Source: Trachythela sp. YZ-2020 (Eukaryota > Cnidaria > Anthozoa > Malacalcyonacea > Clavulariidae). From it: 64,000 nt of DNA. Below, one piece after another: positions 1 through 64,000 of the stretch. Where the stretch lies: contig JADLSH010000282.1 in the NCBI GenBank assembly GCA_016169945.1, forward strand, positions 806,001-870,000. Reading direction: 5' to 3'. Under the pieces are notes generated by a model. It did not search any database. It was given only the letters and a program-made list of their open reading frames with translations, and had not been told where the DNA came from. Both the position numbers and the translations under genes were made by a program. Position 1 is the first letter of the stretch. The number at the start of each line of letters is the position of its first letter.

Positions 1-803
1 AACACTTTACTTACTTTGTTTTTACTAACGACTGGTTCACTTTGTTTGAGATTTAGTTTTCCATTATCTTTTAGAATGTAAATCTCATCTCTTATCTTAA
101 TATCAACCTCTTTACCTTTTTTAAGCTTGTTGAATATACAACTTGGATTACATCCCATCTCTTTCCCAGCTTTAGTCATAGACACGAACTCACGTTGCTC
201 ACCTGTTTTTTTGTTTGTGAAGATAAATCTATAATGTCTTGTAACTTCAACTTTTAAATTTTTAGAAAGCTCTTTTTCACTCATTCTTGAGAAATACTTA
301 AGCTTTAAACTTTTCGCCAAGGTCTTAAGACCTTGAACAGTTCTAATTATTGGCTTTTCTTTCCCAATCCAATACTCTTCATCAACCTCATCGATTCTAT
401 AATCTTTTTTACGTGGGTTTGTAAGTTTTTGTCCATAATTTTTGTATTTAGTCCAGCCTTCTACCACAACACCACAATTAACACAAAACATCTCGCCGTT
501 GTCCTCTATGTTCTGATGTTTACCATCGCTATCGTCCATCGCGAATTCACACCTCGCTGCTAGCGCTTTATGCTTGTTCATCGCAGCTAATGTACCCATA
601 TGGTTTCTATTAACGATCCATAACAAATTACAAATCGAACATTTCCGATTTTGTTTGATACGGCTACAATTTACAAGATGAGCATCACACTCATCTATTA
701 ACTCATCTGCGGCGAATGCTAAGTTGTTTGGTATTGCTCCTTGTCGTTTTGCCGCACACATTGCTTTAACTTTAACAAAGTTAGGATAGTTATTGTTAGA
801 CAT
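1..803 (-). CDS. Partial zinc-binding protein with basic C-terminal region
   Basis: An open frame starts at the ATG at 803 and runs off the left edge, giving at least 267 codons. It carries two Cys pairs, CSIC about residue 63 and CVNC about residue 119, that could form a split zinc site, followed by a Lys/Arg-rich half. One segment (FTNKKTGEQREFVSMTKAGK) resembles the short helix-turn-helix repeats attached to some nucleases and phage DNA-binding proteins; that comparison is weak. The start is preceded by a variant of the element's promoter box (rc 806-835). Function unknown; nucleic-acid binding is an inference. Confidence 0.7.
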   Translation of the reverse strand, partial: MSNNNYPNFVKVKAMCAAKRQGAIPNNLAFAADELIDECDAHLVNCSRIKQNRKCSICNLLWIVNRNHMGTLAAMNKHKALAARCEFAMDDSDGKHQNIEDNGEMFCVNCGVVVEGWTKYKNYGQKLTNPRKKDYRIDEVDEEYWIGKEKPIIRTVQGLKTLAKSLKLKYFSRMSEKELSKNLKVEVTRHYRFIFTNKKTGEQREFVSMTKAGKEMGCNPSCIFNKLKKGKEVDIKIRDEIYILKDNGKLNLKQSEPVVSKNKVSKV

Positions 804-805
804 TG

Positions 806-835
806 TTCCTTTATTATATGTTTTTTATATATAAA
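806..835 (-). promoter_or_regulatory. Promoter box variant upstream of the 803 gene
   Basis: Reading on the minus strand there is a TATATATAAA stretch, then A-rich sequence and an AATAAAGGAACA segment ending at the ATG. It matches the layout of the better conserved AAAAACACACTAATAAAG boxes elsewhere in the element, with ACATATAATAAAG in place of ACACACTAATAAAG. Confidence 0.5.
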
Positions 836-843
836 GCATTTAA

Positions 844-871
844 ATTTTCAAAGGCTTAAACCTTTGAAAAT
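844..871. terminator. Perfect 11-bp hairpin after the 891-1277 gene
   Basis: The arms 844-854 (ATTTTCAAAGG) and 861-871 are exact reverse complements around a 6-nt loop. It lies about 20 bases beyond the stop codon of the leftward gene ending at 891 and before the promoter of the 803 gene. Similar hairpins follow other genes of this element, which suggests a role in RNA 3' end formation; that role is inferred. Confidence 0.5.
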
Positions 872-890
872 ATTTCACACCTCACTTCGT

Positions 891-1277
891 TCAGTCCTCT
901 GGACACTCTGCTTCACGCTCTGGTTGATCTATTTTTCTTAGTTTAGTAACCTTGAAGATAAGGTACTTAACAACACCTTCGTCGCCGGTTTTTGTGAACA
1001 CACCTGTAACCTTAAAGTGAATCATGATGTTCATATATTTTTGATCTAACAGTTCACTTTTTTGCTTGGCTGTTAGATCTTTTGACTTTAAGTATAACAC
1101 GTTTCCATATAGTTGGTTTTTTGTACAATGCTCATAGGCAAGGCTTTTAATTTTTTCTTTGACGTCTTCAGGAACATCAAGTGGTATGACGTACCCACTA
1201 TACTTGTCTACTTTTACACCCCATGTGAATGCCTCGTTGAGTTCAAATTTAACTTCGTTTAATTTTTCAAATGTCAT
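891..1277 (-). CDS. Small uncharacterised Maverick protein
   Basis: The frame is open from 1322, but the first ATG lies inside the conserved promoter box, so the ATG at 1277 is the likely start (128 residues). The same box-to-ATG spacing and the same ACTAACACAATG leader occur at the gene starting at 7439. The product is Lys-rich with no Cys cluster and no membrane segment, and ends in an acidic tail. No family recognised. Its promoter class groups it with polymerase and zinc-finger genes, so an early or replication-related role is a guess. Confidence 0.65.
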   Translation of the reverse strand: MTFEKLNEVKFELNEAFTWGVKVDKYSGYVIPLDVPEDVKEKIKSLAYEHCTKNQLYGNVLYLKSKDLTAKQKSELLDQKYMNIMIHFKVTGVFTKTGDEGVVKYLIFKVTKLRKIDQPEREAECPED

Positions 1278-1292
1278 TGTGTTAGTCCTTCC

Positions 1293-1315
1293 TTTATTAG
1301 TGTGTTTTTGTAAAC
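1293..1315 (-). promoter_or_regulatory. AAAAACACACTAATAAAG promoter box
   Basis: On the minus strand the box reads GTTTAC then AAAAACACACTAATAAAG, followed after a short leader by the ATG at 1277. It is nearly identical to the boxes at 2549-2574, 7405-7428 and 13388-13413. Confidence 0.6.
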
Positions 1316-1322
1316 ATTCCAT

Positions 1323-1733
1323 TTAAACTATTAATTTGTACACACCCCAACCACTAAGCAGTCCAGCAAGTCCAATGACGATGTTTTGATACTCTTTCAT
1401 TTCATCTGATGGCTCATAGTAATCTGAGATATGTGGTTCTCTTGTGAATGTCCTCTTCTCGTTAGTAATCTTTCGTAAGTTGTCTAATGCATTGTTCGTT
1501 GTGTTGATGTCCGCGTTTGCGTCAGATAGCTGTTGACGAAGTAGCGCTAATTTGTTTTTACTCTTTACCTCTTCCTCATACCACTTCTCCTTATCAGCTG
1601 CTAACTTCTCTGTCGCTCGGTTATGTCTTTCAGTTTCTTTTTCATACTTATCTTTATCAAGCGATTTAAATAGAAACCCAGCGCCTGCAAATGCTAAGGC
1701 GTTGAATACTCCTGATACTACCATACTAGCCAT
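1323..1733 (-). CDS. Small protein with two hydrophobic ends and a coiled-coil middle
   Basis: 136 residues starting at the ATG at 1733, which follows an AATAAATG-type start. The N-terminus (about 4-24) is hydrophobic (VFNALAFAGAGFLF), residues 28-90 are charged and strongly helical, with heptad-like spacing, and the C-terminus (about 116-134) is again hydrophobic (IVIGLAGLLSGWGVYKLIV). This fits a small membrane-associated virion protein. From general knowledge, comparable small proteins are carried by cnidarian Mavericks, but no function has been established. Sits 39 bases from the next gene on the same strand. Confidence 0.65.
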   Translation of the reverse strand: MASMVVSGVFNALAFAGAGFLFKSLDKDKYEKETERHNRATEKLAADKEKWYEEEVKSKNKLALLRQQLSDANADINTTNNALDNLRKITNEKRTFTREPHISDYYEPSDEMKEYQNIVIGLAGLLSGWGVYKLIV

Positions 1734-1772
1734 TTATTTATGACTTTGCACTCGCATGTCTTGCTCGTTCGC

Positions 1773-2003
1773 TCATTCTTTGAATGGGTTGTCTGGTAGA
1801 TACTTTTTGTCTTGTAACATCTTTACACCAACAGCGCTTACACCAAAAACCGCGGAAAGTTTGGCGGCACCGACTAGTGTTGCTGGAAGGCCAAGCGAGT
1901 CTTTTACAACTTTTTTACCAATATATGAGATCGCCATTGCACCTGCGGTGATTACAGCCGCAGTGTATAATTCGTTCAATATATCCTTCTGTTTAGTAGC
2001 CAT
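1773..2003 (-). CDS. Small hydrophobic membrane protein
   Basis: 76 residues from the ATG at 2003, preceded by GTATAATAAATG. Two hydrophobic stretches, about residues 13-29 (TAAVITAGAMAISYIG) and 40-60, flank a KK-VVKDSLG turn; the tail is polar (DKKYLPDNPFKE). The layout predicts a two-pass membrane protein or a membrane-active capsid component. No enzymatic motif. It lies between another small membrane protein and a zinc-finger gene on the same strand. Confidence 0.65.
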   Translation of the reverse strand: MATKQKDILNELYTAAVITAGAMAISYIGKKVVKDSLGLPATLVGAAKLSAVFGVSAVGVKMLQDKKYLPDNPFKE

Positions 2004-2018
2004 TTATTATACATAAAA

Positions 2019-2050
2019 AAACTTCTTAAACGTTTAAGTTTAAGAAGTTT
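2019..2050. terminator. Perfect 13-bp hairpin after the 2067-2546 gene
   Basis: Arms 2019-2031 (AAACTTCTTAAAC) and 2038-2050 are exact reverse complements with a 6-nt loop. It lies 16 bases past the stop codon of the leftward zinc-finger gene and immediately upstream of the 2003 start. The position repeats the pattern of hairpins after stop codons in this element. Confidence 0.55.
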
Positions 2051-2066
2051 AACCCTGGCTTTAGAC

Positions 2067-2546
2067 TTACCAATCCTCAGGAATGTTACAGATGAACGGG
2101 TTAACCTGTGCAGCAATTTCACAATCAACACACTCACGACAATCACAATTACCTCTACACCAGCCATTATTACAACACCCACACACACAAAGCATATCAT
2201 TGTTGCTACACCTACACTCCTCTGTGTCGTACTCATTAACTACAAGGCTGTTTTCACAATCACAATTTACAAGATCACCGCTAACACACGCACACATCTC
2301 TAATTCCATTTTTATCGCCTCATCCTCTCTATGTGTTACGTACTTGTTTTGGTTTGATGTGATATACGAACAATGTGGGCACTGAAACTTAATCTCACCA
2401 TCAATGTGTGGGTGTTTGTTTTTTATATGTGCTGTCGTCTCATTTAAGTCACCAACGTGGCTACAAATGGTACACATATAATTATTAGATAACTTAACAC
2501 CATTTATTGCACGCTCTTCGACTATTATGTTAACTTTCAATACCAT
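2067..2546 (-). CDS. C2H2 zinc-finger, Cys-rich protein
   Basis: The upstream ATG at 2579 lies inside the promoter box, so the ATG at 2546 is preferred (159 residues). Two C2H2-like units are visible, C-TIC-x12-H-x4-H beginning near residue 25 and C-PHC with a following His near residue 55. The C-terminal third is extremely Cys-rich (CVCGCCNNGWCRGNCDCREC), able to bind several metal ions. A DNA-binding regulator is plausible; host or viral target unknown. It has the AAAAACACACTAATAAAG promoter and a strong hairpin after its stop. Confidence 0.7.
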   Translation of the reverse strand: MVLKVNIIVEERAINGVKLSNNYMCTICSHVGDLNETTAHIKNKHPHIDGEIKFQCPHCSYITSNQNKYVTHREDEAIKMELEMCACVSGDLVNCDCENSLVVNEYDTEECRCSNNDMLCVCGCCNNGWCRGNCDCRECVDCEIAAQVNPFICNIPEDW

Positions 2547-2548
2547 CT

Positions 2549-2574
2549 CTTTATTAGTGTGTTTTTGTATATAA
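2549..2574 (-). promoter_or_regulatory. AAAAACACACTAATAAAG promoter box with TATATA
   Basis: Minus-strand reading gives TTTATATAC, then AAAAACACACTAATAAAG, then GAGATG at the 2546 start. It combines a TATA-like stretch with the conserved box. Confidence 0.6.
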
Positions 2575-2623
2575 AACATTTAAACTAGTTTATCGATTTT
2601 TTTCTTGACCTGTTGATTCACAA

Positions 2624-3985
2624 TCACTTCACCGCTAGGCGCGGTCGTCTCGGTCGCTCTGCTCGTCTTTCACGGTAGTCTTTAAACTCGCTATAAACAA
2701 AGTACGTTAATGCTAAGGCTAACATCCATAAATTTGAACCTAACCATCCTAAAAACATAGCTAGATACTTTATAATGGAACTAATGATAGTACCTAGTGC
2801 TGATATTATTGGACCGAACTTTCCAGCCTTATCAGCTATCTTTTTAATTGTATTTTTAACACTTTTTGTAAACTTTTTAGCAGCACTCGCACCCTTATTA
2901 ACTACATTTCTTCCACCTCTAATGATTGATGTTATTATACCAGCGATACCTATTGCAACTGCGGACAATCCAACAAGATTTTTTTTTGCCCATTTTTTGA
3001 ATTTTTGAAAGTTGGTTAAGTCATCGGTGTCGGCCGTTTCATTAATGATGTTGATCGCTTCCTCTGACTGAACACGTAAACCAGACTGTAATCTTAGACT
3101 ATCGGCTTTTAGTTCTGCATAGTCTGAGATGGACTCACACATCAGCGCCTTCTCTTCGTTGCCCTCTTGACGGTATTTGTTAGCTCTCTCTTTCCACAGC
3201 GTGACCTCTGTGTCTAAAGACCCGATAACCGCTTCATCGGTTTGTCCTGCCTCTCTTGCGTCAGCAGTTGGCAGCCCTCTCTTATGTATTCCACGAAACT
3301 CTCGCAGTTCGTTTGTGGTAAGACTTGTGTTGTTTAGAATTGACTCAGCTTTGTCATCCAGTCTCTCTCTAATAATTTTTTTAGCGCCTCTCAACACACT
3401 GTTAGTATGTTCCTCTGAGACATCGTCTACACCCTGCTCGTTTAACCGCTTTTCAACCTGAGCGGCTGGAGTTCTTTGATGCTCTTTGTTAGCCTTTTTT
3501 AATAGCTCTTTAAACTCGTTAACGTACGCTAATTTCGCTTTGTCTGTAGAGTAATTCATTTTACCATCTTTTAGAAACAATATTTTTTTTCCCTTATACC
3601 TAGCCCCATTAATTTTGTTAGTCTTTTCAGAGAAGGTGGTTTCTAACTCATCGTACAACGTCGTTGAGCTTGGTCCATCACCTTTATTCACAGTGATACC
3701 AAGCCCGGTCTTTAGAAACTGTTTCTTGTCATGAATGAAATGACGTTTTACACCACCTATATCACGTCCTCTTGGCGCGACTGGAATTTCACCACCAGGA
3801 CCAACGTCGCCAGACGCGTCAGGTCTCACAAACACAGGGTTTGAGCCATCGATTATTAACACACTCTCATCACCGCGCTCGTTATCTATAAAGCTCGTCT
3901 CACCCTCTTCAGCGTCCTCTCTCTCACGAGTACGCTCACGTTCTCTCATTTCAATGTCTTCATCACCAATGTCGTCATTGTCCAT
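2624..3985 (-). CDS. Large acidic-to-basic membrane-associated protein
   Basis: 453 residues from the ATG at 3985. The N-terminus is acidic and Arg-rich (EMRERERTREREDAEEGE). A central helical region (about 125-330) includes KGKKILFLKDGKMNYSTDKA and AAQVEKRLNEQG. The C-terminal part has a hydrophobic stretch (VGLSAVAIGIAGIITSII), a Lys-rich amphipathic segment and two more hydrophobic stretches ending YLAMFLGWLGSNLWMLALAL, then an Arg-rich tail. This suggests a virion protein that acts on membranes. No enzyme motif. It is followed 25 bases upstream by the integrase gene on the same strand. I recognise the layout as recurrent in cnidarian Mavericks but know no function. Confidence 0.7.
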   Translation of the reverse strand: MDNDDIGDEDIEMRERERTREREDAEEGETSFIDNERGDESVLIIDGSNPVFVRPDASGDVGPGGEIPVAPRGRDIGGVKRHFIHDKKQFLKTGLGITVNKGDGPSSTTLYDELETTFSEKTNKINGARYKGKKILFLKDGKMNYSTDKAKLAYVNEFKELLKKANKEHQRTPAAQVEKRLNEQGVDDVSEEHTNSVLRGAKKIIRERLDDKAESILNNTSLTTNELREFRGIHKRGLPTADAREAGQTDEAVIGSLDTEVTLWKERANKYRQEGNEEKALMCESISDYAELKADSLRLQSGLRVQSEEAINIINETADTDDLTNFQKFKKWAKKNLVGLSAVAIGIAGIITSIIRGGRNVVNKGASAAKKFTKSVKNTIKKIADKAGKFGPIISALGTIISSIIKYLAMFLGWLGSNLWMLALALTYFVYSEFKDYRERRAERPRRPRLAVK

Positions 3986-4010
3986 ATTGTTTATTTATTA
4001 ATACATTTAT

Positions 4011-5159
4011 TTACGCACCGCTTTGAAACCCGCTACGTGCGCCCGTGCTTGACTTACCTTGCATTGATATACTTTGCTCACTAACCCATGAGTTATGGTT
4101 TTTACCATATCCAGACCACTTCACTAACGCTTGACCATTTTTTCTCTTTAGAATTTTCTCTATCTTATACGTGTGTGGTTTGTTTACGTGACTCATCTCC
4201 TCTTCGTAGAACTTACCAATGATCGACTCACCGGACTCATCTTCGAGTTCATACATGTTTGGGTCACCTCTAAAAACACCGCTGACCTCAAACTTTTCAC
4301 TTGTAAAGTTAGCTTCATACCCTTTCGCGAATGTGTTTTTGTATTTACTTATTCTCACGGTGTCACCAACTTTAAACTTTGGTACTGGGAACTTACCTAA
4401 TCCATAACCGAACAACGTAAGCCATACTTGGTCTTTATTAGACTTATCTACCTCAGATGGTTTCATTAAGATGGAACTATGTTTGGTGTTATTATAGTTG
4501 TCCGTGAGATCGTTTAACACATTAACCCACTTAAAGGTATCTTCCTTGTTGAAGTATTTCCACATAGACGTTTTTAGCGTGCGGTTAAATCTCTCAACTA
4601 TGGCAGCCTTTCTATCTGAGTTCGTAGAGAAGTACTTAACGTTGTGGTCTTTTAACAAGGTCTTCACACCAACGTTATAGAACTCTTTCCCCTCGTCAAA
4701 CTGGACAGTCTTTGGGTACTTACCAAACCTCGCCTTAAACTCTTTCAGTATCTCACCCACCGCGGCTGTCATGCTCTTGGTGTCTTTTCTATAAACCGGT
4801 ATCGTGAACGCTTGACGACTTAGAACCTCAACAGCTGTTAAGATCCAATAGTAACCTTTGTTTTTGTTTTTGTACTTTCCCATGTCAACCAAATCCATCT
4901 GAATTTGATCGGCTAAGTCTTTGACGTACGTTCTTTGAAATTTATGTTTTCTAACAATAGGTTTGTGTATCGTGTAGGTGTCTTGTGTTCTTAACCAGTC
5001 TCTCACAATTCTTCGACTAACACTTAACCCGGCTTGGACAGCTTTTTGATATAATCTTTCCATTGACTGAAAGCCGGTGCTTGGACTATAGTAAATATCT
5101 CGTAGTTTTTGTTCGATGACGAACTCGTCGTCACTTATTTTATCTCTTGCTTCGCTCAT
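4011..5159 (-). CDS. Maverick integrase (rve) with C-terminal chromodomain
   Basis: 382 residues, start ATG 5159 after a TATACATTGAATAAATG sequence. The retroviral-type DDE core is intact: D89 (QMDLVDM), D155 (VQFDEGKEF) and E189 (AIVERFNRTLK). An SH3-like segment follows (about 262-300), then a chromodomain at about 331-359 (YKIEKILKRK...LVKWSGYG...SWV), which may steer integration towards modified chromatin. The enzyme joins element ends to host DNA, producing 6-bp duplications in this family. Stop and start of neighbours are nearly contiguous (5160 is the last base of the next gene), suggesting a tightly packed leftward cluster. Confidence 0.95.
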   Translation of the reverse strand: MSEARDKISDDEFVIEQKLRDIYYSPSTGFQSMERLYQKAVQAGLSVSRRIVRDWLRTQDTYTIHKPIVRKHKFQRTYVKDLADQIQMDLVDMGKYKNKNKGYYWILTAVEVLSRQAFTIPVYRKDTKSMTAAVGEILKEFKARFGKYPKTVQFDEGKEFYNVGVKTLLKDHNVKYFSTNSDRKAAIVERFNRTLKTSMWKYFNKEDTFKWVNVLNDLTDNYNNTKHSSILMKPSEVDKSNKDQVWLTLFGYGLGKFPVPKFKVGDTVRISKYKNTFAKGYEANFTSEKFEVSGVFRGDPNMYELEDESGESIIGKFYEEEMSHVNKPHTYKIEKILKRKNGQALVKWSGYGKNHNSWVSEQSISMQGKSSTGARSGFQSGA

Positions 5160-5858
5160 TTATTCAATGTATAACTCAAGTAGTAAGTCCATGTTGACCT
5201 TCTTTTCAATATTTGTACTTACACCGAAAAACAACCTGTTTATACAACCGATGTTGATCACCGCTTTGCTGTTGATATTTTTAAAAAATGTCACTGACGA
5301 GTTCAGAGCTTGCTCTGACGTTATTGGTAACGTAGATAGCGTTATACTTCTCTCACCATGCGTGCTAAAGTTCACCGATGAGTCTATGATATCACAGTCG
5401 ATGCAAATGTAGGACAACCCTTGATTGATGTCTACAACGTTAGGTGACGTCACCCAAATGATGGTGTTTCCAGTAGTTTCATTAATAATTTGCCTATTTG
5501 GAAAGCCTAGTAGCGGCGCGAAGTTGTCAAGATCTAACAAATGATTTTTTGACGATATCTTACACGTATTGTTGTATGGAATTTTTATCAACGTTACGTC
5601 GTATTCTTTTAGCTTGGCTTTGATCATATCAAACGTCCAATACCCCTCACCGAACATAATCTTTTGACTGCGCGCGCTAACGCTTGCTGCCGTGCCATAC
5701 AGAATGAAGTCGTTAACACCAGAGATAACGTTTTTAAACTTCCAAAAGACCGCCGCGTTCTTTAAAGTCATCATCGACTTGTTGTGCATGTTTGAAAAAC
5801 TAGTGTTAAGGTAGAGCTCCTTCTCATTGTCTTTTATAAACACTGTTACCTTCTTCAT
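5160..5858 (-). CDS. Candidate penton-like minor capsid protein
   Basis: 232 residues from the ATG at 5858. Mostly beta-strand-like, no Cys cluster or membrane helix. Segments such as FAPLLGFPNRQ and VVDINQGLSYICIDCDIIDSSVNFS resemble a pattern found in proteins coded beside Polinton capsid genes, where a single jelly roll closes the vertices. I rate the penton assignment as plausible, not shown. Its start codon is separated by only 18 bases from the divergent start at 5877, implying a shared bidirectional promoter. The stop abuts the integrase start. Confidence 0.5.
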   Translation of the reverse strand: MKKVTVFIKDNEKELYLNTSFSNMHNKSMMTLKNAAVFWKFKNVISGVNDFILYGTAASVSARSQKIMFGEGYWTFDMIKAKLKEYDVTLIKIPYNNTCKISSKNHLLDLDNFAPLLGFPNRQIINETTGNTIIWVTSPNVVDINQGLSYICIDCDIIDSSVNFSTHGERSITLSTLPITSEQALNSSVTFFKNINSKAVINIGCINRLFFGVSTNIEKKVNMDLLLELYIE

Positions 5859-5876
5859 TTATTTATACATTAATAA
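5859..5876. promoter_or_regulatory. 18-bp bidirectional promoter between 5858 and 5877 genes
   Basis: Only 18 bases, TTATTTATACATTAATA plus flanking A/T, separate two divergent ATGs. Both directions show a TAnnnATAAATG-type start. Any core promoter for each gene must overlap the other gene's 5' end. Confidence 0.5.
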
Positions 5877-7397
5877 ATGACTAGCAAACAAGATAAAATA
5901 ATAATAGCATTCTACGGTGAACAAAACCTCACCAAGGTTAAAAGAAATATGAAAGATGGTCCTGAAGAAACTAAGAAAAAATTTTTACTTAAGTACCCGT
6001 ACGCTGTCGTTGACAAGTTTAAGTTTGACGTTGATTTAAACAATGACGGCGACATAGACAAGTACGTAACATATTATAAAATTACTGAGGACATCTCGTA
6101 CGATATTGAGTCTGACACCTTTTTAAACAATAAGATATGGACGAAAGACTTATACTGGCAAGAACCATGGGGTGTTGATGGAACCGTTCAACCATTTGCT
6201 CGGAATGATATCTCATATAAGGTAAACAATCTTAAATTTTACGTTACTGACACACCTAGCGGTGACTTGTTCTTCGACACCACTTTTCCAGACTTCGTTA
6301 TCGAAGATAGTGGAACGAACGACTACAAAAATAACCAACACCTAGCGTCTTTGTACGCTATGTACATTGCATCGTACGCCTGTGGAATAAGTGAGGAAAA
6401 TCTCACGTACAAATCATCAACATCAAAAATCATAACAAGTCTAGCTAGGTATCATTTATATTTCCACATGAGTAGGTTCCTTAGAGATCCAAACAAAATG
6501 ACAAAGTATATAACGAAGGAGATGAGCGCTATCATTAATCATAACAAAAACCCAACATATCATTGGTCTAAAGAGTTTTACTATGGACAAGCATCAGTGG
6601 GTTGGTTAATTAGTAGTCATCCAAAAGGTACGATCCGACACGTCACAGCGGCTATGGGTAACAGAGGTTACGGTCAAGTTGGACTTCATTATGAGAAGAG
6701 AGGTGCTCGTATTCTCACAAAAATGTATTTTAATATGGCTATTGCAGCTAAGTCAAATGGATTAACAAAAACTGGTCAGCTACTTTTTCAACAAAGCATA
6801 GAAAGTTATGTCTACTGCGTATTAGGTGCGCAAGCAAGAACTAGATGGCCGATTGTTGGTAGAGGTGCAATGTCGTTACAAACGCAAGAGGTGTTTAAAA
6901 AGTTAGTTGCTGATACATTCATTCAGGATGATCAAACCGTCACTGTGTCTAGTATGAGAAAGTCTATTAAGGATACAAACGTAGTGTTAAACATGGCTAT
7001 CACACCAGGAGTTATACTAGTCCCGTCTAACATGATTATACTCGACGAAATGTTAGCTGGTTATAACAACATTTTAAAACTTGCTGGTGCGGGGATGAGG
7101 TTTGGTAAAAACAATAGAGTTAACTATGAAGCAAGCGACGCAGACGACGCAGACGACGCAGACGGTACCGAACCTAAGTTAAACACTGGTAGACCAACTG
7201 TGCTTCCTATAACACAAAGAGTGCGTAAACCTACCACATCTACTGCGGTGCGCGTGCATAAACCCAGCGTGATCACGCATAAAACACCCGGCGCGCTACG
7301 CACCACCGTAAAAGAACCAAACATGTATGGTGAAGAGCTAACTCTTCTAGCTGTTACGCTGATTGGTGGTGTGTTAGTGGCGAGGTTTATAATTTAA
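5877..7397 (+). CDS. 506-residue tail-anchored protein, function unknown
   Basis: Starts at the ATG after ATTAATAA and is the first gene of the rightward block. The N-terminal 380 residues look globular and mixed alpha/beta without a recognised motif. A low-complexity stretch DADDADDADG (about 421-430) begins a disordered Thr/Pro/Arg-rich linker, and the last 20 residues are a hydrophobic anchor (LTLLAVTLIGGVLVARFI). It is one of the largest genes and sits between the penton-like and capsid genes, so a structural virion protein is likely; I cannot name the family. Confidence 0.7.
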   Translation: MTSKQDKIIIAFYGEQNLTKVKRNMKDGPEETKKKFLLKYPYAVVDKFKFDVDLNNDGDIDKYVTYYKITEDISYDIESDTFLNNKIWTKDLYWQEPWGVDGTVQPFARNDISYKVNNLKFYVTDTPSGDLFFDTTFPDFVIEDSGTNDYKNNQHLASLYAMYIASYACGISEENLTYKSSTSKIITSLARYHLYFHMSRFLRDPNKMTKYITKEMSAIINHNKNPTYHWSKEFYYGQASVGWLISSHPKGTIRHVTAAMGNRGYGQVGLHYEKRGARILTKMYFNMAIAAKSNGLTKTGQLLFQQSIESYVYCVLGAQARTRWPIVGRGAMSLQTQEVFKKLVADTFIQDDQTVTVSSMRKSIKDTNVVLNMAITPGVILVPSNMIILDEMLAGYNNILKLAGAGMRFGKNNRVNYEASDADDADDADGTEPKLNTGRPTVLPITQRVRKPTTSTAVRVHKPSVITHKTPGALRTTVKEPNMYGEELTLLAVTLIGGVLVARFII

Positions 7398-7404
7398 ATG
7401 AAAT

Positions 7405-7428
7405 GTTTACAAAAACACACTAATAAAG
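7405..7428 (+). promoter_or_regulatory. AAAAACACACTAATAAAG promoter box
   Basis: Plus-strand copy of the box, preceded by GTTTAC and followed by GACTAACACAATG at 7439. Sequence and leader match the minus-strand copy at 1293-1315 almost base for base, though the two genes are unrelated. Confidence 0.6.
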
Positions 7429-7438
7429 GACTAACACA

Positions 7439-7657
7439 ATGAATTGTAACAATGAAAGTATTAACAATAAAACCACAAAGCTAGAAGACAAATTTAAAGA
7501 AGATTCCACCTTATTAAACATACCCCACAACAAAAAACAAAAGAAGTATGAGTGGCAATACACCGTGAACATAAAGATTCAAAATTTCGATTTCTTTTTC
7601 TATGGTGCTATAACTTTAATAGCATCAATATACCTAATCAAACTCATCCTCAATTGA
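7439..7657 (+). CDS. Small tail-anchored membrane protein
   Basis: 72 residues, start chosen from the box-to-ATG spacing. The N-terminal 45 residues are polar and Asn/Lys-rich; the C-terminus has one membrane segment (about 52-71, FFFYGAITLIASIYLIKLIL) with almost no residues beyond it. A tail-anchored protein is predicted. No homologue recognised. Confidence 0.55.
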   Translation: MNCNNESINNKTTKLEDKFKEDSTLLNIPHNKKQKKYEWQYTVNIKIQNFDFFFYGAITLIASIYLIKLILN

Positions 7658-7740
7658 GAAATATGATGGCTATAGACCAAAAACACAAAAATTTTCGTAA
7701 TTAAACCTACTTGGCTTAAACACGACACTTAAGCACCTAA

Positions 7741-7832
7741 CAAGTACCTAACAAGTACTTATACAAGTACCTAACAAGTACTTATACAAGTACCTAACAA
7801 GTACTTATACAAGTACCTAACAAGTACTTACA
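7741..7832. repeat. Four tandem 23-bp repeats (iteron-like)
   Basis: Four head-to-tail copies begin at 7741, 7764, 7787 and 7810, each starting CAAGTACCTAACAAGTACTT; only the last differs, by one base. A degenerate half copy precedes them. Each unit holds two AAGTAC half-sites, so every copy is itself a direct repeat. The array fills the gap between the genes ending at 7657 and starting at 7861. It could bind a regulator or mark a replication or packaging site. Confidence 0.85.
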
Positions 7833-7860
7833 AAATGACTTATAAAACCTGATATAATAA

Positions 7861-8292
7861 ATGAGTGGTGAACAAAGTGATGCGTCTAGCGACGCACAAA
7901 GTGACTCTAATAAACAACGAATCACAATGACTAAAAAAGAAAAAGACCCAGGTCGTGTTGCTGGTGGAAAAAGACTAGCTGATTATAATAAAAGAGCGCG
8001 GAAGACTTTAAGTGAAACGCATGATGACAACGACAACGTAGTAGTGGTTGGGTGTGAGCCTGAAGAGCAAGGTGGGTTCATAGACTTTAAAACAGTTCTA
8101 ACGGTTGTTGGTGTGGGAACAGGTTTAGCTTGTCTATACTATACTTACAAGCAAGACAAAAGACAAACCGTGGTTCGGGCTGAGACTCGTGGTGAAGATA
8201 TCAAAGACACTAAAAATGTTAAGTTCAACGAAGTAAGCCGAGCTAGCGATACGTCTCAAGCGTCAAACAAAATTCGTAACTTCAATAACTAG
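7861..8292 (+). CDS. Small basic protein with single membrane segment
   Basis: 143 residues, starting at GATATAATAAATG. The N-terminus is Ser/Asp-rich, followed by a basic conserved-looking block (KKEKDPGRVAGGKRLADYNK, about 25-44). One hydrophobic segment at about 80-96 (VLTVVGVGTGLACLYY) precedes a polar charged tail. I recognise the DPGRVAxGKRLAxYN pattern as typical of cnidarian Maverick proteins, but no activity is known. It lies directly before the capsid gene. Confidence 0.65.
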   Translation: MSGEQSDASSDAQSDSNKQRITMTKKEKDPGRVAGGKRLADYNKRARKTLSETHDDNDNVVVVGCEPEEQGGFIDFKTVLTVVGVGTGLACLYYTYKQDKRQTVVRAETRGEDIKDTKNVKFNEVSRASDTSQASNKIRNFNN

Positions 8293-8303
8293 CAAGATAT
8301 ACT

Positions 8304-8320
8304 ACAACACACAAATAAAG
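8304..8320 (+). promoter_or_regulatory. Divergent ACACACAAATAAAG box before the capsid gene
   Basis: CAACACACAAATAAAG lies 7 bases before the ATG at 8327. It resembles the AAAAACACACTAATAAAG box but lacks the upstream TATA-like stretch. Confidence 0.4.
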
Positions 8321-8326
8321 AGTGTA

Positions 8327-9553
8327 ATGACGACTTATAAAATGGATCAACTTTTACCAGAGTATGAAAGAATTAAAGATACTCAAATCGTTGGCAAAAG
8401 AACATTCAATGAGGTGACTTTCAACCCAAGCAAAGCAAACCCTAGCGAAGAGATATACATCAACCTGCCAGGATTAGGCGCGAACATGTGTATAGTACCA
8501 AACTCACTTTTTCTCACAGCGAAGTTTAAAAGTGGCAACACAAAGTCATGGTTTCTAAACAACCTTGGCAAGCTTCTTGTAAACAGCTTAGAGATAACAA
8601 TTGGTGGTAACGTTGTGTACGACAACATCAATGAGAGTATTTACTCTGTATACCAAGACTTGTGGTTACCAAAAAAGCATCGAGCGAACATGATAAGTGA
8701 AGGCATCATGAACGAGAACACTCGTAAGCTCATGTCAAAAGACGACAGCGGGGATGCCTCTGTGGCTTCTGATGCGTTTATGACTAAGATCTACAACAGT
8801 CGGGTTAAAATTAAGCTTGGTAAAATTTTAAACGATCATGGACTGTACGCACCGTTTGGAATGAACAGTGGCGTTAGGTATAGAATCAAATTACCAAGCG
8901 CAAACGATATTATGATCGCACAATCAGGTTCAAGCGTCGGCGACTACTCTTTAGAGGACATTAAACTAGAGTACGTGACGATAGAAGACCAAATCATTTA
9001 TAACTCATCTTTAAGTAGTTATCAGACTGGTAGGTCTTTAATTTACGAACACATCACAATGATGAAGAGAGACATTTGGGGGAAAGATACAACACTTATC
9101 AACGAGAACGTCAACCTACCAAGACAAAGCATGAAATATATCATCATGCTGTTCAAAAACAAGGTAACAACAAACAGCGAAGAGTTTGTTTACCCAAACA
9201 TCAAAAACGTAAAGGTAACGATAGAAGGTATACCAAACTCTGTATACAGTCAGGGTATGGACAAGTCAAGACTCTTTGTAGAAGCAAAAAAGGTGTTCCT
9301 TAACCGAAAAAGCGACACTCTACCAGTCTCAGAGTTTTTTCCAGATAGCAAGTTCGCCTTATGCATCGATCTTAGAACGTTCAACGACAACAACGTCTCA
9401 GGTAACGGGCGAAAGATCTTAAACACGCAGTCTGGAGTACTGTTAGAAATAACAAAAGAAGCAACCGCAGCAGACCTTATTTGTTACATTTTTGTAGTGT
9501 CAGATGGATTTGTGAACATAGTGAACAAGTCATTACAAAGCGTGGAGTACTAG
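8327..9553 (+). CDS. Probable major capsid protein (double jelly-roll type)
   Basis: 408 residues, beta-rich, no membrane segment. The N-terminal third (PNSLFLTAKFKSG...FLNNLGKLLVNSLEITIGGNVVYD) followed by YSVYQDLWLPKKHRANMISEGI fits the pattern seen in capsid proteins of Polinton-like elements: a first beta barrel that introduces a conserved membrane-proximal strand pair. It sits two genes upstream of the ATPase, the usual capsid neighbourhood. At 408 residues it is shorter than classical Polinton capsid proteins (about 600), so a capsid of another jelly-roll type remains possible. Fold prediction would decide. Confidence 0.6.
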   Translation: MTTYKMDQLLPEYERIKDTQIVGKRTFNEVTFNPSKANPSEEIYINLPGLGANMCIVPNSLFLTAKFKSGNTKSWFLNNLGKLLVNSLEITIGGNVVYDNINESIYSVYQDLWLPKKHRANMISEGIMNENTRKLMSKDDSGDASVASDAFMTKIYNSRVKIKLGKILNDHGLYAPFGMNSGVRYRIKLPSANDIMIAQSGSSVGDYSLEDIKLEYVTIEDQIIYNSSLSSYQTGRSLIYEHITMMKRDIWGKDTTLINENVNLPRQSMKYIIMLFKNKVTTNSEEFVYPNIKNVKVTIEGIPNSVYSQGMDKSRLFVEAKKVFLNRKSDTLPVSEFFPDSKFALCIDLRTFNDNNVSGNGRKILNTQSGVLLEITKEATAADLICYIFVVSDGFVNIVNKSLQSVEY

Positions 9554-9579
9554 ACTACTAAACCATTAAATTAGTCAAA

Positions 9580-9604
9580 TTTTCTAACCTATAAGTTTAG
9601 AAAA
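9580..9604. terminator. 8-bp hairpin after the capsid gene
   Basis: Arms TTTTCTAA at 9580-9587 and its exact complement at 9597-9604, loop 9 nt, 27 bases past the stop codon at 9553 and just before the next gene. Confidence 0.4.
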
Positions 9605-9619
9605 CTTAAAGATAAACTA

Positions 9620-10414
9620 ATGGCACTTACATATGGTTATAATTCTCAAAAGTTACTATTTTTAAAAGGTGACTCAATAGTTGGTCCAGCTGGACCGACT
9701 GGTGCGACTGGTGCAGCTGGACCAAAAGGTGACTCTGTGACTGGTCCGACTGGACCAAAAGGTGACTCTGTGACTGGTCCGACTGGACCAAAAGGTGACT
9801 CTGTGACTGGTCCGACTGGTGCGACTGGACCAAAAGGTGACTCTGTGACTGGTCCGACTGGTCCGACTGGACCAAAAGGTGACTCTGTGACTGGTCCGAC
9901 TGGTGCGACTGGACCAAAAGGTGACCCCGGTGTACAAGCACCTTCTAATAATTTTTTGGTAAGCTACCATCATAACATGGGTAAGCACACATACAGAGCT
10001 GCGAAAGATAACGTGTTCTCTACTCGTAACAACAGTAAAATTATTACAACCATCATTACGACACAAGGTGATTACATAGTTAAATACAAACTATCTTTGA
10101 AACCGACTAAATTTGAGTCTGGTAACCCTGTTATTCTTACTAGCGACACTTGGTACTCTTCTGACGATGGTGCCTACGCAGACCTTAACACTTGTATCTA
10201 TCTTGAAGGTGTAAAAAAAACATCTTTTCAAGTTGTTACACAAGGTGATGTCTACAACGGGTTGACACAACAAATTTACATGGAAGGGCTTCTTACCATT
10301 GCAAAAGGATCAACAGTCGAACTAAAATCTTATACAACTTACTTTGGCGACTTCTACTCTTACTTGGTGTATGAAGTTTACGACCCAGTAATGGTATTTA
10401 CAAAAATTAGTTAA
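9620..10414 (+). CDS. Collagen-stalk fibre-like protein with globular head
   Basis: 264 residues. A short N-terminal segment ([19 protein letters not shown]) precedes about 30 uninterrupted Gly-X-Y triplets (about 17-111) with [11 protein letters not shown] repeats, then a beta-rich C-terminal domain of about 150 residues without a signal peptide. Collagen triplets form trimeric rods, so the gene probably encodes a virion surface fibre or spike with a receptor-binding head; this is inference from architecture. The N-terminal YGYNSQ is similar to FGYTSE in the 12589-13083 protein. Located between capsid and ATPase genes. The repeat causes long antisense open frames that are not genes. Confidence 0.75.
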
Positions 10415-10445
10415 AATAAATGAGCGACTAGAAACACCATTCAAT

Positions 10446-11024
10446 ATGATAATAGTTGGTATGACTGGGTGTGGTAAGACCTACTACCTTCTTAAGATGT
10501 TAGAGAATGAGTACAAGGGCCACTTTGATTACATCTTTTTAATTTGTCCAACCTACTTGTACAACAAAACATATCAAAATTGGGAGTATAAAGACGATGA
10601 CAAGTTCTTTCCAATACCGTGTGATCAAGACAATGTTGAGACTTTTTTAAAGTATGTCACTAAGATCTTTAGTGGTACGAATAGTCTTATCATTCTAGAC
10701 GACTGTGCAAGTAGTCAGTCAGTTAAAAACAGAACAAGTGAGATGGTAAGACTTGCCTTTTCCGCTAGACATTTTAACCTAAGTACGATCGTTATAACAC
10801 AGCAACTCACAAGTATCACAAAACCCTACAGAGACAACACGTCAAAGATGGTTACGTTCTATAACCCAACTAAAAAAGACATGCAGTTGTTCATAGAAGA
10901 GTCACTTAACGTTACTAAGGATCAAGAGCGTGACATTATAGAAAAATTACAAACTAATAAATATGCAAGACTTGAAGTACTACGTCGATACCCTTTCACA
11001 CATAGCGTTAAATATTCAGCGTAA
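10446..11024 (+). CDS. Packaging ATPase (FtsK/HerA-like, Polinton A32 type)
   Basis: 192 residues from the first in-frame ATG. Walker A GMTGCGKT at residues 5-12 and Walker B LIILDD at 81-86 are intact, and SARHFNLSTIVITQQ at about 105-120 is the usual segment after Walker B. The enzyme would pump DNA into the capsid. Walker A is unusually close to the start, and the same frame continues open upstream with a family-like sequence (LETPFN before the Met) but no ATG. The only upstream ATG, at 10420, is followed by TAG after three codons in another frame. The true 5' end may therefore involve splicing or another start. Confidence 0.85.
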   Translation: MIIVGMTGCGKTYYLLKMLENEYKGHFDYIFLICPTYLYNKTYQNWEYKDDDKFFPIPCDQDNVETFLKYVTKIFSGTNSLIILDDCASSQSVKNRTSEMVRLAFSARHFNLSTIVITQQLTSITKPYRDNTSKMVTFYNPTKKDMQLFIEESLNVTKDQERDIIEKLQTNKYARLEVLRRYPFTHSVKYSA

Positions 11025-11193
11025 ACCGCTTCAGTTCGCGGTTTGTTTCACCTTGTTCGCGATTGGGTTTGTCTTGTTCGCGATAGCGGTGACCTTGTTC
11101 GCGATTGGTTTTGCGTTGTTTGTTGTGTATACGCAACCCGTTGTTATGAATATAATAAATGAGCGACAAAGAAGAAACATTTTTCAAAGATAA
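10963..11193 (+). CDS. Possible overlapping small hydrophobic protein
   Basis: This 76-codon frame begins inside the ATPase gene in another frame and runs past the next start at 11159. It contains four copies of a seven-residue hydrophobic unit (LFAIGFV type, about 31-52) coded by the 21-bp repeat at 11037-11105, giving one or two membrane segments. No promoter signal of its own was seen. It may instead be a by-product of a regulatory repeat upstream of the 11159 gene. Confidence 0.3.
   Translation: MQDLKYYVDTLSHIALNIQRKPLQFAVCFTLFAIGFVLFAIAVTLFAIGFALFVVYTQPVVMNIINERQRRNIFQR
11037..11105. repeat. Four 21-bp repeats with TTCGCG
   Basis: TTCGCG recurs at 11037, 11058, 11079 and 11100, exactly 21 bases apart, with CTTG before and an ATTGGTTT-like stretch after. 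It lies between the ATPase stop (11024) and the 11159 start. Being a multiple of three, the period keeps a frame open on both strands. Confidence 0.7.
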
Positions 11194-11656
11194 CACTACC
11201 CCCGCAAGTGTGCCAGACACAGCGGCTGACGCGTCTAACACGCGTGAGGAGCTACTAACATTATCTGAAAGAGGCGAAATTAAACAAACAGAGAAGTATC
11301 TTAAAAAGGCCAACCAAGAGACCTTAGAAAAGATCAAAAAAGAGTACGATAGAAAGCAACTAGATATAACTAACGAGTTTATCTCTGACAGTTTAATTGA
11401 AAAATTTTCAGGCTTGATGGACTCACTAAACGCTATCGATAACAAAGATTCACTAGAAAAAGATCTGAGAAGCAACCTTTTAATCAAAAAAGACCTAAAG
11501 AGCATTCTAAGCCACATAACACCATATCTTCCATACATTGGCTTGCTTTGTGGTGGACTAGTCATTGGTAAGCATATGATGAATAAGCACACAAGTGGGA
11601 AGCCTAAGCCTAAGCATGAGTCTGTGTCTGAGCGAGAACCCGAGCAAGAAGTTTAA
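11159..11656 (+). CDS. Helical protein with C-terminal membrane segment
   Basis: 165 residues, start after GAATATAATAAATG. The N-terminal 35 residues are disordered and acidic. Residues 38-125 are charged and helical (KYLKKANQETLEKIKKEYDRK), suggesting a coiled coil. One hydrophobic segment follows at about 123-143 (ITPYLPYIGLLCGGLVIGKH), then a short Lys/Glu-rich tail. Likely a membrane-linked virion component. No enzyme motif. The gene faces the convergent 11714-12115 gene across a hairpin. Confidence 0.65.
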   Translation: MSDKEETFFKDNTTPASVPDTAADASNTREELLTLSERGEIKQTEKYLKKANQETLEKIKKEYDRKQLDITNEFISDSLIEKFSGLMDSLNAIDNKDSLEKDLRSNLLIKKDLKSILSHITPYLPYIGLLCGGLVIGKHMMNKHTSGKPKPKHESVSEREPEQEV

Positions 11657-11673
11657 GTTAAGTGATACCTGTC

Positions 11674-11694
11674 ACCTTTCACAAAATGAAAGGT
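11674..11694. terminator. Hairpin between convergent genes
   Basis: ACCTTTCA (11674-11681) and its complement TGAAAGGT (11687-11694) enclose a 5-nt CAAAA loop. It lies 17 bases after the rightward stop (11656) and 19 bases after the leftward stop (11714), so it could end transcripts from both sides. Confidence 0.5.
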
Positions 11695-11713
11695 AACATG
11701 AATGTAACATTTT

Positions 11714-12115
11714 TTAATAAAGTCCTGGGTAAAGTGGTGGCGCTGTTGGTTGTAAGTTCTCAACATACTCTCTTGTCGCTTTTTTCTTCGTTAGCTCAGT
11801 CTCTACCTCTTTAAGCTCGTCTTTACCTGTTTTTATGTCTAAGTTTTTTCGTTTAACCTTTTTCGCTGTCTTAACTGTACCTTTAGCTCCATCTACAATT
11901 GCAACCATACCACCAAGAACTGCTAGCACAATAGCAGATGGAAAAATAATAGCTACGGCTACGCCACCACCTACAAGAACCAGTTTCACTAGCGTCTTAC
12001 CTACTAGTTTGATCTTTTTTTTAAAGATCCCTTTTTTCATTTTAGATAGTACGGTTACTACCTCTTCTTTAATGTCTGAAAGTTCACCTTCAGAGAAGTT
12101 TATGATGTCGTGCAT
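11714..12115 (-). CDS. Membrane protein with C-terminal PTAP/PPxY late-domain motif
   Basis: 133 residues from the ATG at 12115. After a polar N-terminus and a Lys-rich segment ([11 protein letters not shown]), residues about 41-78 are strongly hydrophobic ([32 protein letters not shown]), then a Lys-rich helix. The last residues read [12 protein letters not shown], containing overlapping PTAP and PPLY. In viral budding proteins PTAP binds TSG101 and PPxY binds NEDD4-family WW domains to recruit ESCRT; a similar use here is inferred. It shares a 21-bp divergent promoter with the 12137 gene. Confidence 0.7.
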
Positions 12116-12136
12116 TTATTATATATAATAAAAGAG
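12116..12136. promoter_or_regulatory. Palindromic bidirectional promoter
   Basis: The 21 bases between the divergent ATGs at 12115 and 12137 contain the near-perfect palindrome TTATTATATATAATAA. Both directions therefore offer the same TATA and ATAATAA start context. Confidence 0.55.
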
Positions 12137-12505
12137 ATGTCATATACATTAATTGCTGGAGTTGGCGTTGGAGCATACATTTTAAAGAATATTTTTGGTG
12201 TACAGTGGCAGTTACAAGATACTGCTATGGAACGTTGTGTACATGGTCCAAAAGGCGACTCAATAGTTGGTCCAAAGGGTGACTCAATAGTTGGTCCGAC
12301 TGGTGCGACTGGTGCGACTGGTAAGACTGGTGCGGCTGGACCAAAAGGTGACTCTGTGACTGGTCCGACTGGCAAGACTGGTCTGACTGGACCGTCTGGT
12401 GTACATACCACATACGACGCCAGGCTTGAAAATAAAATTAAAAGGACTAAACAGCTTGACGTTCTTAAAGCAAGTAAAAAACAAAAAAAGGGAATAGTGT
12501 TCTAG
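12137..12505 (+). CDS. Short collagen-like membrane protein
   Basis: 122 residues from the second in-frame ATG; the first (12110) lies within the neighbouring gene's start and the shared promoter. The N-terminus ([20 protein letters not shown]) is hydrophobic and can act as a membrane anchor. About 18 Gly-X-Y triplets follow (residues about 37-90; [20 protein letters not shown]), then a basic Lys-rich tail. It uses the same GPKGDS and GPTGATG units as the 9620-10414 protein, suggesting duplication or recombination between the two collagen segments. Trimer formation is expected; function unknown. Confidence 0.7.
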
Positions 12506-12554
12506 AGAGTGTTCTAGATACGATCTTAATGCGAAATTAAAAGTTTAAAGATTA

Positions 12555-12575
12555 CGTATGTTTTTTTAACATACG
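12555..12575. terminator. Hairpin with T5 loop between convergent genes
   Basis: CGTATGTT (12555-12562) pairs with AACATACG (12568-12575) around five T residues. It lies between the rightward stop at 12505 and the leftward stop at 12589. Confidence 0.5.
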
Positions 12576-12588
12576 CAAACTCAGGTGG

Positions 12589-13083
12589 TTAAAAGTAAAC
12601 CATTATACTCATGACTGACTCGTTACCATATGACGTTCCGTCTAGCTGTCGTAGTTTAAGAATGAAGCCCGCAAGTGATTTATAGTCAGAGGTTACGTCT
12701 TTGAATTTGTACTCACGACCTAAGAAGTACGTGTTTGAGACTCGTATATTTCCGGTGTTATAACTAATATCATCAAGTGGGATGTCAACTGTTGTACCAT
12801 CAAGTTTATACGCTCTGAATACCCATCTTACTTTTAATGTCGTTATAGTCTCGTCGTCGTCAAACGTGTGAGATATTATTACAAACTTAGCGTCGTCGTT
12901 GTTACTTATACAAAACATAACGTTGTGTGGCCAGCCGTTGGCTAAGCTGTATGGGGACGATAAACTGGTTGTACTTAAGGCTGGGTAATAGAATTGGTAG
13001 TGTAACGTTTTTAGTTGTGTGATAGGACTGAAATTTGTATTGAACTCGATATTTTCAGACGTGTAACCAAAGTTTAGGCTCAT
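12589..13083 (-). CDS. Beta-rich protein sharing the fibre N-terminal motif
   Basis: 164 residues from the ATG at 13083, with no membrane segment, zinc site or enzyme motif. The N-terminus MSLNFGYTSENIEF aligns by eye with [14 protein letters not shown] of the collagen fibre-like protein; the rest is predicted beta-rich. The common N-terminus could be the element's capsid-docking peptide, as short N-terminal tails are in adenovirus fibres; this is inference. The start codon overlaps the stop of the upstream 13080-13382 gene in an ATGA overlap. Confidence 0.6.
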   Translation of the reverse strand: MSLNFGYTSENIEFNTNFSPITQLKTLHYQFYYPALSTTSLSSPYSLANGWPHNVMFCISNNDDAKFVIISHTFDDDETITTLKVRWVFRAYKLDGTTVDIPLDDISYNTGNIRVSNTYFLGREYKFKDVTSDYKSLAGFILKLRQLDGTSYGNESVMSIMVYF

Positions 13084-13382
13084 TTATTTATGGTTTTATC
13101 AGCTTTACACTTAATGCAAATAGAGCTGTTAAAATAGCTAATACAACTACTTGGATTATACTCTAACGTTTTTATTTGTTTAATTAGAGAGATATGACGC
13201 TTAGTTACTTTAAACCTAATCATTTTACCTAACGAGTCGTATGATTGGAACGATCTTAACTTACAAGACTTAAACACGTCATCACCATAAACGGTTAGTA
13301 TTTTCACACCAGCACACTTGGTACATATTTTACTGCATTCATTAATACAGCTTTTTGTACATATAATTTTTTTACAACTCAT
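13080..13382 (-). CDS. Small Cys-rich protein, probably zinc-binding
   Basis: 100 residues from the ATG at 13382. The N-terminal 25 residues hold six Cys (CKKIICTKSCINECSKICTK), another Cys pair lies near the C-terminus (CIKC), consistent with two metal sites. The remainder is basic. It has the AAACACACTAATAAAG promoter and overlaps the next gene by ATGA, so the two probably share a transcript. Function unknown. Confidence 0.6.
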   Translation of the reverse strand: MSCKKIICTKSCINECSKICTKCAGVKILTVYGDDVFKSCKLRSFQSYDSLGKMIRFKVTKRHISLIKQIKTLEYNPSSCISYFNSSICIKCKADKTINK

Positions 13383-13387
13383 CGTTC

Positions 13388-13413
13388 CTTTATTAGTGTG
13401 TTTTTTTATATAA
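13388..13413 (-). promoter_or_regulatory. ACACACTAATAAAG promoter box with TATATA
   Basis: Minus-strand reading gives TATATAAA, then AAAACACACTAATAAAGG and AACGATG at 13382. It lies only a few bases past the polymerase stop codon (13429). Confidence 0.6.
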
Positions 13414-13428
13414 ACCGTTTAAACTAGT

Positions 13429-16400
13429 TTATCTAAGAGCTTTAAGAGCTAGTGACGCTAACGTGTTTGTCTTTGGGTGTGGGATCGTTTTTGATAAGAC
13501 AACTCCTTTATTAGTGAGTACCCGCCAATGACCAATGGCTGTTGTCTCTACACCAGTGCCGCTAATAATTCTTTTATCATCACTAGCTGAAAGTGCTACT
13601 TTGTTTATCGTTTCTGTGTAAATCACGTGTGCGCGACTTCTAAACGTATTCATGCTACGGTATTGGGGGGTTCCACTAAACAAACACTTCTTGTAGTCAT
13701 TAAATGAGATGTCTCTCTTGACAACTGCTTTTTTCACGCCTTTACACTTCTTCTCCTCTTTGTTGTCGTCCATTTTGTACGCGTATAGCTTGCTACGCAG
13801 TCCGACGAACTCAGATATTTGTTTACCACCACACTCGTCTTTCATCATGCCAACTACTTTCTTGTTGACCCCTATTGGAATATTGCTGGGGTGGTCAGAT
13901 GGAAAGTTGCTGGTGTCGAAGTGTGTGTGAACATCCTTAGAGATGTCTTTGTAGAAGTCGTCTGTCTTGATCTCATAGCATAGGCTGTCCGTGTCTGTAA
14001 ACAGTAGCTGAGCTTTATCACCATACTTAGTCTTAATGTAGCCGTAGTGGAAATCGTACATTAAGGTTTTACTTATGTCTAGAATGCTCATCCCTAAGTA
14101 GATAGGCTTGTTTAATTTAATAGAGGTTCTGTTCATGTTAACCGCGACAAGGTTCTCTGTGAATATATTCGTGCCTTTGAAGTTAGGCTTTTTAGCTAAC
14201 TTTTGAAGTTGGTCGGGTCGTGTAACTAATCTAACGTCTACCCGTTTGCGAACGTTTTCCATTGTCTTTCCGAACACACTGACGTTCATTTGCTTGAAGA
14301 AGTCTTTTTCAAAGTCGGTGGTGGCTTTAGTTCTAAGGTCGGTGTTAAGTTGAATGTACTCTTTTAACCATGGTCTCTCATTAAATTTAATGCCTCTGTG
14401 AATCTTAGTTAATTTCAAGCCTAGTTTTATGTACTGTTCTAAGTTGCGGTAATGTAGTACGTACTTAGTTTTGTTGTTAAGATTAGGTATAAGCTTATCT
14501 ACCTTGTTTACTGTTAGTCTCTCTGGTGCTAACGGGTACTCGTTGTGATAGTCGTGTAACTCTGCCGGATACTCAAGGTCAACTTCTAATATACAACCCT
14601 TACCCTTACCCAATTTGTTCCATGAGTCTAACTCTTTGTCAGTCATCCACTTAAATCCATCCACTGGTAGTGGTTGACTCATCGCCCACCCGTATTGGTT
14701 GTTAGCATCTAAGTATGAAATATATATAGATTGCTCTTCGGTTTTATGTTCACTCATATACTTATTGTTGGCCTTAGCATATCTTTTTGTTATGGTGCTA
14801 ACCCCACCTCTAATACCTTGTTCTATCATTAGATACATGTCTGGGTCAGTTAGTAACTCTAACTTTACTTTAGAGATCTTTAGTGCAGCATCCCAAGCTA
14901 GACCGGGTGCGGTGTAATACCATAAGGGGTCTAAGCCATAGTTTTTAAAACATATTTCTCGGTAGTGCTCCATGACGTCTGTAAGTAGTAAGACGTCTGT
15001 GAGTAGGTATAGGTCGTGGTAATCACGCATCGTCTTACAATCAAACCTATTCCACACTTTTAGTGCGTGTTTGAAGTCTTTGTCTGTTATGTTAGTACCA
15101 TTAAGCTCACTATGAAAGGCTGACATAGATGGTAATTTGGTCTCACCAAGTTTATCAAAGCCTGTCATGTACTCGTATGGGTACACGCCTTTCCTTTTAA
15201 GCAGCTTACACGTACCAAGAACCTGCTCAAGAGTTTTAAACTCATCCTCACCAAGAATTTTTACAAGGCTGTCTAACGACTTGTATGTAAATTTGAACGA
15301 GTCAAGAAACCTAATTTCAAGTGTTTTTTCGTACTCTTTACCAGTTTTCTTATCTGTGTACGACTCCATGACGACGTTTTTACTAAATGAGATATATCTC
15401 TCATCTGTCTTTGGAATGCATTTAACGTTACCCTCTGAGAATCCAAGACTTTTAATGAAAAGGTGAGAGTCGTACCCTTCCAGGTTGTGAAACAACACTG
15501 GTACGAATTTTGGGGTTCGCATTTTAAGGTTACACGCGTTGTGAGCAGCACCGCGATACTTACCTGTGATATGACAGTGGTCTCTCACACGGTCATTATT
15601 TAATTTTAACCCACACGCGTAACAGTCTTTCACGTTGGTGAAGTTGACGTCGTCTTTTGTTGTCATCCTGATGGGTACGACCTTTGATAATATTTTATAA
15701 ACGTCTTTTAAGTCTCGCTCTAATGAATCTACGAATTTTTTACCTATATCTTCACCCTCTTTTTTGATGGTGTACCTCACCGTTTTTAATGGGTATACCA
15801 TCTCGTCGATACACTTAATGACGTAACAAAAACCATTTGGGTCGTGTCTGTGAGTCTGTGTTGTAAAGCTCTTAGTTGGGTCGTTCTTAACAGTGCTAAT
15901 GGGTGGTAGGAATGACTCAAAGTCGGCGTTAACAACAAATGGCACCATATGCATTTTATGATAATGCTGAAACTCTATGTAAGATCCCTTGGGTGGGTAA
16001 ATGTGTCTTTGGTGGTCATGATTGTCGCACAGCTCTTTGTGTTGATCTAATAACATCTCAGTACCAAAGCTGTTTAGACACCTTGTACAGATGTACTTTT
16101 TGTGTTCCTTTTTGCTTAGCTGGGATGCTATCAACCTGCTAATGTCTTTCACAACACTATAATGCTCATCAAAAAAGAACAAGTTAACATGCTTCGTGTT
16201 ACTAGTTTTGCTTAGCCTTAGTGTGTACACGCTATTAGCCTCATCGTCGTAACTAAAAACGTTAACGCTTACGTTGTTGTTGGTCTCAAATTTAGATATG
16301 TCTTTGACATTCATTGGAAACTTAAGGTTGTCCCAGTTAAGTTTTTCGGCCTGTAATTTTAAAATTTTAGTAACACGCTCTGCGTCGCGCTCAACTAGGT

Positions 16401-17583
16401 TTAGGGCTCTTGTAACCGCCCACTTAAAACACTGGTCGTCATCGTTTTCTATGTTAATGACGGCCTTTTTAAACTTAATAAAGTTTGGTAGTGGTTTGTA
16501 ACTGCTGCCTTGTAATGGTGTAAACTTTGTGATACTAATCTTAAGCTCTTCTACAGACATAAACCGCCACCCAGAGCCTAACTTCTGATACTCTGCTAAC
16601 GACTCGAGCATCTTCTCTTTCATTATCTCGTACTCTATAACGGCGTCCTCTTCGTTAATTACGCTGTGCGTGTCGCTACGAAAGTGTGATATCGTAATTA
16701 TCGAGTCGTTGGTTTGTGGGTCGAGTTTAATCATTTTACATATCAACACGGTGTTGACCTTTTTACCTATGCTATTGATGCTGTTAATCAGCTTTGTTAC
16801 CTCGAAGGTGGTCACCTTCAGAAACGTCTTTGGATCTTTGAAGTTCCCACCGCTTATTGACCACTTACTTGTGAGCTTGTCTAGAGACTCTGAGATGAGT
16901 CTTGGTTTTAGGTTTTTACCTTTGTCATAAATTCTCTGAAGTTTGTTACGAAAGGTGTTTCTGTTTTTGATTATTTTTTTGTTCGTGCCGGTCCATCTAA
17001 GGTCGTCGAGTACTTTGGTTTGTCTTTTGGTCTCTTGCTTGATTTCGCGTGTCCACTGGTTTCTGTCTCGAGTGCTTTGCTTTTTATGGGCTCTGGTTCT
17101 AAGTCGATCAGCTCGGTCCTCTGCTTTTTGTCTAAGTCGTGACTCTTGTTTGATCTCACGTGTCCACTTGGTTGTCTCATCTTTGAGCTGTCGTTGTTGT
17201 CTTTTAAGTTCTGTTACTTTGGCCCGCTTCGCTTCGTAATCATATCTTTGTTTTAAAATGTCGTTCTCTTTGGTATGATGACGATCATACTTAGCCCGCA
17301 CTTGACTCTCTATCTTTCGCATCGCTGTTAATCTTCGAGTCTTCTCAGCGTCTTTAAATGTTATTAGAGCCTCACGCTCTCGGTCTGCGCGACGTCCAAG
17401 ACGTTCCTTTTGTTGAATCTTTTGCTCTCTTTTGAGAGTCTTAGACCAGACTTTGTCGATGGTCGCGTTTTCTTTTTCCATCGCGTTGTGCTGAAGTGAT
17501 TGAATCTCGTCGTTGAGTTTACGCTTACGTTGAGCTCGTTGAGCTTGTTGTAAGTTAAGTTTGTTTGAACTTAAAGTATTCAT
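13429..17583 (-). CDS. Protein-primed family B DNA polymerase
   Basis: 1384 residues from the ATG at 17583. Residues 1-220 are very Arg/Lys/Glu-rich coiled coil. A Polinton-type middle region follows (DDDQCFKWAVTRAL, then a CTRCLNSF...H...C zinc site near 500). The proofreading domain is intact: ExoI NADFESF (about 548), ExoII HNLEGYDSHLF (about 695), ExoIII YLLTDVLLLTD (about 860). Polymerase motifs are intact: A YLDANNQYGW (about 960), B FFKQMNVSVFGKTMENV (about 1100), C FTDTDSLCYEI (about 1195). It would copy the element from a terminal protein primer; no separate terminal protein was identified, and the basic N-terminal extension is a candidate for that role. Confidence 0.95.
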   Translation of the reverse strand: MNTLSSNKLNLQQAQRAQRKRKLNDEIQSLQHNAMEKENATIDKVWSKTLKREQKIQQKERLGRRADREREALITFKDAEKTRRLTAMRKIESQVRAKYDRHHTKENDILKQRYDYEAKRAKVTELKRQQRQLKDETTKWTREIKQESRLRQKAEDRADRLRTRAHKKQSTRDRNQWTREIKQETKRQTKVLDDLRWTGTNKKIIKNRNTFRNKLQRIYDKGKNLKPRLISESLDKLTSKWSISGGNFKDPKTFLKVTTFEVTKLINSINSIGKKVNTVLICKMIKLDPQTNDSIITISHFRSDTHSVINEEDAVIEYEIMKEKMLESLAEYQKLGSGWRFMSVEELKISITKFTPLQGSSYKPLPNFIKFKKAVINIENDDDQCFKWAVTRALNLVERDAERVTKILKLQAEKLNWDNLKFPMNVKDISKFETNNNVSVNVFSYDDEANSVYTLRLSKTSNTKHVNLFFFDEHYSVVKDISRLIASQLSKKEHKKYICTRCLNSFGTEMLLDQHKELCDNHDHQRHIYPPKGSYIEFQHYHKMHMVPFVVNADFESFLPPISTVKNDPTKSFTTQTHRHDPNGFCYVIKCIDEMVYPLKTVRYTIKKEGEDIGKKFVDSLERDLKDVYKILSKVVPIRMTTKDDVNFTNVKDCYACGLKLNNDRVRDHCHITGKYRGAAHNACNLKMRTPKFVPVLFHNLEGYDSHLFIKSLGFSEGNVKCIPKTDERYISFSKNVVMESYTDKKTGKEYEKTLEIRFLDSFKFTYKSLDSLVKILGEDEFKTLEQVLGTCKLLKRKGVYPYEYMTGFDKLGETKLPSMSAFHSELNGTNITDKDFKHALKVWNRFDCKTMRDYHDLYLLTDVLLLTDVMEHYREICFKNYGLDPLWYYTAPGLAWDAALKISKVKLELLTDPDMYLMIEQGIRGGVSTITKRYAKANNKYMSEHKTEEQSIYISYLDANNQYGWAMSQPLPVDGFKWMTDKELDSWNKLGKGKGCILEVDLEYPAELHDYHNEYPLAPERLTVNKVDKLIPNLNNKTKYVLHYRNLEQYIKLGLKLTKIHRGIKFNERPWLKEYIQLNTDLRTKATTDFEKDFFKQMNVSVFGKTMENVRKRVDVRLVTRPDQLQKLAKKPNFKGTNIFTENLVAVNMNRTSIKLNKPIYLGMSILDISKTLMYDFHYGYIKTKYGDKAQLLFTDTDSLCYEIKTDDFYKDISKDVHTHFDTSNFPSDHPSNIPIGVNKKVVGMMKDECGGKQISEFVGLRSKLYAYKMDDNKEEKKCKGVKKAVVKRDISFNDYKKCLFSGTPQYRSMNTFRSRAHVIYTETINKVALSASDDKRIISGTGVETTAIGHWRVLTNKGVVLSKTIPHPKTNTLASLALKALR

Positions 17584-17588
17584 TGCTC

Positions 17589-17655
17589 CTTTATTTATGT
17601 GTTTTTGTATATAATCTATTTAAACTATTTTATCGATTCTTTATTAGTGTGTTTT
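17589..17655 (-). promoter_or_regulatory. Duplicated promoter box upstream of the polymerase
   Basis: Next to the ATG at 17583 the minus strand reads TATATACAAAAACACATAAATAAAGGAGC. A second copy, ACACACTAATAAAG, lies about 45 bases further upstream (17638-17655). Two boxes before one gene are seen only here, close to the element end. Confidence 0.55.
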
Positions 17656-17784
17656 TTTTTTGACTTTTTTTTTTTCTCAACCCGTTTGGTGCCGGTTGGT
17701 GGTGGTGTCGGTTGGTGATGGCGTCGTAACGATTTGAGAAATGTTGTAGAAATGTTTTGAAACTGATAAATTAAAAATGCGCCA

Positions 17785-17806
17785 GAACCGGCCTTTCCCT
17801 ACTACT
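17785..17806. other. Inferred right terminus of the Maverick
   Basis: The sequence CCGGCCTTTCCCTACT ends with ACT (17801-17803, repeated at 17804-17806); on the opposite strand the end reads AGTAGGGAAAGG. Harbinger-like terminal repeat sequence begins immediately after. Without the left end, neither the terminal repeat nor the target duplication can be checked. Confidence 0.5.
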
Positions 17807-17909
17807 AAAGACACCACTCACACTCAAGTGAAGCTCAGATTTTGAGTGAAGTGTGAGCGAGAGGTATACGTCCCTTGAGCATCACTCAACTTTACATAAT
17901 CATACCAAC

Positions 17910-18947
17910 ATGGCGGATAGGTGGCTAAATAGGTTAGAATGTTTGAATAATATTGTACCAAACAACAGAAATAGACGGAACCCATATCTCTTTGATTATG
18001 GGAAATATGACGAGGAGCAATTTCGGAACAGATACCGATTGACTAAGGCAGCATTTCGCGAGTTAATGGAAATAATCAGGCCAGACATATCTGCACACAA
18101 CGACAGAGGAAAACCCATTCCAGCTGATATTCAACTTTTATTAACGCTACGGTTTTACGCCACGGGAACATTTCAGCTTGCATGCGGAGACCTGTGCGAA
18201 ATTTCGCAGCCATCAGCAAGTCGGATTATAAAACGTGTATCCGAGGCAATCGCACGCTTAAAGAATATTTACATTACATTTCCTGATGGTGACATGCTGC
18301 AGCAACTCAAACTGGATTTCTGGAGAATCTGTGCATTTCCCAGTGTTGTGGGTGCAATTGATTGTACACACATCAAAATACAAAGCCCTGGGGGCGAGAA
18401 TGCTGAACTCTTTCGAAATCGGAAAGGATATTTTTCAATAAACGTTCAAGCTGTTTGCGGACCAAATTTAAAAATTTTAAACATTGTTGCTCGGTGGCAT
18501 GGTAGCGTCCATGACGCCAGAATTTTCGATAACAGTCGACTATGTGCACAGTTCGAACGTGGTGATATCCCTGGCATGTTACTTGGTGATAGTGGTTACC
18601 CATGCCGCCAATATCTCATGACGCCAATACGTGATCCGCAGACCCGACCACAACGCAATTATAATGTGGCTCAAATACGAACACGAAATACCGTGGAGAG
18701 GATGTTTGGCACATGGAAGAGGTTGTTCCCATGCTTAGCAACGACCATTCGCACAAAACTGCAAACGACGCTAACTATCATTGTCGCTACAGCTGTGTTG
18801 TTCAACTTTATAAGAAGCCGAAATGACCCTATGGATGAAGCAGAACATTTGCCGGCTGACGAGGAAGAAGTGAATGATATTCATGCTGGTGAACGGGTTT
18901 TGGGAAATGCTGTTCGCGAAGCGCTGATAATGCAACATTTCACATAA
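17910..18947 (+). CDS. HARBI1-like PIF/Harbinger transposase
   Basis: 345 residues from the ATG at 17910, which has a good context (AACATGG); the frame is open earlier but without ATG and within the terminal repeat. An N-terminal helix-turn-helix-like region (LLLTLRFYATGTFQLACGDL then SQPSASRIIKRV) precedes the DDE nuclease. Catalytic residues are all present: D in GAIDCTHI (about 150), D in LLGDSGYP (about 226), E in RNTVERMFG (about 262). The C-terminus is acidic. The gene has no stop or frameshift, so the enzyme could be active. It needs the Myb-like partner for nuclear import and end binding in this superfamily. Confidence 0.9.
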   Translation: MADRWLNRLECLNNIVPNNRNRRNPYLFDYGKYDEEQFRNRYRLTKAAFRELMEIIRPDISAHNDRGKPIPADIQLLLTLRFYATGTFQLACGDLCEISQPSASRIIKRVSEAIARLKNIYITFPDGDMLQQLKLDFWRICAFPSVVGAIDCTHIKIQSPGGENAELFRNRKGYFSINVQAVCGPNLKILNIVARWHGSVHDARIFDNSRLCAQFERGDIPGMLLGDSGYPCRQYLMTPIRDPQTRPQRNYNVAQIRTRNTVERMFGTWKRLFPCLATTIRTKLQTTLTIIVATAVLFNFIRSRNDPMDEAEHLPADEEEVNDIHAGERVLGNAVREALIMQHFT

Positions 18948-19097
18948 ATTATGAATAATTATTCAATTTCACAACACAATAAATATATTATATATATTCT
19001 CATATTAAACAACTTTATATTGACAAGAACATGCAAACAAAATAAAATACACTCGTATATTCATTGTGTATTTTATTGACAGAGGTTATTAATGTGA

Positions 19098-19981
19098 TTA
19101 GTTTCGCTTCCCAGCGCGTGTGTTTGGTCTCGGTTGTTGCTCCTGTGTGTTTTTTATGGACTTCTTCATTGTTTCCCAATATGCAAGTTCCGCGTCTAGC
19201 ACTTCCATTTTCCTTTTGTGTTCTATTATTGTATTTTCTTTCTTTACAATCAGGAGCTCCATTTCCGCTTCATGCTGTTGGGTTTGTAAATCTAAACATC
19301 GTGCTTGGGCCTCGGATAGTTGTGATTTCTTCGTAAATGACGAGGATAAGGCAGCCTCGACGACAGATGGCTGCATTTCGCTTTTGTTTGGTGCACAGTC
19401 TGTAGTTGTCGCCAATGACTCAGTTTCATCATCTTCGATTTCTATACAATAACCACCACATAAAATAATTCACATGTTATGTACGGGATATTGATTTAGC
19501 ATGACTTGTGTTGATGTGCAGAATAGGAAAACTATTTGATCCAATTATTGCATTATAAATCACCTAAATAGTATTTAGCGACTACCATTGTTGTACCTAT
19601 TTCACAATTATCGTCATCAAAAGGGTTATCCAGGCTGTCAATCTGAGCTGGAATAATCGAAGAAACAGCAGCAGCTTCGTCGTCTTGTTTGGATGATGCA
19701 GGACCGCCGCCAGTTAATTTACTTTCTCTCTTCTCTTTCGCAATTTGTTTCTTCGCACGGGACTTTATATTTTCCCAACACTTTTTTAATTGCCGAGAAT
19801 CTCTCTTCGTCACACCTGACTGGGAATTAAACTCTTCTGATAGAGCTGTCCACACACGGGTTTTTTGGTGTATCGTTCTGTAATCATTCCTTTTATTTTC
19901 CAAAATATCTTTGTGCTTTCGCACTAATTCTGTAATAATCGACTTTTCCAATGTTGAAAAATATTGTCTACTTTCAGTCAT
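19098..19981 (-). CDS. Myb/SANT-like Harbinger accessory protein, two exons
   Basis: Exon 1 is about 19,597-19,981 (ATG 19981; the frame is open further upstream without ATG), exon 2 is 19,098-19,441. The intron 19,442-19,596 has GT and AG borders and joins the frames in phase. Exon 1 holds a trihelix Myb/SANT-like domain (about 7-85: FSTLEKSIITELVRKH...RTIHQKTRVWTALSEEFN...QLKKCWENIKSRAKKQ). Exon 2 adds a Gln/Glu-rich coiled coil and a basic tail. In PIF/Harbinger elements this protein binds terminal repeats and brings the transposase to DNA. The splice call rests on consensus and frame only. Confidence 0.75.
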
Positions 19982-21123
19982 CTTGTCCCTGCGGCAACGA
20001 CGTACGAATGCAATTGATGATTCCACAACATGTTTATGTTACATACTTCAAAACCTCATCAATATTCAACGTTAAACTAACACTCCAGCAAGTCACACTC
20101 GAGCGAGCTCTTTGAATACAAATCTGCCTAATATTTTCAAGGGTGAGTGCTCCCTCGTTGAGTGGACACTCACACTCATACTCCACTCTCACTCACACTT
20201 CAGTTCCACTTGAGTGCATCTCACTTGAGTCCCACTCAAGTGTGAGTGTGAGTGAGCTTTTAGAATACAGGCGATAGCCACACTTACCTGAGTTTTTCTG
20301 AAAATGTTCAATCTTTTGCATCCGTAGTTTCGTACATTTCTATTTACCAAGTAACCAAACTGTCAATCTAGCCATTTTAGTCCACACAAGATGAAGACTT
20401 CGTTGCCAAAATGATAAACAGAATTGTATGCTGTTGTATCAGTCTCTTCTGGAGTATTCACGAAGCATAATAATGATTAAATATATGCATAAGAATTTTG
20501 ATAATATGTTGGTAAATAATTTTTTACAGCAGGTCGCACAAACCACCTACGTACAAATATCCGAGCTCCCGTTGTCGTTGATAACCGTGATTTATATCAT
20601 TGATGGGATTATCGTATAAAATATAGCTTCGAAATTCATCATTGGAAATGAGAGTTTATTAAACGCATTGAATTTTTATCAGAGCTATATAGATATAACT
20701 CTTGAACTATTTGATCACAATCTATAGTTACGCTACTCCTCTTACGCTATTTTTCTTGTTCGGCATTGATCTTCTTGCACGAGGTAGCAGAAACTTAATA
20801 TTCATAAAATAAAATAAAATACAATTAGCGTTTAAAGTGAAATAAAGGTTGAGACCAGCCCCCCCCCTAGCAATTCCCACTAGCGCCACGAGGGCCACCC
20901 CTACACCTTCTTGGTTTTTCCTGGCCCCTTCACGTTATGTCCTGACCACACACATCAGCCAATGTATTGACATCATTTGCGCCTTTGACCCTGCTTAATG
21001 ACCAGCACCCGCTTTGCACCGTCCCCCCTAATCTATTTCAGGCTGGATCCATCTCAGGCCACAACATGCGACGAAATAACAGAGATTTTTCTCGGCATCT
21101 CATTCGATGGGATTAATAGTTGA

Positions 21124-21315
21124 TGGTGTTTCTGGATGGAATATTCGAACGAAAATTTTGGCTAGAGCTCAATTGGTTAGACCGCTGCACCGGAATCGCA
21201 CGGCCGCAAGTTCTATTCCTGCCAGAGGGCTTAATGTTGCATTTTTCGAAACTGCTCCTGGCTAGGTCTAAAAAGGTATATAAATTTTCGTTCGAATGTT
21301 CCATCCAGAAACACC
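21124..21315. repeat. 192-bp inverted-repeat element enclosing a tRNA-like sequence
   Basis: Arms of about 35 bases (TGGTGTTTCTGGATGGAA and its complement near 21,298-21,315, both continuing into TTCGAACGAAAATTT) flank 21,160-21,238. The interior has a D-arm-like GCTCAATTGGTTAGA (A box) and a T-arm-like AAGTTCTATTCCTGCC (B box), so it can attract RNA polymerase III. It is not a functional tRNA: the acceptor and anticodon stems do not pair well. Confidence 0.65.
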
Positions 21316-21655
21316 ATAGGCCGAAATAACAAACTGCGCTAAATTATTTGATGGAAATCTATTTCATTTTTAGATAGTTTAATAATAATGTATTTTAGAT
21401 AGTTTGATAATGTATTTTAGATAATTTAGTAATAATATATTTTAGATAATTTAGTAATAATGTTTTTAGATGATGGCTATTGTTTGCCATTTCTTGAACA
21501 GCCAGATGCAATCATTCATTTGCTAACAGCAATGCAGAATTTGTTAGTAAGGAACTGGACAAGCTGGTTTCATCATGGGCATTAGTGGAAGTAAATAAAT
21601 CAGATCTGACTGTCTGTAACCGCCGAGTGTGGTCAAAAATTTATCCGGAAAACTA

Positions 21656-21780
21656 GGTTGGTTCTTTATGTAGCCCTACACGAGTTATGTCTATGATTAT
21701 ATATAGGGTTAGGGTTGCGGTTAGGGTGGGGGTTGGGGTTAAATTATACATTTCGTGTTGGGCTACATAAAGAGCCTACC
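21656..21780. repeat. 125-bp MITE with GGTTAG-rich interior
   Basis: Inverted ends of about 27 bases (TTCTTTATGTAGCCC at left, GGGCTACATAAAGAGCC at right) enclose GGGTTAGGGTTGCGGTTAGG-type sequence. Short length and inverted ends fit a nonautonomous DNA element. Confidence 0.6.
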
Positions 21781-22206
21781 GAAAACTACGATAAAAGGAT
21801 TAGTGTCACACCAGGATATTGAGGGCTCAACATTCCGCAGGCGGCTACTTTTTAGGTGGACGGTCAATACAGCAAGACCTCGTTTTAACATTTCCTCGTA
21901 CAGCACGAACGGTCGATGTTAGCAAGTAGTTTGTATTCAGAGAGTAGTAAAAAATTTCCATAAATTCCCAATGCTATCCCGAAGTATCCCAATTTATCCA
22001 AAAAAATAACCCATATTATCGCAGACATATTTCAATATCTGTAAACCTGGGGCCTAGCCGCCTAGGGTGAATTTGAAACATGAGCATACGAGATCAATAG
22101 GTCCCTATAATATATTGAAGAATGAAATAGTTACTAGTCCTAATGTCCGGTCCTAATGTTCATAGGACGATATCGTCCTATGGAGACCAACGACTTTGCT
22201 GCTCCT

Positions 22207-22358
22207 TGTTTTAAGCTTGGTTTTTATTGATAAAATACAAGATGAAAAGCACAAAGTTGTCGTTATTCAAGGTCCCTGAATTACTGCCCTGATTGTTGCT
22301 GACCGAAGCACAATTTCTGTGTGTCCTCAGGGGGAGTATGTAAGTACATATCGTAACA
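22207..22358 (-). repeat. 3' LTR of the gypsy element (152 bp)
   Basis: On the minus strand it starts TGTTACGATATG and ends TTAAAACA. Compared with the other LTR it carries about a dozen extra bases around 22,316-22,326 and scattered changes. Confidence 0.9.
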
Positions 22359-22371
22359 TCCCCCTTTCTTT
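22359..22371 (-). other. Polypurine tract
   Basis: AAAGAAAGGGGGA on the minus strand lies directly upstream of the 3' LTR, the normal primer for plus-strand synthesis. Confidence 0.8.
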
Positions 22372-22416
22372 AAAACTAAAAAAATATCAACTCAACATTA
22401 ACTACATTATGTACAT

Positions 22417-25400
22417 CTAATCGTCAAATCGAAATCGTTTTGGAGGTCTGGATGTCCGTGAACTACTTCGACAATTGTTCCGGTTAACTGAAGCATAATC
22501 TTGGTTCAAAATAGGTTGCGCACTTTCGTTATTAGTATTGTTTTCACTATCATTGACGGGCTCAGCTATAATATCTTCGTAATTTGGTTCCGGTGCAAAT
22601 TTCTCATTTGTTAGTAGCAAATCTTGGCGATTTCTTCGTATTGTTGTTCCCTTTTCTGATTCGACTATGAACGATCTAGGAGCGTTTGCCTTCTGAAGGA
22701 CCTTCGCTTTCAGTGGCCATGTCCCTTTTTCTTTGTCCCGAATTCGAACGGTAGATTCCAGAGGAACATCTGCTAACTGCTTAGTGGATCGATCATAGTA
22801 TTGTTTTCTCTTCTTTTGATATGCAGGTTTGAGCTTTACAGGTAGTTCCTAATTTCTATCGTCTTTCTTGGTAATCATTTTCCTGAGATCTGGTAAAGGT
22901 GTTCTAATACTACGTCCCATAAGTTTTTCAGCTGGTGATCTCGTGTCATTTGTACTCGGTGTCGCACGATGGGCTAGCAGTGCTAGATAAGAATCATCAT
23001 TCATGCAGTCAGTTTTCTTTAAGATTTTCTTGACGATCTTAACTGCGCTCTCAGCCATGCCGTTTGATCTAGGATATTCAGGGCTTGATGTTACATGTTC
23101 AAACTCCCATTTAGCTGCAAATTGCTTAAACTCGAAACTTGAAAACTGTGGGCCATTGTCCGATATGACTATTTTCGGAATACCGTGCCGAGCAAAAATC
23201 AATTAAACGTGGGATATTATTGTAGGGCTCCGAGTGTTATTCAACGGACAAACTTCAGGGTAATTCGAGAAGTAATCAACAATGACTAAGTAATCTTTAT
23301 TTCTGTACGTAACTAGATCCATACCTACTTTATACCATGGTTCGACAGGAACTTCATGTGGTTCAAGAGGTTGTTTCTTTTGAGATTGCTGATACTTGAT
23401 GCATGCAGGACATTGCGACACTATCTCAGAAATTTCAGCATTGATCCCTGGCCAAAATACAACTTGTCGCGCTCTCACTTTGCACGTCTCGATTCCCATA
23501 TGCCATTGGTGAAGTTTTTCTTTTATTTCTTTCCGCATGGTTGATGGTATAATAACGCGTTCTCCTTTAAGAATTAGCCCATCTACGACCGATAACTCTG
23601 TTCGATATTGATAATATGGCATTACATCCTTTTGGCAAAATGTTTTTGTTTTCGGGCCATCCATTTAATATAACCTTTTGCAGGTTTTGGAATCATTCGC
23701 AGTGGAAAACTGGATCTTCTTCAATTTGTCTTGAGTTATTGGTATGTGTGACAACAACATGTGTACTTGATAATCAAAGACGGACGGTGTGTCTGGAGCG
23801 GAAGAAGGCGAAAAGGCTCTCGATCATGTATCAGCTACTGGAATAGTAGTACCAGGTGTAAAGACTATTTCAAAGTCATATTTTTGTAAACGGAGCAGCA
23901 TACGTTGTATACGTGGAGGTGCTTTATCAATGTTCCGTTTCAGAATTGTTTGTAAGGGCTTGTGATCAGATTCAACAAGAAACGACTGACCATAAGTATA
24001 CTGATTAAAATGTTCAGTTCCAAATACTACTGCTAAAGTCTCATTTTCAATTTGACTGTAATTTTGCTCCGATTTAGTCAACGCACGACTAGCATAAGCC
24101 ACAGGACACCATATCTCATCATGTGCTTGGAGGAGTACTGCACCCAGACCTGATTTACTTGCATCGACAGAAACTTTAATGGGTAGCTTTGGGTCAAAAT
24201 ACTTCAACACTGGACTCTGCGAAACTAATTGTTGCAAAGCTCTAAATTGGTTTGTATGTTTATCAGTCCAGTTCCAGCTCTCTTTTGTTTCCAATAACTT
24301 TCTCAATTCTGAAGTATTACTTGAAAGATTGGGGATGAACTTTCCTAGATACGCAATCATACCAAGAAATCTGTGTACTTCGGCAACTGTTTGAGGGATG
24401 GGCATGTTGCGAATTGCTTCTACCTTAGATGGATCGATACAAAGTCCTTTGTCCGAGAATATATGACCAACATATTTAATTTCACGAATGCCAAATTCAC
24501 ATTTCTTCTTGTTAAGTTTTAGCCCAGAGACTCTGATTCTTTCCAGTACTTTGCTCAAATTATAATCATGGTTATCTTGATCAGTTCCCCAAACAATAAT
24601 GTCATCTTGAATAGGCGCAACTCCATCAAGTCCATCCAGTATCTCTGAAATACGTTTACTGAACACTTTGCTGGCACAATGGACACCAAAGGGAAGCCTT
24701 TTAAATTTAAAACGACCAAATGGTGTATTAAAAGCTAACAGATCAGAGGATGCTTCATCTACCTTTACCTGCCAATAACCTGCACTTGCATCAAGCTTAC
24801 TGAAGACTGTAGCACCAGACATTTGAGACATTATTTCTTCTGCTGTACGCATTTGTGAGAACTCGCGTTTAACTGCACGATTCAGATATTTAGGATCTAA
24901 GCATATTCGAATATCACCGTTGGATTATTCTACAATCACTATACTGTTTACCCAATCAGTGGGTTTATCCACTTTCTCAATAACTCCAAGATACATCATT
25001 CTGTTTAATTCAGTTTTTAGCTTGTCTTTCAATGCAAATGGGACCCTTCTGGGAGGATGTACAACTGGTCTAATGGTTGGATCGGTACTTATATGATATT
25101 CACTTGGTAAACACCCAAGCTCGCCAAATACATCCTCATAGGTATCAAATAAGTGTGAATAATTGTCATCAGTTACAGTAAACACACGTTTGATTAAATT
25201 GAGCTTCTCACATGTTCCAAGACCAATTATGGCAGGTGAATTAGTTGGCACAACAAAGAACTGGACTGGGTAAGCTTTATTGGCTTCATTTGCAAGAAAG
25301 GCGACACATTTACCTTTGACTGTAATATTTCCCCCACCATACGCAGTTAATTTTACTTTGGTTTGGTGTGACTTTCGTTTCTTCCGCAAGGAATTATATA

Positions 25401-25671
25401 TCTGCTCTGGAAGCACATTAACCTGAGCCCCCGTATCAAGCATATAAGATACCGGTGTTCCTGAAGTTTCTAGGGTTGCATACCACTTATCTGCATCGCC
25501 AGAGTTATCATCAACTATATTGATGAAGAATTCTTCATCATCTATATTATTGTCAGTGGTTCGTTTGGTAGAGCTTTGTGAAACCTGTTCAGTCGCATGA
25601 TCTTCTCCTTGATTAGTTTCAATATTTTGTTTACTATTGTTACCCACAATGTGAACACTAGATAAGTTCAC
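22417..25671 (-). pseudogene. pol: Broken gypsy pol (protease, RT, RNase H, integrase)
   Basis: The protease motif MLDTGAQVNVLP occurs near 25,430, the reverse transcriptase spans about 25,000-24,300 with an intact IQDDIIVWG active-site stretch, and RNase H continues to 23,824 (KVSVDASKSGLGAVLLQ). A TAA at about 24,925 interrupts the RT frame, and further frameshifts separate the integrase: zinc region (HQWHMGIETC...CPACIKYQ, 23,203-23,664), catalytic core with VISDNGPQFSS and NGMAESAVKIVKK (22,849-23,202), and tail (22,417-22,620). No functional polyprotein can be made. Confidence 0.85.
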
Positions 25672-25714
25672 TTCCGACTTGTCATCATCAGAGCTTGACG
25701 ATTCTCTCTGATCT

Positions 25715-26508
25715 TTAATCTTTAATCTTCAAACTTCGCACCGCTTTGGATTGACAAACTGCAGCAAAATGATTGTATTTTCCACATTTATTACACTGGC
25801 GTTTGTACGCAGGACATTTACCATAATCATGCTCATCTCCACAATATTTACAGTTTTTTACCTTTTTTCTATGCCTGCCTTCGACATTTCTTTGTCTTGC
25901 TGGACTTTCTCTTGAGTAGTTTTTACTCACAGCCTCAACACTTGCTTCATTCGATGCTCCCTTTATTTCCCTAGCCTGTATTTTCACATTTTCAGCTGCA
26001 CGGCAAATTTGTATCGCTTTTTCTAATGATAATTCCGCTTCACGAAGTAAACGTTCTTGCACCTTCTTACTGTTCACACCAAGCACTATTTTATCTCTGA
26101 TTAAACTGTTATTTAACTCACCAAACTCACATTGTTCGCTGCGAGATTTCAGCTCAGTGACGTATTCATCGACAGATTGCCCATCCCATTGATTGTAAGA
26201 AAATAACTTGTATCGCATGTATGTAATATTTTTCCTCGGAGACATATATATTCGTCAAATTTTTCAATAACTTTTTTAAGCTTCATACTATCGCCTTCAG
26301 CATCAAACGTAAATGTGTAGTAAACATCTCTTGCCTTGTCTCCTATTGCAGTTAGCAGTCGAGAGGTTTTTACATCATCAGATTTTTCGTGTGATTCAGT
26401 CGCAGTCAAATATAAATCAAACTCCCTTTTCCATTTCTTCCAATTTTGGCTCAAATTGCCAGTAAAATCTAACTCCTTCGGAGGACAAAACTTCCCTGCC
26501 ATTTCCAA
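25715..26508 (-). pseudogene. gag: Broken gypsy gag with zinc knuckles
   Basis: The N-terminal matrix/capsid part is open to 26,149 and continues from about 26,245 in another frame, so one frameshift splits it. The downstream part holds capsid-like helices and two CCHC-type knuckles (CKYCGDEHDYGKC and CNKCGKYNHFAAVC) near 25,760-25,860, which bind genomic RNA. The first ATG is at 26,502, close to the primer site. Gag and pol frames are offset at about 25,690. Confidence 0.85.
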
Positions 26509-26524
26509 GACACAAACTACTTCA

Positions 26525-26542
26525 ATCCCACTCCTGACACCA
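26525..26542 (-). other. Primer binding site
   Basis: TGGTGTCAGGAGTGGGA begins directly after the 5' LTR on the minus strand, the position and TGG start expected for a tRNA 3' end. I did not assign the tRNA. Confidence 0.7.
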
Positions 26543-26686
26543 TGTTTTAAGCTTGGTTTTTATTGATAAAATACAAGATGAAAAGCACAAAGTTGTCGTT
26601 ATTCAAGGTCCCTGAATTACTTCCCTGATTGTTGCTGACCGAAGCACAATTCCTCAGGGGGGGGTATGTAAATACATATCGTAACA
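26543..26686 (-). repeat. 5' LTR of the gypsy element (144 bp)
   Basis: Minus-strand TGTTACGATATG to TTAAAACA; close match to 22,207-22,358. LTRs of about 150 bp are short for the group. Confidence 0.9.
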
Positions 26687-26691
26687 CTCCT

Positions 26692-27258
26692 TATATCTGG
26701 TTGCAGGCACGAAACATGGACGAAAATACCACCGTTCAATTCAGCGTTTTACGATCTCTTTAGAGAAGTCTGAATTTTGTTTTGTTTACCAATTAAAAAA
26801 ATATAAACTAATTAAATATTCATTTCGCTTTCCTACCTTTGGTTTAAACGTAAATACCACCATTCGATAGGGCTTCAAAAGATCTATTAAAAGCTGCCAT
26901 TATTAAATTACGAAATAATCTAGCCCTTTTATGGCAATTCTCGTGAAAATGCCTTCTTGTTGCAGCATCGGCGCACGCTCGGACAACTTCGGAAGCTAAA
27001 ATCTACCGACAATCGATTTCTCGTGATGTCATTACCTACATGGCGCATTTTCATTGGTTTATAGCAAGTAACACTGACCTTATACGGCATTTTCGTAATT
27101 TATATCGCGTGCGCGTATTAAATTTCAAAGATTTCGACCATTTATATGCGAATTTCAAAAAATTAAAAAAAATAGTTCTATACTTCTTCAAAGGCAGTGA
27201 AACTGTCCAACAATATTCCTTTTTTCATCAACACACAACTTTTGTGTAACATTCCTGC
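26692..27258. other. Intergenic sequence, nothing recognised
   Basis: A/T-rich unique-looking sequence between the gypsy element and a LINE fragment; no gene, repeat or RNA was recognised. Confidence 0.4.
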
Positions 27259-28380
27259 TCAAATTCTACAAGTATACAAGCAAAACCTGTCAATAAACTC
27301 TTGTATTTGTGGTACCAAGCTTTCATAAACTTTTGACAGTATAGGCAAAATAGCTACAGGACGATAGTCGTTATTTTCAGAAGGATTATCTGTTTTTGGG
27401 ATAGGACTTATACGGTTTTTTTTCCAAGTTTGGGGGAATACATTATTCTTTATACAGGAGTTAATAATATGCGTCAAAGGCGAAACAATATATTCTATCA
27501 CTGGTTGTATTAATCTCATAGGGATATTGTCATATCCGGATGAATAATCTTTCCTAATTCGCAATAGTTCCCTTTTCACCTCACTGTATGTCATATTTCG
27601 AAGCTGAAACTCATCACCATGCCAGTGACACAAGGCATATTATTTATTACTTGCTTATAAGTTCCTCATACGATTTACTCTCTCTACTAGTCAATCGCTC
27701 AGCTATGTTTGCAAAATGGTTATTCAGCTTCTCGGGGTCTGCGTCGATTGTCGTGGGTTAGGTTGTAAAATTCGATGAATAGTAGACCAAACCTCCTTAG
27801 GTCTTTTAGAGGACAACGCATTGTAGTAAACGCTTGGTTTCTTTAATGACTTTTTTAACTGATTCCTCACTTTTCTAAATATTTGCCAATCGCTTACCGA
27901 ATCAGTGTGGTGAGCATTATAACGATGCACTTCTCGCTGCGGCTGCAACGACCTTATATTTAAGTCCTTTATCCATGGAGCTGGAGGCCTGGTTACGCGT
28001 ATTCTAATTAAGGGGGCATGATTGTCAAGACAACCCAAAATCAGGCGATTAAAAATATCCAAAAAATTTTCCGGGTCATTTACTGCATACACGGGGTTAA
28101 AGGGCAATTGACTAAAATCAGTCACAAATGATTCAATATTCAAATTCTTTTCATCTCGAATGTACTTAAAACGTGGGACAAATCGTGGAAATCTAATATT
28201 TACAATTGTATAGGCCGCATCATGATCACTAATCTCAGGACATGGTAGAAATCCCGTAACGAGTTCATAGTTTCCGTAGAAGAGCTGTCCATACAAATAA
28301 TGGGGTAGGGCGTCAGAACGAAGCATTGAAATATGAATATCTGGTTGGCTACAAAAATTGTTCTCTTAGTGAAATGCTGT
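27259..28380 (-). pseudogene. Non-LTR retrotransposon fragment (endonuclease end, linker, RT start)
   Basis: 28,326-27,724 codes the end of an AP-like endonuclease (CPEISDHDAAYTIVNIRF) and linker (RVTRPPAPWIKDLNIRSL). A frame break near 27,640-27,720 separates the reverse transcriptase start (SGYDNIPMRLIQPVIEYI...NYRPVAILPILSKVYE). The RT catalytic core is missing at the 27,259 end. Jockey/CR1-like by motif; clade uncertain. Confidence 0.75.
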
Positions 28381-29961
28381 CTGTTATCATTGAAAACTTT
28401 CTGCCTAAAGTAAGTTCACAATACGTCAATATTGGTTAATTTCATAAATTTCGAGAGACAACTCAGCTTTGTTAAATAGCTGTCGTTGTTTTGATCGTTA
28501 AAATCTTAATTTCAGCGTTATGAAATATCCGTTTCCGAGATAATAAGGCTTTAGTTGTTTTCCGGCCCCATTCTTCGTTCCCTCTGTCCTCGCGTCAATG
28601 GACACAAACATGTATTTTTTATACGTCTCACTGAATGTCAAGTATTCGTCCGGCTATCGAATGTACAGCAAAGATATTCCTGCGTTTTTACGGAACCGGC
28701 CAAGGTTTGTTGTTGCCCATGTTTTGAAAAGATGGGAAGACTGCTGGCATACAAGCGACAATGTTAAAAAGACGGAGCGAGGATGGGAAATACGTAGTTC
28801 TGAGTACAACTTCTAGCAAGTGGTATAATGTCAATTTTGGAGATGAAAAAGCCATCCAAGTTGTCAATTCGCGGACTGGAACAGAACGAAGCCTCCATGC
28901 AAACATTTTTTTGCCGTATTTAAAAGCACAGAACAAAAATGGAATGATTTGAGCCCGTTGTACAAAGGCCTCTCCATACTAAATATTGACGAGATCTGCC
29001 TAAATCAATATCCAGCAGGATCCCAAGACAATGGTCAGGAACAAGAACAGGTAAGTTGCACATCATTGTACTACCGTTAAGGGGATGATGGTCAATCTGC
29101 AGTTATCACCAGGGCGAGCAAAGTGGCAAAAACATAAAGTTCGAGAGATTTAGTTTGATTTTCTTGCTCCTATAACTGTCAAGTTGATCACCATATTATG
29201 CTGCCATGCGATACTTGCTGAAATCCATTAATTTATTCATCGTCATATAATAGAAATTATTTTATCCACGTAAATCCTATACTAAGGCTCTCCAATAAGC
29301 CACCCTCAAGCAATTGGATTTACGGCATTTAAGAAATCGTTAACAAATTGAATTATTGATAGAACAAAGCGGTATATAAGAGCACTTTTTGCTTTCACTG
29401 GTTAAATGGTTTTAGGAAAATTGCTTGTGTGAAGAATTTCAACAACTATTATTTACAATTCAGAGCAAAAACCCGGACTACAAGATAAAATTGGAATTCA
29501 AACCCATATCATACAATATATGTTTTCTTTACTGAGGAGCAAAAACCCATGAAAATGCTAACCACACTCCCCCTTTCATATTCCCATGAAAATATACAAA
29601 GTAATGTAAATAATGTATACTTTGGTTATTCTTTATTTCAAGCCAGGCAGCTTGACATCAGGAATTAATTCAAGTGGTGTGACTAAAGAAAGCACAAATT
29701 TCGAAGCTGGAGGTGATTCACATGATCCACTTTCCCGTGATACACAAGATCTTCCACCAAGAACAAAAACAAGCAGAAAACGTTTGCAAGCTAAATGCAG
29801 CGTTATCATAAAGAAGTTCAACGGACAGAAGTTCAAAGCCTTGAGAAGCTTGTTGGTCAACTCCAACAGAAACTGTACAATTGGTTAAATCAGACTTTTT
29901 TTTTTGGAGAATGAGTATGGTCAGAAAAAGAGAAAGAAAAGAAAGTCAGCAGCATCATCAC

Positions 29962-29998
<37 letters not shown>

Positions 29999-30197
29999 AG
30001 AGCAAAATATTGGGAAGAAATTGTCCAAAAGAGCAAGGAAAGAGAAAGCACATGTTAAAGATAGCCTTCCTGAAAGGAAATATGGTAAACCTCGTCATCC
30101 ATTTGCCAAACGAGTTAGGAGCCGTGCTGAAATGATGAGAAGGCATTAAGTAAAGGTTCTGGTAAACAAAGTTCCCGCCAGTACAACTGGAGAATCT
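28381..30197. other. Noncoding stretch with degraded coding fragments
   Basis: Short plus-strand frames at 28,598-28,952 (VKYSSGYRMYSKDIPAFL; SKWYNVNFGDEKAIQVVNS) look like broken protein fragments, possibly the upstream part of the C48 protease gene, but no family is recognised. A CAT trinucleotide run lies at about 29,952-29,993. The rest shows nothing. Confidence 0.35.
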
Positions 30198-30735
30198 GTG
30201 AAAAATCCTGTGAAAAATGTGGCATACTTAACAAGTCTAGAAGACACAGCAGTAGAACATAGTTGTAACAGAATGTGGGTTCCTTCCCTAGGGCTTAGAA
30301 ATGAAGATGAGAAGATATTTCAAAGTAATCATGCATGGCTAAATGACAGTATCATAAACTCAGCTCATGATCTTCTACACAGACAGTTTCCAGATGTGAA
30401 GGGCCTAGCAAGTTCGTTACATGTGGCTGTAAAAAATCTCGACCATGTCCATTAACAGCAACATGTCGTATCCAAATACACCATTCCGGCAATATGCACT
30501 GGGTAGTTTCTAGTGTATGACTCAATGAAACCATCCATTTCATCAAAGCTTGCTTGTCAACTTTTACATGTTTGTGGTGACAGCACAGAAGAATATCAAG
30601 CAAATTGAGTGAAATCCTGTATGTGCCAGAGCCAGATAGGAGAAAGTGATTGTGGTCTTTTTGCAATTGAAAATGCTCTTGTATTGGTAAAAAGAATTAA
30701 TATTTTTCCAATCCCAGATGAGAAATCATTTGCAT
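30198..30735 (+). pseudogene. Degenerate C48/Ulp1-like cysteine protease
   Basis: Three pieces in different frames carry the family pattern in order: WLNDSIINSAHDLLHRQFPD (about 30,330-30,395), IHHSGNMHWV with the catalytic His (about 30,475-30,510) and ESDCGLFAIENA with the catalytic Cys (about 30,640-30,680). Frameshifts near 30,440 and 30,530 break the frame. Such Ulp1 domains are common cargo of DNA transposons in invertebrates; no element boundary was found. Confidence 0.65.
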
Positions 30736-31439
30736 GAATGCCTGACAATATTTCCACCTAAATTAATTGATCATAGCAGCTTGTCATTTAGACTGTACAT
30801 ACATGTAGAATAATATAAATTAAGGGTTTTGTAGATGGAAATTTCAAGTGAAAATCATATACATACATAGGCGTAGGAAGCAAGTTCAAGTTGGGAGGAC
30901 ACTTTGTTTTAAGGGCACCTCTTCTATTAGAAAAGGGCACTGTTTCCATTGTTTTAGCTGGAGAAAAGGGCACTTTGAAGAAAACCTGGGGGGGGGGGGG
31001 GCACGTGCCCCTATGCCCCCCGGTTCCTACGCCACTGTATACATATTTTACATTTAACCAGGAGCAGTTGCAAAAACTACTTTTGTAAGGCCTTTGGCAG
31101 AATTTTACCTGGGGCCCTGTGATAATAATTCAGTTCTATTGAGCGGGATGCCTAAAAATCTATAAATACATACAACTTGTATGTACAGAGTAACCATGCA
31201 TTGATATTTAGGAGGCGCGGGGGGTGAATGAGAGCCGCAGTTATATCAGTTGTATCAAATGTAAATATCTCCAGATGTGTTCACTCTCTGGCATCAGGAC
31301 ACGCGTCATTCGATAGTTTATGACTTCCTTTTAAAATGATATGTTGTTTGTTCCGGTTCATATTATATATCCAAAGTAATTTGCATACACGCTCATAAAT
31401 TATCTAAAAATTTTACAATTATTGTTGATATAAACCTGA
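30736..31439. other. Noncoding, with a short element ending in GCGTAGGAA repeats
   Basis: Positions about 30,869-31,036 start GGCGTAGGAA and end TTCCTACGCC, an inverted pair enclosing G-rich sequence with a run of 12 G at about 30,987. This looks like a small nonautonomous element. Nothing else was recognised. Confidence 0.45.
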
Positions 31440-32700
31440 ATTGCCAGAACAGGATACTCAGTCGATCAGGATTTAGAAAAGGCCACTCCACTGCAACTAC
31501 GTTATTGAAATTTAAAGATTACATCACAAAAGCTATGAAAAAAGGCGAAATAATCTTGGCCATATTTGCGGATTACTCCAAAGCATTCGACACGGTTGAC
31601 TTTGAAATACTCATCAACAAACCATATAAGTTGAATTTTTCCAAGTCATTCCTACACTGGTTGGTAAGTTATTTAACAAACAGACAGCAAAACGTGCAAG
31701 TAAATGATAAATCATCCACTAAAGTAACCACAACTTTTGGTGTACCGCAGGGATCAATATTGGGTCCAGTACTATTCAACTTATACGTCGCCGATATGCA
31801 ACGTAATATCGATACACAAGAAAGCTGTCTACAATATGCTGATGATTCAACCTTAGCTTCTATCTGCACTGTAAGATCATTGACCTAGAGACCGGGAAAT
31901 CAAATCTAGAAGAGTCATTGTCATATATCAGCAATTGGTCCGCACTAATCTTATTTTTAATGATTCTAAAACTAAAATGATGATGTTTGCCACACAACAA
32001 ATGGCCAGATACCACAACCTGGATAGAGAAAATGAGGTTGAAATTACAGTAAATAGTAAACCCATTGAAAGAGTTTCATCTTGGAAAGTGCTTGGAATGC
32101 TTTTCCAACAGAACTTGCTGTGGAACAATCACATCACAGAGCTAACTTCGTCCTGTTATGGTGCTTTGGCTGTTCTAAGGATATTAAAGCGGTTTACACC
32201 ATTTCATATCACGAAACAACTTGCGGAAGCTTTGGTACTTTCCAAATTGGATTATTGTAATGTTTTATACAATGCTTTGCCAACCTATCTTATAAAAAGG
32301 TTGCAGAGAGTACAAAATGCGGCGGCAGGTTTTGTACAAGGCCGATATGCAAATACGGAAAGGGTATTGGATATAAAATGGCTGCACGTAAAGGAAAGAA
32401 TTGAACTTAGTATAGCAAAATTTACTTTTAAATCTCTTCATTTTGACGATTGGCCATCGTATCTATCAGTCCAAGTAAAGCATTATAGAAGGGTATTACG
32501 TAGTAGTAATAAGGGCAGGATGTTAGAAATCCCTAGAACAAATAATACATTTGAACATTCTACAGCTACTATATTTAACAGTTTACCACAAGAAGTTACG
32601 GACAACTCACTTTATAGTAGTTACGTTAAGGAAGTAAAAACTGAGCTCATGGAAATGACACGTACTCATATTTTAAATTAAATTTTTAATAGTTAGGATA
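31440..32700 (+). pseudogene. Non-LTR reverse transcriptase fragment
   Basis: 31,440-31,888 codes RT core: FADYSKAFDTVDFE, FGVPQGSILGPVLFNLYV and the active site QYADDSTLA. A frameshift near 31,890 leads to 31,935-32,681, which carries the thumb and C-terminal domain (SKLDYCNVLYNALPTYLIKRLQ). The endonuclease and ORF1 are missing. Followed by an ATT microsatellite. Confidence 0.8.
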
Positions 32701-32783
32701 ATTGTAATTGTTGACATTTATTGTATATAAATATATTAGAGTCTTGATAATTTGGATGAATAGCCATGTAATGTGGAAAACCA

Positions 32784-32809
32784 TTATTATTATTATTATT
32801 ATTATTATA
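32784..32809. repeat. ATT microsatellite
   Basis: About eight consecutive ATT units, probably the 3' tail of the preceding non-LTR fragment. Confidence 0.7.
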
Positions 32810-32819
32810 TGCGAAATGC

Positions 32820-35455
32820 TTGTACCTATCTGTAAATTTAGCTATACCTGGCTATTCAATTCTAAGAATGGATCGTCATGGGAAAATTGGCGGTGGCACT
32901 GCTATATATGTTCGTGATGGTTTGCTTTTCAAAACCCACTCTGATTTAATGAATAACGACCTTGAAAACTGCATGATTGAACTCTCACGACCTAACGCTA
33001 AAAATATGTTTATATGCTTGTTTGCAGAGCCCCAGATAATCGTCTAGAAAACTACATTGACAATCTGGAAAATTATCATATTATTATTCACAAACTTCCA
33101 AATAACTGTGAGTTTATCTTGCTGGGTGACTTCAACATTGATCTTAGCAAGAACAACCGATCTCCCTCCAGACAATTACTGTATAAATTTTCCGCCAGTT
33201 TCACCTAGACTAATTAATCACCGAACCAACAAGAATCACGGAAACATCACAAACCATGATCGACTTGATTTTTGCTAACAATACTCAGATAATTGTTTGA
33301 AGTGGTGTGATTCCGTGTTTGCTAAGTGACCTGCACTCTCTTGTTTTTTTTGCGTCTATAAAGCTGGTGTCACTAAAGCCCCACCGCGAACAATTGAATA
33401 CCGTTCATACAAACACTACAATAAAGAGTCCTTCTTGCAAGCTCTTAGGGACACCACTTGGTCTGCCTTAGTATATGACAACGATATTGATGCTACCGTT
33501 AACAACTGGTGCTAACATTTCACTGATTTAGCAGATCAGAACGCGCCAATAAAGAAAATGAAAGTCAAGGGAGTGAGCATTCCATGGATGACTGCTGAGT
33601 TAAGTAAGGCAATGTAAGATCGGGATTTTCATCTAAAGAAAGCTAAAAAAACGCAGTCAAAAACCTATTGGTCTACAAACCGCAAGCTTCGCTGCTTTGT
33701 AAGCAAGAAAGTGCGTGACAGCAAGTCAAAATACTATGGGAACTTGATAAAAGAAAACAACAATAATCCCTCTGGTCAATGGAAAATTTGAATGAATTGA
33801 AATCCCGTAACTCGCAATCTTCAGCCCCAAGCTCAGTTATATCGGATGGTGTGGAACACAGGAGCACAAAATCCATTGCATCTCTTGGCAATAATTTATT
33901 TACCAGTGTTGGAATAACTTTGGCAAATGCGATCAAACAAAAACGTACGCGATCCAAATTTTCTCTTGATCCAACAACACGAGTTAATTCTGCTTTCAGT
34001 TTCCGAGAGATTGAAGTTTCGTCTGTCCACAAACAACTATCATCTCTAAAAACTAACAAATCTACCGATCTCGATCGTATCATCGCCCGACTCTTGAAAG
34101 ATGCTGCCACAGATTTAGCCCCGTTCCTAACTGAAATATTTATTCAATCGCTAAAATCTAATACTTTCCCCAAGATCTGGAAAGACGGTAGAGTAACACC
34201 TATTTTTAAATCCGGAGAGCGATCAATCATGTCAAATTACAGACCTATTACTGTACTGCCAGTCCTGAGCAAAATACTGAAACGTTTTGTTCACACGCAA
34301 ATCTACAATCCTCTCATCTCAACAATTTGGCTTCTAACTGGAAAACCACTGTTATCTAACTGAAAACAAAATACTCTCATCTCAATAATTTGGCTTCAGA
34401 CCCAAACTATCGACTATACCCAAACTATATTATTCCGCCAATTCCGCCAAAGACATTGAGAAATACCTTAACGAAGACTTTTACTTAATTTTCCAGTGGC
34501 TTGATGAGAATCTTCTCACATTGAACTGTACAAAATCCAAATTCCTCGTATTTGGTACTAGCAAGCGTCTGAAATTATTTACTAATATCTCCATACATAT
34601 CGGCGAACATCAACTTGCTCGTGAACGTAGGCTACTTTTAAATATCTAGGAATATCATTTTCAGAAAATCTTACTTGGTATGGTCATGTAAACAATATAT
34701 CCACAAAAATCAACCAACGTATCGGATTGTTAAGAAGAGTTAAAGCCTTCATTCCAACCAAAGCCCAACTTACCATCTACAATGCTCTCATCCTCCCACT
34801 ATTCGATTACGCAGATATTATATCATTTATATGGGGTGACAAGAAAAACACCTCCATTATGGACCAACTGCAAATTCTGCAGAATAAAGCTGCGAAGACC
34901 ATTCTTGACGCTCCATATCTATCTTCCTCCACTGAAGCACTCAACAAACTACTCTGGCTTCCACTTATCAACCGACGCCATTTACACCGAATACTAACCA
35001 TTTACAAATTTAAAAATAATTTAACAAAGTTCAACTCCGATCTGCCTAAAACTAACCATTTATATAACACCAGACGCAGGGATGATATCTACCTTAGTAA
35101 ACCTAAGACAAACTGGGGAAACCAAAAATTGCTCTACCGGGCTTGCAAGGAATTCAACGCTTTGGACTGTCATATAAGGTCAATTGAACAATTTCAAACT
35201 TTTAAAAATGAACTTATTAAATCTCTATGTCCACAATACTAACACAGTAACATCGAATTCACATATTCTTTGTATAGTAAATATAATTATCTTAATTCCC
35301 TAATTTTCTAGTATCTTTTGTATATATGTGTAAATCCTGCATGTACACTATATAGTTTTATATACTTTGTATTCTAATGTTTCTCAGGAACCTTCTGAAA
35401 AACACTAATCTGAACAATAATTTTTCACTCATTCATTCATTCATTAAAAGTAAAA
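32820..35455 (+). pseudogene. Non-LTR retrotransposon, degraded, with CATT tail
   Basis: Endonuclease pieces (RMDRHGKIGGGTAIYVRDGL at about 32,870; CEFILLGDFNIDLSKN at about 33,110) are followed after frame breaks by the RT N-terminal region (33,779-34,363; NYRPITVLPVLSKILKRF). The RT catalytic core is deleted around 34,370-34,430, and the C-terminal domain continues to 35,242. It ends at TTCATTCATTCATT near 35,430-35,450, a typical short-repeat tail. Dead copy. Confidence 0.8.
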
Positions 35456-36712
35456 ATACTTGGAGCATGCACAAAAAGACTTCAAAAGCTGCGACACGAG
35501 AAACAAAAAAGTGCAGAAAGCGTATTTGATGTCTTCGTAAGCAAATCCGAGAGTAAGAGTAAAATTATATTACTAGGTTTCCCGTATTAGGAAGGAAATT
35601 AAATATAGTTTTTACTTGGAAAAGAGTAAAATTTTAGTTTTAAAGTAATAAGCAATTAGGCATCAAAGACAAATCACACGCTAATAAATCACAAATTACA
35701 AGCAAGTAAGACAAATCACAAGCTAATATAATGTATACGGCATTCGTTCCCGCGTGTTGTATAAGATATACATCAGCTCGTTCTCGGCTCGTGTTTCTAT
35801 ATCTTACACAACACGGCGCTCATGGACAGTCCTACAAACTTTGTATAATTTTTTTAAATATTATCCTTTGCATTTGGTAACCACTCTCCCTCTTGCCATT
35901 TTTGAAGTCTCGTGGAGGACTTCCATAACGTACTTTCTTTCATAATATTCACAGCATCTTCGAACTCTTTTGTTGTGGTTGCGCGGGCAATAGAACGAAT
36001 TAAGGTGGCGCAGAATCTCGTCTTTGCTCTCAGTTACACCATGGTCAGATTTACTGATCCATTCACCCAAGCTTTTTCTCGATGGAAATTACATAAAAAC
36101 ACAGTGCTTTCTACAATGAATAATAGATCTTATACGTGATTGTGACGTTTCTTCGCGGTGCTTGACTATACAACTACCAGAATGTCTCGCGAGGAGTCTC
36201 AATAGAAAAAGATAGCAAAACTCACAAAGCATTCTGCTATTAGGACTCAGGCACCACAAGGAAACGTCACTTTGCACAAGCCAGATCCATTATTATATGT
36301 TACGACTACTATAATTTATCACGCCACCTAGACAGTATATATAATTCCTATTGGTGCATGGTTAATACTTCCCGCTCAATTCTTATATATGTACAATACG
36401 TAATATACCAGCTTTTTAAATCGAATCAATGTCATCACACGGTTACATTGTATATTTGATGTATCCATGGCTCCAAATAGTTCAACATATTGCAAATATG
36501 CCCGTGTGGTTTTTAATAAAATGCGCTGTGTAAAACAGACCGATAAACTACTCTAACATTTTTGCAGGAAACAACATTAAAACATTCTATCTTACTGATA
36601 AATTTTTATAATTACTGACTTCCAAAAGTTCCACTTCCTTCACCACAGTACGATTACATCGAATACATATTTGTAAAATTTAATCTGGTGAAGGCGGCAG
36701 ATGATCTTAAAT
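35456..36712. other. Noncoding stretch, one hairpin
   Basis: A hairpin pair CGTGTTGTATAAGATATA / TATATCTTACACAACACG lies at about 35,750-35,812. A short minus-strand frame at 35,861-36,070 has no known family. Otherwise nothing recognised. Confidence 0.4.
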
Positions 36713-37173
36713 AAATTTATGTGCCAGAGAGTGCTTTTTTGTGATATCGCCAGTCTTCTTGTTGAATGACAAAGAGTCCAACAACTTGGTAAACCGACAT
36801 TGGTTTTTACACAAAGAAAAAAAGGGGAAAGTGCATACCTTGTTGTTCGGTAAGTGGCATCGAGGAGGCATATATTTCCATATCTTGTAAGCGGCGTTGT
36901 TCTTTAGACTTGTAACATCACAGAAGATTGTGGTGTTGTGTAGTAGTTGTGAAACGTTTTTCTCTTTTAATTTTACTGATCTCGTTTCCGATATCCTTCT
37001 TTCTAGGAAAGTATCTTCTTCCTGTTTTTGGTGGATGTGCGTTTAAAAACGTCGTTTTCTTGCATATTGTTCCAAGTATATTTTGATATCGCTCACCCGT
37101 CTAACGCTTATCCCAATCAATTCTGCTATATTGTCTTTAACGGCAGGATCTATTGGCTCCCAAATACCTGATG
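36713..37173 (-). pseudogene. CaRF-like (calcium-responsive factor type) gene fragment
   Basis: On the minus strand a helix (NIAELIGISVRRVSDIKIYL, about 37,085-37,150) is followed in another frame by HPPKTGRRYFPRKKDIGNEI (about 36,990-37,045), which recalls the CaRF DNA-binding family. A further shift gives CDVTSLKNNAAYKIWKYMPP and runs to a stop at 36,713. Two frame changes in under 500 bases indicate a pseudogene. The family call comes from motif recall only. Confidence 0.4.
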
Positions 37174-37188
37174 CCTTTTAAAGGGTTT

Positions 37189-37322
37189 CGTGACCAAATA
37201 TTTTTTTACTAATAATCATGTGATCAATAGCTATATTAATAAATGCCTTGCATAGATTCAATGTTGGTGTTCTGTGTGACCAAATATTTTTTTACTAATA
37301 ATCATGTGATCAATAGCTATAT
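37189..37322. repeat. Direct duplication of a 45-bp segment
   Basis: A block including ACTAATAATCATGTGATCAA occurs at 37,189-37,236 and again at 37,277-37,322, separated by about 40 bases, immediately before the LINE 3' end. It may be a local duplication associated with the insertion. Confidence 0.6.
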
Positions 37323-37471
37323 ATATATTTTTTAATATAAACTTTATTTAAATGTTGACCTCAAAAGCCGTAGGCTTATCGTATTATTTACAAGTATATA
37401 AATTACAAAAAGACAGAATATGAGACAAATGACAGGTACAGTATAATCACAAAGACAGTTGAAAAATCAGA

Positions 37472-40400
37472 CTAGGAGAATCGACAAGTATCCAGAATGT
37501 AACGTTGGACAATGCCAAATAGCAGACAATTTTCTTTATAACTCATTTGAGTAGATCCTTTTAACATTAACTTAACTTTCATATTGTCGCTACCCACTAG
37601 CCATTCTTGACCACAAACTTGTGCAGCAGAGGTAAGAAGATCTATGCGTTGAGCAGAAAAACGGGGACATAATAACAAATAATGTTTTACAGTTTCATTT
37701 CCTAAACCACACACCCATAATGGAGAATTACAACAATTTATGCTATATAAATAACCATTTAAAGCACAGTATCCTAATCTTAATCTTGTATGAAAAACAG
37801 AAGCTTTTCTCGAAAGTGAAAAATTAAACCATTTATCATAATGAAGTGAGTGATAAAGTTTAGTTATTTTAGCTTTAGAATTGACATTGGAAGTTGAGTT
37901 TCTAACAACAAGATCAATGGAGTTCCATAAGGAAATTGCTGATGGAAAGAAAGACTTTTTAAATCTCTCAGTTCTACATCTATACTCCGTGATATTTTGA
38001 GCAGTTCGTAAAGGAATATAAGATCGTTCATTTACCAATTTTTGCAAAAGATCTACTAAATATGAAGCAGTATGTTTATTAACTATCTTATAGAAATGAG
38101 ACAATTTGTGAATTTTTCTTCTGACGCTCAAATCTTCCCAAGCAAGTTCATCCCTATGGTTTCTTGAACTAGTACCTGCTATAGCCCCAGTAACGACTTT
38201 GGCTGACTCATATTGGACACTTTCAAGTAACTCGCTGTTTCCAGCAGTACAATTATCCCATATAAGATCCCCATACTCCATAATTGGACGTATCAGGCTC
38301 TTATACAAACAAGCAAGAGTTGACCTATCAATTTTAAACCTTAATAACTTTAACAAATTTAATCGTTTGGAGGCCTTTTCATATATTGAAAGTATGTGAC
38401 TATTCCATGACATATTATTTTGAAGAGTAAGACCAAGGTGGGTATAAATATCAACTTCTTCGATATCACACCCTCCCATTGACAACACCGGATGATTTTG
38501 TCTTTCTCTCTTATTCGAAAAAGTCATAGATCGGGTTTTTGAGGGGTTCATTGTCACTAACCAGCTATCAGAGCACGTTGAAATCTTTGTTAAATCATAA
38601 TTTAAAAGTTGTCCAGAATCTGTTGGATTATCGACAACTTCAAAGAGGGTTGTATCATCAGCAAAGATGAAAGGACAGGATTCTAGATCATCAATCAAAT
38701 CATTTATATAAATTAAAAACAAAAGCGGCCCCAACACCGACCCTTGCGGAACCCCGGAACCAACCTTTTCCCACTCAGATGACTGCCCTTCTACAACTAC
38801 GCGTTGCATTCTATTTTCTAAATAGCTTTCAAACCATTGTAAAAGAGGATTGCGAACTCCGACTGCTTCGAGTTTTTTTAGTAATCCCGTATGCCAAACT
38901 TTGTCAAACGCCTTACTTATATCCAAAAAAACGACTCTTACTTCTTTGCCGGCTTCAAACGCGCAATAAATCTGGTGCACAATATATAACAGTTGATTGA
39001 CTGTTGAATCACGTGGTCCAAATCCTGATTGGAACTTGTATAGAAAGTTTATTTCTAATAAAAAATTGTAAAGTCTAATAAAAACGACTCTTTCACATAT
39101 TTTAGACAAACACGGCAGAAGCGACACTGGTCTATAATTAATTTTCAGTTGAGGTTCGCCCTAAATATTGGGACTACATTAGCCATTCTCCACACAATAG
39201 GATACTGTCCTAAAGCGAAAGATAAATTGACGAATGTTGTGAAAAAGGAATATACTCCCTCACAACAAGATTTAATTATTCTATTTCCGATACCGTCAAA
39301 ACCACACGCTTTAGAAATGTCAACGTTTCGCATTAAAGTCAAAACTTCATCTTCATTAGCATAGACATTAGCAAGGAACGTGACAGATTGGAATAATGGT
39401 ATATCAAGTGAAGCAGCAGAATTGACAACCGGCAATTGAGTTTGAGCAGCAAAATAAGAATTAAAAATACAGGCCTTCTCCTTTGGGTTATTTATTGAGA
39501 CACCATTTTCTAATATTGTTGGTATTCTTGAACTATTTTTCATGCCGCAAAGATTTTTTGAAATAGACCACCATTTTTTAGCACTTATCGTTGGAGTACC
39601 TAAGTCTTTATTGACTTTATCATAGTACCTTTGTTTAGCAGATCTAATCAATTGTGTTGTTAAATTTCTTTGCCTACGATAATTTTCCCATGAAAATTCA
39701 TTTGGTCTATTATTATGAAAACGGAGCAAACGGTTACGCTTGCGTATTGCCCGACGAACCTCACCATTCATCCAAGGCTTATCTCTCGGTCTTATGGTAA
39801 CAGTTTTAAGCGGAATATGCTTTTCAATAGTTGTACGAAAATAGGAAAACCAGGTGTTGTAAACAACGTCAATATCAAAAGCACCATCGAAAAGAGAACA
39901 CCAATTCATGGTTAAAAGTTCCCTGTTCAAAGTGGGGAAATTAACATTATAGTGTGCATTATAATCACCAAAAATTATTAAATTCAAATATCTTGGCAGA
40001 TCGCGTATCTTATCTAATGTTGTTTGAAAATTACTAAAAAAAACATTAATTGAATTGAGATCATTGCAAGGCGGCCGATAACCAACACAACATAGGAAAT
40101 GGTGCTGATTTAATCGAAATTCTATCCAAAGTAACTCAAACCCTACTATTTCAAGATCAGACCTTCGTTTCACAACAAGTGAATCGGACGTATAAATAGC
40201 AACGCTCCCGCCTACTCGTCCCTCTCTATCGAGACGAATAATAGTATTGTATCCAGAAATAGCCAGAGAGTCACTAGAAATATTTTCATTAAGCCGTGTT
40301 TCGGTTATCGCAAAAATATCAAAATTATTCTCTCCAATCAGGGAAGAAATTTCATCAAACTTATCTCTTGAATTCAAACTTCTAGCATTAAGTTGACCTA

Positions 40401-40563
40401 TTTTAAAGAATTGAACTGGGCCCGGATTGAGTTGAACGTCATTAGATAAAATAATTAAAATACATGCAATAAATAGCATTACAAGGAAGTCGGCAACAAC
40501 AAACAAAATAGCATGACCAAAGAAAGCATTCCCAATAACAAATAACTTACAGAAATTAAACAT
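37472..40563 (-). pseudogene. LINE ORF2: 2A peptide, AP endonuclease, reverse transcriptase (one frameshift)
   Basis: The first in-frame ATG is at 40,563. A hydrophobic N-terminus precedes a 2A-like motif, then an AP-type endonuclease (GQLNARSLNSRDKFDEI, FAITETRLNENI, IIFGDYNAHYN) and linker. A +1 frameshift near 39,130-39,150 separates the RT (NYRPVSLLPC, FLDISKAFDKVWH, GSGVPQGSVLGPLLFLIYIN, active site FADDTTLFE). The C-terminus ends with a zinc-like region (CALNGYLYSINCCNSPLWVC). A single defect suggests recent loss of function. Confidence 0.85.
40417..40440 (-). other. 2A-like ribosome-skipping motif in LINE ORF2
   Basis: The motif DVQLNPGP fits D-V/I-x-x-N-P-G-P, in which the ribosome omits the Gly-Pro bond. 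It starts 42 residues after the ORF2 ATG and follows a strongly hydrophobic stretch, giving a signal-like leader plus 2A. Such 2A sequences are known from ORF2 of APE-type non-LTR elements, CR1 among them. Confidence 0.8.
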
Positions 40564-40801
40564 CCCGATTGCTGCCCTATAAGCTTCAAAACTAACCCCC
40601 CATGAGACCAATCAAAATATAAAAAACTTACCTCATACCGCTGCACAGTCGGGCCACATACAAAGAGAAAGCAACAAGAGTAGGAACACAATACAAACAA
40701 AGGAGCAAAATACAAACTAAGTCTAAGGACAAAAAAACACACAACAAGAAAAATTGTCAGTAATTATGAAGTGTCATCGGCATTGGGTCCATATTTAAAA
40801 G

Positions 40802-40966
40802 CTAACCAAGGTTTTCCAAATCAGCAAGTCTATTAATTCTAGTTGAAGCAAAACTATCTCTTGTTTTAACAAAAATTTTACCGTCTATACTGTACGCATA
40901 ACCTTTATCCTTACAAGCCTCCTTCGATCGCTTCAGTAACCATAGGTTATGACTTGTGAGATCCTC
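40802..40966 (-). pseudogene. LINE ORF1, C-terminal part
   Basis: Reads EDLTSHNLWLLKRSKEACKD to a stop at 40,802. Its first two codons (GAG GAT) are the 6-bp duplication shared with the other half at 51,967-51,972, so phase is kept across the insertion. Confidence 0.85.
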
Positions 40967-41052
40967 AGTAGGTTACAGCCGACATATGGCGTTGGAAGTA
41001 ATTAGTATTCAGGATGTCAAAGAGGAAGTATGACATCATGTGGATATTCGTA

Positions 41053-41213
41053 TCTACGTATAAGGGTATACGTATATGGCACCGGAAGTATGTATAGGGG
41101 TATACGTATAGGGGTATACGTATAAAGGTATACGTATAACCCTCTTTAATTAAAGTTTATTGGATTGTATAGCGGTATACGTATAAGGGTATACGTATAG
41201 GGGTATACGTATA
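41053..41213. repeat. TATACGTATA array, 14-bp period (left arm)
   Basis: Seven perfect TATACGTATA palindromes begin at 41,067, 41,101, 41,115, 41,129, 41,176, 41,190 and 41,204, mostly 14 bases apart with GGGG, AAGG or AGGG spacers, plus variants at 41,053 and about 41,090. It lies 80-285 bases before the TATA box region and ATG of the 41,338 gene, the place for an operator or enhancer. Confidence 0.85.
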
Positions 41214-41292
41214 GGAGGGATAACGTCATAAACAAATGTGGCGCAACAACGTTCGATGCGGTCTGACTGGTTAAGTCTATGCACGGTACAAG

Positions 41293-41300
41293 TATAAAAG
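41293..41300 (+). promoter_or_regulatory. TATA box for the 161-codon gene (left)
   Basis: TATAAAAG lies 38 bases before the ATG at 41,338, a normal distance for a TATA box with a very short 5' leader. Confidence 0.6.
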
Positions 41301-41337
41301 TCAAAAGGGTGATAAGTATTCATTTTAAGTTGTAGAG

Positions 41338-41823
41338 ATGGAGTGTTTACATGGAAAACCTGCTGAACAGTCTACATGGGCACAAGATGTACAGGTAGAT
41401 GAGGTTTCGTCCTCGGAATATAAAAAACTTTTCAGTTTGTTAGAGGCTATATATGCAGAGGCTGTTTTTGACGAAGTTTGTAAGCTAAGTAAAGAAAGGT
41501 GTTGTGGCTGCGAGTATGATCACCCAAGTCAGCGCCAGCACGACTGTCTCATGTTATCAGAACAAGAGAGATGGCAAACGTATGGTTTGGAAGCGATAGA
41601 GCGAGTAATCAATAAACGTATGGTCTGGAGAGAATTTGTCGAGGCTATTAGAGTGATGAAACTACAGTACCATAAAGATGTTCGTGGGCATTTTGAAAGT
41701 CTAGAGAAAAGTCCTGATTCAACGTTTGTTTATTCATTGATGGACCTTCGTGAAAACACTGAGGATCGTGAGTTTGAGTCTATTTTGAGCTATCTTTCGT
41801 ATTGGAGAGAGGACAGACTTTGA
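41338..41823 (+). CDS. 161-residue Cys/His-motif protein in the left arm
   Basis: A complete frame with TATA box upstream and stem-loop downstream. The central motif CCGCEYDHPSQRQHDC (about 58-73) has four Cys and two His in a tight spacing and probably binds zinc. The rest is helical and acidic (SSEYKKLFSLLEAIYAEAVF; YLSYWREDRL at the end). No signal peptide or membrane segment. I have a loose memory of GC-x-x-x-HPSQ-x-H-x-C proteins repeated in cnidarian genomes but know no function. The right arm codes an identical protein, so selection or arm homogenisation keeps both. Confidence 0.75.
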   Translation: MECLHGKPAEQSTWAQDVQVDEVSSSEYKKLFSLLEAIYAEAVFDEVCKLSKERCCGCEYDHPSQRQHDCLMLSEQERWQTYGLEAIERVINKRMVWREFVEAIRVMKLQYHKDVRGHFESLEKSPDSTFVYSLMDLRENTEDREFESILSYLSYWREDRL

Positions 41824-41896
41824 AATAAAATTATCTTGGAGCGACTTTGGGCGAGATCCTTGACGTCAGGGAAGCGTACAAGACACAAAAAAACCC

Positions 41897-41912
41897 GGCT
41901 CTTTTAAGAGCC
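41897..41912 (+). terminator. Histone-type 3' stem-loop (left)
   Basis: GGCTCTTTTAAGAGCC forms a 6-bp stem with a 4-nt TTTA loop, 74 bases after the stop codon. Stem sequence, loop size and distance match the histone mRNA 3' stem-loop bound by SLBP, and A-rich sequence (AAAAGAAC) follows at about 41,925. An AATAAA also overlaps the stop region (41,824-41,829), so a polyadenylated form is possible as well. Confidence 0.65.
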
Positions 41913-42210
41913 ATCAAATATACTAAAAGAACTAAACGAGTTTCGTGTTTACATATTTATAGTATGCACTGAGCACATTTCGCTTAGCGTCAATACCCCA
42001 ACACATGGACAGATCAAATGACAAATCAGAAATGTATAGTGTACACTGAACACATTTCGCTGAATATCAATACTTTTCGCATGAAATTCTTCGATAATCA
42101 CTCATTTATCAAACCAATAGTCATTTTCCAGTGCCTAAGTTTTATTACTATCTTACTAGCTTAGCTGTGAGATACAAAGGATTTGAATAATTTTTGACAG
42201 CTAATTGGAA

Positions 42211-44423
42211 CAGCCTCGTACCCAGGCGCTTTTAAGGAAAAGAAAAGTTACGCATTCAGCTAATTTATAGAGATCAGTGGCTAAGCGAGCGCGCGGGGGT
42301 GCTTGGGGAGGTCTTGAAACGCGGTGCATTTTGGGGAGGTCCTGATGAAGCAAAGTAGCGCCTGGCAGAAAATGACCGATTTCTTGACAATCTCGACCGA
42401 TTTCTTGACAATCGTATATAACTTTTGAATTCGTTCATGTTTGACCTATTTTTTGCTTCTGGTAACTTGTACTTGACGCTACCTTGGATAATCTGCAGAA
42501 ATCTCTCCAAGAATTGTCTTTTGAAGGTAAAATTTTATAAATTTCGGTACACACCGGCGTGGTGTATACTGTATAGTATATAAAAACAAATATGTGTTCT
42601 TGGTTTTATTGTTGTCCTTTGTTTTGACTTTTCAATCCCTAATTTGACTTACTTTAAGATGAATATTGTAATACAACATGTTAGTATCCTCAATAGACCT
42701 CATTACCTCAAGTTCTAGTGCTGAACTAGACGTAACTTTCGGACATTTAAATGTTCATATTTGAATGTCTGTAGTTCATATTAATATATTTCTGACTATA
42801 AAGATGCCACTATGTCAGTTTTGAACTTTTGATTAATTAGCATCAATGGAAATGCAATGTATTTGTCCCCTGTTTAAAATTTATATTTGTAGAACCAGAT
42901 GCTTCCAGCACTCGATCCTGTAAAGGAAACTCAGATCCCTTCAACCAGGAAAACATATTTAATATCAGTAAAGATAAAAATATATATTGTTTAAATACAT
43001 GTATAAATACATGGATATTGACTGAAGTAGCAGGGTTACCAAGAGCATCTGGAAATAACCAGTATATTCATGAGGTAGGGTCACAGAACCTTCACCCTAA
43101 CACACAATAGACTATAGGGTTACTGGTTACCAGGGTAACCTTGTGGCTAGGATCAACCTATTGTCATGTAAACAGCCCATGGGTCAAACAGTGTGTTTTG
43201 TGTTCTTTTTAGCTTACAATCTGTCCAGTTCCCAGTGTGATGAGAGAAGGCATAAGTTGTCAACTGAGCTGGAACATGTTGCTGAGTATTGATGAAGACT
43301 CAAATATTTATGTGAAACAGTCATTGTGATGGATTTGCTTGATTTGACATCCAACGAGAACAGCATTCTCACTCGAAAAGTTTAGCATGTTTTCCAGGTC
43401 CAATAAAACAGAAATAAATGATTGAATGTGAACAAATGTGTTGTATTTTTTAAAATTATCCTTATTTAAAATTATTATGGCTCTGATCTGCATAATAAGT
43501 AGACAGTCAATTAGGGTGTTTTATTTTGCTTTAATATATAGTATGAAATTTTGAGGTGATTAATACAATAACAAACCTGAGAAAACTTAAAAATGGATAT
43601 ACCGTAAGAGCCCCCCAGCACATGACTTTCAATGTCTTGTTTGAATGTTATTTGCTTTGTAGAGCCTGATAAAAATATCTTTCAGGGACCCTGGGGAAAG
43701 GGTGGCATGGCCCCGTCGGTCATTGAAAACAGCACAGAGTCCTGCCCCCCATATAGGAGTAGCCCAAAAATGTTTTAAACAGCACAAATTTATTACAATT
43801 TGAGTATGAGAAATGTAAGGTACACTGCTGTGCAATCACAGTGTGTGTGTAGGTACTAATCTTTCTGTGAAAATAAATGGCATTGGCAGAAAGCACATGC
43901 ATGGAATAATTCAGTGAGCATAAAACAGAAATTCTGCTTTAGAAAACCAAATTATAAATGATATTCAGATGGGAGTTGAGATTACATTAGCCAGGACACT
44001 GGCAGGAAAGTACAATTTTAACTTATAACAATATTAAATTAAATTGCAAATTATCAGTATTGCATTGGTTTTAATGTTTTATTTATTTAATACTTAAAAA
44101 ATACTAAAGTACACTAAAATTCTTGTTGTTTTCCAGAAAAAACTCTTTTCGCAGTGCATTCATCATTTGGACACAAAATATTTCCTGAACATACAACACT
44201 GTGTATAAATCTTTCAGTTTGCGACGACAATTGCAATATTTTCTCATTTGCATTCATTGATATTAAAAATCACTGCCGCCATCTTTAGTACATTTTCTGC
44301 CAGGCGCTTCCTTCGTCAAGACCTCCCCAAGCACCCCCGCGCGCTCGCTTAGCCACTGATCTCTATAAATTAGCTGAATGCGTAACTTTTCTTTTCCCTT
44401 AAAAGCGCCTGGGTACGAGGCTG
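42211..44423. mobile_element. Nested nonautonomous DNA transposon, 9-bp target duplication
   Basis: 2,213 bp with TIRs of about 160 bases starting CAGCCTCGTACCCAGGC. TAATTGGAA is duplicated on both sides (42,202-42,210 and 44,424-44,432) and occurs once in the uninterrupted right arm. No transposase frame inside; the interior is A/T-rich. A 9-bp duplication suggests the Mutator-like group, but the CAG terminus is not diagnostic. Confidence 0.85.
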
Positions 44424-45346
44424 TAATTGGAATATAAAATAATGATTTCCGACTTAGCAGCATGAGTCTAAGTAAAACATTTTGATCTATGCACACATAT
44501 TTTGTTAGTCAGGAACTCATCCTCAAAATATACACCTAGTTAGCACTGATAAGACCTTTTTATTATGACATTACACAATCGTCTCTCTCTCTCCTGTTGC
44601 GATAAAAATGTGGACATGTTTGTGAGGCACTTATTGCTGATTTTTGACGTGCTATAGCGATGTTTACTATAGAGGTCTATAGATGCTTACTGATGTTTAC
44701 TTTGGTATGCTGTGTTCAATGAGCCGTGCGCGCATAAATTTAGGTTGATCTATGCACACATATTTTGTTAGTCATTGACACTACTCAGTTCACGAATCCT
44801 TTAAGGGTGATATCGCCGCATTGTACAAGTTTTTCTAGCTGTACCAATCCTTTGCATAGCACACACATCCTTCTTGAATTCCATCGCCTCGTATTTTTCT
44901 CCTGCGCCTTCGCATTAAGTTCGCATCTTTCTCATGCGTCTTCGCATCAAGGCCTTTGTGGCCCTATGCGCCGCTTTTGCTTCGCATTCTTCGCATTTTG
45001 CTCATGCGTCTTCGCATTAAGGACAGCCCTTCGCACAAATATACAGCTTTTACACATATTGTCTGGGTTTTACACTATTTTCCAGCTTAGATCACTTGAC
45101 GTTTCGATATTTCTGTATATTTCGGGTTCCTAGAGTTCCCTCGGTTCTCTCGGGTTCTCACATATTTAGCGAGTCCCGTAGAAGTGCTCCTTTACGGGAC
45201 CTTGTTGCGGGACATATTTAGCAAGTCCTGTAGAAGTACTCCTTTACGGGACCTTGTTGCGGGACATATTTAGCGGGTCCCGACGTCCCTTGCGTCCCGT
45301 TTGAACGATTTTCTAGCCATCTTTTTGCGGACATAATTTCAGGAAC

Positions 45347-47755
45347 AGGCCTGCTCTGGGATCTTAACTCGCCGCGAGATAATGCAAGTTAAGGCGAGTT
45401 TAGGCGATTTAAGAAAAAACACAACTTTTAGGTAATGCGTTTTAAGGCGTTTTAGGGCGATTTAAGGCGATTTAAGAAAAAATACATGGTAATTAAATAT
45501 GCAAGTATAGTACTTTAAGCAAAATACAGTAATAACACATAATTAATAGTGCATAGTAAATGTATTTTGAAAGAGCACCACTCCCCCCCTCACACCCCCA
45601 GGGGGTCTGGTTAGACTGTCATGTAAACAAGACCCAGTTGAAACTTATTATTAATTAGCTTGTTATTTTGCCGTATTACTAATTTTAAGGTTATACCACC
45701 AAATTGCTGGAATTAATACAATGAAGAACATAAACCAGTATATAATAAATATTTTAAATTGAATTGCATACTAATACCTATTACTAAGTTCAGTCCTGGA
45801 ACCGCAATCAATTGGAAATCTAAAAAATCAGGGTTGTGGCTGGAATGTAGGAACGAGAAGATTTAGTGCATCCCATGGGGTTGCTATCCTATATTTTGAG
45901 AATTTCCAAATGCATGAATGCCTTGCCAATATCTTGGAAATTCCAAGGGTACAGAATATATTAAAACTGTGACCATGCATGTTCCAATGTGGCAATACAT
46001 TGTAGTTTAATATTCAAACGAATTTACATGTGTTAAACTTACCAAATAAGCTTGAATTACGTTGCAAATATAGTATTTCATTTCCATGTGTTCATTTAAT
46101 AAGTAAAACTCAACATTGATTGGTATATATTTTAATTCCCCTCAATATATAAAGATATATAAAGTGCAGTATTTATAAAAATTCACTAATGTTAAAATTT
46201 AGTTTATATAAAGTTTTCCAGACTTGAATAATAAATTTCCGCTGGATAGCCTGAGAGAAGGCTCCCTCCCCGCATGCAGGCTAACATGAAGTATTTAACT
46301 GAATTCATGAAAATGCCAGGTTTTGTTATCGACCCAAGATCTTACGCTAAAAATGTTAAACCTCGGTTATTAAAACGATCATGGATCTTTATATAAGACG
46401 ATATGAACCGGACAATGCTGACTATAAAAGTTGACCAGGATCATGCTGTGGTTTATCAATTTATGTAAGTTTGAACACTGTTGATATAAAATATTAAATG
46501 TTGTGCACTACAGGCACTGCAATTCAGCACTTGTATATAAGGCCGTCGGAATTACCGTCACTTAAAATTTCGAAAGTTGATAAGCCCTCTACCCTGTAAT
46601 TTATAGGCCCCGCACTATTTTCAATAAAGGAAAACGAAACAATTTATGAATTGTTCTGGAAGTTCATATCACAATATTGGCATATTAATTATACTTATCG
46701 AAATAGATAAAATGTTGAAAACAGACTGATTCTTGCCATCCTGACTTTTTTCTGTTTGAATATAAGGGTTCCTATGTCATATTATATACCTATAAGCTTG
46801 ATAGTATGTAACTTATGCACCAGTCATGGAAAGCCTCGCACCCCCCTATCCGGGACATGCCGGGAAATAGCGGGGATTTATTTGCAGATTAGCCTATCTG
46901 TTATGCCTGGGTACTCAGGGCATTAGACAGCGTACGTTAGATATGTGTCATGATGGCCACTGGGATTATGGGCTGGGAATCAGTGGGAATTCGTCTGTTC
47001 GAGATGTATTATTAAGCCTTGTTCATTGACATTTACCCTATACTCAATAGACATTGTTTTACTAAAAATAGCTTTTACAGGATAATGTATTATTTGACTT
47101 TGTGTAAATTGCAAGATACGGCTAACAGACAAAATGCAAAATATTTACCTACTTTGGCAAAGTTTTGACAAACTCTGGATTGCATGTTTGGCCTCCAATG
47201 ATCAAAATTAGGGAAATTTTAGAATAGTTTGTTGAATTTTAAAAGCAATAATTATGGTAGCCTTCATTTTTGGTGCCCGGGTAGCGGGGGACTTTAGTCA
47301 TGTTTAGACTAGTAAGAAGGCCATGTATAGGTTGGGGATTAGAATGATTTAGGACACAACCTTTATCTAATGTCCGCCGTTCCCTGGGTAGGGGGGTGCG
47401 TGGCTTTCCAATTACTAGTGCATTACTGTGTTTCGGCTTTTATCAATAAGCATGTAACTTCCCTTGTTTCGGCTAAGCCCCTCTCTCCAGCAAGCCCCCT
47501 CGGATAAGCGCCCTCCTAATCTTATCTGAAATAAACAACCAGAACCCCCCTCTCCTGGGGAAAGGGTGTTTACACTGTATATAGTATTTACTATTTTCAG
47601 CATTTTAATTTGGTTGGTGAGTTTAGGCGATTTAGTGCGAGTTTAAGCGATTTAAGAGAATTGTTGCCAATTTTTATCCGCGATTTAAGGCGAGTTAGGG
47701 CGATTTAAAGCGATTTAAGGCGATTTAAGGCGAGTTAAGATCCCAGAGCAGGCCT
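45347..47755. mobile_element. Nested nonautonomous DNA transposon, 6-bp target duplication
   Basis: 2,409 bp with 27-bp TIRs beginning AGGCCTGCTCTGGGATCTTA. AGGAAC is duplicated (45,341-45,346 and 47,756-47,761) and single in the right arm. Next to both ends lie many TTAAGGCGATTTAAGGCGAG-like subterminal repeats (45,375-45,480 and 47,620-47,740), typical binding sites for a transposase. No coding capacity. Superfamily unassigned (6-bp groups include Dada and IS3EU). Confidence 0.85.
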
Positions 47756-48170
47756 AGGAACGCAGGGAGATTTTTCAAGTGGAGGTTCTCATCGAAACCG
47801 TAATGATTTTTAGAGTAAAATATCGCTACCGGTACACCGTTTTGGTTGACTGCATGTATAAATTAACACAACACGGATTAACACTTTAAACAAATTTATT
47901 CTTTTAAGTATAACAATTTTACAGAAATAAACAGTGATTACTGTCCAGCTTAGAACGTTTGACTTTGTAAACATTTCCTCTGTTAGCAAAAGTTTACGTT
48001 TCTGTCCCTTACGTGCTATGGGCTTAACAGAAATGTGTAAGACATGGTTTACTGAGATTACAGCCAAACAGGGCTGCTCTAGACATCTGCTGGCTTACAC
48101 CGTTTCAGGAAAAAAGTAAGTGATCAAACAATTTGACTGAGGCAATTGCTTTTTTTGAACACATTTATTA

Positions 48171-48998
48171 TTAATGATAATGTAATTTATTTTTCAATTG
48201 ATAATGTACGCCAGTATCATCACCATCATCACCACCATCATCATCACCATCATCATCATGACTGTCATGGAAATGCTGTCTGTCTTCTAGCAGACGCTTG
48301 AAAAGATATTTTCTTTTTTCTACTGCGGAATATAAAGCTTCGTCCCGGTCGAGGAAATCTACGTCTATCAAATTATCTCTTGTCTGCATAATCTTCTGGT
48401 GAGTTGGATCTTTTTTCATGTGTGACATCCACAGCAGCCGGTCTGCATAAACATCTTCTAGTTCTTTGGTCAGTTTTGGGAGAATTGCTGAAAACGATCG
48501 CCTTTTAGCTTCAACCTCACTAAAACCTTCATTTTCAACGCACTTAACGTTTTCTTGAAATTCATCAAAAAGGTGCAGTTTTGCTTCATGTATCAACGTT
48601 TGCCAGGGGTCATAGTCCTCTCCATCTTCGCTGGTTTGGTAATCCCCGTCTTCGCTCTCCTCTTTGTTGTCATTTTCCTCGCTGTTCTCATTTTCTTCGC
48701 TGCTGCTCTCTTTTTCTTCGCTGTTATATTCTTCCTCGTTATAATCATCACTATCGAAAATATCGCCGTTTTGATATTCAGAAGAGGTAGATGCCCCTTC
48801 ATCGAAATTATCCATTCTAGCTCTTTTCGCTCTGGGCATAATGTCGTGGTCTTCTTCATCTGCGCAAGATGACTTGACGTTATTCAGATAAACATGTCTT
48901 TCTTCACTTGATAACCGGTGGGTGTCTGCCAAATGATTGGATAGTTTGCAAATGTTTTTCGTTCCGCACAGAGGACAGTCTTTACGCGTTCGTGGCAT
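48171..48998 (-). CDS. 275-residue zinc-finger acidic protein in the element centre
   Basis: From the ATG at 48,998. The N-terminus has one C2H2-like finger (CPLCGTKNICKLSNHLADTH, 8-27). Residues about 65-135 are a very acidic Glu/Asp/Ser/Asn stretch. A helical domain follows (about 135-245; VYADRLLWMSHMKKDPTHQKI), which I associate with zinc-finger proteins carried by cnidarian mobile elements. The C-terminus is Asp/His-rich (DSHDDDGDDDGGDDGDD). AATAAA follows the stop at about 48,164-48,169. It is the only single-copy gene of the element. DNA binding is inferred. Confidence 0.7.
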   Translation of the reverse strand: MPRTRKDCPLCGTKNICKLSNHLADTHRLSSEERHVYLNNVKSSCADEEDHDIMPRAKRARMDNFDEGASTSSEYQNGDIFDSDDYNEEEYNSEEKESSSEENENSEENDNKEESEDGDYQTSEDGEDYDPWQTLIHEAKLHLFDEFQENVKCVENEGFSEVEAKRRSFSAILPKLTKELEDVYADRLLWMSHMKKDPTHQKIMQTRDNLIDVDFLDRDEALYSAVEKRKYLFKRLLEDRQHFHDSHDDDGDDDGGDDGDDTGVHYQLKNKLHYH

Positions 48999-49064
48999 GG
49001 AGCGAAATGACTTCTCTTTTCATGGTACACAGTTTTTAATGATTATGTCGAACAAACACGTCCT

Positions 49065-49619
49065 TGAAAAAGCCTGTAGAAGTGTCCTTACGTCCCGTAA
49101 GACTGTGCCATGGCGATACCTATACATTTTGTCAAGCGGGACCCCGGGACATCGCTACGGGACGCATTTTAACGCGTCCTTACGTCCCGTAAGACTGTGC
49201 CATGGCGATACCTATACATTTTGTCAAACGGGACCCCGGGACGTCGATACGGGACGCACCTGAACGCGTCCCGACGTCCCGTAAGACTGTTCCATGGCAA
49301 GACCTATACATTTTGTCAAACGGGACCCCGGGACGTCGCTACGGGACGCATTTGAACGCGTCCTTACGTCCCGTAAGACTGTGCCATGGCGATACCTATA
49401 CATTTTGACAAACGGGACCCCGGGACGTCGCTACGGGACGCCGATTTTAACGCGTCCTTACGTCCCGTAAGACTGTTCCATGGCAAGACCTATACATTTT
49501 GTAAAACGGGACCCCGGGACGTCGCTACGGGACGCATTTGAACGCGTCCCGACGTCCCGTAAGACTGTTCCATGGCAAGACCTACACATTTTGTCAAACG
49601 GAACCCCGGGACGTCGCTA
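49065..49619. repeat. 92-bp tandem repeat, about six copies
   Basis: CGTCCCGTAAGACTG begins at 49,091, 49,183, 49,275, 49,367, 49,461 and 49,553, so the period is 92 (once 94). Each unit is CpG-rich and holds GGGACCCCGGGACGTCG. It stops exactly where the right arm starts. Related CGTCCCG/ACGGGAC motifs recur in the arms. Long open frames through it are by-products. Confidence 0.85.
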
Positions 49620-51020
49620 CGTTATTTCTGTAAAATTGTTTTACTTAAAGGAATAAATTTGTTTAAAGTGTTAATCCGTGTTGTGTTAATTTATACATGC
49701 AGTCAACCAAAACGGTGTACCGGTAGCGATATTTTACTCTAAAAATCATTACGGTTTCGATGAGAACCTCCACTTGAAAAATCTCCCTGCGTTCCTGAAA
49801 TTATGTCCGCAAAAAGATGGCTAGCAAATCGTTCAAACGGGACGCAAGGGACGTCGGGACCCGCTAAATATGTCCCGCAACAAGGTCCCGTAAAGGAGTA
49901 CTTCTACAGGACTTGCTAAATATGTCCCGCAACAAGGTCCCGTAAAGGAGCACTTCTACGGGACTCGCTAAATATGTGAGAACCCCGAGAGAACCCCGAG
50001 GGAACTCCTAGGGAACCCCGAAATATACAGAAATATACGAAACGTCAAGTGATCTAAGCTGGAAAATAGTGTAAAACCCAGACAATATGTGTAAAAGCTG
50101 TATATTTGTGCGAAGGGCCTTAATGTCCTTAATGCGAAGACGCATGAGCAAAATGCGAAGAATGCGAAGCAAAAAGCGAAGGCGCATAGGGCCACAAAGG
50201 CCTTGATGCGAAGACGCATGAGAAAGATGCGAACTTAATGCGAAGACGCAGGAGAAAAATACGAAGGCGATGGAATTCAAGAAGGATGTGTGTGCTATGC
50301 AAAAGGATTGGTACAGCTAGAAAAACTTGTACAATGCGGCGATATCACCCTTAAAGGATTCGTGAACTGAGTAGTGTCAATGACTAACAAAATATGTGTG
50401 CATAGATCAACCTAAATTTATGCGCGCACGGCTCATTGAACACAGCATGCCAAAGTAAACATCAGTAAGCATCTATAGACCTCTATAGTAAACATCGCTA
50501 TAGCACGTCAAAAATCAGCAATAAGTGCCTCACAAACATGTCCACATTTTTATCGCAACAGGAGAGAGAGAGACGATTGTGTAATGTCATAATAAAAAGG
50601 TCTTATCAGTGCTAACTAGGTGTATATTTTGAGGATGAGTTCCTGACTAACAAAATATGTGTGCATAGATCAAAATGTTTTACTTAGACTCATGCTGCTA
50701 AGTCGGAAATCATTATTTTATATTCCAATTAGCTGTCAAAAATTATTCAAATCCTTTGTATCTCACAGCTAAGCTAGTAAGATAGTAATAAAACTTAGGC
50801 ACTGGAAAATGACTATTGGTTTGATAAATGAGTGATTATCGAAGAATTTCATGCGAAAAGTATTGATATTCAGCGAAATGTGTTCAGTGTACACTATACA
50901 TTTCTGATTTGTCATTTGATCTGTCCATGTGTTGGGGTATTGACGCTAAGCGAAATGTGCTCAGTGCATACTATAAATATGTAAACACGAAACTCGTTTA
51001 GTTCTTTTAGTATATTTGAT

Positions 51021-51036
51021 GGCTCTTAAAAGAGCC
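51021..51036 (-). terminator. Histone-type 3' stem-loop (right)
   Basis: Mirror copy of 41,897-41,912, 74 bases after the stop of the leftward gene. Unchanged between arms. Confidence 0.65.
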
Positions 51037-51109
51037 GGGTTTTTTTGTGTCTTGTACGCTTCCCTGACGTCAAGGATCTCGCCCAAAGTCGCTCCAAGAT
51101 AATTTTATT

Positions 51110-51595
51110 TCAAAGTCTGTCCTCTCTCCAATACGAAAGATAGCTCAAAATAGACTCAAACTCACGATCCTCAGTGTTTTCACGAAGGTCCATCAATGAA
51201 TAAACAAACGTTGAATCAGGACTTTTCTCTAGACTTTCAAAATGCCCACGAACATCTTTATGGTACTGTAGTTTCATCACTCTAATAGCCTCGACAAATT
51301 CTCTCCAGACCATACGTTTATTGATTACTCGCTCTATCGCTTCCAAACCATACGTTTGCCATCTCTCTTGTTCTGATAACATGAGACAGTCGTGCTGGCG
51401 CTGACTTGGGTGATCATACTCGCAGCCACAACACCTTTCTTTACTTAGCTTACAAACTTCGTCAAAAACAGCCTCTGCATATATAGCCTCTAACAAACTG
51501 AAAAGTTTTTTATATTCCGAGGACGAAACCTCATCTACCTGTACATCTTGTGCCCATGTAGACTGTTCAGCAGGTTTTCCATGTAAACACTCCAT
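51110..51595 (-). CDS. 161-residue Cys/His-motif protein in the right arm
   Basis: Residue-for-residue identical to the product of 41,338-41,823, in the opposite direction, so the element expresses the same protein from both ends. All control signals (TATACGTATA array, TATA box, stem-loop) are duplicated too. Identical coding sequence in both arms points to recent formation of the palindrome or continuing gene conversion between arms. Confidence 0.75.
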   Translation of the reverse strand: MECLHGKPAEQSTWAQDVQVDEVSSSEYKKLFSLLEAIYAEAVFDEVCKLSKERCCGCEYDHPSQRQHDCLMLSEQERWQTYGLEAIERVINKRMVWREFVEAIRVMKLQYHKDVRGHFESLEKSPDSTFVYSLMDLRENTEDREFESILSYLSYWREDRL

Positions 51596-51632
51596 CTCTA
51601 CAACTTAAAATGAATACTTATCACCCTTTTGA

Positions 51633-51640
51633 CTTTTATA
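51633..51640 (-). promoter_or_regulatory. TATA box for the 161-codon gene (right)
   Basis: Mirror of 41,293-41,300: TATAAAAG on the minus strand before the ATG at 51,595. Confidence 0.6.
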
Positions 51641-51719
51641 CTTGTACCGTGCATAGACTTAACCAGTCAGACCGCATCGAACGTTGTTGCGCCACATTTG
51701 TTTATGACGTTATCCCTCC

Positions 51720-51880
51720 TATACGTATACCCCTATACGTATACCCTTATACGTATACCGCTATACAATCCAATAAACTTTAATTAAAGAGGGTTATACG
51801 TATACCTTTATACGTATACCCCTATACGTATACCCCTATACATACTTCCGGTGCCATATACGTATACCCTTATACGTAGA
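51720..51880. repeat. TATACGTATA array (right arm copy)
   Basis: Mirror copy of 41,053-41,213 upstream of the leftward 51,595 gene, with the same copy number and spacing. Confidence 0.85.
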
Positions 51881-51966
51881 TACGAATATCCACATGATGT
51901 CATACTTCCTCTTTGACATCCTGAATACTAATTACTTCCAACGCCATATGTCGGCTGTAACCTACT

Positions 51967-52512
51967 ATCCTCATTAACATAGAATGGTTTGCCCTTGAGA
52001 CTCTTCTTTGCCTTCATGATTTTAACCTTTGAGGCATGACTTCTAAACTTCACAATAATCGCCCTTGGATTCCTGCCATTTTGCCTCCCTACACGGTGAG
52101 CTCTATCAATTTCCTGCTCATCTAAATCTACACCAAGTTCATTTTTACAGAAGTCCACCACAGATTTAGTGCAATTTTCAACCATGACCGAATCACTGAT
52201 AGTATTAGGAGAATCCACGCCAAAAATGCGATTGTTGGTCCTTTGAGAGTATTGCTCATTATCATTGGCCTTTTGAGTAACCGCCTGTAATTGATATTCG
52301 AGGTTTTCAATTCTTTGTTTCAATGGTTGAACTGCTTCGTTTATCATCGCGGCTATAACATCATTTAGCGACGCTTTCACGGTTTCACCAAATTCGTCTG
52401 AGTGTAGGTATTTTGATAGTTCGCTCTGAATAATTCCACCAAGATCTAAATCTTTAAGAGCTGCCGTAGAAGAACGCGTCTTCCATCTTAATTCCGATTC
52501 TTTAGGATTCAT
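51967..52512 (-). pseudogene. LINE ORF1, N-terminal part, truncated by insertion
   Basis: 182 codons from the ATG at 52,512. An N-terminal coiled coil (VQPLKQRIENLEYQLQAVTQ) precedes an RRM-like/transposase-22-like domain (LDEQEIDRAHRVGRQNG, AIIVKFRSHASKVKIM), the standard RNA-binding ORF1p layout. The frame enters the 11-kb element after KGKPFYVNED and stops soon afterwards. Confidence 0.85.
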
Positions 52513-52600
52513 CAGGCAAACTTGAGTAATGTGGCTTATTGAATGACTTACTCTTATTTATATAAATATAAAGATTACTTCGATTGCATCAACAAAACAG

Positions 52601-52819
52601 TATATTCTTTAGCCCATAGAATGCCGATTACAAATAGTCACACCGTCATTTCGTTTGATATAGCGTTTATATTAAGTTTTAACCTTTAGTTGTAGGAGCT
52701 CCAAAAGCACGTCTTGTCTTGACGAGTGACGAGTGACTAGACGCGCCCCACGCATCCATAGAGCAGCACGACCGACAAAACATTTCATATACCGACCCCG
52801 TAGCAAAATTCGCTTCAGC
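52601..52819. other. Sequence between LINE 5' end and SINE
   Basis: No gene; includes CTTGTCTTGACGAGTGACGA-like short repeats. The LINE 5' boundary lies near here but was not resolved. Confidence 0.3.
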
Positions 52820-53010
52820 AAAAAGGGGCGCGGTCGTCAGAGCAAGCGCCTTTCACCTCTGAGTTCGTGGGGTTCGATTCTCGCAACGGACTGATGTGAA
52901 AAGGGTCGGCCAACGCTCTGCCGAACGTCGTGGGTTTTCTCCGGGCACTCCGGTTTCCTCCCACAGGGAAAGTTGACAGGGTGGGTTAGGATAAACACAG
53001 TTAAGAAAGT
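52820..53010 (+). repeat. tRNA-derived SINE
   Basis: A tRNA-like head has an A-box-like GGTCGTCAGAGCAAGCG and a B box GGGGTTCGATTCTC. A body follows with GGGTTTTCTCCGGGCACTCC and GGTTTCCTCCCACAGGG, a central segment I recognise as widespread in invertebrate SINEs without being sure of the domain name. 3' end unclear. Confidence 0.65.
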
Positions 53011-54551
53011 AATATCACAATCGTTGTAAAGATAACAAAGTCTAGGCTAAGTATGTAATTAGGTAAGCGTAACACTTGATATAAAGGGCATTTGATCATA
53101 TTCACATGTACATTTTCGCCATAGAAATGTTAATCGTTAATCGTTAATGAGGTGATATGTAGAATATCTGCTGATGGCATGCATAAACAGATAAGTGTTA
53201 AATGTAAGAGAAGCGCTCATTGTGGCCGTGAGGATGGATGGGGTAATAATCACAACATTAGATTTATCACGATTTATTAAGATATCTTCTTGCTTTACAA
53301 AGTACGTGACGTTTTCTCGCTCCCTTCACATGTCTCGCTTCCCGCACTTTCGTTCTGTCCGTTTATTACGCAATTATATATAATTATTTATATAAATATC
53401 AAATTACCACAGATGGTGCCAAGTTGGGTAATGGGACGCATTTCTTGTCTTTTAAGGCTATCATTGCTGCCTCGCAGTGTCATACCTAAAACACTGTGAT
53501 TGCCAGTGTCTGAAACACTGTGCTACTGTGATTGCTATATTATGAGTGGTATTAGTATTTAGTATTTAACTAAATGTTGTTTTTACAAGCTGTTTTAGGC
53601 CTTTATACCTACTTGTACTGCGGTATCATCGTACAGGGAAGGAGACAATCTGGTTATTGCTAGGCTATTGTTGCCTTGATGTTGAAATATACAGAAATAG
53701 CCTTCTTGACCTAAGCAAGTCATGTCATGATACCTAGTTGACTTGCGTGTTACATTATTATTCGGAATTTTCCAGGTTATTCCGTTATTCTTCCTAAAGC
53801 TCCCACGATTCAACGATCGTAGTTTTAAAAAACTAACACACTGCGTAGGCGTCATTTTTTATCAGTATCCGTTCTAGTAGTCAGTCCAACTCATAGTCAA
53901 ATTCAGCGCAGTCTGCCGTGTTCTGCTTCATTTCAATTTATGATAGTCTATCCGTCTTTCTCCACTTTTCTGTCTTTCTCTTCAGTTGTCCAATTTTTTC
54001 GTCATTTTTCCAAAACTCACCCAGTTTCCGTTCTTGCGTTTTCCAATATACTACTTCCTTGGTTGAAAAATAACAATATTTGACACGTTTTAGTGTCCAT
54101 CATGTATCGAGCGTTTCCAAATGTGATATTTTCAAAAGGTTGGATTCCTATTTCTTGTGTTATACGGCATTTGTTCTCTTAAAATACATAAATGTGTTGG
54201 CTGTGAATCATTGCAAATTTGACTATATAAATATACTATGCAAGATTTTAATGAAATTGTGCTCCATATTACATATACATCCGCAATTTTCATGGCACGG
54301 TTTATGTATCCTCTTTATACTCAGGATTATTGTACATCCAAACGACTCTATTCTCGTTTCTGATTAGCCAAAAAGGTCCGGATAATTCTCAATTAATTAT
54401 CCGGTAGTTCACACGTTACATCCGCTGGTGAAGTCATCAGCATTGCGATAATAGCATTTTAAAAGCTATTATCCCACTATGTCAAGCCCAGGCCCTCAGC
54501 GCGGTCGCCATCTTGTATAAAAGCCTGCAAAATTTGGAAAGTCAAAACAAA
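53011..54551. other. Intergenic stretch, nothing recognised
   Basis: A/T-rich with no supported gene. TATAAAAG at about 54,516-54,523 could serve the putative exon that follows. Confidence 0.35.
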
Positions 54552-54668
54552 ATGGCTTCTGGTAAATTCGCCTTTACAAACAAAGAGAAAATGGCCAAAT
54601 TATTTGTCAGAAAAAGACCGCGACTGCACCAAAACGGCCACGAAACAATACAAAACCATCTCCAACAG
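54552..54668 (+). CDS. Possible first exon of a host gene
   Basis: The ATG at 54,552 opens 39 codons (MASGKFAFTNKEKMAKLFVR...) that end at CAACAG followed by GTATTT, a reasonable splice donor in phase 0. A TATAAAAG lies about 30 bases upstream of the leader. The sequence is Lys/Arg-rich with no family recognised. No downstream exon was identified, so this is only a candidate. Confidence 0.25.
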
Positions 54669-54847
54669 GTATTTATTGTTTTATTTAGTGTGAAATTATG
54701 TATTTTTGCATTCGGTTTACGCATGATATGGAAAATTATTCGCTTCTGGCAGATACATTTACCTCGGTCAGAATAATTATTGATATCATCCTCAGCCTCA
54801 TTAAATAATTGTTTACTACGCTATTTTCATGCTAACTCTTCATGTCC

Positions 54848-55711
54848 CTATCCTTCCGTCGATCGAATTAGTTTTGGTTTCGAAAACCCATCAACAAGTT
54901 CTATGTTCTTCATAAACGAATGCCCCAATGCTTCATGAGCATAAGGCCTATCATCAACCTTATGACTGATCAGCCATGAAACAAACTGTCGAGCATCAAG
55001 ATCATCAAGTTTGTCTAAGTTCACTGGATTTCCGTTCAAAATGTTCGTCATACGTTCATGTGAATGACCAAAAGGGTGTTCACCTTTGGTTAAAATATAG
55101 AAAGCAATCATACCTACAACATGAACATCAGATTTCTTTTTACAGGGTCCTTTACGTAAGTGAATAATTGCTTCAATCACTTCTGCAGGCATCCAGTCTC
55201 GTGTCCCTTTTGGATCAGTATAAACTGTGGTCTCGTCTTCATTCAAAACACGACTTATTCCAAAGTCTGACAATCTCATGTGACCCTCGACATCAACCAG
55301 GACGTTTGATGGTTTAAGATCTCTATGCAAAATTCCTTCTGCATGAAGAAATTTAAGACCAGTTAAAGTTTCTTTGATCATTCTTGGACCTTGTTCACGA
55401 AGATGTTCACTATCTTGCGAATAAACGTGCTCCTTCAATGTTTCTTCACAAAGATCTAGAATAAGGTACATAAAGATGTCGTCTTTAAGAAAATGTCGAT
55501 AGCTGACGATAAATGGTGATTTCTTTGTGTTAATGAGACTCAAGATTTCTTTTTCATTTTCAGCGGCAGCTTCACTCGCTTGTATCAACATCCTCTTAAC
55601 AGCCACTTCACTCTCATCTTCCATGATCCCGACATAAACAGACGTGCCCATTGAACCATTTCCGAGTGACAAAGATTTCTCTGCAGCAAAATATTTTAGC
55701 GGTGGTCCAAC
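54848..55711 (-). CDS. IRE1-like protein kinase domain exon
   Basis: One open frame whose 5' limit is a strong splice acceptor (TCTGCCCCTACTACAG before 55,711); no ATG is needed upstream. Kinase elements are present: glycine loop GNGSMGTSVYVG, catalytic Lys VAVKRM, HRDLKPSNVL, DFG, and GTRDWMPAEV in place of APE. SPFIVSYRHFLKDDIFMYLILDLCEETLKEH resembles IRE1/RNase L-family kinases. The frame ends at STEG just after the kinase lobe, without the KEN nuclease domain found in IRE1. The aspartate-tryptophan after the activation loop is DVH. Host gene or pseudogene both possible. Confidence 0.65.
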   Translation of the reverse strand, partial: VGPPLKYFAAEKSLSLGNGSMGTSVYVGIMEDESEVAVKRMLIQASEAAAENEKEILSLINTKKSPFIVSYRHFLKDDIFMYLILDLCEETLKEHVYSQDSEHLREQGPRMIKETLTGLKFLHAEGILHRDLKPSNVLVDVEGHMRLSDFGISRVLNEDETTVYTDPKGTRDWMPAEVIEAIIHLRKGPCKKKSDVHVVGMIAFYILTKGEHPFGHSHERMTNILNGNPVNLDKLDDLDARQFVSWLISHKVDDRPYAHEALGHSFMKNIELVDGFSKPKLIRSTEG

Positions 55712-55735
55712 CTGTAGTAGGGGCAGAGATAACAA

Positions 55736-58700
55736 AAAACAATCATTTTAGAGCATCTATGAAGTGGTTTCTAGATTTCAGGATCTCTGGATGTAGCGAG
55801 TAAAAGTTAGTAGAACCAAGGAGACTTATAGAAAAAAGAAAGTGATTGTTTCGTGGGTAAGTACTCGAACTATATATCAAGTCACAGTGTAGGAGACTCT
55901 CGGATTTGGAGTCAATGTTGTACGCAAAGCCGTAGAAGTAAATGGTTCTGGCTATACACGTGTCGAGGAAGCCTTACACAAAGAAACTGAAACAATTCCA
56001 TATTGTAACTGGTAAGTTTTTATCACTAACCCTGTATGTAGCACAATGCATTACAATTTTGGCATAAATATAGCAATATTTATTTATAGCAAAAACTCCT
56101 TGATTAGCCTGCGTGCAGTCCCAGACTCCCAAAGAAAGTAGGGACTGCGCAACGTCGACCGAAAGCTTGCTACGCCAACAGGTGGGCAATTTATGGACGG
56201 TGACCGAAAATGGTGGGCTCATTTCTTCTTGAGTTGCAAAAGTACAGAGGAGGTCGGACAAGCAATTAGCGAGTTGTCACGTGAGCTCTCGACCAATGAG
56301 ATCACTCTATTTTCTCATCGTGTTATCTGAAAAATTTGGGCAGAAAAATTTGCATTCGACGCAAAATAAATCGAGAAAAAACATTAATATTAAAATTTTC
56401 TTGCAAACTTTCAAGTGTAGTGGTACTACTACTAAATATCTGGTGATGTCTGCAAAAATCTCTGAGGTAAACGTTATTTTCAATGTTATTTTGATGTTTG
56501 AAGTTAGTCGACTCCCCGCGACGTGTTGACTCAAGCCTAAATATGTTTACAATGTTTAAAATGAAATATCTAGAAATTCCCACGGTTCGATTTTCTTCAT
56601 TTTTGGTAGTCGTCAAGACAAAAATATAAGCTTTAAATCTGCTGGAATGATCCCGGTGATCCCCCGGCAGTTTTCGAGATATTAGGCATTGAAGTGACCA
56701 TAGTCATTTCGACGTTTGGCAAAATGGCGTCTAATAGTTTAGGAAGATATTGCGCCACCAAAGCTTGTTTTTCCCAATGAATCTTGAAACTTCTTTAATA
56801 TAAAGAGCGTTATTCTTTAGAGTAAGCGTTAAAGTACTTTGAATGAGATATTTGCGTGTTGTTTAGAGATTTGATATCTGGGCTAGTGTCTGGCTTTGTC
56901 TGCAATTTTGTTATCTGACGGCCCACTCGACTCGCAAATATCGAATATTTTGTCATTGTTATTCAATTTTTTTCCTGGAATGCATCCATGCTATTTCAAT
57001 AACTATTGATCTACCTATGTGAGCAGTATTTTGTAAGGTAAACGTTATTTTGATCTTTTATGTAGGCTGTACGTCGTCATATTGTATTAATCCGATGCAT
57101 TTCTGTCAACAATCTTTGAACCTCTCGAATTTCCACAATTGTCGCAGTGTTGCTCGTATTTTTCTGAAGGAGTTGACTTTACTGTTTAAAATAAGTGCTG
57201 AGTTTTGAAAGAAAATTTTAGAAGTAAAATTTGTTTATTTACAGATTTGTATTTTGGGTTGAATTCTATCATTGTATTGTTAATTTGCCTTCTTGGTGAA
57301 TATTTGCTTTCTTTAATATTTCTTTATATATGTAGAGAATGAGCAGAGATATTATTATATTTTATGCATGTACTATGTATTTTCAATAAAAATGGAACTG
57401 TATATTACTGTAAAGTTTGTTTTGTCTACATTTCACCAGTAATTTCTGTTGCAAAAGTATATGTTTAAGCTGATGAATAGAAGTTCTTGACAACCCCAAT
57501 ATGGCGGTTTTCAGTAGTCACAATGTGCCATTGGGATAAATAAATAACTAAATACATATTAAAAGTCGAACCTTTGATGCCAGCAGAATCAATCTGGCCA
57601 ATAAATATTTAGTTTTTCTCACTATTTGCACAATGTACATTTCAAATACAGACGATCCAAGCAGTGGGTCAGCTTATGAAATCATTTACTTAAGTATATG
57701 TATACACTGTGTCTAGTTAGACCCTTCATTCGCATCTTTTCCTCACTTCTGTCTTTCCATGAATGAGGAGTAAATATGTGTGTATTGTAAATAATGCATA
57801 GTATAATTTTGTTAAATGTAATTTATAATTGCAGGACACCACTGAAAAACACTTCGGTGATGTGGGTATCCTGGTTAAATATAAATAAATAATAAAATAA
57901 AAAATATATAAAATGCAACACTGAACAAAGTGTCCACAAATTACATATAGAATTTCAACACATGAACATTTATATTGACCACAAGACCAGTTGATCACAC
58001 GCAGCCTTTGAGATTTCTGCACAAATAAATCCATTAAACGGACTCAAAGAGCCTTGTTATACATCGAACACAAACACTAAACACATCCATAATGATGGCA
58101 TTGAGTCTCTGTATCAATAGCGTCCATTTTCGCAGAATTTGCAATGGCCAGAGATGTTGACTTCACGGCAGTCAACGCATAAATGAGGCCGCACGTGAAC
58201 ATACGCCCATTACCCATGATGCTTTGCGGCCTGCTTGTCCGACCTCCTCTGGCAAAAGTATAAACTTTCAGAGAATATTTTAGCTGTTTACTGTCAAATA
58301 TGGTTATTAAACAGTCGATAATCTTACTGAGGAAGGCCAACGGTTTCTACTCAGGTAGCTTAACGCGTGGGTCACATTTCAGCCAAGGCCAAAATATGAG
58401 CATACCAAGTTGTGGGTGATTTTCGATGTGAAAATTTAGTTAATATAATACCGTTATGATTTAATGCTATAGATTTCGACCTGGAGAATTTTTTTATGAT
58501 TTTTATTTTATTTTTATAGCCTGAAATTTCAATAAACACTGGTCAATATGAAATCCGTTTCTCCGGAACATAGAATCGATTTCCCCGACTGCTGAATTGG
58601 TTTAATGTGAAAGATATCGTGTTGAAGTATACGAATTCAACTTGCCTGGTTGTCTATGTAGTTTATTGCGGTAAATATTTTGTGTTCTACTTGAAATTAT

Positions 58701-58745
58701 TCGGCAACTGCGCGTATTTACATGAATAATACTAGATTATATACT
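55736..58745. other. Intergenic stretch with one short inverted pair
   Basis: No supported gene. CAGAGGAGGTCGGACAAGCA occurs at about 56,251-56,270 and, inverted, at about 58,233-58,252, perhaps the edges of an old repeat. Otherwise A/T-rich and unremarkable. Confidence 0.35.
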
Positions 58746-58887
58746 ACTTACTAACTGAGCGTGAGGTCTGTACGGTAAAATATCAAGCTGAGGTCTTGCT
58801 GTATTGACCGAGCGATAGCGAGGTCAATACAGCAAGACCGAGGCTTGATATTTTACCGTACAGACCGAACAGTCGAAGTTAGTAAGT
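58746..58887. repeat. Long near-perfect palindrome (foldback MITE)
   Basis: Arms of 45 bases, 58,765-58,809 and 58,822-58,866, are complementary except for the central TGA/GAG triplet, with a 12-nt loop; shorter outer arms (TACTAACT / AGTTAGTA) extend it. A divergent relative, GGTCAATACAGCAAGACC followed by GTACAGCACGAACGGTCGA-like sequence, lies at 21,855-21,935. Confidence 0.8.
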
Positions 58888-59490
58888 TGTTTATTATATG
58901 GCATTTCAGACAACAAAAAACAATTCATTTTGCCAAAAATTGGTCACGCGAGGGCAAAGTACAAAGTCCGAAACTCAAAGCCGGTCATTTTCAAATGTCA
59001 AAATAATTTCAATGATACGAATTTGTCTTAGTTTTTTACAAATTTATCTAATCTTAGCTTAGTAAAACTACTCTACAGTACCATTTATAGAATAAAATAT
59101 AAAATTAATAGAAAATATAGTGATATTGAGCTATCGGATCAAGCCGGACAAAAACAACTTTGCATGTTCGAAAAAACAAAAATATTCTTGACTGTTTTAG
59201 AAAACATCGTAAAATTTACCTTAATATTTCAACTTGAGCCAACAAAACTTGATTTTATCCCTTGTAGTTATCCCTTTTCCGTATTTTCCGTTTATTTTTC
59301 ATTGTTTTAAATTATTTTTAAGGATTTTTTAATGCTTTTATTGGTTTGAAATGTGTTCAAGTCGTCGCAGGGCAATAAGAATACCGTATTGCCCGTGGGC
59401 AATACGGGAAAATCCTGCCTCGTCAGCGACCAATCAGATTGCGAGATTCACAAAAACAAGCACTTGCCATATAATAATACATGTTACTGT
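58888..59490. repeat. Probable MITE with TATTATATGGCA ends
   Basis: TTATTATATGGCA at about 58,888-58,902 and its complement at about 59,468-59,482 bound about 590 bp. Inside is a hairpin ACCGTATTGCCC/GGGCAATACGG at about 59,380-59,410 and an ACCAATCAGATTGCGAG segment. No coding sequence. Confidence 0.4.
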
Positions 59491-62155
59491 ACGCCGCGCA
59501 AGTTGGAACTATAAGGTTTTTGATGTGCTTAATCTATCTAGCCTAAAATTATACTTGCTTATGTATTGCAACCTTTCCGGGGAAACGGCTGAAATTCATA
59601 CATGTGAACAAGAAAGCTAACCTGCCCTAGTTGGCGAAGCTAAATAAAAAAATAAAAAAATAAACGCCATTTCTTTCGCCACGCCGTATATTATTTACGA
59701 CCAGCGGTGGTCCGCATTGTTGGTTATATATATTCAGTTGCGCAATGATGCAAGTGCGATGATTTCTTGTTGTATTTTATCATATATAGTTGGTAGTTTC
59801 ATGACTTATTCATTTCAGATATTGAAGAGGAAGGTCTCTTTGATATTGGGGGTTATTGGAAAGCAGCATGAGTAATCCAAAGAAGCCAGAATGCGAAGCC
59901 GCAAGTCATTGAACTTAATGAAACCTAATATTGATAATACACGACGCAGACATATGCATATTGATATGTAAAACTACAGTACAATCTCCACGGCCATATA
60001 TTTTTTGTATTTGGAAGAAAATATTAGCAATGTGGTCAAGCATGAAGGTCAGCGTTACATACATGCAACTTTAAATATTAAATAATACATGCATTAGATT
60101 AATTATGCACTATACAGGGTGTCCCCAAAAAAAGGCTACCTTTCAAAACAGACTCCAAACAGACTCCAAACGCATTCTAATAATTTCTCCTTTGATCGAA
60201 GGAGTATTTAATCAACTATCTGCCGCATACAAAATAGACAATTTTATCCAGTCCGAGTTGGATATATCAGCAAAATCTTTAATGAGATAATAGTTTGAGA
60301 CAAAATATAGAAAAATGATGTATTTTTGCTCAATTTGCTTTGTTTACAAATAATCATCGCTCCTGCGTGGCATGTTAGCCACACATTTCAAGACGCCAAA
60401 AATGTCGCTAAAATTGCGATCTGACCGCGTGGGCTACCCTGGGTCGAGGAAAAATTTGGCCCATGCATTAACTCACCGGAGTAAAAAGCTAAAGTACGTC
60501 GAAATCGGCTTTGGAATAGAATATATTTTCACCGGGGAAACTTGAAATAAATGGATGCTGACATCAATCACAAGATTTTGCCCATGGCTACAGAGCTAGT
60601 TGGATTTAAGCAGATGTTAAAAAGTAAGTGAAAATGTGAACTTTGTGAGTTATACTTTCATTAAAATGTTTCAGAAGGTCTCCTAATGCCCAACTAAACG
60701 GGTGACAGAGCTGTCAGTATACCCATATTTCAATGTTTATGTTGAATTGACCCATCTTCTTTGAAGTATAGCTTGAAAGTTAGGGTACGCTCATCACTTG
60801 AAATTAGGTTTAAATCAATGTTTTATCTATAGTATTTTATTAGAATTAAGATTATTCATGGGAAAAATGCGCCAAAGGGTTGAAATTGCCCTTGTAAATG
60901 TACACTATTTTTGGCATGTTTGGGTTAGTATTTTGAAAAGGTGTTCTGGAAGGAAAATATGTCTTGAACAATACTGGTTGATTCTTAAATTATAACTAGT
61001 GTTCTGTAAATCACAGAAAATTGAAAAAAATCTTGTCCATCAACAATATTTTGGATTGTATGAGGTCCCGAATAGAGCTTATTTCAATGTTGAATCTGTT
61101 TATCTGGAAAAACTTTGAAACTTTAATAAATCAAGAATTTGACTATGCTCGTCACTCAAAACCATATTTTACTAATTGCTTTTTTACCTGGTTTTGAAGC
61201 AAAGCCAGTTATGAGACCATGAAAAATGCGCGCGATATAAATTTTTAGCTCGGAATATGGGTGTGTCAGCCATCACCAACTGCAGCCCCCTTAAGAAAAT
61301 GTTATAGCAATTTGGTATTGATTAATGTCTTACTGTTTTGTGTTTACAAAATTATTGCTAGAATAACTGGCATATCATTTTCTATTTTGGCTGGGATTTT
61401 AAATACACCTTGGGCATTATTGGCCTATATTGGCCTTACAATTCCCCTGTTTTTGGCCATTTCTGCAAAGATTTAGTATTATTTATGTTTTTTCTTGTAG
61501 ATAAATTCTTAGTCCATGTTGTTGATATAACACTGTCAAGTCTAGTAAAAGGCTCTTATTAATCATCTTGGGTCTTTTGGAAATATAATATTCACATAAC
61601 ATATTCTTTTATGTAAGCTCTCAATTATGAGGAAATGGCCACACATTGACATTTTGTATGGTGACTGTGCTTACTTTATTCAAAACAGTGTTCTGAGGTC
61701 ATTATGTCAGTGCTTACTATCAATCATTCATAGTGCACTTAGTAATGTTAGCCAAATTTCATGATTATACAAATTGTTTTGAGAAACTAACAGTATTTAT
61801 GTGAATTAGACCTGGTGTGTTTACAAACTTTAGAATAATAATTTAAGTAAATTTGACTTTTATTGTATTTATATCATGTGTTTAACACAAGTAATCCCGT
61901 ATTTATATATCAGCCTTATAAAATGATTCAAAAAGTATTGAAAAGTCGACAAACATGTTGTATAATTTTTGTTATTGATATGCATATTTAGATTGAATTA
62001 AATTACATCTAATTCCTTTGCTCAAATTAGTACTAAAATATTCGAATCTTTCAGATCAGTGAAGAATATTATTATTCCTTATATAGCTAAGTATTTTAAT
62101 CTGTTTCTGTTTAATTTAAAAAGGCGAGCACTGATTGGTTAAAAGCCCAAAAAAG
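59491..62155. other. Intergenic stretch; mariner-like end at 60,112
   Basis: ACAGGGTGTCCCCAAAAAAA at about 60,115 looks like a Tc1/mariner terminal repeat, but neither a partner end nor a transposase was found. The remainder is A/T-rich without a supported gene. Confidence 0.35.
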
Positions 62156-63142
62156 CCGTGTTTCTACAACTCGATAGAAACACGGTATGTTCCCGCCAGC
62201 TCAAACAACCGATTAAAACAAGCTTTTCTGCCTGAAATATCATTAAAAACCTTCATCAACCTGAGGTTTTGTTAAACAAGCAAAGAAATAGACTTACTAG
62301 ACGTTTTATTTGCTTGAAATCTTCTTTAGCAAACTCTTTCCTGCGTATTTTTGGCGTCAGCCAAAATGAAAATTGAAGCCGGTATTGTTGCTAGGCAACC
62401 GGTCGAGATATCTTCATGTAATGAGAATATACTTTTTAATCAGGTTGCTAGAACTATAATTCTGTTTCGTATTATTGTTTTTAAAATAAGGATGGATTTA
62501 TTAGGACGAGTGGTTACCACCCAAAGGCTTAAATTCGTAAATTATTTCGTTTAATTTCGAATATTTACCGATTTTGAAGGTCTAGATGTTGTGGTAAAAC
62601 TACGTGTTTGCGCGAACATGCTGTTTTTCAACCATTTACATGCCAACACTTGACTGGCTCAATTTGTTACACGGGTGGCAACCAGGCGTTTAATCAGACT
62701 GATTCGTATGTAATCTAAACATATGTGATTGTTGCCTGTCTGTAACACAACAAAAACATATTGTTGTGGCTTGTTTTTGAAAGGTCGTGTTTTGATGTAT
62801 TTGCGCCATGTATTTGCACGAAAGAAGATTACCCGAGCTTTACAAATGTTAATTAGATAGTCAGCCAATTAAAATAAAACACTAATATAAAATACAGCAT
62901 TCGACAACAATCCCATCCTTCGAAATGTTTTAGAAAAAACCTTCAAATTTTAGCACATAAATAAAAAATTACGGTTGGCAACCAACCACTCTCACTCTCA
63001 AAGTAAACACTATCCTAAGATATTTTGCGTAGTTTCATGCTTGTAACAAAAAATGCCATCGACAGTGTTTTCTAGACACTTTTCAAACTTGGCCGGCCGT
63101 CTAAAACTTCCACGCGTGTTTCCATAACTCGATGAAAACACG
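62156..63142. repeat. MITE-like segment flanked by hairpins
   Basis: CCGTGTTTCTA and TAGAAACACGG form a perfect 11-bp hairpin at 62,156-62,185, and a degenerate relative (CGTGTTTCCATAACTCGATG) lies at about 63,112-63,142. The two may be ends of one element; the interior is noncoding. Confidence 0.4.
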
Positions 63143-64000
63143 GAAAATGTTTTCTATTTCTTAAATGGAATGTAACTGAGTAATGGTAATACACAGACAC
63201 AGTACATGTATAAAACCGATTGCAATGTCACATGTGTGTTGTAGAACTTTGCTCTTGCTTATACATTTCCTAGTATTTGGTGCACAAGTCCCGTGAACAA
63301 CAAAGTATCATTCCATACAGGCGGTCCTACTAATGCATTAGTTAGGCCCTCCAGGCCAACTCCTGGGAATTTGACAAATTTTCTAAAAATGGTGCTAATG
63401 CCCCACAGTGGGGATCACAAACAAGTGAAATTGCCCGGTGGTGGGGTCATTAATACAAAATATAGACACTTTAAGGCAAAACAAACTACATAGCAAACAC
63501 TAATAATTTTGTATGCATGGACCATATGAACAAACCATGCTTAGTTAAGAGCAAATAATGCTGAACATTGTTGCGAAAGTCTTTCCTTTTAGCCCAATGG
63601 TTTTAAGGTTCAAAACAGAAAATTGTCTAATGCCCCACCCCCGGGGCAAAGATTAGCTTTCAAATCCAGGGAGAAGTCAAAGTGTCAAATGCTCCACAGG
63701 GGTCCGGGGGGGATTGGCACAATTGGATTTGACGGATTGGCATAATTGGGTTTGATTGTGGACTTGTTCTGGGGCGGTGCGTAGCTTAGAATCCGTGAGT
63801 ACAAATAATTGGGACAAAAACCGATTTAATATAGCATGAAGGATGGGGATAGGGGAGATGGGGGCCAAACAATCGAGGAACAAGTCCCCAATCTGGAATG
63901 TAATATATTTGTTGACAATCCCTCAGTGCTAATGTGCTATACCATTAATTGTTTATAACCTCAATAAAATGTATTTATTCCTATACATATCCAGACTTCA
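63143..64000. other. Intergenic stretch with GCCCCAC-rich segments
   Basis: Several AATGCCCCAC / GGGGCAAAG motifs (63,400-63,720) look like part of a dispersed repeat. No gene supported. Confidence 0.3.

Follow-up and report, generated by a model that had tools for sequence, protein, structure and literature searches.

A stretch of 64,000 nucleotides from the anthozoan Trachythela sp. YZ-2020 (referred to as the window) contains, at positions 40967-51966, a large inverted-repeat structure that an initial annotation made from the sequence alone had connected with Polintons. The locus raises the question of what kind of element this is, how it acquired two mirror-image arms with the same gene in each of them, and which enzyme could have integrated it into the chromosome.

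The insertion and its two genes

The element starts with AGT and finishes with ACT. Its termini are AGTAGGTTACAGCC at 40967 and GGCTGTAACCTACT at 51966, the right end being the reverse complement of the left one, and comparison of the flanks reveals an exact 6-bp target duplication, ATCCTC, beside both ends (40961-40966 and 51967-51972). When the flanks are joined at a single ATCCTC copy, a retroelement frame is open across the junction for about 50 codons without a stop; therefore 40967-51966 is an insertion. The interrupted host frame is of the non-LTR retroelement type and shows a weak Transposase_22 match below Pfam's cut-off. Exact occurrences of the terminal 23 bases are found in the genome only at the element's own two ends.

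The right arm (49622-51966, minus strand) is uninterrupted and has 2,345 bp, whereas the left arm (plus strand) has 2,327 bp once two nested insertions are excluded. It is made of an outer part that is 100% complementary to the right arm (40967-42210), an inner part past nested insertion 1 (44433-45345) and an innermost part past nested insertion 2 (47761-47930). Both nested insertions lie outside the element proper and have inverted ends and a short duplication: i) the first one (42211-44423) a 9-bp duplication, TAATTGGAA, ii) the second one (about 45346-47755) a probable 5-bp duplication, AGGAA. Because they occur only in the left arm, the size of the element proper is about 6.36 kb (11,000 minus 2,222 minus 2,415). 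Thus, the 11 kb initially assigned to the element holds for the span 40967-51966, but this span includes the two insertions. The ends, the 6-bp duplication, the 2.3-kb arms with the same gene and the unique centre were all confirmed on re-analysis.

Each arm carries, 371 bp from the end and directed inward, an open frame of 161 amino acids belonging to the P0001 family (41338-41823, plus strand, and 51110-51595, minus strand; the two copies are identical), as well as a subterminal array of TATACGTATA-type units (41055-41213 and 51720-51878). The centre, of about 1.7 kb (47931-49621), matches no other part of the element; within itself it has a 92-bp tandem repeat (5.8 copies, 49084-49621), and it contains a gene for 275 amino acids (48171-48998, minus strand; P0002 family). 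These are the only two kinds of frame of at least 150 amino acids in the element, and there is no packaging ATPase or capsid gene among them.

The arms are identical over their outermost 1,517 bp and all 21 difference events are located farther in, an inward bias of 2e-10 assuming independent and evenly spread events, some of which are clustered by the alignment. Besides, gaps between the arms amount to 18 bases, every one of which is missing from the left arm, inward. This polarity may be due to end-to-end copying before insertion, to decay that affected the inner left arm afterwards, or to consensus error. The last of these would agree with the whole structure being an assembly artefact or a chance inverted repeat; against this, the empty site restores a reading frame and the same plan is present on many contigs, and such an origin is considered extremely improbable.

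Of 84 candidate relatives of the arm protein in the protein database, 72 reach E 1e-3. Invariant positions in its alignment (23 of 73 sequences) include C55, G57, C58, H62, Q65, H68 and C70, and these suggest a metal site. Its structural model, all helix with a pLDDT of 82, gave no significant match with Foldseek against PDB and BFVD, and nothing significant was found among PDB sequences (best E 0.14). The centre protein combines a stretch in which C2H2-like Cys/His spacing was recognised by eye with a middle rich in acidic residues and an end that is helical; its model is weak (pLDDT 57), and its relatives amount to 38 of 412 candidates with the single sequence and 384 of 6,505 with a profile. 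Profiles of the two proteins are unrelated to each other. No relative of either gene was detected in viral contigs, nor of the arm gene in prokaryote genome contigs; in PHROGs, the centre gene had no match and those of the arm gene were weak (E 0.067 and 0.21). Within 283 kb of the contig, window included, neither gene is present outside the element. The element had been proposed to carry its own regulators, and this part of the proposal was not supported: the centre gene has the C2H2-like spacing, yet neither protein has a significant Pfam match and the arm fold is without a match. The element also draws attention to two families of genes that are uncharacterised and have numerous relatives in the database.

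The family across the genome

Searching the genome with the arm protein gave 150 scored matches among 874 candidates, many of which form inward-facing pairs. At least 25 facing pairs besides that at 40967-51966 were counted by eye, and 18 of the best 20 rows show an open arm gene. The 800-bp end regions of 20 facing pairs were sampled and both ends could be fixed in 14 of them, all of which start with AGTAG(A/G)T, after which comes a C-rich run, and have AGT..ACT ends. Plain exact 6-bp duplications flank 12 of these pairs: GATATT, ATGGTG, TATTTA, TCTATT, TTTAGT, TTGTTT, ATTATA, CTCACC, CGCCGC, ACTGTT, GTCATA and CACGAT. A 13th exact duplication, GCGGTT, is found by eye on both sides of pair C2 provided that AGTAGTAG is taken as the right end and AGTAG as the left one; the script, which assumed equal ends, had scored this pair 2/6. 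In C351, five of the six bases match. The check on other copies that had been proposed at the outset thus came out in favour of a Polinton-type signature, with AGTAG ends in 14 of 14 pairs and an exact 6-bp duplication in 13 (C2 only on the reading with an extra AGT at its right end).

A scan not requiring AGT was filtered against palindromes inside the arms, which swamped the unfiltered output, and led to the same boundary for 10 of the 12 pairs with plain duplications; the boundaries of C147 and C155 come from the AGT-anchored scan. Among the six pairs without both ends fixed (C89, C49, C384, C294, C172 and C50), four have one AGTAG end with the C-rich run. As for the output of the filtered scan itself, residual palindromic matches of 5-9 bp were observed in the arms of C351, C2, C147, C108, C50, C155 and C221, and C106 produced an 8-bp match shifted by one base.

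The ends read AGTAG(A/G), and in the element itself AGTAGG rather than the full (AGT)2; a full second AGT is seen only at the right end of C2. According to PMC8097293, the Mavericks of vertebrates have AGT termini and are flanked by duplications of 6 bp, and repeated end units such as (AGT)2 allow the jumping-back step of protein-primed replication. The unequal number of AGT units at the two ends of C2 fits jumping-back replication, of which it is a testable trace.

Longer members and a possible source of the integrase

A Maverick lies in the same window. Its extent had been given as 1-17,806, but its true start is located before the window, at L003:8763, from where it runs to window position 17806 (19,044 bp) with identical 155-bp TIRs, ends AGTAGTAGGG and the 6-bp duplication AAAGAC. 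It encodes an rve integrase with a chromodomain, an A32-type ATPase and, in a frame of 1,396 amino acids without a polymerase match in Pfam, a putative polymerase. None of these three proteins has a match inside the element, although distant polymerases could escape the search; this agrees with the absence of Polinton core genes noted for 40967-51966. Regarding the terminal bases, AGTAG(G) is indeed common to the element and this Maverick, but there is no other significant similarity.

Interiors were read for five of the 20 sampled pairs (C351, C106, C108, C296 and C191). The centre of C351 is the same as that of the element (98.9% over 1,413 bp, with a centre gene 99% identical), C106 and C108 show half-matches to the centre protein (46% and 42%), and none of the six query proteins matched in C296. 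At the genome level, 140 of 2,066 candidates were scored for the centre protein, and its gene was matched between facing arm genes in eight places: C155 (two), C351, C149, C221, C294, C280 and C50.

These data bear on the idea of a self-mobile element of a new kind, whose recombinase would be the arm protein, the centre protein or both. In its favour, both proteins belong to conserved families of many copies that have neither a known fold nor a Pfam name, and the high proportion of open arm genes points in the same direction. However, both proteins are short and without a recognised catalytic domain, an all-helix model with no structural match argues against the arm protein as a recombinase, and C296 keeps its ends and duplication intact without the centre gene. 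This explanation is regarded as unlikely.

The longest member read, C191, has about 14.5 kb, the family ends and the duplication CTCACC. Its arms, of about 6.7 kb and 99.3% identical in the fetched part, each contain an ATPase-like gene (28% identity to the ATPase of the neighbouring Maverick, E 1e-8) and frames of 245 and 450 amino acids. Its centre holds a fragment of a Polinton-type integrase (L065:5729-6400), which corresponds to residues 145-364 with 42% identity to the integrase of the window Maverick (E 1e-50), and the match starts at most 20 bp from the inner end of the arm. The Pfam matches of both sequences fall below the cut-offs (rve, E 0.026, for the integrase piece; Pox_A32, E 0.017, for the ATPase). 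Related to this, C108 contains a remnant of the C191 ATPase (E 5e-19). The putative polymerase of 1,396 amino acids had no match in C191 or in the other four interiors, where distant polymerases could again escape. Therefore, members with intact ends carry Polinton-type genes and not an unrelated transposase; the latter, had it appeared in longer members, was to count against a Polinton origin, and none was recognised in C191.

Subterminal repeat arrays are common in cut-and-paste elements, and the element has them. The family could thus be a non-autonomous branch of another cut-and-paste superfamily with 6-bp duplications (IS3EU, GingerRoot or an undescribed one), in which the Polinton genes of C191 would be captured passengers. 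According to PMC10045372, IS3EU and GingerRoot also produce 6-bp duplications, but their ends are TA..TA in IS3EU and TA..TA or TG..CA in GingerRoot; these were not found in the family, which has AGT..ACT in 14 of 14 delimited pairs. Besides, ATPase-related sequence is present in both C191 and C108, against a capture of passengers. We consider this origin quite unlikely, a little more so than self-mobility.

The explanation that we prefer, with a probability of roughly 70%, is that of a multi-copy, non-autonomous, mirror-image family from the Maverick/Polinton lineage, integrated in trans by a Maverick integrase. From C191 and C108 we infer descent from a Maverick that bore the arm gene, and integration by a Maverick integrase in trans would be the simplest account. 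The Polinton satellite proposed in the initial annotation is in this way partly supported, by the ends and duplications of the family and by the C191 genes, but not as regards its own regulators, the use of a helper polymerase or the Maverick of the window as helper. The latter is a weak candidate, given that AGTAG(G) alone is common to both and that identity between its integrase and the C191 fragment is 42%.

The integrase of the window Maverick gave 108 scored matches among 1,105 candidates in the genome, with 59-100% identity and many of them without stops, and these relatives are possible helpers. The C191 piece is more distant from that integrase than any of the matches listed, so the C191 lineage is not among them. 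No arm gene was located within 6 kb of an integrase in the places compared (61 of 150 and 43 of 108, respectively). At C368, a divergent single copy of the arm gene, 5.6 kb were read, and neither a Polinton gene nor, beyond the arm gene itself, an AGTAG end was found; therefore the arm gene is not placed in any full Maverick, and no full Maverick with the family ends or the arm gene was found among the places compared and C368.

In C191 both sides carry the same end and the junction falls within the integrase gene, a plan suggestive of an origin by fold-back copying in the course of protein-primed replication. In the mechanism proposed, the genome of a Maverick whose arm gene lay close to one terminus would first be copied back on itself (fold-back or panhandle), and the product would be a molecule with identical ends left and right. 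Most of the core genes would then be lost and a zinc-finger-like gene would come to occupy the centre. The ends recognised by the Maverick integrase would be retained, so that a helper Maverick could integrate the molecule in trans; the polymerase of the helper, and possibly its capsids, may copy and carry such molecules. A further step, which is advanced tentatively and with somewhat less than an even chance, is that these are true Maverick satellites in animal genomes: mirror genomes born by fold-back, replicated, packaged and integrated by a helper, and amplified, with arm and centre genes that have been conserved and may influence the helper or the host, in the way a virophage does its virus. 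If so, animal Mavericks would support satellites, like viruses do.

Comparison with known systems

The AGT ends, the inverted repeats and the 6-bp duplication of Polintons/Mavericks are found in the element, in its family and in the neighbouring Maverick, and the longer member C191 adds the integrase fragment and the ATPase-like gene. In contrast to Polintons/Mavericks, the element has no recognised integrase, polymerase or ATPase, and its arms take 2.3 kb each of 6.4 kb and have a gene inside. In the name Polinton-1N1_DR, the letter N stands for non-autonomous. The non-autonomous Polintons of Repbase have Polinton ends and lack the core genes; to our knowledge, gene-bearing mirror-image arms are not found in any of them. 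Such elements are already catalogued, as is the case of Polinton-1N1_DR, named in PMC9341505. A search of the literature on non-autonomous Polintons and Mavericks returned nothing, and no mirror-image, gene-bearing Maverick satellite appeared in the excerpts of the matches listed.

Virophages and Polinton-like viruses carry capsid and replication genes, whereas none of these is recognised in the element. Like them, the element is proposed to depend on a larger partner, be it a DNA virus or a virus-like element; they are described as satellites of giant viruses (PMC9952930, PMC11172284). Symmetrical defective adenovirus genomes, seen in cell culture, are linear, protein-primed replicons whose two sides show one and the same genome end. 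The element resembles them in having one end on both sides, but it is a chromosomal, multi-copy family; if the proposed origin is true, host DNA would here have preserved traces of how defective genomes form in a protein-primed replicon.

Divergence and nested insertions of the arms

When the left arm (40967-45345) is compared with the right one (49622-51966), all differences fall in the inner third, and every gap base is absent from the left arm. The two later insertions nested on the left side (42211-44423 and 45346-47755) have the inverted ends CAGCCTCGTACCCAGGCGC and CAGGCCTGCTCTGGGATC; no recognised gene was found in either, and in the second one the 10-bp unit GCGATTTAAG is arrayed close to each end.

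Paired and tandem copies in the genome

In the whole-genome search, relatives of the centre gene (the 275-aa frame of the element's unique centre) were also found as back-to-back (-,+) pairs spaced by a few hundred bases, at C54:126583-128403, C151:3076289-3078210, C105:637813-639751, C40:610457-612243, C230:5573606-5575473 and C273:3113011-3114996, among other places. This arrangement points to another, second inverted-repeat element family that carries the centre gene. Tandem copies of this gene occur in steps of about 10.3 kb (C240:1182270, 1192592 and 1202880), and those of the Maverick integrase in steps of about 6.1-6.2 kb (C235:561085, 567187 and 573388; C44:534951 and 541184).

Transposase frame next to the Maverick

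An open DDE_Tnp_4 transposase frame (window 17850-18947) starts 44 bp past the right end of the neighbouring Maverick, and it is of the Harbinger-like type.
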